From Astropecten irregularis (lineage: Eukaryota > Echinodermata > Asteroidea > Paxillosida > Astropectinidae): a stretch of 64,000 nt of DNA. Positions 1 through 64,000 of the stretch are shown piece after piece. The notes beneath the pieces are model-generated. The model did not search any database, was not told the DNA's origin, and saw only the letters and a program-made list of their open reading frames with translations. Numbering within the stretch: the stretch's first letter is position 1; each line of letters opens with the position of its first letter. Location: the NCBI GenBank assembly GCA_963971285.1, contig OZ020261.1, positions 4,715,983 to 4,779,982 of the forward strand. The letters run 5' to 3'. A program made the position numbers and the translations under genes.

Positions 1-10
1 AAAAATCATA

Positions 11-282
11 AAAGAAGGTAGGTTTGCGGTGACACCATGTAATCTCTTCTGTGAGAGTGTGTGGTTCTGAGAAGAACCGTAGGTATTATCTCGACGTTCC
101 AAACAGTGTGCTTTGTTCGTCCTCGGGAGAGTGACTGGTTGCGTGACTTCAATGATGCTGAATATAAGCTGGAAGGATACATTGGAACGTTCGGAACGTC
201 GAGATAATACCACCGGTTCTTCTCAGAACCACACACTCTCACAGAAGAGATTACATGGTGTCATCGCAAACCTACCTTCTTT
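11..282. mobile_element. Foldback element with about 90-bp inverted arms
   Basis: The left arm (11 to about 102) begins AAAGAAGGTAGGTTTGCGGT and the right arm (about 190-282) is its near-perfect reverse complement, ending AACCTACCTTCTTT. The arms share the run of AGAACCACACACTCTCACAG. It is a non-autonomous MITE-type element. Confidence 0.75.
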
Positions 283-1956
283 TAATACTTCCACCATGCG
301 TAGCTTCAAGTCTTACTTACAATCATGGTTTTTTTTTCAAGTAAATGAGCGCATTTGCATGTTGAAGCATATTGGGTAATAATATTTTTTATGTGGTTGT
401 TGTCTTTGTGAAAGCTAGCTACACAGGAGATTGTAATAATATTTATTGTCTGGTAAGATAGTAATGAGTAAAGAAGGATAACAAATACATTGTATACTGT
501 ATGTCTTCTTTTACTGCATTGCAAAATTCAACTGTTAAAGGTACTATCATTGGACTGAGATTCTCAGAGATGACTATTACTGTATCGTTCTTGATATTTG
601 TGCCAATGAATCTGTATTTTTTTGACAAAAAACAAGTATGATATTACCTTTAAATCAAGACTTGAATTATTTAATTTATTTTAATGTTATTCAAAACAAC
701 CATGAAGATTTAATCAAACTGTTGTCACACGATCAAAATGAATGCAAAATCTCCAATTGTGTGATGGGTCGATTTTTTACGAAACCCTATACGATCAATC
801 GTAACTGGAATTACGCAGGGTAACCCATCGTACGAAGGATAACCGTATCCTATTATGAAGGGCTGCAATGCATCACAAGACCTACGATTGAAAGTACGTT
901 ACGATGAGTTTGGTGAAATCGACCCCAGGTGTCTGGCCAAATATCAACAAGTCTGCACAAAATAATAATAGTAAACCGCTTTTATAGCAATCAGCGTGTG
1001 ATATCTCCATGAGCGTATTATCATAGGCCTACCTGTATTAAAGCAATACACTGTAACACTAGAACAGGAGTAACCGAAAGTACAAATATACTCCAGGCCT
1101 TGAACTTCAATAATAAGGGGTCAGCCGGGAACAGCACGAGCCTATTGAAAAGTCACAAAATATAAAATACAAAACATGATCACTCATCCAGCAACAATAT
1201 AAAAACCATGTGACAATAAAGCCGCAGGACAAAAGAAAAGTATCAGTAAAGCAATATTGATCAGAAATGATATGCCCTATTTTGGTGCGAGTGTTATGCA
1301 CAACGTTGCTCTCACTGATGAATACGTGACAAGCTACAAATCGTTTCATTTTCTATGAAAGTGACAAGTTGAAAATGGTTTCATTTTCTACGAAAACGGA
1401 TTGTCAAATTAGAATAAATAAAAATGGATTACAAAGGGAGTACAAATGGAGGCATATGTCATGTAAATACAGCCGAGGCTGATGCACCATGTACATTAAA
1501 GGTACAGTACGTGATTTACGTATAACTTTCAGGATATGAAGAAGGTGCTGGTACAAACAAACCGCTAACATATTCCGCCTGAAATGCTGTATTTATTCAG
1601 AAATTAGTCAAACAAAGACCGAAAACAGTTTTGATCTTGGGGTAAGATCAAAACCATTCTTCATGTTTTATAAGAAAAAATTGAGTTGGGTTTTTGCTAT
1701 TTTCTCGTGACTCAGATGTCCGATTGAGCTCAAATTTTGAGCTCAAAGTGTGAGTGCTGTTCTGTTGACCTTTACCCATAATGTATCATACCTTTAAGAC
1801 CAAAATATGGTCAAGAACTTAAGAGAGACCAGTCTTGTCCTTATAGGGACTTTATGTTCAAAGTTGCCCTAGGACTTAATATAAAATAATGTTTGCTTAT
1901 TCATGGAATTATATCAAAGATCACGGGAAGCTAAACATAATTATCAGTATAATAAA

Positions 1957-2240
1957 ATAACCGAGGATGGGACCTTAAGTGAGACATTCCCATACTAGGA
2001 TCGTGCACAAACTTTACTTACCTATTTCTAAACATCCTCCAAACCAATGAACTTGAAATTGACATGTGCTCATATTCAGAACATTCTCTGTCTTCTATTT
2101 AAATATGGATAGCACAAATATGTCTTTAAAAGGTAGCTGGTACCATAGGGAGACATCACAAAGTCTCTCTAAGTCCCGATGTCTCCCCAATGTCCACGTT
2201 TAGACAGTTTATATGCGTCTCCCTTATACCCCATTTGTAA
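1957..2240 (+). mobile_element. ATAACCGAGGATGGGACC repeat, copy 1
   Basis: It shares long stretches with 14,984-15,235, including GGGAGAC...TCTCCCTAA blocks, and with the inverted pair at 24,887-25,505. No coding capacity. Probably a non-autonomous transposon. Confidence 0.6.
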
Positions 2241-2347
2241 TTATACACAGATGTTTGTTCTAATTAGATACCTCCCCTGACAGCTTTAAAGTCAGAATAA
2301 TTTAGCAGCTGGTAATTAGCATTTTTTTAAAATGTTATTCGCAAAAG

Positions 2348-2554
2348 GTAACCGGAAAATGAAAGGCATACGGGAGGCCCTGCTGCAAGAACTAACAGAA
2401 GGGGATGAGAATGCACCCGACTATGACTCTGCTCGTCGATACTGCGGCCAGTTCCTCCACATGGCACAGAGCTTCTACGCCAATACAAACTGGATTGAGT
2501 TCAACAGAAACATGCACAGCGAGCCGGATGCTATACGAACATTGCCTGGATTAG
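2348..2554 (+). CDS. VWA7-like exon: N-terminal region
   Basis: The frame reads an acidic helical stretch with ARRYCGQFLHMAQSFYANTN followed by WIEFN. This matches the part of VWA7 proteins just before the cysteine linker, where aromatic and Asn/Trp residues are conserved. It ends in phase 1 at a GTATGT donor. The left edge is uncertain: AG at 2346-2347 keeps phase 1, but an upstream AG at 2318-2319 is also open in frame. An in-frame ATG at 2332 is probably intronic rather than the true start. Confidence 0.7.
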
Positions 2555-5500
2555 GTATGTACCATGCTTCATATCATACTGCTATAATAATTATACCGGT
2601 GCATCCGTCCTCATTCGAAGCAGTGGGTGTTTACGAAACGGAGGCTTAGGCTCAGGCTCAGGCTCAGGCTCAAGCTCTGGCATACATACTGAAAATATAG
2701 TTTGTGGTTTTTCATACACGGGTTTACACCATGGCAGCCATCTTAGATTTTCATCGCAACTTGAAAACGAGGCACTTCCACTCATGCGCACTTTCCGAAG
2801 TGTAAGCCCGTCCATTGTCGAAGACAATACACGGGTTTACACTTCGGCGGTTTTGATCGCGACTTCGAAACGAGGCACTACCACGCATGCGCTTTTTTAG
2901 AAGTGTAAACCCGTGTATTGAAGCTGAAACTCTGTTTTCCTTTTCATACCAGAGAAAATACTGCTATAATATACCTTATTCACGGTGCATCCGTCCTCAT
3001 TCGAAGCAGTGGGCGTTTTAATATGAAACGGAGGCTTAGGCTCAGGCTCCAGCTCTGGCATCCATATGCTGAAAAAATAGATTGTGGTGTTTCATTGAAG
3101 CTGAAACTCTGTTTTCCTTTTCATACCAGAGAATATACTTCAGAACCGCAGCCAAAAGCCTCTATTTTGGTACCCGTTATTTCAGAATGGATTCACGAAA
3201 TGAAGCCGGAGCCTGAGACGGAGCCTGGGCCTCCGTTTCGTAAACGCCCATAGTAATCAATTCGAATCTTGGATTTTCAAATAGTCCGGTACCAGTTTTC
3301 TTTTTAGAATTGGTTTGAATCTTTTCCAACGGGTATACATATAGGAAGGTGACAACAATGGATGTACAATGAATAAGGCATACAGCTGCAGTTACCGAGC
3401 ATTCCAATAGTATGCGACAAATGCTATTATATCATTCACGTGCAAATTATATCATAATTGATTATATTTATATAATGTTTATAAAATTATTTTATCTTAT
3501 CAAGTCATCTTTCTTAATGCAATCACTATTAAAATAATGTTGCGAATTTTGTTGAAGGCTAACACAATTGAGCTTCATCCCTTCGTTAAAATGGCAGTCA
3601 TCTGTAAAAAGAAATATCCAAGTCCCCTAAGTCTTGCATCCACCAAATTGAATTCAAAACACAATTGTTACCCTGTTTTAAAACATTCGCCAATTTTTCA
3701 GGGATTTCTGATGAACTTCCTGTGCCTCAGAGCCCAGATAACGTGGATATGTGCCTGAACTGCCCCAGATCTAATATCGAGTAAGTATCCTACACAGTAA
3801 GTTATCATACAGAGCTGAAATAATATGACCTGGGAGTACATGTATAATGCAGAAACCTAGTCTATGTCGGCCCTTTCTGAGGGCGCTTTTTCTATTGGGA
3901 GAAATCTCAAGTTCGTACGATGCATCGTTTTAAAGCTAGCATGTGATATCTGATTAAGGTCATTCACCGCAACTTCAGATACATCTCTTTGCTAAAACAG
4001 AAACATACAATATGAATTGTGTAACACAAGATACACCCTTTTGCCCTACAGATCATTGGCAGGGAGTTTACGTAACATAAATGTACACCCTTTTGCCAAG
4101 ACAATGCATTCTATATGACCAATGCTAACTTGACATACACCCTTTTGCCAAAAATGTGTTGATATGGTCAACATTGATTGTGCAGTCAAAAGGGAGTATC
4201 GACTTTAAAATGCCTCTAATGTGAAAAATAATCATAGAAAATGGGTGAAACATAAAATGTACTTTCTGTATGTCATAAATATTTATTTCAGCAACTTTTC
4301 CCCTGAATTAAATTGGCCAGAAAAAAGTGGTACTAGACAGAATATCCAAAGCCGTTTTTCTCAAAACATGATTTTTCGAGATACACCCTTTTGCCAAGAT
4401 AGGGACGATGTGATAGACGCACTCGCCATACAGCGAGCAAGCGTCTATCATTTGCGTGCAGATTTCCTGATTAATTATGCAAACCAACCCAGCACTGACC
4501 TCTCTAAGTTTTGACCATTCAGGGGGCATCTACTATCATACCGTTCGGCCGAGCGCGTCTATCACGACGATAGCTGCTGCCGCGCGGACGCGCGAAATTG
4601 ACCAATCAACATCATCCGTCACGATTCCGACGGTAATGTTCTAAAAACAGATCTGATTGGTTGATGTGCCGCGTTGCATAAAATTTGCATGCACGCATGT
4701 ATCAGACTAGACTGGTTCCCGTTCCCTACAGTAGTCTCCTGACGTCTATCGTCACTCAAATGTAGGGACCGGTAGCGGGTAATGAATAGTGTCAGAATTC
4801 CTCCACTCTTATGTTAATGAGCTCCCATAATGCAACGGGGTTCTTTAAGTCTGATTCCCAGACCCAAAACATTGTATTCATACAGTACAGTTACGAGACC
4901 TGTCTAAAGCTTGCCGCGTATTCAGCCGCGTATTCCAAAACCTCGAATCCATGCAACAAAAGAGATTTAAAAATGCATAATCTTTTGAAACAAAATGCCA
5001 GTTTCAAACAAAGTGTACCAAATATGCTTTATTTAGATCGATTTTTGTATTAATGGATCAGGAAGACCAGGTCCCTGGGCACACTTAATTTCCGTACTGG
5101 CTAATTCCAATCACTAATTAGTGACTAATTAATCAATTGAAAATACCCCAATTTTCGGCCTTTATTCAACACATGCGGTTATTCAGAAGAAAGGTGTCAC
5201 TTTCAAACAAAGTGTACCAAATATGCTTTATCTAAATCGAATTTTCATCAATGGATCATGAAAACCATGTCCCTGGGCACACTTAATTTCCGTACTGGCT
5301 AATTCCAATGACTAATTAACGACTAATTAATCGATTGAAAATACCCCAATTTCCCGCAATTATTCAACACGTCTAAAAAAGGTATATGCGGTTATTCAGA
5401 AGAAAGGTGTCACTTTCAAACAAAGTGTACCGTGCTTTATCTAAATCGAATTTTTATAATAATAATAATAAAAATAATAATATATAATTCTTGTATAGCG

Positions 5501-8066
5501 CCAAATCCGTCAAAATTGACGCTCAAGGCGCTTCACAGAAATAAAAACAATCATTTAGAATTAAACAACAACCTTAAAAACTCATGAGGACCATGAGTTT
5601 AATTCCTATCACTATCTTTTTGCTTTTGAGGGGGTTACTACGTCCATGATGATAGTCAAAATTTATAATAATTAAACATGCAGCTGCATACTATGGCATA
5701 CTGACCGTCACGCATGGGACACGACTTGTGATCATCTTACACGTGCGCACACAAAAGTTGTAAACACTATATCTATAAATAGAAACACTTTTGTGCGCAT
5801 GCGCAGACCTGACCCAATCAGGAGCCTTCATTTACTACTAGCTACCTGTCCCTATATATTTTATGTATTGGGACGGGAACCAGTCTAGTATCAGACGTTC
5901 TTACGTAATGACACGGAGAAGAACGAGTGATACTCAGACTAGCAGAAACCAGGCTACCTCTGCTCAAGATTGGCACATTTTCTTTTAGTTTGAGTGCTGT
6001 AGAATCCAATACCTTAAATTAATGAAGAGACGTTCAGCTGAAGAAGAATTATTGAAATATACATTTAGCAGGTGTCAAAACAACAGCATTTAGCCTGAAG
6101 AAACAGTGATTTTACAAGTTCCATTAAGTCTTATTATATGATAGTCTTATATGCCTGACTTGGTTTTATTGCTATATTTCTCATATACCTCAATACAAAT
6201 TTACTTCTCAACATAACTCTTAAGTTTATCAGCTGAATGCCGATGCTTCTCATTTTGTTGATAATGTAAATTTGCAGCTTCATTTTGAATGTTGGGTTGA
6301 GGTATTTTTATGATGACCATTGAAGTATAACTAGTATTTTTGGGGGGCATAGGTGGCAAAGTGCGTTAGGCACTCGCCTCTCACCAATGTGGCCCGGGTT
6401 CGATCCCAGCTTGGGTCATATGTGAGTAGAGTTGTGCGTTTTGTTCTCTCCTATGCTTCGAGGGTTTTTTCTCCGGGTTCTCCGGTTTTCCTCCTCCACA
6501 AAACCCAAATACTTTCGATCTTAAGCAGTGCTTCGTGATCATTTATGGGTTGATGTGGCTGGCTGCCAAAGGGCGCCCATGAAAGCCTGCTTCTCGGTCA
6601 CGTGTAGTACCATCCTTCATAATTAGCTGTTTCGCATGCGGCGGAACAGCTTTTGTTTTTGTTATTTTTTTTTTTCTTCTTTCCTTTTTTTTTTTTTTTT
6701 TTTTCTTTTTCCACTTTTTTCCCATAGACTTAACACAGGGGTTTTCTAAGAGCCACTTCTACCATTATGCCAATTCCGATCAACTTTATACTTGGCACAT
6801 AGTTAGACCATCACCCCGAATAGTGTCCCGCGTAAGTACGTCATCGTGACGTCATCACGTGCACAATTACGTCATCATAAAAGTGCAAATTTTAGGGCTC
6901 TTTATCTCCGGAACGGCAAGTCCGATGCAACTCAAATTTGGTATGCAGGTATATGGGGACGTGTTCTAGACAAAAATTGCAGTCACGTGTCGATGACGTC
7001 ATCGTGTGATTTTATACGAATTATTCAATTTTTGGACCTTTTCTTTATATCTCCTGAACGACAAATCGCAATTTCGAAATTCTTTCGGTAAAATGTTTGT
7101 TATGTTACAGGCATATGCCACAAAATACCAAAAAGTGGTGACGTCATGATGACGTCATCAAAAAGCCGATTTTCTGATTCCCATATAAGGGAATACCCGA
7201 TGGTGATGAATCTTGGTGGATAGGTAGGGAATGGTACTAGTATCCTAAATCTGAAGTGACGTCACGATGACGTCATCGGCTGATTTTTTATTGATTTTTG
7301 AATAATTAATTTTGCCATTTTTTCACGGAAACACATAGAAGCGAATATCCGATCGAAATTAAACTTGGTGGGTAGGTAGGAAATGGTACTTGTATCCCTT
7401 ATGTGAAGTGACGTCACGATGACGTCATCGATTGAATTTTTATTGATTTTTTTTAATCATTAATTTTGCCATTTAGAGTCAAACATAACACAAAACACGG
7501 GCCTTGGAAATTCTTGGACCAGTAGACTCTGCCATTTCTGTGTTTCTCATGGTCGTGTGTATGTACATGTACCTTTATGTATATTTATGGACGAGTGACG
7601 ACGCTCCTTATAGTTGTTTACGACAATTAAAACACCGCAATTTCTCTGTACTGGGACAATTGCGTTCATGTTTGTTTTTCATATTATTTATAAAAACATA
7701 CGCGAAACAGCTCAGTGTTTGTCAACAAACACATCTAGTTCATATTGTAATTGCTGGGAACCTCCGGAAAACAGTGTGTGTTTTACTGAGCAGGTAAACC
7801 CAGGGTAAACAAAAAATAAATGAATTACTGTTTTGAAGTAAGCAAAATGAGATTTCTCGTTTGTTTGATAGACCCGAGTACCTGAATTGTTCTAATAATC
7901 TCCGGCCATATGTCAACTATCTAACCGGTGGGTATCGAGATAATCAAGATATACGCAAACCAGGTAAGACTACAGAAATCTAATACATGATACGAGAAAT
8001 CGGAATCCATTTTCATGGCTCTCTCCTTACTGCAGAATTCTCCACTTATCTTCCGCATTCATCATT

Positions 8067-8137
<71 letters not shown>

Positions 8138-11100
8138 ATACATTTATGTCAACGTTAATTATGTTAATGATACATGTTTTGTTTTACATAATCAAATTGA
8201 CAATGCATAATCAGAGCTTTATACAATATTCAAATAATTACAGTAAACATTGAAGGCAACATTCACGACCGTGATCGTGATGAAGCAAAAGCATTTGTTC
8301 CCCAAACCTATGGACAGACAAGACAAAAATGTCAGCCATACATGTAAAGACAGAACACTATACAGGTGCAAGACAGCATAAATCAAAAAACATTTCCCTA
8401 TAGCCTTAATTTAGTATGCAGTTGACGCAAATTTGCGAGCCGAGTAAGCAGGAAATGTAAGTGCACAATTGGATAATGCTTGCTCATCCTTGATCTCTAA
8501 AGCACTACATTTTCGCGTATGTGAGCGCTGATACCCTTGCGGTAAGCATGGTCATGAAATTGGGCCATGCATGGTCATCATGCATGCCCTTAAGACAACG
8601 CATGACTTTTCTTCATAGAAACCTGGTGCAAAAAAGTCACATTAATGTGAAATCTTCATTTAGTCCAATTAAATTAACTTCTACTGTTTAAAACCATACT
8701 AAGCTTTAATATGCAAGTAGAAAGCCTATCCACAGGTTCTCTACCTGTCTAAGTACTATCCACCTATCTAAAACATTTTTTTTCAGTTTTGATACCTTTG
8801 TCAGGGTAGCCCGATTTACATCCTTGTCAAACTTGTTGATGCACTGCTTTCTTTTCAATCAATTATCATGCACAAAAAGTAGTATTCAGTTCCTATTACT
8901 TGTGTATATAACACTGGACAAGCCTTATAATTAACCTACTGTCACTGTCATCTACTATAACCATCTCATCTAGGCTCCTACTTGTGTTTCATCACCAGCT
9001 GCTGAATCTGGGAGCACCGCCGGGAAGTGTTCTCACGGTGGCTTTTATGATACGTCCAGACTGAGGGTAGGTAAAGGTGGAATCAACAAGGAGTCCTCAA
9101 GCAGACTCTTATCTCCACATAATACACTTCATAGACAGGCTGCGCTGACTGCACTTCAGGCCACGGAGGATTTTTTCTACCATCCAGGTTTGTGTATAAT
9201 TCCATATGGACTGAGACTGCCCTGTCTAGTTTCGCTGTAATTTTGCTATGACCTGCTTTAGTTTGCCATTCCTTACTTCACCTGACATTGCAATCAATAG
9301 CCTAGCCTGCACTTTCCTGCCCTGCCCTAGCCTAGCCAGCCCTGCCCTGCCCTAGCCTAACCAGCCCTGCCCTGCCCTGCCCAAGCCTAGCCAAGCCTAG
9401 CCTAGCCAGCCCTGCCCTGCCCTGCCCTGCCCTGCCCTGCCCTGCCCTGCCCTGCCCTGCCCTAGCCTAACCAGCCCTGCCCTGCCCTGCCCTGCCCTGC
9501 CCTGCGCTGCCCTGCCCTGCCCTGCCCTGCCCTGCCCTGGCCTGCCCTGCCCAAGCCTAGCCTAGCATAGCATAGCCTAGCCTAGCCTAGCCTAGCCTAG
9601 CCTAGCCAGCCCTGCCCTGCCCTGCCCTGCCCTGCCCTTCCCTGCCCTGCCCTGCCCTGCCCTGCCCTGCCCTGCCCTGCCCTGCCCTGCCCTGCCCTGC
9701 CCTGCCCTGCCCTGCCCTGCCCTGCCCTGCCCTGCCCTGCCCTGCCCTGCCCTGCCCTGCCCTGCCCTGCCCTGCCCTGCCCAGCCCTGACCTGCCCTGC
9801 CCTGCCTTCTCTTGCCTTTCAGTGAATTACCATCTTATGCCTTACCTTATTTCACCATGACCTTAATGACCCTAAACTTGTCTCCTAATTTCCCCTTCTA
9901 GCAAATACATGTACTCTTTCCTCCCTCCTTTCCTCTTCCTCCTCATTCAATTCCTTTGCTTATATTCCTGATGCATTTTCGTCATGTTTGTGTCCTAGAA
10001 ATTGGCTTATACAATCTAATCGGTGAAAAGAAGTTTCGGAAGCTGCTCAATCTTGATATTGGGACGTCGCTGACCTTCGTAATAGACACTACAGGGAGTA
10101 TGTCCGACGAGATACAAGCTGTTAAAGACGAGACAATCAATATTGTGAACAGATATCGGAACACCTGCTTTGCAGCCTCCAAATATGTTGTTGTACCATT
10201 CAGCGACCCAGGTATGATTTGTATGTTTTGAGATATTTCTTGAGAAAAAGAAGTAAAGGCCTAATACTAGAATCAGACACACGTCAATTGACACTTTTCT
10301 TTCGAAATTACCATTTTTACAGGAAGGGTGCGGCTCTCCATAACATAGGCAACTCATCTTGAAGATCAAATCCACTTTTAAAATGGTTTAGAAAGATATT
10401 TTTTGCTTTAAGTTAGGAAGGCATGATGCGTTTCCATCCTAGCAGGATCTTTCCCAAAGGCTATATGACAAACTACACAAACATGCAAGTGAAAGAAGCA
10501 TACATAAATGGATCAGAGGATATGGACAAAGGGAAGGGGGTGGTATGAGAGTCAGGGTGGGTAAGATAGGTCAGACAAAGGACACAAACATTTTGGCCGA
10601 TGTGCAGTCTGCAGCAGCATACATAAATGGATCAGAGGATATGGACAAAGGGAAGGGGGTGGTATGAGAGTCAGGGTGGGTAAGATATGTCAGACAAAGG
10701 GTGGGGGTCAGATAGGCAAGATCAAAGGTTACAAACTACTAGGGTGGGAAAGAGTGGTGCGGGGGGTTAGGGATAAACAAAGGAGTTAATTAGAGGATTG
10801 GAGATCAAGTTCGGCAAGAGGGAGGAGAGGAATGCAAAAAGCAGGAGGGATTAGAGAGTACCTGTGGATGAATGAAAAGGAGATAAGCAAACAAGAATAT
10901 TATTCATTGCCTTCCTGGAGGTTTAGTCCGTTCGGATGAATAGTTCGTAATTTCTTAATCCAAGCTTTCTCCCTGCTCAGCCGGACCAAGTCCCTGCGGT
11001 GGCCAAGATCCTGCTATAGGATCGAAACGCGTCAGGCCCTCCTAACGTAAAGCATTTTATATATTTCAGGTCATTTTGGCCGATGACTATTCTGCAGCAG

Positions 11101-14100
11101 TTTATTACCGGTAAAGATATTTTTGTTTAATTTAGATGTTGGACCTGCATTTGTCACCACGGATCCACAAGAATGTATCGATTTCCTCAGCAGTCTCAGA
11201 GCAAATGCTGGTGGCGATTGCCCAGAGATGGCCAATACTGGTATGGTCCTAGGACTTCAACACAGGTAGGCCCTGCAGCCATACATGCGTTTTAAGAGAG
11301 CTCCCTCACACCAAATTACAAGGATTAACTTAAATACAGGCCAGGGCCGGCTTTTTAAATACTGGCTAGGCCTTGGATTATGGGTCTAACATTTTTTGTG
11401 GATAATCATCAAATAACCACAAGGGAAACTGACTGAATTTAAAGTCATTGAAAAGTGAACAAATGGCGGTGTGTGCGTGGTTTCATGGCTTCTGACTGCC
11501 AAACGAACAAAGATAATTGACTATTGGGGTCACCACCAACGTAGGGCTGGATAGCTCAGTTGCTAGAGCGCCTGTACGGTATTCAGGAGGTCGCCGGTTC
11601 GAATCCCTCTCCAGTCAATTTTTCTTTGTTCAAATTCTGTGTGGATACTAGCTTTGAATGTTGATCAGTACTAAACAGCTGCTTAAAATCAACCTTTCTT
11701 GTGGATACTTTTACTCATGTAATTTGAAATGTGTACAGGGTTCTCAAATCAGAGTTCATTTTCATGACTCAGTTTATACTGCTTTTGTCGTTGCAATATT
11801 TTTTTTCAGTTTGATTAAACTTTTTTTTGGAAGAATGCTTAGAGCCTATAAAGCTTATTATACAAGTCGGAACAGCTCCGTGTTCGTCCACCAACACTTA
11901 AATGTGTAGTGTATTTTTGAAATGTGTACAGTCTACAGAGAGGGACCGTGTACTTCTTCACGGATGCAGACGATAAGGATCCAGAAGAGCTTCCTAATGT
12001 GTTGGCCCTTTGCGAAGAGAAGAGTATAGAGGTGACCATAATGTTGACGGGGCGCTGTGGCGGTTCACGCCGTAAAAGAGGTAGTATATCACTCGATCTT
12101 GAAAATATTCTGTTACACAATGTAGGCCTAAAACAATTGCGTGGTTTACTCTATTTCTTGTTGAACTTAAATAGTGGATCAGTATTTGTGGGATGGATTA
12201 CTCTATGAAAAGGAGTAAATGTTTAGGAGAGTGAAAGGTGAACAAAACAAGATTTTCTGGGTCAGGATTCGAGAGTGCTACTAGCCTAGATTAGGAAATC
12301 TTCATTAGCTTTGACAATTGTATAGTATTACATGTGTGGTTCTTAATCACTCCATCTCTTCCTCATGATAATCTTTTCTATTTAAAATTATATTTTTTCT
12401 TCATTCATTACAATCGCTCAATAACAATCTTACCTTTCTATTACAATTTCCAGTTGTAAACTTGTTTCTCCATACTTATAACTAATTCCCCGAACGTTTG
12501 CACGGCCCCTTGCTCTCAAAAACGTGTGGCTGTGTGTGCAGGAACACACAAACACACACTGTACAGTGTATAACAGCCACGCACTGTATGTGCATACAGT
12601 ACATCAATCACATGTAACACATAATTATTGTGGTCACCAAAACTTTAGTAGAAAGATGGGTGCAAATATCTCCGTTTCGTAATGTCTAGCGAACTAGACA
12701 GTTCACCAGCAGTCATAGAAGAAATTTATACGTGAAATGAACCACAAAAATGCATCTACAGTGCCACTTGTGAGAAATAAACTGCAAAAAGTTGGCCCCG
12801 TTACGGATTCATGTCTCACCTTTCAGTGTCAGCCATCTTGGAAAGAGCAAGTCTCCATCCACGGTCCGGAAAAGACACATCACACACTAATAGTCATACG
12901 CTATTATTATTTCCCCTTAACTGTGAAAACATGAAAGCAAACCAATATACACCCAATATTCATCATTGGACAATTCCGTAGACTTATTACCATCATATTG
13001 GAATGTTAATGACAAATTAAAATAATACTTTAATGCTGTTTAACTGGACTACTTTGTGTGCGGAAGAAGTGACAATTCGGGCGGTGATCCGTCTTCCAGA
13101 AGTTTCTGGACTACACGAACTATGTTACGGTGCCCCCAACAAACCATAGACCCTCACATTATTGATTTATGCGTGTATTTCCCTTGAAAATCTTTCCAGA
13201 TACTGAATATGAGGGAATGTCTTCCTTCGAAATCATTGCTTTAGCATCGGGTGGTGATATTTATGAGACAGACAACAGTGGAATTAGAGAATTGACGCGA
13301 GTTATTGAGGCTGATCTCCGTGCCTCGCAGGTAGGCCAGAATTATTTTTACCAAGAACGATGATCTGTATGATTTAACAAACGATCTGATATTTAAACAC
13401 GTGGTTAAAGCCAACATGATATTGTCATCTTGCCAAAATTGCTAAACCATTTAATATGCTCGTTCGACAACATTTCCTCGTGTTAAAAGTCTGGCCTTTG
13501 AACTCAGCTGAGCTCTGCTCAACCCAAACTCTTATTTTGTTTTCAAAACACACACGTAGAGATATCATTTGGGGAAAAATAGGATTTTATTATTTCTGTG
13601 GATGAAGAAGTTCTATAAGAAGCCAAAGCTTGTTTTGGAACAGACCCCACCCCTAACAATACAACAAAGACAAACAGAAATAAAGTATACAATTAAAGAA
13701 GTAAGAAACAATTTGCCCTTCACGTCGGTGAAGGGCAAGCCTAATTGCCTGCAGACCCCAGCTAGCTCGGTGGCCTAGCAGGTATAAGGCATCTGCACTA
13801 GTAAGCAGGAGGTCGTGGGTTCGAGCAAGCATGTGATTTTTTGTCACATGCTCTCACAAGCACTGAGTATGCAGTGCTCATCCACGTCGGTGAAGGGCAA
13901 GCCTAATTTGCAAATTTGTAAGTTGTATACAACCACTCTTAAGCGATAAAAGATTTCAATATGTCCACTTTTCAATTAACTGGGTTCTGAATTATCGTTA
14001 AAATAGGAATATATTTAACATGTTTTATGAGAACGACCTATGTTAGAAAATTCCAGAAAGGGTCCCACCTTCAAAGTTACATTGTATTGTTTTCCTCAAA

Positions 14101-17100
14101 GTTCCCTAAAATAGGCAGATTTGTAAAATAATTCCGTAGCCTGGACCCTTGACCTTTAATAAAAGTAACACTGTATTATTTCCCCAAAGTTGTCAGAGTT
14201 GTTTGTTTTTGCCGAAAGGTGACCCTGACGAAAAAATCCCTGAGGCGGGTAGAATCTTTCAGTGTGCGAATATCCGTGGATAGCACCATGGATGAGATGT
14301 TAGTGTCATTGACGGGGAACATTGGTGGTGACGTTGTATTATTGGAAGACCCTTCAGGTATGTTGATCCTATAGTCACGATGGGAGACTTTGGAGAACCG
14401 GTCTTCAAGTCAACAGCGCACGCACACGCAATTGTGAGCATGCGCGCGTTGTTTTGCGCGTGCCTGCGCTGTTGACTAGACGACCGGTTCTCCCATTATG
14501 AAACACTCTTATAAAGGGAGTCAGGTTGGCGTAGCGGTTCTTTCCTCACCTTTCACATCTGACGGACCGGGTTCAAGTTTAAGTACAAGTGGATACAAGC
14601 TTTTCAGTTGATCAGCCTGCATGGGATTCTTGCCTAAGATGTAAAAAGTACTCTTTGTTTAACATGTATTAATTAGCATTGTTGAGAGGAAAAATTGTGG
14701 CTCGTATCTCGGCCTTTGTTTTTTTGTCTTAGCGCTGTGTTGTGTAAGGCTTTTGGAAGCTGTCCCATCTGAGGTTTATGAAACTTGTGTCATTAGGGTT
14801 TATATTAGGGAACTCTTCCGATTTTAATAAGAATGATGGATTCCTTTTTCTAATCAAAGGTTTATAGGAAATTGTCTCAGCTAAGGTTAACAGGAAATTA
14901 ATTTGTGTTTCAAATGCTTTGGATTTTGTTTGCCCTACAAGGCTTAGTAACTTTGCACTTTATAATATGCACTTTTCTTATAATAACCGAGGATGGGACC
15001 TTAGGGAGACTTTCCCATAGGGTCGTGCACAAACTTTACGTACCTATTTCTAAACATATGTTAATATTGAGAGTCTTCTCTGTCTTCTATCAAAATATGG
15101 ACGGTAAAAAGATGTCTTTAAAAGGTAGCTGATACCTTAGGGAGAAATCGAAAAGTCTCCTTAAGTCCCGATGTCTCCCTAATTTCCACTTTTAGACGCT
15201 AACGTGTCTCCCTAGTGACCCATTTGTAATTAGTTACTTCTTTTTACTAACAGGTGCAAGTGGTTCTCCGTATGCACTTGGGGCTAGTGTATTCACAAGC
15301 TCCAACCAGCAGATGGTGTTTAGTATTAGTACCACTCAGAAGCACGCAAAGGGCGACTGGGTTTTACTCCTACAAAACCTGGACAGCAGTGCTCTGTACA
15401 GAATCAAGGTCTCGTCCAACAGTCCGATTGACTTCAACTATCAACTGATGGAAGCAGACAGCTCGGGCACAATCTTCCCAATGGACGGTTTACCAGTTGC
15501 AGGTCAGACCAAAATCTAAGGACATTGCTTGATGACATGTCATGTGGCCTAAGTAGTCTGACGTGTTGAAGTCAAAGTCTTGTGGTCAATCTACAGACTG
15601 TGGGTTCGAATCCAGCCATGGGTTAGTGGTGCTTGCGTCCTCGGGCAAGACGCTTTATCACACTCCTCTTCACCCAGGTGTGAATGGGTACATGTGAGGG
15701 TATAGATGGCTTGGTGGTTTGATTAGCCTCTGTGCACTGAATACGGTAGCACGGGGCTGTATACTCCGTAGGGAGTTGAGATGGTTTCAGGAATGTAAAT
15801 TATGGCCGATGACCAGGGATAATAATAGATTGGTAATGCGCAGTAGACTATATTAATGTAGTAGCTGCGCAATATAAATGTCCTATATTATTATTGTCAT
15901 TTATGTAATATCGTAAATGCATCCTTGATAAAGACACGAAAGAGTATAGTAGGCTAAGCGTGTCATAAATTGAGATGAAACTTCATGTCATTAAAGAACC
16001 ACTGTATTAATTTGGACTCATAAATAATCAGGTTTTTCCAGCATACCTTGATAATATTGAAAAGTCGCCTTCTCTTTTAGTGATCCAAATTTACTATTTC
16101 TCATCTTTGCAGGATAACTAATAATATTGTGTGCATCTTAAATGATGTAAGCTGATGTGCACTTTATCCTTGGGATAATTAGGCAGTGTGGAATTGTTTA
16201 TTAGGCATGCAATTTCCAGCGTCTACAAGTACATGTATAAGCACCAATTAAATTAATACAAAATAAATACAAGTCTTCCCATAGTTTTAAGGAATGATGT
16301 TAACATATTTAACATATTTAATTGTCTTCAAATTAATTTTGTCAGCACCCTACTTTGAAAAAAAAGTACATGGATTGCTAAAGATATAATAGGCAATGGA
16401 AGACTTGGAGAGTCGGTCTTGAGTCAACAGCGCACGCGCAAACCATGCTTGCGCAAAAGTGAGCATGCGCGCGTTGCATTGCGCGTGCGTGCGCGTGCGC
16501 TGCTGACTCAAGACCGACTCTCCAAAGGTCTCCCATTATAGGCAATAGGCACATTATGACAGGTTGTACAAAGGAGGTGTGAATTGACTATCGGAGGATT
16601 TTGTTGTTGTTGTTTTGTAGGGGCCAAAGTTCATATCCTTATAAGAGTGACTGCACCTGAGAAGGTCACCAATGTTACTGAGGCTCTTCTCCACGACAGG
16701 ACGGGACAGTTGACACTACTGGTCACCACCGCCGAGGCAGTGCCTAGCAGACTGGAGGGCATGTTTGTGGCAAAGGTCACTCTCCCCGAGCAGGTGTGAT
16801 TTAAACTCTCCCATTGACATAGCGTTTGCTTGATTTAGGCCAATCCAGAAAGCTGTGTAGTATAATGATAATAATAACTCAATCACCAAATAACCAAAGG
16901 GTAAACTGACTGAATTTTAAGTCATTGAAAGGTGAACAAAGAAAATGTAATGGATTCGAACCGGCGACCTCCAGAATACCGTATACTGTTCTAAGGTTGT
17001 ACGTTTGCTGCAAGTATCGGTAAAATGGTACCGGGGATATAGCAGAATGTGCGTGTTTTCATGGCATCTGACTGCCAAATGAACAAACGAAGGGCTGGAT

Positions 17101-20100
17101 AGCTCAGTTGGTAGAGCGCCTGGACGGTATTCAGGAAGTCGCCGGTTCGAATCCCGCTCTAGTAATTTTTTGTTCACCTTTCAATGGGATAATAATAATT
17201 GGTATATTTTGGGGTATTAGTAGTAAGTTTGTTTTAAAAGGACATTATATTCCTGAAAATAGTGATATAAGGATCATTCATGATGTTGATTGGGAAAGAA
17301 TTCCAGTTTGTGACAAACCATAGAATAACTCTGCAAGATTTTGAAAAAAGAAGGAAGAAGTTTGCTTGAGTCCCGTGTTTCCTTTTTATAAGTATTAATA
17401 AGTCAGACAATAAAAAAAGGAAACATATCTTGCAAGCACATTTAACTCATGAGAAGATAAAAAGATTTGTAGTTACCGTGGCAATAACCTGACTTTCAGA
17501 GAAAATGACTCATAATTGTAGGCATACTGAAAAAATGCTTCTGAAATTTCTCTGTATTCCATCTTTTTGGATAATATGATACTCCTTAATAATCCTTGAT
17601 AATATTCACATATTCAGCCACCGGCCACAATAGAGGTCAGCTGGCCCGGCTTTGTGTGCAGGTTATCGGCGTAAACAATGCAGGCACGCATTGGTTGAAT
17701 AGCACCGCACAAAAGATCACATTCAAGGCGCACTCTAATCCGTTCACGCCCAGATGTTCGGAACTCAGAGATTGCCGTTCTCTCGAAAATGCAGATCTTT
17801 TCAAATGCAAATTATGGGGGTGAATGTACCACAATGAGCGTATCTTTGTGGACAATAAAGGTTCCCAGAACCTCTTGTTCCAGACAGTAACCCCATTCAA
17901 AGCATTTCAATGGAAATAACAAAGCAATCATGAATATTCTCAGGCCATGACGGGGGACTGCTATGGATGCCCTCCGGGCTGAAGGGGTTAGGGTGCATGT
18001 ATCAGACCGTATTACTTGGGACAATAGTACAACAGTCTCAGCATAAGTCTTTAGGACGACATGGAGAGTGAAAATGAAATACCTGTAAAATTCTCCTTCA
18101 AGTCAAGATGCTGTCATTGTATGACGACTGAAAGATTGTATCTCCCTTTTTGATCTTCAGCCTTTCTTCATCAGTGTAACTGGGTTTGATGTGCGAGGCA
18201 TGAGGTTCCTTCGCACCCAACCATCTGAGATCCAAGTGATGGATTTTAAGCTGGAGCACGTTCTGGGCAACAATACCATAGGTATAGTCACATAGTCAAA
18301 TGGGAGGTGGTTTTGAATTGTCAGGAGACGATGTATTCATCATCATTGTCATTATTATCATCATTTGCATTTATTTCAATGTTGCCATAAAGATACATGG
18401 TATGTTTTACACAATACACGGGTTTACACCTTGGCGGCCATCTTATATTTTGATCGCAGCTTCAAATCGAGGCACTTCCACGCATGCGCACTCTTCGAAG
18501 TGTAAACCAGTCCATTGTCGAAGACAATACACGGGTTTACACTTCGGCGGTTTTGATCGCGACTTCAAAACGAGGCACTATCACGCATGCGCACTTTTCG
18601 AAGTGTAAACCCGTGTATCAAACGCGGAACGCGTTGGCCAGTTTGTCGACAAACCGCGCATCTATCCACATGCGCAGTTTGTCGACAAAGTGTATTCCGC
18701 GCATTGTGATTGACCAATGCGTTATGTGCGTGAATCAAATTGTTGTGTGCTCAAAATTGCATCGTCATACTTCAAACATGGCGTGTTTGTCTCGTTGTTG
18801 TTGTTATGTGCAATCCTTGCATTCAACAGAGGAGCTCATCCCTGGAGGTGTGGGAAACTTCACATTTCGGGTGACCAATAACGGACCAGATGACAAACTA
18901 CTGATCAGCGTGGCGCTCGTTATCGGTGCAGGGGACTCTACGTCTTCCGCCTCTGTGTTCACTGCCTCTGTGGCGCCTACAACCCTGACGTTAGCTTCCA
19001 ATGAGAGTGCACTGGGTGTGGTGACATTGGTCGCAGCGGCTAACGCACCTTCGGGGTCATCTGGGTAGGTTCGTCAATGCTATCTCTACGAGTTTTGTCT
19101 CTAAATCATTCGGTTGTTTCAAACAAATTAGATATACATTTATAAAGGCTTAGGCCTATCAGAAATCTTAAATTGTTAAATGTTTATGTTTGTTCATTTC
19201 AAGACCCCGAACTGAAATGATGAATTTGCCTGTTTGGATTAGGCATATACCATTCACTAGCATGTATGATTTTTGAATTAAAGCTTGTTGAAAATCATGC
19301 TCTGGCTCTGGCTCAGATGGGATTCGAACCAAAGACTGTAATATAATGTCAAACCGCTTTTAGGCATTTTTGCTCAATTTAATGATTAGGGACACCACCA
19401 ACGTAGGGCTGGATAGCTCAGTTGGTGCTCGTACGGTATTCAGGAGTAAATTTTTCTTCGTTCAGTTTTCAATGACATTAAATTCAGTCAGTTTCCATTG
19501 TGGTAATATGATGATTATTTAAATAAATAATTGTTATTAATTGACTATATGCCTCTTGATTCTACACAGAAAGGTCACTCTAACTGTTCGTAGTGCAACA
19601 ACGGACGTCATCAACTTTCTGTCGGTTTCATCAACGGTGTTTGAGCCCAAATATGTGGTATTTGAGCTCATCAACAAACCAGTTGTAAGGCAATAACTTG
19701 ATTTTCACCTGTACAATAATAGTGTAGAATCATATCGCCCTTGGCTGTTTCATTTCGTGCGAGGAAATTTTATCCTGGGGTTGTCTTGGGGTAAATACTA
19801 CCTCCACTCAGTTACAAACTACGACGGCACACTGGTAACTTCGGTGTATGATTTGCCAATCAATGATTTAATTAATCAAGGAATCAAGTAATCACAGCAC
19901 ATCCATAATTTGTTGATTTCCAGTAAGCTGCCATGCTCTCCTGTCCGTGCCCAAAACTCAAAAGGCCCGAACTTTCTCCACATCTAGTCGATAAACCTTG
20001 TTTCCCACGGCCTCATAGAACATGTACTGTTGGCAATGCCATTCTTATCTGTGACCTATGTCACCTTCCAAGAAATGTTACGAGTATCCAGTCATAATTG

Positions 20101-23100
20101 ACAAGTCCATTTCCTTCCAAAACCACAAATGGATTGAGTGCCCTAAATCAAATCTACTATAATCAAAGCAATACCAAAAAGCCATTTCCCTACAATATTA
20201 CTATTAATATTTATTTATTTGCAGAATTAATGACAAACTGACATTGTTTAGTCTCATCCCGGGCTCAGGTGGGCTACAGACAGAGAGTGTTTAATTGTTT
20301 AAGTAAAATCCAGATAAAATTAGTACCGATGTGCACAATGAAACGAGTATACGATAAATATTACTATTCTGAAACTTAAGATATTTATTGAAGGTTATAC
20401 CATACTTTGGGGTTTTTTTGGCAAAGAAATGCAGATTCAAGGGCAAAAATATCAAAGGAAGATACTATTACAGAAATGTTTACCGATATTTTTAATTTTA
20501 AAAGGATCGGCATTGTTTTGGATAATTGGTTTGACTCTTTTCCTGATAAATACAGCATTTCGGGTAGAAAATGTTAACGGTATCTTTCAGTCATCTCCCT
20601 CTTTATACCCTGAGAGTTATAGGTCAATCTGTGAAATGTTCTGTTTTGGTACGTACTACCAAAGTATGATAATACCTTTAAGGGTAGTATCATACATTTT
20701 CACAGATTTACCTATAACTTACACGATATAAAAATTGGCGATGGTACAAACATACCATTAACATTTCTTTTCTGCCTGAAATGCTGTATTTCTCCAGAAA
20801 AGAGTAAACCAGTATCCAACATTTTTTTATCTTTAAAAGATCACAAATAAAAGAGGAAAGACTTAACCAATACTGGGGCCGTTTTCACTGTTTTCTAAAA
20901 AAAGTGGGCACTGTATGGGACTGAAAATTTCACAGATGACTGTTAGTGTATTTTCGTTGATATTTTGAATATGAATATGTATTTCTTTGACAAAAACCAA
21001 AATATGATATTACCTTTTAAGACATTTTTACGTCCAACCGCTTTAAATATAATAAGTTTGGGGTGATATGAGTAGTATGAGTGTTTAGAGCACATCTTAA
21101 GCTGCATTTTATCAACACACCATTGTTTGTCAAAAGGTACAAAACCAAACATTGCACTTTTAGGTATACATGTTGAACTTACCTTGCGCTACATTGCATA
21201 GGGCGATATTGTTTGGGTCTGCAATATGGGTTACGCACAGCTACACACTGTATACCTAAACGTGCAACTTTTGGTTTTTTACCTTTTGAGAAACAATGGT
21301 GTGTGCATTGAACAGTGTTGAGTCCTTGGCATCAAGTAGGGCAACAAAATACAGCTTAAGATGTGCTCTTAACACATCTTAAGACTACTCATACCATCCC
21401 AAACCACTTAGATTTAAAGGGTTAGGGCGTCAAAATCAGCGGAAGTTTATTTTTGTGCACCCTTTATAAAGCCAGACATTGAAATGACTGTCGTTCCGTT
21501 TCTTTATTTCATTGCAGGAAAGCGTAGACAAGGCCAGTCCAACGTGCACGGTCCTGAATGTTGTAGGTAGTTGCTCTGTGAATGAGATGGATTGGGATTG
21601 TCACCTCCATAGATGGTCATTGTACTTCCGTGCTACAGATAACACCATGATAGCAGAGATAGCTGTGAGCCCAGATCTTGGTGAGAGCCAATCATTGATG
21701 TACGATGAATACTCCCTGGTGAATACAACTGCCATATACACGTAGGTTTTCATCCAGCCTTATACAATACCTCTTTCCTCCCCATATGTTTTTTTTTTTT
21801 TAGAGAATCAGTCTGTGAAATTTGAGAAATTGGACGGAAATTGAAACGTTGAGTAAGAATTCACTTTAAAGGTGTGATACATGGTCGGTAAAGGTCACCG
21901 GACATCACCCACACTTTGTTTGATCCAGCATGTACATGAAATGATAAAACCGTGACAATTTGAGCTCCATCGGACATCTGCGTCAAGAGAAATACGCAAC
22001 CCGACTTATAAAACAGAGAGAATGGTTTTGATCTTACCCCGAGATCAAAACTGTTTTCAGTCTTTGTTTGACAAATGTTTTGATAAGCACCATTTCAAGC
22101 GGAAATATTTAATTGTTATGTTTCTACAATCACCATCTTCATATCCCGAAAGTTATACATAAATCTGTGAACATAGTAGGCCTATATGTTACCAATCCTG
22201 TACTGTACCTTTAAGTCCTTCCGATCCCTTTTATCTTCTTAAGTGTTGACATGTCGGGATGGACCATAGGTCGTCCTGTCACACAAATTGTAAAACAAAT
22301 CAAAACAAAACAAAACAAAACCACACAAAGAATTGTCATACTACATATAGGATATTATACAAATAATGAATGTTTATGAGTGGAATGGTAAAAATAATTT
22401 CATGAGGTGAAAGATGGACTGTTCCATTTCACGAGGCGAAGCCGAGTGGAATGGAACAGTCCATCTGTCACCGAATGAAATTATTTTTTCCATTCTACGA
22501 ATGTGAAACATTCATTATTTGTTTTATATAACATCTAAGTAGATCTTTGTCATTTGATTTTGATTGGAGGATAACATTTTAAGAGTAATTTAGCGAGACA
22601 AAAAAAGCTTAAAATCTTGGCAAACTATTATGCTCTTATTACAGTAACGCGCGTTGCACACCAACGCGTACGCGCGCACGCAGTGCCAAATAAATGGAAC
22701 GCCGCTTGACCAATCACGTATTAGAGTCCCTGGCGTGCAATGGTACACATCGGATACACACGGTGGATGGTACAAATTTCAACGGTTGTGACGTAAGCCA
22801 TGAATTGGTCTATTTGTCAAATATCACGTGACATACAATCCTCCAATCAAATGACAAGGATCTACTAAGGTGTTATATAACAGGGTTTATTCAAGTGTCT
22901 GAGGGACGAACACTTTTAACACGCAGTAGACCTGGGGTCAATTTCATGAAGCTGCTTAACAGCAAAAATTGCTTAAGCATGAACAGTCTTCCAGATTTGC
23001 CAACCAATTAATTTCCATGTGATATTTACTGATTTTGACTTGTATTCGGCCAATGTTTACTGAGCATAGCATTCATAAGGAGATTTGGCTAACATACTAA

Positions 23101-26100
23101 AGATTTTATCAAGGTTTTTGGTGCTTAAGCAAGTTTTTTGTGTTTAAGCAGCTCCATGAAATTGGCCACTTTTTAAAGCACTCTACTCCTGCCTTAACTA
23201 TAAACCTACTCATGAAGTGGGCATGAGAGCGTTTGACCCTTGTTTAACATTTCGACGTGTGGCGAATGTCTTGAAACACAGTCTGTGTAAAATGTAAAAG
23301 CAGAGCATGATTGCACCTGTGCTTTGAAGAGTTACCGCGGTGTGGTCCAATATAAATATTGACATAACTTGTAAAAGGTACAGACGTGTGCAGAGATCCA
23401 TAGTTTGTACTCATCATTGTTACTGTCTCTGTTCTGATGTTATAGAGCACCGTGTTGTTGTCCCACACTGAATATCACGGTGTTTGATGGAGCTGGAAAC
23501 AGTGCATGGTGTGGGCATGATTTCTACCAACCTGTTGCATCACAGATTGCAGAGCCTATGTGCAATGGACCTGTAAGCAATAATAAAAACATATTTCAGC
23601 AATATGTTTTCAAGTCTCCTATATATCTTGATGGAAATCCATCTTTTGTGATTGAAATAAGGAATGCAAAGTTGTGAAATTATTTTGTTTGTTTGTAGAT
23701 TATTGATCGTACACCACCAGTCTGCAAGATCCTTGATACCAGCAGCGTCTGTACTGATGATCAGATGGGGAAGGATTGCCACCTGCATGAGTGGTGGGTG
23801 AGATACATTGTAACAGACGACACCGCAGTGTCATCGGTTGCACTGTATGACTCACCGGATAACTCCAAATGGCTCATAGAGCAGGAGGAATCCTCCCCGA
23901 TGAGCAGAACTTCGGTCTTCAGGTAGGTGTATGATAATGTCATGTCTACAAGGATGTAGGCCTATATCGGGGAAAGGGGAATCCGTGAAATATTATAAGT
24001 GATATTGGGTTCAACTCATCACTGCAGGAAGTTCGTCAGCACCATAATTATGATTTGGAGCCTGTTTACACTTAGAGGAACACATTTGAATACTGCCTCA
24101 ACACATTCAAAACAGAAATCCCCCATCTGGTATGATATTCTGGTATGATATGCTGGTATGATATGGAGACACCAAAAAGTCTCTCTATTTGCAGATGTCT
24201 CCCAAATGTTCACTAGACACTAAAGTGTCTCCCTAATGCTAGGAGTCCACTGGGCTGGCGCCAGTTGGTGCCAGTTTGCGCCTAAGATTATGTGATTGGC
24301 GAGTAGTGGCGCAACTTGGCGCGCGCCATTACATTAAAATGGATTCTAATAGGCGGATTGTTTGCGCCATTTGGTGCCACTTGGTGGATACTTCGCGCTG
24401 GTTGCTCGATGCAAGTGGCGCGACGAAAATTTCGTTACGGGCCACCACGAACCAGTTGGGAGGCAGTTTGAGCCACTGCACGCCACTAGGCACCTTATTG
24501 GCGACACTAGGCGCCACAGCAAATTGCATTGGCGCGAACTGGCACCAACTGGCGCCGGCCCAGTGGACTCCTAGCATGCAATTTAGATAAATTATGCTAT
24601 GACTTAGAATCATAATTATGTGTATGGTTCACTCTTTTGATGAAACAGAACAACATGTTGCTGCCCCTGGCTCGGCCTGAATGTGAGTGACATTGCTGGA
24701 AATTATGTCCTGTGCGGTTTGGATCAAAATACTTTCTTTTCTGGTGTGGGGAAGAGGCCTGCATGTAAGAAAGTGGTAAGTCACTGAATTGCTTTATTAG
24801 TGATCATATTTACATATGTAAACTGTAGCAAATTAAGTACATTATATGTGAAACTGACTAAATGAATTATAACCATGATTAATAAAAATAACCGAGGATG
24901 GAGACTTTCCCATAGGGTCATGCACAGACTTTACCTATTTCTAAACATCCTCCGAAACAATGAACTTGAAATTTACATAATTGAGATCATTCTCTGTCTT
25001 CGTCTTCTATTTAAATATGAACCGTAAACATGTATAGTTGAAAGTCAAAAGCTGCTTCTTACAATGCTACAGTTCAGGTTTGCAGCATTGCTTATGTTTG
25101 CATATTATAAATATCTTAATTGTTCTGTTGAGTTGTATTGTCTACAGTTGTAATCTGAATTGTGGATCTCTTGGCCTGGTACATGTTTTTCTCTACTAAG
25201 AGAAAAGTAAATTCTCAGCTTAACTTAGTTTGTTTTTATTATTACAAATGGGGTATTAGAGACACACGTTAGTATATAAAAGTGGACATTAGGGAGACAT
25301 CGGGACTTTCCGATGTCTCCCTAAGGTACCAGCTATCTTTTAAAGACATAGTTTTAGTGTCCGTATCTGAATAGAAGACAGAAAATACTCTTATAATGAA
25401 CATGTCAATTTCAAGTTCATTGGTTTTTTTTGTGTGGAAATTTGTAAGTTAAGTTTGTGCACGACCCTGTGGTAAAGTCTCCCTGAGGTCACATCCTCGG
25501 TTATGTGTATGTACTTACTGTTATCTTGTATTAAAGGTAGTATCATATTTTGCTAATATACCAAATCAGAAATCTGCACAGATTCACCTATAGCTTACAG
25601 GATATAAAGATGGTGATGGTAGAAAGATACCGTTAAAAATGTGCTGCCTGAAATACTGTATTAATCAAGAAAATAGTAAAACCTGTGACCAAAATTATTT
25701 TTGATCTTTTAAAGATAAAAAATTAAAGAGAAAATACTTAAGAAATACCGTGGCTAGTTTTCACTGTTTTCTCAAAAAAATTGACACCGAATGAGACTGA
25801 CAGTTTCACAGATGACTGTTACTGTATCTTCCTTGATATCTTTGCCCATGGATCTGAATTTTTCTGAAAAAAAAAAAAGTATGATATTACCTTTAACATC
25901 TTGGAGTAAAATGTTTGTCCTGTCAAGTGTGAGTCTAAGCTCCATGACTAATTGGCTCAAATTCATGATAAGATGCAACTTGAATCTGAGACGAGAACAT
26001 CTGTCATAATTCTTAATGCTAACAAGACGTATTTTAATTTCCTCCTTTCAGCTAAACCTGCAGACAAGAGCTGATCCGGATGGCTTACCAACTGGCCCCA

Positions 26101-26297
26101 TCGTCGGCATAGTGCTAGGTTCAATCCTGGTACTTGTTCTAATGATCCTGTTTGTTTTTGCGCTTATTAAGAACTTCCTGGCCAAGAGAGGTAAGACAAA
26201 ATTCGGATCTTCAGCTAAGAATGACAAGCCTCCCGCACAGAGCATAGAAATTTTAGATTATAAGCCGGTCTCCACAACAGAGCCAGCTGAAGTTTGA
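2348..26297 (+). CDS. VWA7: VWA7-like transmembrane protein, 18 exons chained, 5' end outside window
   Basis: Exons on the + strand: 2348-2554, 3702-3780, 8974-9187, 9999-10211, 11136-11265, 11932-12080, 13200-13330, 14219-14357, 15254-15502, 16621-16793, 18161-18281, 18830-19064, 19570-19684, 21518-21741, 23446-23572, 23699-23922, 24649-24775, 26052-26297. Each has an AG before and a GT after (the last ends at TGA), and phases agree at every junction except 3780/8974, where a small exon must be missing. The chain gives about 1,030 residues. The order of N-terminal helical region, Cys-rich linker with KCSHGG, VWA domain with DTTGSM and then beta-rich domains is that of the VWA7 family. The cysteine-rich pair of modules and the single transmembrane segment near the C terminus are read directly from the sequence. 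Function in this family is poorly known; a cell-surface or matrix role is inferred. The start codon is not in the window. Confidence 0.85.
2600..3090 (+). repeat. Local direct duplication with GGCTCA repeats
   Basis: GGTGCATCCGTCCTCATTCG and the following GGAGGCTTAGGCTCAGGCTC recur at about 2600-2700 and 2985-3085. They flank the MITE at 2714-2918, so the region was duplicated around or after that insertion. Confidence 0.6.
2714..2918. mobile_element. 205-bp MITE with ATACACGGGTTTACAC ends, copy 1
   Basis: Both ends carry ATACACGGGTTTACAC as an inverted repeat, with a second internal repeat near the middle. A copy of equal length lies at 18,414-18,618 in another intron of the same gene. Confidence 0.75.
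3702..3780 (+). CDS. VWA7-like exon: Cys-x-x-Cys linker
   Basis: The TTTTCAG acceptor and GTAAGT donor are strong. It continues the previous phase and encodes a short segment with DMCLNCPRSN, the CxxC linker expected before the VWA domain. It ends in phase 2, whereas the next recognised exon needs phase 0, so a short exon is missing between them. Confidence 0.75.
4032..4395 (+). repeat. TACACCCTTTTGCC direct repeats, 4 copies
   Basis: Copies start at 4032, 4084, 4136 and 4382. The first three are spaced exactly 52 bp apart. The spacers differ, so it is not a simple satellite. Confidence 0.75.
4995..5460 (+). repeat. About 200-bp tandem repeat, 2.3 copies
   Basis: TTTCAAACAAAGTGTACC starts at about 5002, 5201 and 5414, each followed by ATGCTTTAT and, in the first two, by the same block with CCCTGGGCACACTTAATTTC. 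Confidence 0.75.
5454..5560 (+). repeat. AT-rich start and TTGTATAGCGCCAAATC repeat
   Basis: An AATAATAAT run is followed by CTTGTATAGCGCCAAATC and GCTCAAGGCGCTTCACAG, a motif pair common in dispersed retroposon tails of marine invertebrates (recalled, not searched). Confidence 0.4.
6346..6540 (+). mobile_element. tRNA-headed SINE
   Basis: It has polymerase III box A-like TGGCAAAGTGCGTTAGGC and box B GGTTCGATCCC (6399-6409), then a body with TTTCTCCGGGTTCTCCGG. A T-rich tract (6660-6720) follows at a distance. Confidence 0.6.
6838..7480 (+). repeat. TGACGTCA-rich repeated block
   Basis: GTGACGTCACGATGACGTCA recurs at about 7255 and 7407, with further single TGACGTCA sites from about 6848 on. 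The surrounding ATTTTTATTGATTTTT and TTAATTTTGCCATTT are shared by the two larger copies. Confidence 0.65.
8067..8138 (+). repeat. (TCA)n microsatellite
   Basis: About 24 uninterrupted TCA triplets. The poly-Ser frame over it is not a gene. Confidence 0.95.
8974..9187 (+). CDS. VWA7-like exon: KCSHGG linker
   Basis: The only frame without a stop reads a segment with GKCSHGGFYD and GGINKESSS and ends with ALQATEDFFYHP. The KCSHGG-x-D and GGINK motifs are hallmarks of the VWA7 family just before its VWA domain. Acceptor is CATCTAG, donor GTTTGT, phase 0 in and phase 1 out. Confidence 0.85.
9306..9810 (+). repeat. (CCCTG)n minisatellite with CCTAG variants
   Basis: About 500 bp of CCCTG pentamers, mixed with CCTAG/CCAAG blocks in the first 300 bp and nearly pure from about 9610. 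It sits in the intron just before the first VWA exon. Confidence 0.95.
9999..10211 (+). CDS. VWA7-like exon: VWA domain part 1 (metal site)
   Basis: It encodes strand beta-1 and helix 1 of the VWA fold. The motif DTTGS (10085-10099) followed by M is the first part of the metal-ion-dependent adhesion site (MIDAS). Thr replaces the middle Ser of the classical DxSxS, as is usual in this family. The exon ends with YVVVPFSDPG, the second strand. Phase 1 on both sides. Confidence 0.93.
10498..10702 (+). repeat. Direct duplication of about 75 bp
   Basis: GCATACATAAATGGATCAGA and the next roughly 55 bases occur at about 10,498 and 10,617 with hardly any change. Confidence 0.8.
11136..11265 (+). CDS. 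VWA7-like exon: VWA domain part 2
   Basis: It reads FVTTDP, then ANAGGDCPEMANTGMVLGLQ. The GGDxPE segment is the second MIDAS loop of VWA7-type domains. Acceptor TTTAG, donor GTAGGC, phase 1 in and 2 out. Confidence 0.92.
11400..11640 (+). mobile_element. tRNA-headed SINE with inverted fragment in front
   Basis: GGGCTGGATAGCTCAGTTG is box A and GCCGGTTCGAATCCC box B. In front, ATCATCAAATAACCACAAGG is the reversed 3' end of the same family, so a truncated minus copy abuts a plus copy. Confidence 0.8.
11932..12080 (+). CDS. VWA7-like exon: VWA domain part 3
   Basis: It reads GTVYFFTDADDKDPE, which holds the third MIDAS aspartate in the FTDA-x-x-KD motif, then VTIMLTGRCGGSRRKR. The basic RRKR could be a proprotein-convertase-type site, but it lies inside the fold, so cleavage is unlikely. 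Phase 2 in and 1 out. Confidence 0.92.
13200..13330 (+). CDS. VWA7-like exon: VWA domain end
   Basis: It reads FEIIALASGGDIYETDNSGI and continues to ADLRASQ. ALASGG followed by two hydrophobics is the last strand of the VWA fold in this family. Phase 1 in and 0 out. Confidence 0.92.
13755..13835 (+). mobile_element. tRNA-like SINE head, second family
   Basis: CCCAGCTAGCTCGGTGGCCT and CATCTGCACTAGTAAGCAGG, then GGTCGTGGGTTCGAGC. The same family appears reversed at 53,270-53,365 and 58,960-59,055, and degraded at about 35,165-35,245. Confidence 0.65.
14219..14357 (+). CDS. VWA7-like exon: first post-VWA beta domain
   Basis: The frame reads ESFSVRISVDSTMDEMLVSL and then GGDVVLLEDPSG. It corresponds to the beta-sandwich following the VWA domain, where a hydrophobic ligand-type strand is followed by an LxxPSG turn. 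Phase 0 in and 1 out. Confidence 0.8.
14389..14502. mobile_element. GC-rich foldback element, copy 1
   Basis: The arms ACCGGTCTTCAAGTCAACAG and its reverse complement enclose alternating CGCACGCGCA and GCGCGC runs. Same family as 16,395-16,545 and 40,927-41,077. Confidence 0.75.
14510..14600 (+). mobile_element. tRNA-like SINE, third family
   Basis: GGGAGTCAGGTTGGCGTAGC and GACGGACCGGGTTCAAG. Another copy is at 38,817-38,960. Confidence 0.55.
14984..15235 (+). mobile_element. ATAACCGAGGATGGGACC repeat, copy 2
   Basis: Same order of blocks as copy 1, ending CCATTTGTAATTA. It ends about 20 bp before the acceptor of the exon at 15,254, so it forms much of that intron end. Confidence 0.65.
15254..15502 (+). 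CDS. VWA7-like exon: beta domain with GDWVLLL
   Basis: It encodes alternating hydrophobic strands, including KGDWVLLLQNLDSSALYRIK and SPIDFNYQLMEA. A Gly-x-Trp strand in this place is typical of the Ig-like region after VWA in this family. Acceptor ACAG, donor GTCAGA, phase 1 on both sides. Confidence 0.85.
15590..15745 (+). mobile_element. SINE with GGTTCGAATCC and GGGCAAGACGC
   Basis: A box B GGTTCGAATCC is followed by GTCCTCGGGCAAGACGCTTT and AGGTGTGAATGGGTACATG, a conserved SINE body seen widely in animals (recalled, not searched). Confidence 0.6.
16395..16545. mobile_element. GC-rich foldback element, copy 2
   Basis: GAGAGTCGGTCTTGAGTCAA and its reverse complement near 16,525 enclose GCATGCGCGCGTTGCATTGC and similar alternating purine-pyrimidine DNA. 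Confidence 0.75.
16621..16793 (+). CDS. VWA7-like exon: Ig-like strands
   Basis: It begins right after a TTGTTTTGTAG acceptor and reads AKVHILIRVTAPEKVTNVTE and RLEGMFVAKVTLPEQ. It is a fibronectin/Ig-like set of strands. NVTE is a possible N-glycosylation site. Phase 1 in and 0 out. Confidence 0.82.
16880..17185. mobile_element. Head-to-head SINE pair
   Basis: A minus copy with GGATTCGAACCGGCGACCTC (box B reversed, about 16,950) faces a plus copy with AGGGCTGGATAGCTCAGTTG (about 17,090). Both outer ends carry the TCATTGAAAGGTGAACAAA tail. Confidence 0.75.
18161..18281 (+). CDS. VWA7-like exon: FFISVTGFD segment
   Basis: It reads PFFISVTGFDVRGMRFLRTQ, followed by HVLGNNTIG with an NNT glycosylation site. 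The F-x-V-x-G-x-D-x-x-G-x-x-F/L-R pattern is conserved in VWA7 proteins. Phase 0 in and 1 out. Confidence 0.85.
18414..18618. mobile_element. 205-bp MITE with ATACACGGGTTTACAC ends, copy 2
   Basis: Equal length and nearly the same sequence as 2714-2918. Confidence 0.75.
18830..19064 (+). CDS. VWA7-like exon: beta-sandwich with VTNNGP
   Basis: It encodes LIPGGVGNFTFRVTNNGPDD, then small, Ser/Ala-rich strands ending at APSGSSG. The PGG-x-x-x-F-x-x-N-x-G pattern is that of an Ig-like domain with a free-standing N-terminal strand. Phase 1 in and 2 out. Confidence 0.85.
19390..19525 (+). mobile_element. Deleted SINE copy
   Basis: It keeps GGGCTGGATAGCTCAGTTGG and the TCAGTCAGTTTCCATTGTGG tail but has lost part of box B. 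Confidence 0.6.
19570..19684 (+). CDS. VWA7-like exon: end of Ig-like domain
   Basis: It completes the previous domain: VTLTVRSATTDVINFLSVSS and then FEPKYVVFELINKPV. Acceptor ACACAG, donor GTAAGG, phase 2 in and 0 out. Confidence 0.82.
20385..21022. mobile_element. Two adjacent TTAA-MITE copies
   Basis: The first copy ends CAAAGTATGATAATACCTTT and the second starts AAGGGTAGTATCATAC, so they share one TTTAA junction and lie back to back. The second ends AAATATGATATTACCTTTTA. Confidence 0.7.
21045..21425. mobile_element. Foldback element with CTTAAGATGTGCT arms
   Basis: GAGCACATCTTAAGCTG and CACACCATTGTTTGTCAAAA on the left are matched by reverse complements at about 21,290-21,370. A direct repeat of ACATCTTAAG is on the right side. 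Confidence 0.65.
21518..21741 (+). CDS. VWA7-like exon: cysteine-rich module 1, first half (224 nt)
   Basis: It reads SPTCTVLNVVGSCSVNEMDW, then DCHLHRWSLYFRATDNT. It has exactly the same length and phases (0 in, 2 out) as 23699-23922 and shares the C-x-(V/I)-L, C, M-x-x-DCHLHxW and TDxT positions. The pair arose by duplication. Confidence 0.88.
22370..22885. mobile_element. Nested foldback elements
   Basis: An inner palindrome around GATGGACTGTTCCATTTCAC (22,412-22,470) with AATGAATGTTTATGAGTGGA arms is followed by an outer pair: ATAACATCTAAGTAGATC (about 22,530) and GGATCTACTAAGGTGTTATA (about 22,858), each with TCATTTGAT or its complement. Confidence 0.65.
23446..23572 (+). CDS. VWA7-like exon: cysteine-rich module 1, second half (127 nt)
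   Basis: It reads TAPCCCPTLNITVFDGAGNS, then WCGHDFYQPV and ends at MCNGP. The triple Cys followed by Pro, and the D-x-A-G-N strand, recur in 24649-24775, which is also 127 nt with the same phases (2 in, 0 out). Confidence 0.88.
23699..23922 (+). CDS. VWA7-like exon: cysteine-rich module 2, first half (224 nt)
   Basis: It reads RTPPVCKILDTSSVCTDDQM, GKDCHLHEWWVRYIVTDDTA and a Ser/Glu-rich end. It is the second copy of the module begun at 21518. Acceptor TTTGTAG, donor GTAGGT. Confidence 0.88.
24239..24577. mobile_element. About 340-bp foldback MITE with TAGGAGTCCACTGGGC ends
   Basis: Left end ATGCTAGGAGTCCACTGGGC, right end CCAGTGGACTCCTAGCAT are exact inverted repeats extended by GGCGCCAGTTGGTGCC. 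The interior is rich in TGGCGCCA-like words. Confidence 0.8.
24649..24775 (+). CDS. VWA7-like exon: cysteine-rich module 2, second half (127 nt)
   Basis: It reads TTCCCPWLGLNVSDIAGNYV, then LCGLDQNTFFSG and ends with CKKV. NVSD is a possible N-glycosylation site. Copy of 23446-23572. Confidence 0.88.
24887..25505. mobile_element. Inverted pair of the ATAACCGAGGATGG repeat
   Basis: A 5' fragment in plus orientation (24,887-25,040) is followed by a minus copy (about 25,250-25,505) ending in CATCCTCGGTTAT. The intervening 200 bp is unrelated. Confidence 0.6.
25530..25897. mobile_element. TTAA-flanked MITE copy in last VWA7 intron
   Basis: Ends TTAAAGGTAGTATCATA and AGTATGATATTACCTTTAA. Interior words GCCTGAAATACTGTATT and ACAGATGACTGTTACTGTAT are shared with the other copies. 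Confidence 0.8.
26052..26297 (+). CDS. VWA7-like last exon: transmembrane segment and tail
   Basis: After TTTCAG the frame reads a short stalk, then a hydrophobic run starting PIVGIVLGSILVLVLMILF (about 23 residues), then Lys/Arg (stop-transfer) and a cytoplasmic tail of about 40 residues with LDYKPV, ending at TGA (26295-26297). A GTAAGA inside (after 26190) could act as a donor, but reading through gives a normal end. No canonical AATAAA lies close downstream. Confidence 0.88.
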   Translation, partial: LNLQTRADPDGLPTGPIVGIVLGSILVLVLMILFVFALIKNFLAKRGKTKFGSSAKNDKPPAQSIEILDYKPVSTTEPAEV

Positions 26298-27394
26298 GCA
26301 TTTTCTCTGGTAAAATGCCGAATTTAAAAGCGAATTATGACTTGAAGACCTCGGAAAACGAAAAAAAAGAAATATCGATTTTTCCCAATGAATGACTATT
26401 TGAGTAGTTTTCCTATACTTACATAATAAGAACAAACAACAAAATGAAGGATTTTCTATCCCGGAAAAAGGACCACAAATTTGCCGATTTTGAGCGGGCG
26501 CAAAAGACATTTTTGTAAAAAAGTGATGACGTATTTACCTAATTTGCATTGATGATGACGTGTGATGGGGACTCACCGACGGTTTTCCCGCATGCGTAAT
26601 CCTGCTGCCCGGTAGCGACTACCCCTTTGCACGTCATCAGTTTAAGCTTGTAAACTGCGTTCACGCATTTTATCAATATATTGGACAGGATATCACCGAT
26701 CCATGCATGTGTAGCTCTCTCAGCGAGAGAATTACACACATTTGATCAAACCATTCATAATTAGGTTGATTTAAAAAACAAAAACCCATAATTTTATATT
26801 GTAGTTCGTAAAAATATGAAACTCCAATATACATTTGTCTAATACTCACAATAACAATTGGCAAAGTATTCTGTTTTCAATATCTGTTTTACTAGGTCTT
26901 TAAATATTCGGTCAGTTTCCGCTTTGGTTATTTGGTGAAATATAAAATTTTGCCTCGCTATACATTTTGTTGTCTATAAGCTATAAATGTTACTGCTGTA
27001 AATATGAAATTTTTTTCACAGTCAACGAAATATTTTTACTTTCTTTGGCTCGGAAGTTTGCTTCGGTAACACTATTTTGTTTAACATACAAATTAATTAA
27101 ACAGTGCTTAGTATAATGGGGCATTTTATGTTGCTCTGTTGAGCCTGCTTTGTAAAGAAGTATTAATATAGTTACCTATATTAAACCGAAGTTTGTATAT
27201 AATTATGTGTAACTGATATTGGTATAAAACTGTTCATCATTATTATTATTTCGAATTTGTTCAAATGAAGCATGAATACATCCTTTGTTTAAATTACAAG
27301 CATGCCGTAATTTGCGTGCACACAACTATAGCATTAATAATGTGTACATGTAATCGGAAATGACCAACGAGATTTGATCACTTTACTGTTGTAT

Positions 27395-27770
27395 CTAGTT
27401 AATGGTAATACCATACTTTGTTGTTGTTTTTTCATAGAAATGTAGATTCATGTGCAATTTCAGGGAAGATACAACACAGTCATCTGTGAAAATTTCAGTT
27501 CCATACGGTGCCCACTTTTTGAGAAAATAGTGAAAACGGCCACAGTTTTTCTTAAGTCTTTTCCCTTTTATATTTGATCTTTAAAAGGTTGATAATAATT
27601 TTGGTAATTGGATTTACACTTTTCTGGATAAATAAAGCATTTCATGCAGAAAGATTGTAACGGTATGTTTCTACTATCACCATCTTTATACCCCGTAAGT
27701 AATAGATAAATCTGTGAAGTGTTCTGTTTCGGTATGCTACCAAAGTATGATACTACCTTTAAAGATACAA
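27395..27770. mobile_element. TTAA-flanked MITE copy
   Basis: Opposite orientation to the copy at 25,530. Ends TTAATGGTAATACCATACTT and AAAGTATGATACTACCTTTA. Confidence 0.8.
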
Positions 27771-28204
27771 TTTCACTATAAACGCTTAATTCTATATGGG
27801 TCGACCTATCTACACTGGTGATGTCGCTATCAGTAGTGTAGACAAGTCCCCTGACCCGGGGTATAATACTGTAACTGTGTCGTATTTCCATATAACGTTT
27901 GTGTACAAATTGGCCTGAGACTATTCTACCACCTTGTTTATAATATGTAGCGAGTTGAGAAGTCTTTATAATCAAGTACTAAATTGTCATAAGTGATTTT
28001 GAAATAATGGATTACTATTGATCATCATTGATTACCAGGGGCTATCATGAATTATTACAGATTGTCATAAAGAAATATGATAAACGCTTTAAACCAGTTG
28101 CCTTCACCTTGCTATTAAAAGTTTATCATGCTTGCATAATAAATGGTTCAATTTCGTTTCCAGTTTCCACGTTTGTGAATGAATGTGCGCATATAAATCC
28201 ATTT

Positions 28205-28510
28205 GGTTTAAAGGTAATATTATATTATATTTTTTTTGTCAAAGAAATGTAGAACCATGGACCAAAATATCAAGGAAGATACAATAATTACAGTAATTTG
28301 AAACAGTTTTTAGTGAAAAACGCCCAAAGTAATTATTAAGTCTTGTCACTTTTTCTATCTTGAAAAGATCTAAATTGTTTTTCTGGAGGAATTTCAAGGA
28401 GAATTATATGAACGGTATGTTTGTACCATCACAATCTTTATACCATGTAGGTTATAGGTAAATCTGTAAAGATTTCTGTTTGGATGTGGTACTTAGTATA
28501 CCTTAAAAGA
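28205..28510. mobile_element. Degraded TTAA-MITE copy
   Basis: Starts TTTAAAGGTAATATTATATT and keeps GTATGTTTGTACCATCACAA and the GGTAAATCTGTAAAGATT block; the right end is worn. Confidence 0.6.
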
Positions 28511-29250
28511 ATGGGAATGATATAAAAGTATTCTTCCCTCGTTTTCACTGCTGTTCTGCATCAAATGAAATGACGAAATACTCCCTGTACGTCACGTGAT
28601 GGCGCGTGAACATTGGCCATGCAATCAGTGCACGCAACATGGTGGGTTGGCTTGCTTGATGGATGAATACGGTGTATTCCTTTTCTAAACAAATTTCAAG
28701 AATTCCGTGTAATTTTTACCGTATAAACTAACACCTTGAAGGATGCACATAAACATAATCTGTACGTCTTTGTAATTGCATTATGACTCGCCGCATATTT
28801 TATGATAAATACATCCCAACCTTGACAGAAAAACAGAGCAGCATAAGATAAACCTTGCTCAGTGGAATACCACGGGGTCATATTGATGTCAGTCTAATTG
28901 CCTACCACGAACTGCATATATCACAATCAGTTCCCCTACCTCGTGAAGTTGTAATATGCATAACGTACTCTGCAAGCCTGTTGGTAATTAACAAGATTCG
29001 TGCCTCTTATTTTATTTTGATTCGTGGGAACCAAAAAACATCTAGTGATCACCCATATGAAATATCCTTACCAAAATCAAAGCCTGTTGGTTTTCCCATT
29101 GGCGGTCACAGTGATTGAGATACTGCATGCGTACGTACGTAACGTACTTCGATATACATGTAGTGCGCGTCCTGACCAAATAGCGTTAACGTTTTATTGG
29201 CTCACATTTTTGGATACATTCATTTCAGAAAGGCTTTTCAAGGCGATTTG

Positions 29251-29377
29251 ATGATCATGTCATACAGATTAGCTCAAACTGGAGTTGGTCGGGTTCTGAA
29301 GAAGGCAGGATGGCTCATCTATATCGGATGGATGTTTCTGTTATGTTGCTGCAAATGCATTAAGTGTGATCTTCAAG
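29251..29377 (+). CDS. Fucolectin-PAN gene: signal-peptide exon
   Basis: ATG at 29251 (alternatives 29257, 29332) opens a frame ending in GWLIYIGWMFLLCCC and KCIKCDLQ, then a GTAAGT donor in phase 1. The hydrophobic core followed by small residues and Cys is signal-peptide-like. The link to the lectin exons rests on matching phase. Confidence 0.55.
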
Positions 29378-29639
29378 GTAAGTCATGGCTGTTAACATTA
29401 CTATTGGGGCGAATGTAATTTTGAAACATCAAATAAAAAAAACCCAAAACACCAGACCTTTGACTAAAGACTCCTTTTTTCTTGAGGCCCTTATCTAGAG
29501 GGACATAATCTTGTTAGGGGAAAATGATACAAATCTTCTGTTAGATTTTGTTGGAAAACAAACGAAACAGTGCCAAACTAAACCATGGCACACAGAACAA
29601 TTACATAGTCCCTTTTTTAACGTAATAAATATTATTTTT

Positions 29640-29880
29640 GGGGGGTATGGCGGTGTGTGCGTGGCTTCTGACTGCCAAACGAACAAAGATAGTTGGGGTC
29701 TACTGGTGACTATTGGGGTCACCACCAAAGGAGGGCTGGATGACTCAGTTGGTAGTGCGCCTGTACGGAATTCAAGAGGTCGCCGGTTCGAATCCCGCTC
29801 CAGTCAATTTTTCCTTGGTCACTTTTCAATGACTTTAACAAATTTCAGTCAGTTTCCCCTGTGGTTTATTTGATGATTAT
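29640..29880 (+). mobile_element. tRNA-headed SINE
   Basis: AGGGCTGGATGACTCAGTTG, then CGCCGGTTCGAATCCCGC and the full CAGTCAGTTTCCCCTGTGG tail. It lies in intron 1 of the lectin gene. Confidence 0.75.
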
Positions 29881-29901
29881 GTATACGATGATCCTCAACT
29901 T

Positions 29902-30258
29902 AAAGGTAGTATCATACTTTTGTAAGAAACTAAAACATAAATTGTCACAGATTTACGTATAACGTATGAAGACGGTGGTAGTAGAAACATACCGTTAAAA
30001 TTGTTCAGCCTTAAATGGTTTATTTATCTATACATTATTAAAACAACGACCGAAAATCTGTTTGATCTTTTGAAAGATCAAAAATAAAAGAAAAATACTT
30101 AAGAAATACTGTGGCCGTTTTTCACGATTTTCTAAAAAAGTGGGCACCGTATGGGACTGACATTTTCACAGATGACTGTGCCTGTATCTTCCTTGATATT
30201 TTTGCCCATGAATCTGTACTTCTTTTACAAAAACCAAAGTATGATACTACCTTTAACT
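29902..30258. mobile_element. TTAA-flanked MITE copy, well preserved
   Basis: Ends TTAAAGGTAGTATCATAC and AAGTATGATACTACCTTTAA with TTAA on both sides. It directly follows the SINE. Confidence 0.82.
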
Positions 30259-30831
30259 GAAACTGGGAAATATTCGATAAAGAAGAATAATTTCAACACT
30301 TGCAACAGCTTGTGTGTGATTTTCCCAATTGAAAGCAAACAATCTATCCATCGTTGATTTATTATTGTCGCGTTGTGCCTCGATGGTAATGACTACATGG
30401 GTGTCGATCACGGTGGGGGTTGGGGTCTTTTGGAGGGATATATCCCCCTAATATTTGAGGTAGGAAATGGCGTGCATTATCATTCCCCCAATATTCTGAG
30501 GTTGAATGTAATTTAATACCGACAAAATATCTGAAGTACCCCAAAAAATGAAAAAGAAAAATGAAACAACACATCAAGATCGTTTTAAGTACTTTTTACA
30601 TGCCCTAAAATGCGACTCTTCGACTCAGAAGGTCTCCCCCCCTCCCCACACCCTCCCTCCGCTTGGTCGTTTCGCTCTCTCGCATAGGACATCACATCAC
30701 CAATCATCCCCCAATCATGAAAATAAATTGACACCTATGGGTGGCTGTCACTTTGTTTTATGTTGAAATTGTACTGGAAACGAAACTAACTTGTAATTGC
30801 TTGTTGTCACACGTAGTTGATATCTTTTCAG

Positions 30832-30963
30832 AAAAACATATTTTCTTCTTCAAAGGTGTTTCCCTCTCAGGGAAGTCATTGTAACAAAGTTCCACTTTCG
30901 GTGACACACTCCATGCAATAAACGCAGCTGATAGAGATACCAGCACGTTTACACATACTACAG
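30832..30963 (+). pseudogene. Fucolectin domain exon 1, with TAA
   Basis: Downstream of the stop it reads QSSTFGDTLHAINAADRDTS and TFTHTT, the first strand and calcium loop of fucolectins. TAA at 30882-30884 stands where the family usually has Thr or a similar residue before QSST. An alternative acceptor at 30870 would still include the stop. Confidence 0.72.
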
Positions 30964-30989
30964 GTATTACATCGCTTGAAATTTAAATA

Positions 30990-31352
30990 TACTTTTTGCT
31001 TAAAGGTATTTTCATACTTTGGTAGTATATCGAAACAGGAATCTCCATAGATTTACCTTTAATTTACTGGGTAGGACGGTGAAGATATTTAAAAAAAATT
31101 CTGCCTGAAATGCTGTATTTATCAAGACAAGGGTCAAACCAATGATCAAATACAATTCTGGTTTTGTTTAAGATCAAAATTACATGTAACGGTGATGAGA
31201 AAAAAAAATGCTGTGGACTTTGTCACTGTTTTATCAGAATGTGGACACCGTACGGGACTGGGAATTGCATAGATGACTATTGCCATATCTTCCTCTATAA
31301 TCTGTCCTAAAATAGACACAAACCAAAATATGATATTATCTTTAATATACAC
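30990..31352. mobile_element. TTAA-MITE copy in lectin intron 2
   Basis: Starts TTAAAGGTATTTTCATACTT and ends AAATATGATATTATCTTTAA. Confidence 0.75.
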
Positions 31353-31646
31353 ACAATTTACGCAGTGAATGAATTTTTGAAACCCTGGCCTCGGCCTCGG
31401 ATTCGTTTCCGTCATAAAAAAACCCCTAGAAGACCTGCACCTCTATTTTATTTTCATAACAGTTATTGAAGTATCACCTAACCCCCGATTTGCCTCTTTT
31501 TGACGTGCAAGGTTGGGCCTTTATTGCAGCAGAAGCCTTAGGCAAAGCCAAACCTTTTTTAAGGGCCACAGTGAGCAACGTTTCGTTTTAAACCTACGTA
31601 TTTTCCCAGTTAAAGATCACTGTACTGTTCGTGCGTTCATTATTAG

Positions 31647-31736
31647 GTTATGACCCTCATCCTTGGTGGAAAGTTGACCTTGGTACCGATCACTGCCTGG
31701 GTAAGGTCACTGTCACACTCCGCGGTAATTGCTGTA
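31647..31736 (+). CDS. Fucolectin domain exon 2 (PWWKVDLG, RGNCC)
   Basis: It reads YDPHPWWKVDLGTDHCLGKV, then TVTLRGNCC. WWxVDLG and RG(D/N)CC are the core signature of fucose-binding F5/8-type lectins. Acceptor TTATTAG, donor GTAAGT, phase 1. Confidence 0.85.
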
Positions 31737-32018
31737 GTAAGTATATATCTTCCGTATTGAACCAGGTAATAGGAAAGTTCTGTTTATATATAAATATATA
31801 ATCCGTAGCAGGATGACGTTTCAATAGGGTTCTGCCAAAAGAATTACCAACATATTTCTTAACATCCTCTAATTCAAAATGAATGAACTTGAAATTTACA
31901 TATTTACCTTGTCTGTCTGCTATACAAAAGTTAGCTGTGCGTTAGGGCAACCTCCAAATACCAAGTACCATTGTCGCCAAAACCTTTGCTGTCTATACGA
32001 AAAGTTGTCTTCCTATGA

Positions 32019-32811
32019 TGGGCAGTTCCGTAATTATGTCAACCAAATGGTCACAATTCAAAAATCGTTAAAATACATTAATTTTAAATCATATTGAAGG
32101 TCAAAGCATCGAGTCTCTTATAATTATATGCGTTTTTATCAAACATTCATGTTTTCTAATTTTTGAGGCTGTAATGACTCAAAATGAGTCAAAATACCAT
32201 TTTATTTTGCAAAAAGTACATTTAAGTTTAAATTCAAAGTTCAATGACCTTGCTCAGAGTCTTCCTTTTTATTTCAAACAAATAAAGTTTACATTTTTTG
32301 AAAGGTGGTAACTGAGTGCCTCTGTTTGATATGTCTTTACTTTCCACCACTTATTCAATATTCAGAAATGATGTCATTTTATCTTTGCGGACGTACAAAT
32401 TGAAAATGTTCACAGTGCACATCCGCAACGAACATCCGCAACAATGAACATTGAGAAATTCTAACCTGAAGGTAAAGGTTGAGGTAAATTTCTCTGCTGG
32501 TTTTCTTTAGTTTGGTTCCTCTTCCAAACAAAACTCTATCAGTTTCGATCAAAGGTCTGTACACTTCAGAGCAATTGTGATGAAAACGCAAGCACCTGAA
32601 AAGTACACTTTCTGTGAATACGTCCGCAAAGGGGGTGTTTTTGTGATGTGCTGCGCAAACCGAGAATGGGATTGGAATAAAATGTTCAGGTTTTATACTT
32701 CTATCGGAGATACTTAAAATGCAACTGCTCAAAATCCAAAAGCCTCAATAAATTTGAAGTTCTGGGTTCTCAAATTCTCTGAAATGCACGTCCGCAACTA
32801 CGGAACTGCCC
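32019..32811. mobile_element. About 0.8-kb element with GGGCAGTTCCGTA inverted ends
   Basis: GGGCAGTTCCGTAATTAT on the left and ACTACGGAACTGCCC on the right are inverted repeats. The right end also shows CACGTCCGCAAC words repeated inside. No transposase. Confidence 0.55.
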
Positions 32812-33051
32812 TCATATGTTAATAGGCAAAAATATCCCCTCACACAGATTCCTTATTGGTTGATTGAAGCACTTGCAAGACGACAATAACTTATTCAAAA
32901 GGACAAACAGCACATTGTAGTAATTATATTAACTACGTCGTCTGGGGTGCAAATTACATGGCATTAAGGCCAAATACCAATGTTTCAATACATCCGATGA
33001 TATCCAAGCTGATTTTAAACGACAATTCCTAAATTCCATGTATATTTACAT

Positions 33052-33424
33052 TAAGGTGACCATATTTTGTGGAGATGATCCGGGGACAGTGATCCGATGT
33101 CCTGGGGGAGGGGTTTAATTTTGAAATTTTTTTGAATCCAGATGGAGCCTACCATGCAAAATGGTGGCATCTATGGACATCTTGTTCAGTTGACATGAGT
33201 TACATGTCTTAGGCGGTTGTCTTCGCATACTCCTCTAAAGAATGGATCTTCTTCAGCATAGGCGACCATACACTTCGTTCAGTGTTTTTCTTTTATTAAG
33301 GACAATTAGAATTTTCGGGGGCATTTCGTCGAATCGGGAACATTTTCGGGGACAATGTCTTATCGGGGACGTCACTGTCAAATCGGGGACTGTCCCCGGA
33401 ATTCGGGGACGTCTGGTCACCTTA
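33052..33424. mobile_element. About 370-bp MITE with AAGGTGACCA ends
   Basis: ATTAAGGTGACCATA and TCTGGTCACCTTAAT form inverted ends. The right half has repeated TCGGGGAC words. Confidence 0.65.
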
Positions 33425-33618
33425 ATTTACATGAATTTACTTAATATTTCCAGTGTGTGCACCGCTTTGATGGTCATTTGTTTCTAGAGTAATTGTTCAA
33501 CAAAGTCAAGGAATAAACCAATTGTGGCTGAAGGGGATACCAAATTATTATCAGTCAAAATGTTTAGGCTTTGGTTAATAATCCCTCCGTATCCTCTGTT
33601 TCATTTCGCCTTACCAAG

Positions 33619-33897
33619 ACCAACACGGCCAGTATCGCTTTACTGGAGCATTGGCAAGTGCAGGCCTTAGCACAAACTATGCCGAGAACCAGCCATGCGG
33701 CGTACCAGCCACGAGAGCGCAATCCACCAATGGAGCGGTGAATGAGTTCCTGTGCGACCCACCGCGGATGGCCAGATATGTCAGCTTCGACATAGACTGA
33801 TCCCTCCCCAATGTTACTAAAGCTATTCTGCAGCTCGCTGAGGTAGAAGTATTTGCTTACACATCGGGAGAATGTGGTCAACAAGAACAACAACCAG
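33619..33897 (+). pseudogene. Fucolectin domain exon 3, with TGA
   Basis: It reads QHGQYRFTGALASAGLSTNY, AENQPCG, FLCDPPRMARYVSFDID, then TGA at 33798-33800, then SLPNVTKAILQLAEVEVFAY. The part after the stop is still perfectly conserved in frame (LQLAEVEVF is the last strand), so loss is recent or the stop is not fixed. The antisense frame over this exon is a shadow. Confidence 0.8.
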
Positions 33898-34442
33898 GTA
33901 ATACTGCTGAAATTACATCATTTATTTTTTCAGATTACGCTACACTTTGTGAAGTGCTCATCAAAACTCTTGAAGCATTTCGTGAAAATACAATGAATCG
34001 AATAAAAGTTCATGTATTTAAGATTGTCTTTCAGTACGAGAAACCCAATTCCTTTACTGTGAGGGCTGTCCGGAGATAAACCTGGACATTCAAGAAACAT
34101 ATAGCAAACAAAATACTTAGATATGGAGTATTTTTAACCAAACACGTGGTATTAAAACAGAGTTTACACTCTCAACAATTTCGGTATTAAATGTTTTCTG
34201 TAACATGTTGCTCAATTAGGGCAACACACCTGGGCAATACGACTTTGGGCCCTTTGTATACTATAGCAACATTTGGCCATTATGTTACCGAGATGATGCC
34301 GAGACACGTTTACCCAACTCATTCTGCGATGTGTACAAAACTGTACACTGAGAACATTTTTAAGGAACAAGGTAGGAACAAAATGTCTGATTGAATTGTC
34401 CATGGATCTTTTAAAGCCTAAGCCTATACTCAAATAATAATA

Positions 34443-34610
34443 TACCATGGGCGTAGATCCTGTGGGGCTAGGGGGTTGCAACCCCCCCCCCCCCCAGGTT
34501 TTCACTTTTTATATATATAAAACATGATTTTGTACACAAACGTATATGGAAGTACGACCCGGTTACAAGATCAACCTCCCAGGTCTGAGTACGTGTCTAC
34601 ACTACTGTAA
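34443..34610 (+). repeat. Dispersed repeat with TATATGGAAGTACGACCC
   Basis: Same family as 49,633-49,805, 54,805-54,970 and 61,094-61,265, with a C-tract, GGTTTTCA and CACAAACGTATATGGAAGTA in order. Confidence 0.65.
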
Positions 34611-34689
34611 TATACTATTATCGTTGGTGCTGTTGTGTTCAATGTAAACCCTTTTTTGAATACAGTATTTTTATTGTGTTTCAATGAAG

Positions 34690-34934
34690 CCACTTTGGAA
34701 TCCTGCAACTTCAAGATGTTGCACAAGTTCCACGTCATCGTTGACAGCGTGCCTTTGGCGACCAAAATGGCCCGTTCCCTTCTGCGCTGCGCCTCGTTCT
34801 GCCTCATTCAACCCGGGTGCGTGTCCTTCGACTACGCCCCTGGAAACAACCAGTGTCACCTGTACAACATCAGCGCAGCCTACATTCAGATAACTCCCCA
34901 TCAGGACTTCTCTGCCTATATGTTGGGAGATTAA
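34690..34934 (+). CDS. PAN/apple domain exon
   Basis: It reads ESCNFKMLHKFHVIVDSVPL, then RCASFCLIQPGCVSFDYAPG and NNQCHLYN. The cysteine spacing and the C-x-S-F-x-Y core are those of PAN/apple domains, which bind proteins or sugars. It ends YMLGD and TAA (34932-34934). Confidence 0.85.
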
Positions 34935-34938
34935 TAAA
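34933..34938 (+). terminator. AATAAA polyadenylation signal overlapping the stop codon
   Basis: The sequence GATTAATAAACG contains the stop TAA (34932-34934) and a canonical AATAAA that starts on its second base. If used, the 3' untranslated region would be only a few tens of bases. Confidence 0.4.
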
Positions 34939-37900
34939 CGGGTAAGATTGGTTGGACTCTACTTAAGCCAAGTGTCATTTAGTTTAAACAGTGTCAAATA
35001 GTAGTTGCCAGCCTAATTGCGATTTTCATGCAGAGAAAGTTGACATTATTTTAGGTCCGAGGCACTAAACACAACAAGGACTTAACCTGGCAATTCATTT
35101 CTGTACAGCCATGCACGACTTTAAGCGCTAAGCATATTTCTTAAGTTGAGCAGCACAATGTCAACACATGGTGGGATTCGAAAACACGACCTCCCGCTTA
35201 TATACTAGAGCAGATGTCATACCACTAGACAACAAAGCTTGCTAGGATCAGGAAGGTACTTGTTACTAATGATATATCAGAACTGCATGCTTAAGAGTGC
35301 ACATGTAACATTCAGGAGACCGTAGGTTCGAATTCCACCTGAGTCAGCGAATAATCAATTCATGTACACCCCAAGGCACCGATGTTTGATGGTATACTGC
35401 GATATGCAGAAAAATGATGTAGGATTGATCACATTTCACTTTATATTCCACTGATCCATTCACTAAGACATTGACTGGGCAGCATTATGATAGTTTTGGC
35501 TGGAAATGACATTCTATGCATTCTGTCTGCAAGTGTACAACGGGATTTTGGGGTTAACTTGAAAGACTGTGAGGGGTTCACTGCTTTGGCTAAGTCTGAG
35601 CAAGTTTTGATACCAAGGGTGAAATTGTACACCCAATTTTGGCTCATTTTTATGTTTTTACTACAACGGATGACTCGATGGCAGATCATAATGAATATCC
35701 ACTCATAAAACATAAAGTGGAATGACTGGAAATAATACACCTATTGAAAGAAAGAACCATGGAAATGATTAAAGTAATATACATTTTATATTAATATAGT
35801 TTATCTTATAACGTGTCTTGTACAACATAGAGCTCATGAACTTTGAATGTCTAGCAAAAACAACGGTTTTAGGAATGTCTATTATCAAATGTATATGACT
35901 ACAATTTCGTGCAGTAACGTATACGTTACGTGACACTGCTGATTAATACCGATACTTCATTACGCGTTTAAATGACAATCATAGTAAATCGCAAAATATG
36001 TCATGTTATCTAACATTGAATATGCTTGATTAATGATACAATGTATACGCATCCTTGTTTAATTAAATCCCAGCAAAGTTAGTGTTTGTTAATGTCGTCG
36101 CATGGGATTAAATTAGGACAATCAAATAAATTATACGATTAAATGTCTTTGGATTAAATATTTATGTAGCCGCGAATGGTTAAACATTCGGAAATTCGTG
36201 TTAGTGATCCGTGCATTATTGTGTCTCACTAGACGTGTAGCTGTATATGGAACTTCGTACGTTTAAATATGTGCAAGGATCCGATTCAAGTTGGAAAACG
36301 TAATTGTATTTCATCTGTCCATTCATTGGCGTTGCTTGATTTTAATTTAATACACAGTGCGGAATTTTCACCATGTATTCAAAGAATTGTCTGTTTGCAC
36401 ATGCGAAACATGAAGCCGATCTTTAAATGCATTTAAGACATGTATTATTTCAAAAGATTGGCTACATACGGCGAAACTGTAATTATGACAGTATCCTCTA
36501 ATATGAATGACTAGTACTTATTCCCCTCACTCACAAAATATGATAAATATGTACAAGCAGCATCAAATAATTATGTAGTAATTATAAATAAAAATAAACA
36601 GATTCTATTATGAACATAATGCTGTGCATATGTTAGATACTGTTTTTTATAATCCATGATTTTTATGAAATGAAATGTTTAAACACACACATATGTTATA
36701 AATACATCTGATCAGAATTAATGCAATGTGGAAATTCCTATCTATAAAAATAAATCTTGAGAGTATAAACTACACATATTCTACTTAAAGGTAATATCAT
36801 GTTTTGGTTGTTGCAAAAAAATGCGGATTTACGTGAAAAATATCAAGGAAGAATGACCACAGTATTTTTTTCAAAATCTTTTCACTTTTATTTTGTCGAT
36901 CTTTAAGAGATGAAAACTATTTTTGGATCGTAGGTTTCACACTTTTCTGGATAAATACAGCATTTCAGACGGAAACATTTTAACGCCTTTGTTCAACCAT
37001 TACCACCTTCATACCCTGTAAGTTATACTACCTTCATCTATCTCGGTTCAATCTGAGTGAATTTGATTACACGTTAAAACGCGTTATACTCTATTCAATG
37101 CACCGATATTATTGTTTGGTATGAAATTACACAAAATTACTACTACCATTTGATGCTTATAATCATACTATTTAAGAACCCATTTAATGATATCATGAGG
37201 CTAAATACAAATCAATATTACTTATTTACCCATTCCACGTAATAAACACTGATGTCGATAACATCGTAACTATAATTGGCAAAAAAATATAAAAAGTGTA
37301 ATTCAAATAATGGTTGTTTAAGACACACGTTGGATATAATAATTAAAGTTGTGAATATCAAAAATAAAAAAAATGTAAATAGTTCACTCTAAACATAAAT
37401 AAATAGTAAAATGATAAAACCAAGAATTCAAAAGAGAAATATTTCATTTTCAATTTCTTAACCCAAAAATACTGTTTGCATGTGTGAGATATTAGTTACG
37501 AGGTATTTAAGGAATGTATTACTTGCATATATACTTTAATATACAATGAGAATTTATGCAATGTTAAAGCTTTTTACGAATGAAAATATAGGTGTACACA
37601 TAAACAAAATCTCTTAGAACAAAATTATTATTTCAATCTTCTTAAAAAAATAATAATGTTGTAACGTCTATATACAATATAATGCACCACTTATTATGAT
37701 GTGCAATCCAACAAGTTCAACCAATAACATTATACGTTAATATAGTTATTCCAAAACCAATTTCTGACGTTAAAAGGCTAAATATCAATATTACATGTAC
37801 CTATACACCCGTCCACCCAGTGTAAGAACAGGATGGAATGTGACCGATTCAAATCATTACTATTCTAATACACGGATTATAATGGGCTTATGGCTTGTTT

Positions 37901-38681
37901 AATCAAACCAAAGCTTATCTAAGTGGCCTCTATATAATTTATATATATGTATTTTCTATTTGCACTAAAACACATACATGTTGGACAAAAGGGATTTAAA
38001 AATACATAGAAAGACAATTTTGGGCATACCTTATGGAGTTAACTTGGTATGATATCAAAACTCTTAAATGACGATTTGTGGCGTTGCCATCTTAAACAAG
38101 ACTTTGACCCGGGATAAAATTAGTCTTAACCGGCGACGTTCGTTAGGTAAATTTCTAAAAATAAATTGTACCATTGTCAACAGAGGGCAGCATACACGTT
38201 TCCTGTTTTGAGCCAAACAGGTTAGACTTGTTTCAAGTCCCTCAATTTATGTTCATCAACTGAGCAAACATCAACAGACATTGTGTAGACTACACGATAA
38301 AATGGAGTTACAGTACATCATGACAAATGGATGCAGTTAAGAGGCGAACCACTCTAAACCATTATAGCGACTTTGGTTAAGGGGAGTCCTTTCACAATTG
38401 GTGCAGGCATGTCTAGTGTTCATTTATCGCTACACATTTCGAGATGAAACACGGTTTTGAACCCTATTTCCGTACAAAACAAGGTAATCCTTAGATCCAC
38501 TAATCACTTGAAATGCAATTTGTAAATCAAGTTATTGATAATTCATTAATAAAAAAAACTTTACAATTTACAGATAACACCTCTCTGCTTTGCATCTTGA
38601 ATCTTTTCAATGTTGTAAAAGTTACAGCTGATGATGATACTGGACATGCACGGCGCCGTCACTTCCGTTTAATAATAGAAG
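34939..38681. other. AT-rich stretch without a supported gene
   Basis: It contains a degraded SINE-like piece (about 35,165-35,245) and a partial TTAA-MITE (about 36,785-37,030). Part of it may be the 3' untranslated region of the mucin on the minus strand. No coding signal was seen. Confidence 0.5.
36785..37030. mobile_element. Truncated TTAA-MITE copy
   Basis: Starts TTAAAGGTAATATCATGTTT and keeps GATAAATACAGCATTTCAGA; the right end is lost. Confidence 0.6.
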
Positions 38682-38716
38682 TCATCGTTCATCAAGTTCC
38701 GTTCCATACGGTTCAT
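38682..38716 (-). CDS. Possible last coding exon of the mucin
   Basis: An acceptor AATCCTACAG is followed, in phase 1, by DEPYGTELDER and TGA (38682-38684). The preceding recognised exon leaves phase 2, so either a small exon is missing in between or this is not coding. The downstream AT-rich DNA could be a long 3' untranslated region. Confidence 0.35.
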
Positions 38717-41700
38717 CTGTAGGATTCAACGAAAACAAAATTGACATTTGTGTTAACTGCTTTGCATGTACATCGTTCAGACAATGGAAGCCCAACACAT
38801 GCATGCGAGGATTTGATTTGGGAGTCAGGTTGGCGTAGCTGTTCTTTCCTCGTCTTTCACCTCTGCGGACCGGGTTCAAGTCCTGCTCGGTCCACAAGTG
38901 GATTGGGTTTTCAGTCCCTACCTTATTATGTGGGTTTTACCCAGAATATTACTCTTTTTTTCTCTCATCTCTAAAACTGTATCTTCTTCTCATCATCTTT
39001 CCATGAAATGATTCATAATCCATTCACAGAGAAAAAAACATTTAAAAGAAAATAAGTCAGAAGCAAGAGCTTAAACCCATTTATTGAATTGTCTTTTGTT
39101 TTTCTAATTTATTTTGGGGAAATATTACATTTTTTGGGGGGATATTAAACAAAGGTGCTACCACAATTTGAGGACACATAGTACCTAGAAATGTTCCCTG
39201 AGGTCTGCTCCATCAATTTCTTAAGTCAGATCTTAGGTGTGGTCGGTGTTGAGAAGTCTAATTTTGTCATGGTCCATGCTTCTTGACTACAGTTTTTTTC
39301 CTAAAAATTGTTTGCTAAGAACAAAACCAGTTACATTTTCGGGTTGAGAATTCTAATAGATTTATTGCAGGGAGAAATACATATTACAATAAAATAACAA
39401 ATCTAAATGTCCCTTCTTGATCCCCCTCCTCTAGCATAAATTTTTTCTCCGATGTCAAAAATTACAATACGGCATACACATGTTAAAGGTAATATTAAAC
39501 TTTGGTTTTTGTCAAAGAAATACAGATTCATGGGCAAAAATATCAAGGCAGATACAGTAATAGTCATTTGTGAACATTTCAGTTCCATACGGTGTTACAT
39601 TTTTGAGAAAAACGTTTATAAAGACTTTTCTCTTATATTTGTTGTCTTTAAAAGAAAAAAAAATCACCGTTTTGGCTCTTTTCTGGATAAATACAGAATT
39701 TCAGAAAGACATTTCTGACGGTTTGTTTCTACCATCATCATCTTTATACCTTGTACGTTATAGGTAAATCTGTGAAGATATGCTACCAAAGTATGATACT
39801 ACCTTTAACACGATCATTGAAACAGACTTACCACAATAGGGTTACGAACAACATACGGTATTTTGAAATTGTCATCTTTGTAGCGGAAGTCCATATCCTA
39901 CAGGTAGGGCATAAAATAATATTTTTCATTAGGCGAGTTTTCCCTTGAAAATGCTAGATACGTCTCCATATGTAAGAAATATTCGTGATGAAAATGACTC
40001 GAAAAAGCAAAAGGAAAATTTGAGCAATCAGTTCAAAACGAGCTAGATTGTAGGATGAAGGAACATGTGTCCTGTATGGATGCAGTTCTGAAGACTGATG
40101 ACTAAGCACTTTGTTCTATTAGCAGTTTAGCATACGTGTAAAAACTAGCAGAAAGCAAGGTTTTACATTCAAACACCCTGTGAGAACATACCTCCAAGTA
40201 GCGTCGTCCACTCAAGGAAGTCATGTGCCATTCTTCTTGTTGATTTATCATCCTTTGCTTCTGCGCAATTCTGAATGCACATAGGACTGCCAAAATAAAC
40301 ATGACCAGGATAACAACTACAACCGAAGTAACAGCAACAGCGATGATACCTCCATTTCCATTTTCATCTGAGGTATAACATAAATGGGAAATCAAATGTT
40401 ATAGACCAATGCCTTGACGTAAAGTGAGGTTAAAACCAGCGTTCTTAAACTACATATAAACCTTTCTTTTATTTACAAACAATAGCTCGGGCGGCGAAAT
40501 GTTGAAATTTCGTCTTTTCGATAGTCATCGTGACTTAATTCAACATGTTTACAAACTCTCCATACAAACTACGCACCACCATTGCTTGTGTTGTTTCCCT
40601 TACATTCAGCAATACCTTTCTATGTTTATAAATCGTTATGTAGAAATTGTCGTTTTTGTTTTTTGTCAGGCTTTCAGGGCTCTCCATAGTTTCCGCCATC
40701 TTGGTTGGCAAAAAGTCGGCCTGTGGCGTTGTAAGGCGCGGCGTCCAGGAAAGGTCTATTGATTCTTTTTGAAGAAGCGATTTTTAAATGAATCGAGGAA
40801 ACTAAAGGCCGTGTCCCTGTTCTCTGGATGCAGCTGCAAATTACGCATGAACGTACGGCAGCCACTAGCCAGTGACTGCAGCCATTTCCGTAGACAGACT
40901 TGTGTGTTATTTACGATCGCAGCCAGAGAATGGGGGACTTTTGTAAACCGGTCTTCAAGTCAACAGCGCACGCGCACGCACAACAGCGCAGGCGCAAAAC
41001 AACGCGCGCATGCTCACAATTGCGTGCGCGTGCGCTGTTGACTTGAAGACCGGTTCTGAAAAGTCCCCCATTGGGACACGGCCCTAAGTGTCTATTGCCG
41101 CCCATGCCGGTAAGAATATGATTGCCATTGTGAGTATTGCTATTATTGTTGCTGGTCTCTATGTTCTGGTTGGTATGTTGCCTTTATTCATTACTAGCAA
41201 TATATTGTATTTTGAGGAATAGAAATGTTACAATGTGCACATAAATCTGACATTCTGCAAGCACAAGCTAGAAATATTACAGTGCAAATGGGAACTTACC
41301 AGGTATCTCACAATATATTCCACTGAAATGATCGGTACACCTGTAAATAATCAATGAAATGAAATTAGGACACACGAGGTAACATAGAAACACAGCTCAC
41401 CTGTTCTTCAAACAATAAACCGCCGTATTAATCATACACTTCCCCTATATGATGGTATCGGTGTCGGCAGAATGTAAAGACATTTTCATGGCCCAAGTTC
41501 CAATCAAGTATAACATGACTAGGTATGCCAGAAAGCCGACGAGCTGGCGTCAATTCGAGAACAGTTCGAGATACATGTTAACGCTAGAGTTGGCGTGCAA
41601 TTACTCCTTCAATACTGAGTCAATCCCAAGCGCGGTTCTTCTGGGGGGCTGGGGGGGGGGGGGTGTTGGGGGTTCTGTAGCCCCCCGAAAATTTTGTCTC

Positions 41701-44700
41701 GCCCCCCCCCCCCCCAAAAAAAAAAAAAGCAAGGTAAAAATATTGTTGTTTTGAAAATACTGCAATTGTTCAGTTATTAAGCGCAAATTACATAAAAAAC
41801 GCGTTGTGTGGGTTATATGTGCATGTTTTTCGACCCCTAATAAGACATAGCAGAAGCGCGTGTTAGAAGAACCAAAAATATGGGTCTTCTAGCCCCCCCG
41901 AAAGAAAATAATAATGGTTCTTCTAGCCCCCCCCCCCCCCCCAATATTGAACTGCGCCTTGTCAATCCATCTGTTACCTGTACTTAAATGTAGCGAGAGA
42001 CTTCTCCTACATAATTTTTGTTTTCACATTTTGGGTTTCACTTCCATTTGTTTCTGTTTTAGACCAGTTTTGTACTAACTAGTGACATTAGATTGACTAT
42101 TCGGTTTCGTTGCTGTGTTTGCCTCGTATTGTCGATGATCTTACATTACGGATATTAATTTATTCTGTAAACATTATAACCTACATGCAGGTGTAAAGGT
42201 AATCTGGGAATTCTCCTTCTTGTGAGCAGGTTCCTCCGTTCTTACAGTAGGATTCGAGACACCCTGAGGTTTGACCTGGAAGTGAAAATGAACAGGGGCA
42301 AGAAATATTGAATCAAATTTTGATGAACCATATTTCTCATGCTCTGTAAATGTGCGCCCTGTGGATACCTTCAACAGGGACACACAATTACAAATTATGT
42401 TTGAAATGTTTAAAATACATGACAATATAATGCATTCTTAAAATAATAACGTCATTTATTTTCCCTTAAACAAAATGTATGAATTACTGGCAAACATATA
42501 CATATAGCCACTGGAATGAATATTCTAGGACTCTTACTTTCCGAGTTATGTAGATTTATATCAGAATTGGCGGCCATTTTTCAAAATGGCCGCCAAGGCC
42601 ACCACAGGCCAATTCAGAAATGGCACTATATCTAAAATTGCATGTATTGGTATCAAATACATGTGTGCCAAGTTTCATGCTTTTACCAGTTGTTGACACT
42701 TGGTTGTTTGAAATGTTTAAAATACATGACAATATAATGCATTCTTAAAATAATAACGTCATTTATTTTCCCTTAAACAAAATGTATGAATTACTGGCAA
42801 ACATATACATATAGCCACTGGAATGAAGATTCTAGGACTCTTACTTTCTGAGTTATGTAGATTGATATCAGAATTGGCGGCCATTTTTCAAAATGGCCGC
42901 CAAGGCCACCACAGGCCAATTCAGAATTGGCACTTTATCTAAAATTGCATGTATTGGTATCAAATACATGTGTGCCAAGTTTCATGCTTTTACCACAAAG
43001 TGCACGATTTTCCCCCTAATCCGCTGGACTATTAGCATTTTTAACAGCTCTTTCGTAATATTAGAGGTATGAATGCACAATCGCATTTGAAAATGTAGAC
43101 TTTGGATTTTCTAGGGAAAAAATCAATTCATAATTGTATTCCTATCTGATCATCAAATAACCACAAGGGGAAGTGACTGAAATTAAAGTCATTGAAAAGT
43201 GGACAAAGAAAAATTTACTGAAGCGGGATTCAAACCGGCGACCTCCTGAATACCATACAGGCGCTCTACCAACTGAGCTATCCAGCCCCACCTTGGTGGT
43301 GTCCCATATAGTCAATTATTTATATTCGTTTGGCAGTCAGAAGCCATGAAACCACGCACACAGCGCTATATCCCAGGGATCATTTAACCGATACACGCAG
43401 CAATGGTGTAACCTGAGAACGGTACATGGGGATCACTCAAGGAGGATACGGCTTTTTAAAATGCCGTATCCTATTTGGGACGCCACAACGTAGGGTTTGA
43501 CGGCTCAGTTCGTAGAGCGCCTGTACGGTATTCAGGAGGTCGCCGGTTCGAATTCCGCTCCAGTCAATTTTACTTTATCCACTTTTTAATGTATTTCTAT
43601 CTATTAAAACATGTTTACATTACACTGTAATAAATGAAACGTACTTGCAACCACTGTACTCGCAGTATCAAACATGGAACCATTCAACGGTCCATTGCTG
43701 TTCGTCATGGTTTCGACTTGAATCACGTCTAGTACATCATTTAAGCCGACGTCATCGTTTGCAGGGTACATTATCTGGGTGTTCAAGATCAAACTGCCAC
43801 TTCGGACCGATATGAGTACCACTTCCACCACAGTAACTGTCCTACCATTGCCCCTCAGAGCAGCCAGAGTCTATACGAATATGAACGTGTATACTTAGTC
43901 ACATTAACACAGCACATTTACAAATGCTATTATGCGATTTCATAATGCCGTAGCACTTCCCATTAATCAAACATAGGGAATAAATACGAGTTTATGACCT
44001 GACAAGCTAAACATAATATTCTAAACAAGAATAGACAAGGGATCTTACCCATGTTCTGACATTAGTGGCAAGCTGTATGAACTCAGGGGAGGCCTTGTTG
44101 TTATAAGCCGAAGTAAATACAACGCCCACTATTCGTAAATACATGGTGAACAGTAGAAGTCCTGTGTGTGAGTCATACGGGATAAAGAGGTTAAGGTAGG
44201 TAGATTAGGAATATAACCAGCTAAAGAGAAAGTTCACACACCATTATGGCATTCTTTAATTCAAAGTTTCGATTTTTGATGGAGATATCTTTTTGATACA
44301 GATATCATAACCAATTTTGCAAATAAAAGTCGGAATATTTATAAAGTCGGAATATTTCATATAACGAACATTTTACCATTTGAGGAGGCAGTTGATGGGG
44401 TGGAAAATGTTGACGCCGAATCAGTAGTTGATTCTCGGTTGGAAGTTGAAGCTTGGAGAGTAAATGCTTCACGGTCAGTTGTTGACGCCTGACCAGTAGT
44501 TGATCTTAAATTGATCGATGCTGGGTCAGAGGTTGATGTCTTGTCAGTTGTCGATACTCGGTCAGTAGTTGATAGTTGACTTGTTGTTGGTTCTGGGTCA
44601 TTGGTGGTTTCTTGGTCAGTTATTGTTTGCAAGTCGGTCGCTGATTCTAGGTCTAATTCTGGTGTTGAGTCAGTGGCTGATGAATGGTCGGTTATTGACA

Positions 44701-47700
44701 CTATGTAAGTAGTTGATATTGGATTTGTTGTTGATATTGGGTCAGTAGTTGATTCTTGGTAAGTTGTTTCTGAGTCGGTGTTTGTTTCTATATCAGTTAT
44801 CGATCCCGAGTCAGTGGTTGATGAATGGTCGGTTGTTGACAATGGATCAGTCGTTGATATTTGATTGGTTGGGGATACCGAGTCAGTAGTTGATAATTGA
44901 TTGGTTGTTGATACCGAGTCAGTGGTGGTTACTTGTTCAGTTGTTGTTCCTGGTTCAATTGTTGATTCTAGGTCAGTTAACGATGCTGAGTTAGTGGGCA
45001 ACGTCTGATCAGTTGTTGACACTAGGTCTGTGGTGAAAACTTGGTCATCAGTTGTTGTTTCTGAGTCAGTAGTTGATTCTAGGTCAGTTATCGAAGCTGA
45101 ATCAGTGGTTGGTTTCTGCTCAGTTGTTGAGACTGGGTCAGTAGTTGATACCCGATTGATTGCTGATGCTGAGGAAGTGGTGGAAAATGTATCAGTTGTT
45201 GACGCGTGGTCGGTAGTTGATACTTGATTTGCGTTTACTTGCAAAAATGTCGTTTCTGGTTCACTTGTTGATTCTAGGTAAGCAGTTGATATTTTATTTG
45301 TTGCTGATACAGGGTCAGTGGTGGATACTTGCTCAGATGTCTCTGAGCCAGTCGTTGTATCTGTATCAGTTGTCGATGCTGAGTCTGTGATTGATGTCTG
45401 ATCAGTTGTGGATACTTGGTCAGTAGTTGATATTTGATTTGTTGCTGATACAGGGTTAGTGGTGGATACTTGCTCCGATGTTTCTGAGCCAGTCGTTGTT
45501 TCTGTATCAGTTGTCGATGCTGAGTCTGTGATTGATGTCTGATCAGGTGTAGATACTTGGTCAGCAGTTGATATTTGATTTGTTGCTGATACAGGGTTAG
45601 TGGTGGATACTTTCTCCGATGTTTCTGAGCCAGTCGTTGTTTCTGTATCAGTTGTCGATGCTGAATCAGTGGTTGATGTCAGATCAGTTGTTGGCACTTG
45701 GTCAGCAGTTGATATTTGATTTGTTGCTGATACAGGGTTAGTGGTGGATACTTGCTCAGATGTTTCTGAGCCAGTCGTTGTTTCTGTATCAGTTGTCGAT
45801 GCTGAATCTGTGGTTGATGTCAGATCAGTTGTTGGCACTTGGTCAGCAGTTGATATTTGATTTGTTGCTGATACAGGGTTAGTGGTGGATACTTGCTCAG
45901 ATGTTTCTGAGCCAGTCGTTGTTTCTGTATCAGTTGTGGATGCTGAGTCTGTGGTTGATGTCTGATCAATTGTGAATACTTGGTCAGCAGTTGATATTTG
46001 ATTTGTTGCTGATACAGGGTTGGTGGTGGATACTTGCTCAGATGTTTCTGAGCCAGTCGTTGTTTCTGTATCAGTTGTCGATGCTGAATCTGTGGTTGAT
46101 GTCTGATCAGTTGTTGACACTTGGTCAGCAGTTGATATTTGATTTGTTGCTGATACAGGGTTAGTGGTGGATACTTGCTCAGATGTTTCTGAGCCATTGG
46201 TTGTTTCTGTATCAGTTGTGGATGCTGAGTCTGTGGTTGATGTCTGATCAATTGTGAATACTTGGTCAGCAGTTGATATTTGATTTGTTGCTGATACAGA
46301 GTTGGTGGTGGATACTTGCTCAGATGTTTCTGAGCCATTGGTTGTTTCTGTATCAGTTGTCGATACTGAGTCTGTGGTTGATGTCTGATCAATTGTGAAC
46401 ACTTGGTCAGCAGTTGATATTTGATTTGATGCTGATACAGGGCTGGTGGTGGATACTTGCTCAGATGTTTCTGAGCCATTGGTTGTTTCTGTAACAGTTG
46501 TCGATGCTGAATCTGTGGTTGATGTCTGATCAGTTGTTGACACTTGGTCAGCAGTTGATATTTGATTTGTTGCTGATACAGGGTTAGTGGTGGATACTTG
46601 CTCAGATGTTTCTGAGCCATTGGTTGTTTCTGTATCAGTTGTCGATGCTGAGGCTAAGGTTGATGTCTGATCAGTTATTGACACTTGGTCAGCAGTTGAT
46701 ATTTGATTTGTTGCTGATACAGAATTAGTGGTGGATACTTGCTCAGATGTTTCTGAGCCATTGGTTGTTTCTGTATCAGTTGTGGATGCTGAGTCTGTGG
46801 TTGATGTCTGATCAGTTGTTGACACTTGGTCAGCGGTTGATATTTGATTTGTTGCTGATACAGGGTTAGTGGTGGATACTTGCTCATATGTTTCTGTATC
46901 AGTTGTGGATGCTGAGTCTGTGGTTGATGTCCAATCAGTTGATGACACTTGGTCAGTAGTTGATATTTGAATCATTGTTGAAGCTTGGTCAGTAGTTGCT
47001 TTCCGATCGGTAGTTGATGTTGGGTTAGTAGATGATATTTGATTTGTTGTAGCTACTGGGTCAGTGGTGGGTACTTGCAAAGTTGTTGTTTCTGGTTCAC
47101 TTGTTGATTCTATGTCAGAAGTTAGTATTTGATTTGTTGTTGATGCAGGGTTAGTGGTGGATAGTTGCTCAGTTGTTTCTGAGCCAGTAGTTGTTTCTGT
47201 TTCAGTGTCAATTGTCGATGCTGAATCTGTGGTTGATGTCTGATCAGTTGTTGACACTTGGTCAGCAGTTGATATTTGATTTGTTGCTGATACAGGGTTA
47301 GTGGTGGATACTTGCTCAGATGTTTCTGAGCCATTGGTTGTTTCTGTAACAGTTGTCGATGCTGAATCTGTGGTTGATGTCTGATCAGTTGTTGACACTT
47401 GGTCAGCAGTTGATATTTGATTTGTTGCTGATACAGGGTTAGTGGTGGATACTTGCTCAGATGTTTCTGAGCCATTGGTTGTTTCTGTATCAGTTGTCGA
47501 TGCTGAGGCTAAGGTTGATGTCTGATCAATTGTGAATACTTGGTCAGCAGTTGATATTTGATTTGTTGCTGATACAGGGTTGGTGGTGTATACTTGCTCA
47601 GAAAATGTTTCTGAGCCAGTCGGTGTTTCTGTATCAGGTGTTGATGCTGAGTCTGTGGTTGAAGTCTGATCAGTTGTTGACACTTGGTCAGCAGTTGATA

Positions 47701-50700
47701 TTTGATTTGTTGCTGATACAGAATTAGTGGTGGATACTTGCTCAGATGTTTCTGAGCCATTGGTTGTTTCTGTATCAGTTGTGGATGCTGAGTCTGTGGT
47801 TGATGTCTGATCAGTTGTTGACACTTGGTCAGCGGTTGATATTTGATTTGTTGCTGATACAGGGTTAGTGGTGGATACTTGCTCATATGTTTCTGTATCA
47901 GTTGTGGATGCTGAGTCTGTGGTTGATGTCCAATCAGTTGATGACACTTGGTCAGTAGTTGATATTTGAATCATTGTTGAAGCTTGGTCAGTAGTTGCTT
48001 TCCGATCGGTAGTTGATGTTGGGTTAGTAGATGATATTTGATTTGTTGTAGCTACTGTGTCAGTGGTGGGTACTTGCAAAGTTGTTGTTTCTGGTTCACG
48101 TGTTGATTCTATGTCAGAAGTTAGTATTTGATTTGTTGTTGATGCAGGGTTAGTGGTGGATAGTTGCTCAGTTGTTTCTGAGCCAGTAGTTGTTTCTGTA
48201 TCAGCGTCAATTGTCGATGCTGAATCTGTGGTTGATGTCTGATCAGTTGTTGACACTCGGTTATCAGTTGATGCTTGATTGACCGTTGATACTGAGTCAG
48301 TGGTTGGTGTCTGATCAGTTGTTGACTGGAGGTCAGTAGTTGACCTTTTATTTGTTGTTGACACTGGGTCAGTGGTGGTTACTCGGTATGCCGCTGTCTC
48401 TGAGCCAGTTGTTGTTTCTGTATCAGTTGTCGATGCTGAGTCTGTGGTTGATGTCTGATCAGTTGTTGACACTGGTTCAGTAGTTGATATTTGATTCATT
48501 GTTGAAGCTTGGTCGTTGGTAGTTACTTGGTCAGCTGTTGTTTCTAAGTCAGTGGTTGACGCTTCGTCAGTTGTCGATACTCGATTTGTAGTTAATGATG
48601 GGTAAGTAGTTGGGAGTTGATCGGTGGTAGTTACTTGGCCTGTGGTGGACAATTGCACAGTGGTTGTTTCTGAGTTAGTGGTTGATGTCTGGTCTGTCGT
48701 TGACGCTTGGTCGGTTGTTGATACCCAATTAGTAGTTGATAATGGGTAAGTAGTTGAGAGTTGATTGGTAGTGGATACTTGATCAGTGGTGGACACTTGG
48801 ACAGTGGTTATTTCTGAGTTAGTGGTTGATGTCTGGTCAGTCGTTGACACTTTGTCAGTTGTCGACGCTTGGTCAGTGGTGGAAACTTGGACAGTGGTTG
48901 TTTCGGTTACTGGGAGAAAATAAAGAACACAAATGTTAATCAATCAACGTTAGTCATACATTGAATAATTGAATCGCCCTAATATTGATTGACCCGAAAT
49001 AGCGAGTTTTCATATATTCAAACATAGGCCTCTACACTATTAATAACCAACTGTGGATTCTGAATTCAACTTAAGATTCAATTCATCATGTTTGAAAGTC
49101 GTCATCGCGCCCAATAGAAAAACGAAGATGCCCAGTTTCTGGAGCCATATTGCCAACTGTTCCTGGGGACATCTTTCGTTGTACATCGATCTTAAGGGTC
49201 GCTGACCTACGAGGTTTCGGAAACGAAACCCATACAAATAGTGATGATATTTGTACATAAAGAAGTCCTTGGTATATAATATAAATGACTACACGTTGAA
49301 TGAGATAACACGTACCTGGACATGGCTCATTCGTTATAGAAAACTCATCTATGTCCATGCCCACAGAATCTTGACTTTCACCTCTAGTGGCTTCAACGGC
49401 CACATAAAATGGTGAGGATTGATGGGTTTGGACAGCAGCTGATATCCATGGATTCATTCTGGTTGGTTCACCAATCCGTTCAAAAACTGGGTCCTTGTTT
49501 GTGAGATCGGTGCCATCTGCCACTGAGAAGATGTAAACTCTGAGAGAACCTGCAAAGATTGCAATGTATCAGCATCAATGTAACGATATGACGAAAACAA
49601 AAGACAAGGTAAATATACCATGTTCAGCTGATGTTACCAGGGACGTAGATCAAGCGGGAGATGGGGGCGTACACCCCCGGGTTTTCATTGTTGATATAAA
49701 ATGTATATGTATCTATGTATTTGTGCACAAACGTATATGGAAGTACGACCCAGCTGCAGGATCATACCCCCTAGGTCTAAGGACGTGTCTACGCAACTGG
49801 GGTTTGACATCAACTTTGAGAGGCTGAACTTAATAAAAGTTTCGAAAAATGTGATTTGAACCCACGTATTCTTTGGGTAAAGAAAGTCAAACTCAAAGTC
49901 AACAAACAGTCAAACTCCACAAATTCTACCCGATTTACTTGAAGTTTTTCAAGGCATAGTACAAATTGTGTATATTACACTGTCAACGTATCTTTAGGCT
50001 AATGTTTTCCAGTTGTATAGTACCTAGGTTTATAGATGGTAAAATGCGTAAACAGCCTGTATGTAGCTAGTCAAATATTAGTTACCTAATGTGCCCCTTT
50101 GCATGTTGTACTCGAAATTGAAACACCAAGCAGATTCTTGCATATCAGTCACTTTAACCACTGGGCTCAGCATAACCGCTGTATCACCCGGGAATCGGCT
50201 CCTGGAACGGCAATGCAAATGTCCCCGCTCTGTAGGAGGAATGAGAAATGAAATAAAAGCACGGGTAATATTACTGGAAACGTCACATCACACTACCACG
50301 CAGCTGAAGATCAATGACGCTATACCTTATTCTGCTTTACATTGGCGCAATATGGCGCCCTCTGTCGCGTCAAAGTACTAACATAAAAACAAAAAAGAGA
50401 AGCCAGTGATGCCCGCCAATAGTATTAATTAGGAACATATGGACTTCTGTTTGTCTTCAACAGACTCTTTGCAGTGGTGTGCTTGCCTCCGCTCTGCTAA
50501 TTTGTCCTAGGTTCGATCCTCGGATTTAGACTTCTTCGAGAAGTCAATTAAGGGTTGCTTCATGAAAACTGGTATCGAGTTGGTTGAAGGAACATTTACA
50601 TACTGGTAGTGTTTTTTCTCAGGCAAAAAAGAACATACATATAATCGGCTGACACACAAATAATTTAAAAGGAATTAGGCAGATAAGGGTCTAAACTGCC

Positions 50701-53700
50701 TATTTCTAGTAGTTCTCAAAACAATGAGAGACTTTGTGAAGATTTTCTATGTAAAGTCAATTTACAGGTACTTCTGGTGAACATTTAGCCCAGCCAAACA
50801 TCGCCCTTGCTACTCACAAATTATATTAGTGTATTGATTGTTTTTTATGCATCGCGAAATAATTACAGTGAGTGTTGTCGAAGTTGACTGACCGATCCGA
50901 CGGCACGATAAACCACCCGCCATTACTGCGGTGTCCTCCGCCTTTTTGTGTGGCAAGAAAAGAATTAACGTTCCGCCGCACTCTATACTACAGGGGGTAT
51001 GTCTCCCGACTAGGGGACGTACGCCATGCAGTATAGTGTGCGATGGAGCGTAAATGTTGTTGTTGGTACACAATCAAAAACGGGGACACCGCACTTATGG
51101 CGGATGGTATATCGTGCCGTCGGATCGGTCTACATGACATACCGCCTTCCTGTCTCAATATCCAATTCCACACGTCAGGCAGTGACTGTGTCCAGCCGCA
51201 GTACGAACGTTCAAAGCTGCAGTCAAAGTTCAGGTCTTGTTCTGAAAAATTGATAATAAAGATAATAATGATATATTAATGAACGATAATTACAAGTCAA
51301 GCACAACTCTTATATCGCGCAATGCATCTGACATGCCATCAAAAGGAGCGTATCATACCACGTCCGCATAAATCTCTGTCATAAGATTGCTGGATGTCGA
51401 TCACATGCCACAACATTATTCGTTCTATTCAACGGGTACCGATGAATAGTACTGATCGAGACGCGTCAGGCCCTCCCAACTCCAAGCGTTTTGATATAAA
51501 TGTCAATTAACATATACATTGATCTGACACGTACCTGGGCATAGCTCATTCTTTATAGAAACGAGATCTATGGCAATGTCGCCCTCACTGCCATCATCAC
51601 CTCTAGTGGCTTCAATGGCCACATAAAATGGTGACCATCGATGGGTTTGGACAGCAGCTGGTAGCCATATGTATGCACTACTTTGTTCACCAATTCGCTG
51701 GAAAACTGGTTCTTTGTTTTTGAATTTAGTGTCATCTGTCACTGAGAATATGTAAATTTTGAGAGAACCTGCAGGGAGATAGAAGTATGTATATAACATC
51801 AATGTAATGATAATACTTATGACGAATCAAAATCAAACGTAAACCTGGTGCAGAAGTAGTTTAGCTTGAAAGGTTATGAGTCGAACAAACGTTATCCTTT
51901 TTGTTCAGAACTCACCTGATTCTGTTTTATACCTGTGTTTGCAAATTCTCACATGTAGCCTTGATATCTTAATCTTACTGCAAGAGTTTGCCTTTGGCAT
52001 GCAATATTTGTCTTAGCCATGATAATTACAGGGCGAGTCAAAAAGAACTTGACCGGGATTGGTGATGTTTTTCAACAGAAACAAATGACACTCACAATTT
52101 CAGTAAAGCATATTACTTAACAAGCACTCTCTTTGGCTTATTACAAAAATAAAAGGAAGAAAAATGAAACAAACTGATTAAGAGGAGTTTAAAAAAGTCT
52201 AGTTTAATATTAAAAGGTACTCATTTTGCAAGCTGTCCATGGAATACTTGACTGAATCTGATCATCTGAAAGTGTACTTAAGGGTAATTCTTGCTATGTA
52301 AGATACGTATACGTACTTTATTTGTTTTGTGGAGCATTCAATGGACAGCTTTAAAAAAAAATTACCTTCAATGATATAGACATAAGTACTTTTTGGAATT
52401 TTTTTTATTGTATTTATTTATTTCTACCCTGGGATTACCTCTCAGTGAAACAATGAGAATGAATCCATTTTTTCAATTCGTTTGACTATTGAGAGAATGC
52501 TTCTTAGATATGTTTAACTGAACTTTTGAGTGTTATTCTTTACATTTTAAAAACATCAACAATCCTAATCATGTTCTTGTTGAGTCACCCAGTATTTGTA
52601 CATGGTACAACAACGAGCAAACAACACGAATCCCGCTATACTATGGAAAACACTGCGAAAACAAACGGTACGTATTCTAAGCAGACTTCATACGCTTACC
52701 AATATGGGTTCCAAACATGTTGTAATAGAAATTGAAACACCAAGCAGTGTCTTGTTGATCGGTAGTATTGACCACTGGACTCTGAAGAATCGCTTTATCA
52801 CCAGGTGAACGGAACGTGGCTTCAAGGTAGAGGAAACCGTCCTCTGTACAGTAAAAAAGAATCATGGAAAATAAGACCGGGTAGCATCAAAGGAAACGTA
52901 ACACGACGACGTTGCTGGGAATCAATGACGACAATTTTACCTTGCAGTAGTGCGCCCTCTGTTGCATTGCAGTGGGCCGAGTAACAACAATGTCATGTGC
53001 CAAAATCTCGGGCTGCGGCTACAAATTCCTTATAATTCATTGGGAGACGTTTGAGCTGCGTCTTGATAGCGCACGCGCACAACAACGTGCGCATGCTCAC
53101 AATAATATTGGGCGCGCACGCTCAGAGTTAACGGAAAGAGACTTCAGTCTGCTGCTCAAAAGGTCTCATATTAAAAAAATCATTCTTATATATATTTCTT
53201 TTTTTTTCGGGGGGGAGATCGAATTATGCTTATTAGGCTTGCACTTCACCGACATATTTCAGCACTGCATAAAGGAATCTCAGTCTCAGGTCAGATTCGA
53301 ACCTACGACCTCCTGTTTACTAGTGCAGATGCAACATACACTAGACCACAGGCTAGCTGGGTTGTGTTAAAGGGCGTGTACAACGCTGTTAAAGGTGACA
53401 GGATAGCTCTCACACTTTGTCTAATCCAGCACGTATATGAAATAATAAATCTGTGTTAATTTGAGCTCAATCGGAGATCTGTTTCGGTTTGTTACCAATG
53501 TTGTAAATGCCATTTATGACAAGGAGTTTAAATCTAAAGCATGTGTTAATCAAACGGAAAGCCTAAGCAAACACGTGACAATATGAAATAGCTTTAAGTG
53601 CGCACAATGCTTTAACTAAAGACTGAGACTTGAAAACAAGTTTATATGAATATAAATTGAATATGCTGTGGTCCAGTAAGGTAGCAAGAACTAAACGTGA

Positions 53701-56700
53701 TGTAAGTGTACATTGATTAGTTAAATAAGTATAGTACCTTTGTTTGGGTCCTGATTTGGCCCGGTTTCGAAGGTCTTGGTTGTACCCTGGGCAGATTGCC
53801 AGTTTATCAGGTCATGAGGCAAACCAATCTGAGTCCAGCCACATAGATCGACGTCATTTATAAAATTGCAATAAAATCCTAAGATGGAGTCAGCAGTTGA
53901 TATCTGATTCGTTGTTGATGCTTGGTAGTTGGTAGTTACTTGGTCAGCTGTTGTTTCTAAGTCAGTGGTTGATGTTTGGTCAGTCGTTGACGCTTGGTCA
54001 GTTGTTGATACCCGATTTGCAGTTGATGGTGGGTAAGTAGTGGAGAGTTGACTGGTGGTAGATACTTCGTCAGTGGGGGACACTTGGAAAGTGGTTGTTT
54101 CTGAGTCGGCTACTAGGAGAAAAAAAAGTTTAATCAATCAACGTGAGTCATAAATTGAAGAATTTAATCGCCCTAAAATTGATTGACCCGAAATATATTC
54201 AAAGATATAACCAACTGTGGATTTTGAATTCAACTAAAGATTCAAATTCATCATGTTTGAAAGTCGTCATCGTGCCCAATAGAAAAACGAAGATGCCCAG
54301 TTTCTGGAGACATGTTGCCAACTATTCCTGGGGATATCTTTCGTTGTACATCGATCTTAAGGGTCGCTGACCTACGAGGTTTCGGAAACGAAACCCATAC
54401 AAATAGTGATGATATTTGTACATAAAGAAGTCCTTGGTATATAATATAAATGACCACACGTTGAATGAGATAACACGTACCTGGACATGGCTCATTCGTT
54501 ATAGAAAACTCATCTATGTCCATGCCCACAGAATCTTGACTTTCACCTCTAGTGGCCTCAACGGCCACATAAAATGGTGATGATTGATGGGTTTGGACAG
54601 CAGCTGATATCCATGGATTCATTCTGGTTGGTTCACCAATTCGTTCAAAAACTGGTTCTTTGTTTGTGAGATCGGTGCCATCTGTCACTGAGAAGATGTA
54701 AACTCTGAGAGAACCTGCAAAGATTGCAATGTGTCAGCATCAATGTAACGATATGACGAAAACAAAAGACAAGGTAAATGTTAACCATGTTCAGCTGATG
54801 TTACCAGGGACGTAGATCAAGGGGGAGATGGGGGCGTACAACCCCAGGTTTTCATTGTTGATATAAAATGTATATGTTTCTATGTATTTGTGCACAAACG
54901 TATATGGAAGTACGACCCAGCTGCAGGATAATACCCCCTAGCTCTGAGGACGTGTCTACGCAACTGGGGTATGACATCAACTTTGAGAGGCTGAACTAAA
55001 TACAAGTTCCGAAAATGTGATTTGAACCCACGTATTCTTTGGGTAAAGAAAGTCAAACTCAAAGTCAACAAACAGTCAAACTCCACAAATTCTACCCGAT
55101 TTACGTGAAGTTTTTCAAGGAATAGTACAAATTGTGTATATTACACTGTCAACGTATCTTTAGGCTAATGTTTTCCAGTTGTATAGTACCTAGGTTTATA
55201 GATGGTAAAATGCAGATGGTAAACAGCCTGTATGTAGCTAGTCAAATAATATTTACCTAATGTGCCCCTTTGCATGTTGTACTCAAAATTGAAACACCAA
55301 GAAGATTCTTGCATATCAGTCACTTTAACCACTGGGCTCAGCAAAACCGCTGTATCACCCGGGAATCGGCTCCTGGAACGGCAATGCAAATGTCCCCGCT
55401 CTGTAGGAGGAATGAGAACTGAAATAAAAGCACGGGTAATATAAGTGGAAACGTCACATCACACTACGACGTGTCGCGACGCAGCTGGAGATCAATTACG
55501 CTATACTTTGTTCTGCTTTACATTGGCGCAGTATGGCGCCCTCTGTCGCGTCAAAAGTACTAACATAAAAACAAAAAAGAGAAGCCAGTGACGCCCACCT
55601 ATAGAATAAATTAGGAACATTATGAAATTCTGTTTGTCTTCAACAGACTCTGTGCCGTGCTGTGCTTGCCTCCGCTCTACTAATTTGTCCTAGGTTCGGT
55701 CCTCGGATTTAGACTTCTTCGAAAAGTCAAGGGCTGCTTCATGAAAACTGGTATCGAGTTGGTTGAAGGAACATTTACATACTGGTAGTGTTTGTTCTCA
55801 GGCCAAAAAGAACATACATATAATGGGCTGACACACCGATAATTTAAAAGGAATTAGGCTGATAAGGGTTTAAACTGCCTATTTGTAGTAGTTCACAAAA
55901 CAATGAGAGACTTTGTGAAGATTTTCTATGTAAAGTCAATTTACAGGTACTTCTGGTGAACATTTAGCCCAGCCAAACATCGCCCTTGCTACTCACAAAT
56001 TATATTAGTGTATTGATTGTTTTTTATGCATCGCGAAATAATTACAGTGAGTGTTGTCGAAGTTGATTGACCGATCCGACGGCACGATAAACCACCCGCC
56101 ATTACTGCGGTGTCCTCTGCTTTTTTTGTGTTGCAAAAAAAAAAAAAACTACTTTCCGCCGCACTCTATACTGCAGGGGGTATGTCTCCTGATTAGGGGA
56201 CGTACACCATGCAGTATAGTGTGCGATGGAGCGTAAATTTTTTTGTTGGTACACAATCAAAAACGGGGACACCGCACTAATGGCGGATGGTATATCGTGC
56301 CGTCGGATCGGTCTACATGACATACCGCCTTCCTGTCTCAATATCCAATTCCACACGTCAGGCAGTGACTGTGTCCAGCCGCAGTACGAACGTTCAAAGC
56401 TGCAGTCAAAGTTCAGGTCTTGTTCTGAAAAATTGATAATAAAGATAATAATGATATATTAATGAACGATAATTACAAGTCAAGCACAACTCTTATATCG
56501 CGCAATGCATCTGACATGCCATCAAAAGGAGCGTATCATACCACGTCCGCATAAATCTCTGTCATAAGATTGCTGGATGTCGATCACATGCCAAAAAATT
56601 ATTCGTTCTATTCAACGGGTACCGATGAATAGTACTGATCGAGACGCGTCAGGCCCTCCCAACTCCAAGCATTTTGATATAAATGTCAATTAACTTGTAC

Positions 56701-59700
56701 ATTGATCTGACACGTACCTGGGCATAGCTCATTCTTTATAGAAACGAGATCTATTGCAATGTCGCCCTCACTGCCATCGTCACCTCTAGTGGCTTCAATG
56801 GCCACATAAAATGGTGACCATCGATGGGTTTGGACAGCAGCTGGTAGCCATATGTATGCACTGCTTTGTTCACCAATTCGCTGGAAAACTGGTTCTTTGT
56901 TTTTGAATTTAGTGTCATCTGTCACTGAGAATATGTAAATTTTGAGAGAACCTGCAGGGAGATAGAAGTATGTATATAACATCAATGTAATGATAATACT
57001 TATGACGAATCAAAATCAAACGTAAACCTGGTGCAGAAGTAGTTTAGCTTGAAAGGTTATGAGTCGAACAAACGTTATCCTTTTTGTTCAGAACTCACCT
57101 GATTCTGTTTTATACCTGTGTTTGCAAATTCTCACATGTAGCCTTGATATCTTAATCTTACTGAAAGAGTTTGCCTTTCGCATGCAATATTTGTCTTAGC
57201 CATGATAATAACAGGGCGAGTCAAAAAGAACTTGACCGGGATTAGTTATGTTTTTCAACAGAAACAAATGACACTCACAATTTCAGTAAAGCATATTACT
57301 TAACAAGCACTCTCTCCGGCTTATTACAAAAAAAAGGAAGCAAAATGAAACAAACTGATTAAGAGGAGTTTAAAAAAGTCTAGTTTACTATTAAAAGGTA
57401 CTCATTTTGCAAGCTGTCCATGGAATACTTGACTGAATCTGATCATCTGAAAGTGTACTAAGGGGCCGTCCATAAAGTACGTACGCACGAAATGCCGACT
57501 TTTTTGACCCCGCCTCCCCCTCTGTACGCAAGGCGTACGCAGTGGTCCCAACCCCCCCTCCCCCCCTGTACGCATACGCATTCCACATTAGGTTTTTCAC
57601 TTCTCGTGGTCCCTTGCTTTAGCATCATTAGAATGTCACCGTAATCCGGGCCGGTACCGTTATTGGGACGTCACTTTCAAATTCTGAAATGAAAGACTAA
57701 AGTTTAACAGGTTTTTATACATTTACAGATGGATTTTACTATTTTTTATCATGTTGAATAAGAAAAAAAGGAAAAAACAAAACAACCCCGGTGCTTTTTT
57801 CACATTTTTTACCTCTCTTTTCGCGCGATAATGCTATGCAAAATTTTCGTTTGCGTACGGTACGCATTGGCCTTAACCCCCCCTCCCCCCTGTACGCATG
57901 CCGTACGCATCGGTAACAACCCCCCCTCCCCCCCTTCGTGCGTACGTACTTTATGGACGGCCCCTTAAAGGGTAATCCTTGCTATGTAAGATACGTATAC
58001 GTACTTTATTTGTTTCGTGGAGCATTCAATGGACAGCTTTAAAAAAAAATTACCTTCAATGATATAGACATTAGTCCTTTTTGGATTTTTTTTTATTGTA
58101 TTTATTTATTTTTACCCTGGGATTACCTCTCAGTGAAACAATGAGAATGAATCCATTTTTTCAATTCGTTTGACTATTGAGAGAATGCTTCTTAGATATG
58201 TTTAACTGAACTTTTGAGTGTTATTCTTTACATTTTAAAAACATCAACAATCCTAATCATGTTCTTGTTGAGTCACCCAGTATTTGTACATGGTACAACA
58301 ACGAGCAAACAACACGAATCCCGCTATACTATGGAAAACACTGCGAAAACAAACGGTACTTATTCTAAGCAGACTTCATACGCTTACCAATATGGGTTCC
58401 AAACATGTTGTAATAGAAATTGAAACACCAAGCAGTGTCTTGTTGATCGGTAGTATTGACCACTGGACTCTGAAGAATCGCTTTATCACCAGGTGAACGG
58501 AACGTGGCTTCAAGGTAGAGGAAACCGTCCTCTGTACAGTAAAAAAGAATCATGGAAAATAAGACCGGGTAGCATCAAAGAAAAAGGAACACGACGACGT
58601 TGCTGGGAATCAATGGCGACAATTTTACCTTGCAGTAGTGCGCCCTCTGTTGCATTGCAGTGGGCCGAGTAACAACAATGTCATGTGCCAAAATCTCGGG
58701 CTGCGGCTACAAATTCCTTATAATTCATTGGGAGACGTTTGAGCTGCGTCTTGATAGCTCACGCGCACAACAACGTGCGCATGTTCACAATAATATTGGG
58801 CGCGCACGCTCAGAGTTAACGGAAAGAGACTTCAGTCTGCTGCTCAAAAGGTCTCATATTAACAAATCATTCTTATATATATTTTTTTTTCGGGGGGGAG
58901 ATCGAATTATGCTTATTTTGCTTGCACTTCACCGACATATTTCAGCACTGCATAAAGGAATCTCAGTCTCAGGTCAGATTCGAACCTACGACCTCCTGCT
59001 CACTAGTGCAGATGCAACATACACTAGACCACAAGCTAGCTGGGTTGTGTTCAAGGGCGTGTAAAACGCTGTTAAAGGTGACAGGATAGCTCTCACACTT
59101 TGTCTAATCCAGCACGTATATGAAATAATAAATCTGTGTAAATTTGAGCTCAATCGGAGATCTGTTTCGGTTTGTAACCAATGTTGTAAATGCCATTTAA
59201 GACAAGGAGGTTAAATCTAAAGCATGTTTTACTCCAACGCAAAGCGTAAGCAAACTCGTGACAATATGAAACAGCTTTAAGTGCGCACAATGCTTTAACT
59301 AAAGACTGAGACTTGAAAACGAGTTTATATGAATATAAATAGAATGTGCTGTGGTAAGGTAGAAAGAACTAAACGTGATGTAAGTGTACATTGATTAGTT
59401 AAATAAGTATAGTACCTTTGTTTGGGTCCTGATTTGGCCCGGTTTCGAAGGTCTTGGTTGTACTCTGGGCAGATTGCCAGTTTATCAGGTCATGGGGCAA
59501 ACCAATCTGAGTCCAGCCACATAGATCGACGTCATTTATAAAATTACAATAAAATCCTAAGATTGAGTCAGCAGTTGATATCTGATTCGTTGTTGATGCT
59601 TGGTAGTTGGTAGTTACTTGGTCAGCTGTTGTTTCTAAGTCAGTGGTTGATGTTTGGTCAGTCGTTGACGCTTGGTCAGTTGTTGATACCCGAATGGCAG

Positions 59701-62700
59701 TTGATGGTAGGTTAGTAGTGGAGAGTTGACTGGTGGTAGATACTTCGTCAGTGGGGGACACTTGGACAGTGGTTGTTTCTGAGTCGGCTACTAGGAGAAA
59801 AAAACAACATAAAGTTGAATCAATCAACGTTAGTCATAAATCAAAGAATTCAATCGCCCTAATATTGATTGACCCGAAATAGCGAGTTTTCATATATTCA
59901 AACATATAACCAACTGTGGATTTTGAATTCAACTAAAGATTCAATTCATCATGTTTGAAAGTCGTCATCGTGCCCAATAGAAAAACGAAGATGCCCAGTT
60001 TCTGGAGCCATATTGTCAGCTATTCCTGGGGACATCTTTCGTTGTACATCGATTTTAAGGGTCGCTGACCTACGAGGTTTCAGAAAGGAACCCATACAAA
60101 TAGTGATGATATTTGTACATCAAGAAGTCCTTGGTATATAATATAAATGACCACACGTTGAATGAGAGAACACGTACCTGGACATGGCTCATTCTTTATA
60201 GAAAACTCATCTATGTCCATGCCAACAGAATCTTGACTTTCACCTCTAGTGGCTTCAACGGCCACATAAAATGGTGACGATTGTTGGGTTTGGACAGCGG
60301 CTGATATCCATGGATTCATTCTGGTTGGTTTACCAATTCGTTCAAAAACTGGTTCTTTGTTTGTAAGATCGGTGCCATCTGTCACTGAGAAGATGTAAAC
60401 TCTGAGAGAACCTGCAAAGATTGCAATGTATCAGCATCAATGTAACGATATGACGAAAACAAAAGACAAGGTAAATGTAAACCATGTTCAGCTGATGTTA
60501 CCAGGGACGTTACGGCCCTAATTTGGTAAAATGATGTAAGTCGATTTTTAGGCGAATTTGAGTTAGAGCCATATCCCACTAAAGTGACGGCGCTTTTTTC
60601 GATTCTGAGAATATTAAACCTGTGAAGTAAAGCGTTTAAGAGATAGAATAATGTATCTTTGCGTGAAAAGATATCCAGAGCGACTTTTTCTCAGTGAAAT
60701 GATGTATGTCGGACATACGTGTACATCCCTTGCCAAATCTGGCAAATTAATACGGTAAAATTATGTATCTCGTACTTACATCATTTTACCATATTAATGC
60801 GTATAAAGTGATTAAGTACACACATACATCAGTTCTCCATAATACAGTTTTGTTCAGCGGACTATTTTTAATTTGAAATGATGTATCTTCACAAAAATGT
60901 CAATATTTTCACAAATATCCAAACGATATGAACAGTTTCAAAACAAAACAAAATTATGGTTGGCAGAACATTAAAAGATTACAGTTCTGTAGTCTTGGCA
61001 ACTGTAACAATGAAAAGGCAAAGGCTCAATCTTTACGTTAATTTTCCTCAAAATGACCCTAAACGGAAATACATCATTTCACCAAATTAGGGCCGCGTAG
61101 ATCAAGGGGGAGGTGGGGGCGTACACCCCCAGGTTTTCATTGTTGATATAAAATGTATATGTGTCTATGTATTTGTGCACAAACGTATATGGAAGTACGA
61201 CCCAGCTGCAGGATCATACCCCCTAGGTCTAAGGACGTGTCTACGCAACTAGGGTATGACATCAACTTTGAGAGGCTGAACTTAATAAAAGTTCCGAAAA
61301 TGTGATTTGAACCCACGTATTCTTTGGGTAAAGAAAGTCAAACTCAAAGTCAACAAACAGTCAAACTCCACAAATTCTACCCGATTTACTTGAAGTTTTT
61401 CAAGGCATAGTACAAATTGTGTATATTACACTGTCAACGTATCTTTAGGCTAATGTTTTCCAGTTGTATAGTACCTAGGTTTATAGATGGTAAAATGCGT
61501 AAACAGCCTGTATGTAGCTAGTCAAATATTAGTTACCTAATGTACCCCTTTGCATGTTGTACTCGAAATTGCAACACCAAGAAGATTCTTTCATATCAGT
61601 CACTTTAACCACTGGGCTCAGCAAAACCGCTGTATCACCCGGGAATCGGCTCCTGGAACGGCAATGCAAATGTCCCCGCTCTGTAGGAGGAATGAGAAAT
61701 GAAATAAAAGCACGGGTAATATTACTGGAAACGTCACATCACACTACCACGCAGCTAGAGATCAATGACGCAATACCTTATTCTGCTTTACATTGGCGCA
61801 ATATGGCGCCCTCTGTCGCGTCAAAGTACTAACATAAAAACAAAAAAGAGAAGCCAGTGATGCCCGCCAATAGTATTAATTAGGAACATATGGACTTCTG
61901 TTTGTCTTCAACAGACTCTGTGCCGTGCTGTGCTTGCCTCCGCTCTGCTAATTTGTCCTAGGTTCGGTCCTCGGATTTAGACTTCTTCGAAAAGTCAAGG
62001 GTTGCTTCATGAAAACTGGTATCGAGTTGGTTGAAGGAACATTTACATACTGGTAGTGTTTTTTCTCAGGCAAAAAAGAACATACATATAATCGGCTGAC
62101 ACACCAATAATTTAAAAGGAATTAGGCAGATAAGGGTCTAAACTGCCTATTTCTAGTAGTTCTCAAAACAATGAGAGACTTTGTGAAGATTTTCTATGTA
62201 AAGTCAATTTACAGGTACTTCTGGTGAACATTTAGCCCAGCCAAACATCGCCCTTGCTACTCACAAATTATATTAGTGTATGGATTGTTTTTTATGCATC
62301 GCGAAATAATTACAGTGAGTGTTGTCGAAGTTGACTGACCGATCCGACGGCACGATAAACCACCCGCCATTACTGCGGTGTCCTCCGCCTTTTTGTGTGG
62401 CAAGAAAAGAATTAACGTTCCGCCGCACTCTATACTACAGGGGGTATGTCTCCCGACTAGGGGACGTACACCATGCAGTATAGTGTGCGATGGAGCGTAA
62501 TTTTTTTTGTTGGTACACAATCAAAAACGGGGACACCGCACTAATGGCGGATGGTATATCGTGCCGTAGGATCGGTCTACATGACATACCGCCTTCCTGT
62601 CTCAATATCCAATTCCACACGTCAGGCAGTGACTGTGTCCAGCCGCAGTATGAACGTTCAAAGCTGCAGTCAAAGTTCAAGTCTTGTTCTGAAAAATTGA

Positions 62701-63215
62701 TAATAAAGATAATTATGATATATTAATGAACGATAATTACAAGTCAAGCACAACTCTTATATCGCGCAATGCATCTGACATGCCATCAAAAGGAGCGTAT
62801 CATACCACGTCCGCATAAATCTCTGTCATAAGATTGCTGGATGTCGATCACATGCCACAAAATTATTCGTTCTATTCAACGGGTACCGATGAATAGTACT
62901 GATCGAGACGCGTCAGGCCCTCCCAACTCCAAGCATTTTGATATAAATGTCAATTAACTTGTACATTGATCTGACACGTACCTGGGCATAGCTCATTCTT
63001 TATAGAAACGAGATCTATTGCAATGTCGCCCTCACTGCCATCGTCACCTGTAGTGGCTTCAATGGCCACATAAAATGGTGACCATCGATAGGTTTGGACA
63101 GCAGCTGCTAGCCATATGTATGCACTGCTTTGTTCACCAATTCGCTGGAAAACTGGTTCTTTGTTTTTGAATTTAGTATCATCTGTCACTGAGAATATGT
63201 AAATTTTTAGAGAAC
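38682..63215 (-). CDS. Transmembrane mucin with tandem MAM domains, SEA, EGF and TM; 5' end outside window
   Basis: Read from right to left, the exons encode: the end of a MAM domain (62982-63215); five complete MAM domains (spans 60178-62688, 56718-59790, 54481-56424, 51535-54112, 49316-51241); a 4.5-kb Ser/Thr repeat exon (44377-48909); a SEA domain (44049-44161, 43645-43870); an EGF domain (42185-42275, 41300-41340); a TM exon (40192-40367); and a probable tail (39857-39897, then perhaps 38682-38716). All internal exons up to the SEA are symmetric phase 1-1, so cassettes can duplicate without frameshift. Visible coding length is about 2,800 residues. Mucin-SEA-EGF-TM is the architecture of membrane mucins; MAM repeats at the outer end suggest adhesion or oligomerisation. 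It is presumably an epithelial or egg/sperm surface glycoprotein (inference). I know of no named orthologue. Confidence 0.85.
38817..38960 (+). mobile_element. tRNA-like SINE, third family
   Basis: GGGAGTCAGGTTGGCGTAGC, then CGGACCGGGTTCAAGTCC and TATGTGGGTTTTACCCAGAA. Better preserved than the copy at 14,510. Confidence 0.6.
39482..39812. mobile_element. TTAA-flanked MITE copy in mucin tail region
   Basis: Ends TTAAAGGTAATATTAAACTT and CAAAGTATGATACTACCTTT plus AA. It lies just left of the probable tail micro-exon at 39,857. Confidence 0.8.
39857..39897 (-). CDS. Probable cytoplasmic-tail micro-exon
   Basis: After a CCTGTAG acceptor the frame reads DMDFRYKDDNFKI plus two bases, then a GTATGT donor. 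The phase fits the TM exon (phase 0 in, 2 out) and the charged composition suits a tail. It is short, so confidence is moderate. Confidence 0.5.
40192..40367 (-). CDS. Transmembrane exon of the mucin
   Basis: It reads DENGNGGIIAVAVTSVVVVI, then LVMFILAVLCAF, a helix of about 26 residues, followed by RIAQKQRMINQQEEWHMTSL and SGRRYLE. The basic residues after the helix place the C terminus in the cytoplasm. Phase 1 in, 0 out. Confidence 0.9.
40927..41077. mobile_element. GC-rich foldback element, copy 3
   Basis: AACCGGTCTTCAAGTCAACA and its exact reverse complement flank GCGCACGCGCACGCACAAC and ACAACGCGCGCATGCTCAC. Outer GGGCCGTGTCCC-like words (CCGTGTCCCTGTTC at about 40,810 and GGGACACGGCCC at 41,071) suggest a host element around it. 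Confidence 0.75.
41300..42275 (-). CDS. EGF-like domain (exons 42185-42275, 41300-41340)
   Basis: Joined in phase 2, the two exons read GCLESYCKNGGTCSQEGEFP, then DYLYTCMCTDHFSGIYCE. The six cysteines and the GG-T-C and F-S-G-x-Y-C motifs define an EGF domain. It lies between SEA and membrane, as in membrane mucins. The 41-nt second exon is a micro-exon. Confidence 0.88.
41640..41945. repeat. Poly-G and poly-C tracts in inverted arrangement
   Basis: GGTTCTTCTGGGGGGC and later TGGTTCTTCTAGCCCCCC occur with long G13, C13-17 and A13 runs between. Likely a degraded element with homopolymer slippage; length is uncertain in any assembly. Confidence 0.6.
42401..42998 (+). repeat. 307-bp direct tandem duplication
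   Basis: TTGAAATGTTTAAAATACAT begins at 42,401 and 42,708, and the copies differ by a few bases. Each holds the palindrome GGCGGCCATTTTTCAAAATG followed by GCCGCC. Confidence 0.85.
43145..43385 (-). mobile_element. tRNA-headed SINE, minus orientation
   Basis: TACCAACTGAGCTATCCAGC is box A reversed, and GATTCAAACCGGCGACCTCC box B reversed. Its tail CACTTCCCCTTGTGGTTAT is intact. Confidence 0.8.
43480..43590 (+). mobile_element. tRNA-headed SINE, plus orientation
   Basis: GGTTTGACGGCTCAGTTCGT and GTCGCCGGTTCGAATTCCGC. With the minus copy 100 bp away it forms a head-to-head pair in a mucin intron. Confidence 0.7.
43645..44161 (-). CDS. SEA domain (exons 44049-44161, 43645-43870)
   Basis: The first exon reads NKASPEFIQLATNVRTW and the second VVEVVLISVRSGSLILNTQI, then MYPANDDVGLNDVLDVIQ. 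NKxSPEFxxLAxxV at the start and a hydrophobic strand with G-S followed by three aliphatics are SEA features. GSLIL (about 43784-43798) stands at the place of the GSVVV autoproteolysis site, so the precursor probably self-cleaves between G and S, leaving a non-covalent mucin heterodimer (family knowledge). Confidence 0.85.
44377..48909 (-). CDS. Mucin Ser/Thr tandem-repeat exon, 4,533 nt
   Basis: A single open exon of 1,510 codons, with acceptor TCTCCCAG and donor GTAAAA, phase 1-1. Thr, Ser, Asp, Gln and Asn dominate, with almost no aromatic and no Cys residues, as in mucin PTS regions that carry dense O-glycans. The core is about 16 copies of a 47-residue (141-nt) unit such as EQVSTTNPVSATNQISTADQ followed by STTDQTSTTDSASTTDTET. 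A variant segment with TTNQILTSDIEST occurs twice about 1 kb apart, so a larger block was also duplicated. The flanks are older, degenerate STTDQ repeats. Copy number is probably polymorphic. Confidence 0.93.
49316..51241 (-). CDS. MAM domain type 1, cassette A (exons 51143-51241, 50086-50229, 49316-49549)
   Basis: This is the last MAM domain before the mucin exon. It has the same exon sizes and DSVGMDIDEFSITNEPCPG at its end. It splices in phase 1 to the mucin exon at 48909 instead of to a 375-nt linker exon as in cassettes B and C. Confidence 0.9.
49633..49805 (+). repeat. TATATGGAAGTACGACCC repeat, cassette A
   Basis: Present at the same place in all cassettes, so it was there before the cassette duplicated. 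Confidence 0.65.
50475..50545 (+). mobile_element. tRNA-like SINE head in cassette A (also 55,650 and 61,925)
   Basis: GTGCTTGCCTCCGCTCTGCT and CCTAGGTTCGATCCTCGG. Same position in each cassette. Confidence 0.5.
50890..51130. mobile_element. Foldback element next to the 5' splice site, cassette A
   Basis: GACCGATCCGACGGCACGAT on the left and its reverse complement on the right enclose CACCCGCCATTACTGCGGTG and its mirror. The right end is about 10 bp from the donor of exon 51,143-51,241. Confidence 0.8.
51535..54112 (-). CDS. Mucin linker plus MAM domain type 2, cassette B (exons 53738-54112, 52700-52843, 51535-51768)
   Basis: Same 375/144/234-nt layout as cassette C. The linker differs by a few substitutions (TTFQVSPTDEVS). 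The 144-nt exon is identical in residues to that of cassette C. Confidence 0.9.
53035..53365. mobile_element. Worn GC-rich foldback plus reversed SINE, cassette B (also 58,725-59,055)
   Basis: GCGCACGCGCACAACAACGT and ATTGGGCGCGCACGCTCAG resemble the GC-rich foldback family; downstream AGATTCGAACCTACGACCTC is a reversed tRNA-like box B. Confidence 0.55.
54481..56424 (-). CDS. MAM domain type 1, cassette B (exons 56326-56424, 55257-55400, 54481-54714)
   Basis: Same exon lengths (99, 144, 234) and near-identical residues to cassettes C and A, with WCFNFEYNMQRGTLG. Introns are also nearly identical to those in A and C, showing recent duplication or gene conversion. Confidence 0.9.
56073..56313. 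mobile_element. Foldback element, cassette B
   Basis: Same element as at 50,890, with an A-run of about 12 in the centre and small changes. Confidence 0.75.
56718..59790 (-). CDS. Mucin linker plus MAM domain type 2, cassette C (exons 59416-59790, 58388-58531, 56718-56951)
   Basis: The first exon (375 nt) carries about 73 residues of Ser/Thr linker (STTDQASTTDQTSTTDLETT) and then the start of MAM: GFYCNFINDVDLCGWTQIGL. The second (144 nt) reads EDGFLYLEATFRSPGDKAIL and WCFNFYYNMFGTHIG. The third (234 nt) ends KNELCPG. All phase 1-1. The second intron contains the 0.5-kb insertion at 57464-57965. Confidence 0.9.
57464..57965. mobile_element. 0.5-kb inverted-repeat transposon inserted only in this cassette
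   Basis: Ends AGGGGCCGTCCATAAAGTAC and GTACTTTATGGACGGCCCCT are perfect inverted repeats extended by GTACGCACGAA. The matching site is empty at about 52,288 and 63,722 (GTGTACTTAAGGG / GTGTACTTTAGGG). Flanks suggest a 2-3 bp TWA-type target duplication. The interior has repeated CCCCCCTCCCCCC and TACGCATGCCGTACGCA words and no gene. Confidence 0.88.
60178..62688 (-). CDS. MAM domain type 1, cassette C (exons 62590-62688, 61537-61680, 60178-60411)
   Basis: Exons of 99, 144 and 234 nt, all phase 1-1, give a full MAM domain of about 159 residues. It starts NFDCSFERSYCGWTQ, continues through GDTAVLLSPVVKVTD and FEYNMQRGT, then SLRVYIFSVTDGTD, SPFYVAVEATRGESQ and NEPCPG. MAM domains are extracellular adhesion/oligomerisation modules. 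Odd point: this copy has SSWCCNFEYN where the other two have WCFNFEYN, so it carries an extra cysteine. The last intron holds a 0.58-kb insertion absent from the other cassettes. Confidence 0.9.
60507..61092. mobile_element. 0.58-kb inverted-repeat transposon inserted only in this cassette
   Basis: Ends CGGCCCTAATTTGGTAAAAT and ATTTCACCAAATTAGGGCCG are inverted repeats. The empty site GGGACGTAGATC is seen in cassettes A (about 49,640) and B (about 54,810). CGT flanks both sides, as a likely short target duplication. Confidence 0.85.
62337..62579. mobile_element. Foldback element, cassette C
   Basis: Third copy of the element at 50,890 and 56,073, in the same position next to the exon donor. 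Confidence 0.78.
62982..63215 (-). CDS. MAM domain type 2, last exon of a copy entering from the right
   Basis: This 234-nt phase 1-1 exon reads GSLKIYIFSVTDDTKFKNKE, then SPFYVAIEATTGDDGSEGDI and LVSIKNELCPG. It is the C-terminal half of a MAM domain. Its first two exons would lie just beyond the right edge. It differs slightly from 56718-56951 and 51535-51768. Confidence 0.9.
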
Positions 63216-64000
63216 CTGCAGAGAGATAGAAGTATGTTTATAACATCAATGTAATGATAATACTTATGACGAATCAAAATCAAACGTAAACCTGGTGCAG
63301 AAGTAGTTTAGCTTGAAAGGTTATGAGTCGAACAAACGTTATCCTTTTTGTTCAGAACTCACCTGATTCTGTTTTATACCTGTGTTTGCAAATTCTCACA
63401 TGTAGACTTGATATCTTAATGTTACTGAAAGTGTTTGCCTTTCGCATGCAATATTTGTTTTAGCCATGATAATTACAGGGCGAGTCAAAAAGAACTTGAC
63501 CGGGATTAGTTATGTTTTTCAACAGAAACAAATGACACTCACAATTTCAGTAAAGCATATTACTTAACAAGCACTCTCTCCGGCTTATTACAAAAAAAAT
63601 GAAGAAAAATGAAACAAACTGATTAAGAGGAGTTTAATAAAGTCTAGTTTACTATTAAAAGGTACTCATTTTGCAAGCTGTCCATTGAATACTTGACTGA
63701 ATCTGAACATCTGAAAGTGTACTTTAGGGTAATCCTTGCTATGTAAGATACGTATACGTACTTTATTTGTTTTGTGGAGCTTTCAATGGACAGCTTAAAA
63801 AAAAAATTACCTTCAATGATATAGACATTAGTCCTTTTTGGATTTTTTTTTATTGTATTTATTTATTTTTACCCTGGGATTACCTCTCAGTGAAACAATG
63901 AGAATGAATCCATTTTTTCAATTCGTTTGACTATTGAGAGAATGCTTCTTAGATATGTTTAACTGAACTTTTGAGTGTTATTCTTTACATTTTAAAAACA

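Follow-up and report, generated by a model that had tools for sequence, protein, structure and literature searches.

The tandem cassettes described here are best explained as belonging to one minus-strand membrane-mucin gene that grew from a one-cassette form by tandem duplication, with later exchange between the copies, a reading to which we assign a probability of about 0.8. The DNA analysed is a stretch of 64,000 nucleotides (C25:4715983-4779982, from an assembly of 475.7 Mb in 168 contigs), referred to below as the window. The predicted product, presumably translated from a single mRNA, would be a very large type I membrane protein with, in order, a signal peptide, seven cassettes of two MAM domains each (14 by alignment) with Ser/Thr spacers between cassettes, a mucin stalk of 1510 residues, an SEA-like domain, an EGF-like domain and a transmembrane segment. 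Its ancestor would be a gene of this layout with one cassette, which is proposed to be still present as the paralogue L038. Unequal crossing-over would then have given rise to two young groups, cassettes 1-3 and 5-7, flanking the older cassette 4, with exchange between copies. On the cell surface, such a protein may serve as an adhesive or recognition rod above the mucin stalk.

Nearly three tandem cassettes of ~5.2-5.8 kb each lie on the minus strand of the window. In the direction of transcription the exons of a cassette measure 375, 144, 234, 99, 144 and 234 nt, with AG/GT borders and phase 1-1. An earlier reading made from the sequence only had listed the sizes as 99, 144, 234, 375, 144 and 234 nt, which is the same set in cyclic order, and had proposed that the cassettes are neutral to the reading frame; the borders and phases agree with this for all MAM exons. 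The 234-nt exons that end MAM-A start at 49316, 54481, 60178 and 66800, corresponding to spacings of 5.2, 5.7 and 6.6 kb. The exons within the window are as follows.

49316..49549, minus strand: cassette 1, 234A exon (MAM-A end); exon-border search
50086..50229, minus strand: cassette 1, 144A exon; exon-border search
51143..51241, minus strand: cassette 1, 99 exon (MAM-A start); exon-border search
51535..51768, minus strand: cassette 1, 234B exon (MAM-B end); exon-border search
52700..52843, minus strand: cassette 1, 144B exon; exon-border search
53738..54112, minus strand: cassette 1, 375 exon, a Ser/Thr spacer (234 nt) fused to the MAM-B start (141 nt)
54481..54714, minus strand: cassette 2, 234A exon; exon-border search
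55257..55400, minus strand: cassette 2, 144A exon; exon-border search
56326..56424, minus strand: cassette 2, 99 exon; exon-border search
56718..56951, minus strand: cassette 2, 234B exon; exon-border search
58388..58531, minus strand: cassette 2, 144B exon; exon-border search
59416..59790, minus strand: cassette 2, 375 fusion exon; exon-border search
60178..60411, minus strand: cassette 3, 234A exon; exon-border search
61537..61680, minus strand: cassette 3, 144A exon; exon-border search
62590..62688, minus strand: cassette 3, 99 exon; exon-border search
62982..63215, minus strand: cassette 3, 234B exon, the remainder of cassette 3 lying past the window edge

The repetition itself, nearly threefold as had been claimed, was recovered by self-BLAST at 92.5-97.4% identity together with the exon borders. 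The matching pairs were 49043-52284 with 54207-57464 (96.0%), 49644-52555 with 61096-64000 (97.4%), 54811-57459 with 61096-63723 (96.2%), 52277-54813 with 57964-60510 (95.9%) and, as the shortest piece, 48903-49646 with 59784-60510 (92.5%). Taken exon by exon and intron by intron, identity among cassettes 1-3 was 88-100%, and their similarity is far beyond chance. The start given earlier for the array, 48943, did not hold: it is the end of a stop-to-stop frame, and the mucin exon starts at 48909. Elsewhere in the window, a five-base repeat of CCTGC occupies 9316-9806 (490 bp, 98 copies) with strong strand skew.

The array had been expected to continue to the right, and it does so in the 60 kb of sequence examined beyond that edge, which completes cassette 3 and adds four cassettes, for a total of seven, the array reaching 87,891 on the window scale. 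A genome-wide protein search with one 234-nt exon gave 22 matches, 14 of them in the array (seven A and seven B). All 42 MAM exons (7 x 6), 41 located automatically and the remaining one separately, have an open frame, AG/GT borders and phase 1. At the 5' end of the array the first MAM exon is 141 nt long (87751-87891, window scale) and lacks the mucin spacer; a signal-peptide exon at 89439-89502 stands directly before it. The first intron, between these two exons, holds a minisatellite with a unit of ~30 bp, judged by eye (88300-89350, window scale). At the other end, the last cassette is followed by these exons.

44377..48909, minus strand: mucin exon, 4533 nt, ~1510 codons, after the last cassette in place of a 375-nt exon
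44049..44161, minus strand: SEA-like exon 1; E 0.0075, 16.8 bits, under the Pfam cut-off of 26.4
43645..43870, minus strand: SEA-like exon 2; borders read from the sequence
42185..42275, minus strand: EGF-like exon 1; 20.4 bits, cut-off 21.5
41300..41340, minus strand: EGF-like exon 2
40192..40367, minus strand: transmembrane exon, a hydrophobic then a basic stretch; donor read by eye

The mucin exon encodes 32% Thr and 17% Ser and contains repeats of 18, 36 and 141 bp. The summed exon lengths, with the transmembrane exon counted as 176 nt, correspond to ~4,540 residues without the cytoplasmic end; neither cytoplasmic exons nor a 3' gene end was found.

Two MAM domains per cassette had been claimed. 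Pfam MAM (PF00629) was found above the cut-off in two stretches of each of the three cassettes scanned out of seven (cassette 1, E 7e-40; cassette 4, 2.4e-40; cassette 7, 1.8e-42), and the four cassettes outside the scan translate like the scanned ones. The top solved-structure match was MDGA1 (E 6.5e-17). The assignment to the membrane mucins was likewise borne out by the layout: the predicted gene has a long Ser/Thr-rich repeat (49% Ser+Thr across 1510 residues) and a predicted transmembrane segment whose hydropathy over 20 residues averages 3.18, the combination that marks a membrane mucin. The SEA and EGF matches next to the membrane are under the Pfam cut-offs, as is the SEA match in L038 (E 0.004, 17.7 bits). 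Sub-cut-off Pfam matches to Insulin_TMD, TMEM9, Cadherin_C_2, Conotoxin and hEGF were set aside as noise. Membership in the zonadhesins was rejected: the VWD scan, limited to cassette 1 and the SEA-EGF-TM part, found no VWD there, and the interval that separates the mucin exon from the first SEA-like exon, where the VWD of zonadhesin would sit, measures only 215 nt.

The ages of the cassettes were deduced from synonymous divergence in the MAM exons. Cassettes 1-3 differ mutually by a dS of 0.05-0.09 and cassettes 5-7 by 0.02-0.07; dS between these groups is 0.14-0.20, and that of cassette 4 against all others is 0.15-0.25. Judged by these values, there are two young groups of cassettes, 1-3 and 5-7, and an older cassette 4. 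The recent duplication proposed from the sequence finds support in the self-BLAST identities and in the low dS within groups. The accompanying statement that the introns are almost identical was correct within cassettes 1-3 and within cassettes 5-7 (85-98%) but not between the two groups, where intron identity falls to 57-78% and exon identity is 81-94%.

In 42 comparisons (21 cassette pairs, MAM-A and MAM-B), dN/dS of the MAM exons was 0.05-0.43 within groups and 0.45-0.86 between groups and never exceeded 1. Replacement changes were below the neutral expectation with p values of 0.003, 0.004 and 0.018, from three pairs that share ancestry and under the assumption that synonymous sites make up 22% of the total. 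In the Ser/Thr spacer, dN/dS was >1 in 3 of 15 pairs, resting on very few changes. A pseudogene was rejected, with 42 of 42 MAM exons open and dN/dS <1 in all 42 MAM comparisons.

The joint between cassettes proved to be legible. The 375-nt exon of cassettes 1-6 consists of 234 nt of Ser/Thr spacer, which aligns with the 5' part of the mucin exon, and 141 nt matching the opening MAM exon of cassette 7. The spacer of five of the six fusion exons ends in AG exactly at the 3' splice site used by cassette 7 and by the paralogue, reading TTAG/GA (the slash marking the joint) as against TCAG/GC or TCAG/GA in cassette 7 and the paralogue; in cassette 6 the AG is lost and the joint reads TTAA. The exon looks like a piece of mucin sequence joined to a former 3' splice site together with the opening MAM exon. 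The simplest and most likely origin would be a founding tandem duplication with one end in the mucin exon and the other just before the first MAM-B exon, which would have created the fusion exon in frame. Since phase 1 is common to the fusion junction and all other ends of MAM exons, the frame is kept with any number of cassettes.

Near the end of the spacer, a block of 70 nt is identical in all six fusion exons, synonymous sites included.

53887-53956 and 59565-59634: invariant 70-nt block, the two copies in the window; four more lie past its edge

None of the 22 codons in the block varies, whereas 25 of the 52 preceding codons and 20 of the 47 following ones do; no p-value is attached to this difference because the block was noticed in the data before it was measured. 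A recent conversion and an element for splicing or recombination are both possible. The odds stand about even that the block reflects recent gene conversion only, with no function of its own. This is favoured by the confinement of invariance to the block, by the introns adjoining the 375-nt exon, which are 75-86% identical between groups, and by the closest copy of the block in the mucin exon, which is 92.5% identical over 67 nt. A tract of ~70 nt shared by six cassettes of unlike age would, however, presumably require several such events.

Exchange between the cassettes, also suggested in the sequence-only reading, was examined in a three-way alignment of cassettes 1-3. The alignment, which has large gaps, contains 239 sites at which two cassettes are alike against the third: 91 for cassettes 1 and 3, 79 for 1 and 2, and 69 for 2 and 3. 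Neighbouring informative sites were of the same class 119 times, compared with 79.5 +/- 7.2 after shuffling, and none of 5000 shuffles reached the observed value. The longest run of one class was 17 sites (1 and 3), and the longest run of 1 and 2 (six sites) was not unusual. By this pattern cassettes 1-3 are mosaic, as gene conversion or unequal crossing-over would make them, and a fault of alignment or assembly could add to the effect. Two insertions resembling elements with terminal inverted repeats (TIR) are each private to one cassette in the comparison, which covered cassettes 1-3.

57465..57971, no strand assigned: 507-bp TIR-like insertion, cassette 2 only among cassettes 1-3; edges approximate
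60510..61096, no strand assigned: 588-bp TIR-like insertion, cassette 3 only among cassettes 1-3; edges approximate

The two elements differ from each other, and these private insertions mark cassettes 2 and 3 as separate copies or alleles.

Genes of this tandem kind are prone to mis-annotation and mis-assembly, and part of the array, namely some of cassettes 1-3, could be an assembly artefact in which haplotypes were placed end to end or the copies miscounted. For most of their extent cassettes 1-3 diverge by no more than 3-4%, a difference attainable between marine invertebrate haplotypes, and each private insertion sits in one cassette as the insertion of an allele would. A whole-genome protein search found no near-identical second 234B exon outside the array in the assembly, which also fits an artefact. 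Against it, haplotypes yield at most two copies and the young cassettes number three, further copies are present among cassettes 4-7 at a dS of 0.14-0.25 from cassettes 1-3, and the unit ends are not scattered but keep register with the gene. An artefact of this partial kind is considered unlikely; haplotype duplication was rejected as a full account of the array, given seven copies of several ages.

Since no second near-identical 234B exon was found, the assembly speaks neither for nor against an allelic difference in length. That the array is a hypervariable coding VNTR, with a cassette number differing between individuals and a 70-nt block selected for splicing or recombination, is a reading we hold to be improbable. 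If it were true, the MAM rod on the cell surface would differ between individuals in both length and sequence mosaic, and the locus would serve recognition or act as a barrier, with diversity at the scales of both the cassette and the mucin repeat.

The cassettes might also form a choice array, in which splicing takes some of them, or skips the spacer by way of the AG within the fusion exon, to give many isoforms. Every MAM exon is in phase 1-1 and could be skipped in frame, the AG at the old acceptor is retained in all fusion exons but one, and the invariant block lies just before it. On the other hand, the pyrimidine tract preceding this AG is weak by eye, cassette 6 no longer has it, and repeats of whole cassettes are unlike the mutually exclusive exon arrays familiar from cases such as Dscam. 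Little probability is given to such a choice, and a single transcript containing all cassettes remains the preferred interpretation.

The one-cassette form from which the gene is proposed to have grown was sought among the eight matches of the 234-nt exon outside the array, five of which were examined (L037, L038, L039, L043 and L044); L039 has two such exons and L037 one. One of the five, L038 (C25:12058000-12066000), lies on the same contig at 7.3 Mb from the array and has one cassette within 8 kb. Its parts follow the layout of the window gene (signal peptide, MAM-B, MAM-A, mucin, SEA-like, EGF-like and transmembrane); the signal-peptide exons of the two genes are 71% identical, and the mucin exon of L038 is short (~0.7 kb). 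L043 (C18) and L044 (C25) were covered over 7.5 and 8 kb, and each has one MAM-B and the start of a MAM-A. Neither tandem copies nor mucin were seen in these stretches, and no 234A exon was found in L043. A single cassette might in principle have come about by reduction and not be ancestral, but the stretches of L043 and L044 covered also show no tandem copies.

The MAM-A of the cassettes appears to be a hybrid when its exons are compared with those of L038, with one sequence representing each group. The 99-nt exon is 66% identical to the A exon of L038 and 44% to the B exon, whereas the 144A exon is closer to B (52%, against 35% for A), as is the 234A exon (61%, against 29%). MAM-A exons 2 and 3 of L038 are of another type than those of the window gene. 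This other 144A type is common to two paralogues on different contigs, L038 and L043, whose 144A exons are 72% identical. The first exon of cassette MAM-B is 47% identical to L038 B (score 84) and 52% to L038 A (score 21, over fewer residues), and identity alone therefore does not separate the types at the first exon. The first-exon tree supports the A grouping at 96/98, with the warning that long branches meet; the tree of 234-nt exons gives 85/85 but contains just one A-type paralogue sequence, which sits on a long branch, and that of the 144-nt exons with the paralogues is weak (56/78). From these comparisons, exons 2 and 3 of MAM-A probably came from MAM-B before the cassettes multiplied.

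MAM matches across the genome number at least 154, with 150 of 346 candidates scored, and dense clusters of them span ~120 and 94 kb at C30:475446-597098 and C30:10676459-10770254. Stretches of cox1 were also noted in the assembly. Translated with code table 9, the mitochondrial code of echinoderms and flatworms (AAA=Asn, ATA=Ile), the start of cox1 in the mitochondrial contig C168 reads FSTNHKDIGTLY, which we take to be the conserved cox1 start; with code tables 5 and 13 it reads FSTKHKDMGTLY. On the strength of this code the source animal is probably an echinoderm, a flatworm being less likely. At C131:32162-33484 a cox1 reads through without stops in the standard code, and the contig is probably bacterial; a second stretch, at C25:9951047-9952018 on a nuclear contig, has 7 TGA codons and is probably a nuclear copy of mitochondrial DNA.

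No publication on the window gene appeared among the matches listed from the open-licence literature. The passages available on MAM proteins in the sea star skeleton (PMC5460417) and on zonadhesin (PMC9275260) are silent on it.

The gene is of a known kind because human LPA, the SmPoMuc mucins, zonadhesin and the shuffling of frame-neutral modules, the last described in passages of PMC6335736 as a standard theme in animal genes, all precede it. As excerpted from PMC11462820, kringle IV type 2 of LPA consists of 5.6-kb units, 1 to ~40 per allele. Like the window gene, with its seven tandem units of whole frame-neutral exons in register, it is an intragenic array of highly homologous exon-intron units that each add an extracellular domain, but the domain is a kringle and not MAM, and each unit has two exons (~160 and 182 bp). 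The SmPoMuc mucins of Schistosoma mansoni are described in the passages available from PMC2576457 as a multigene family with ~1-kb units of one exon each, up to 20 repeats, and a repeat number that differs between individuals. They share with the window gene a mucin gene with tandem exon-plus-intron repeats (>93% identity in SmPoMuc) and recombination; the term "MAM domain" is absent from PMC2576457, and the likeness drawn here is one of layout. Zonadhesin and the zonadhesin-like genes, in the passages of PMC1325057, have MAM beside mucin and a domain number altered by tandem duplication, as in the window gene, but they have a VWD, which was absent from the parts of the window gene scanned. 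The paralogue L038 differs in having one cassette, a short mucin exon and the other type of MAM-A exons 2 and 3. With LPA and SmPoMuc as close precedents, the kind of array is already known, and what is unusual is how readable its history is: a one-cassette gene, a legible joint and copies of several ages together make it a clear case of the modular growth of a surface protein. The array also lends itself readily to asking whether LPA-type coding arrays vary within wild invertebrate populations.
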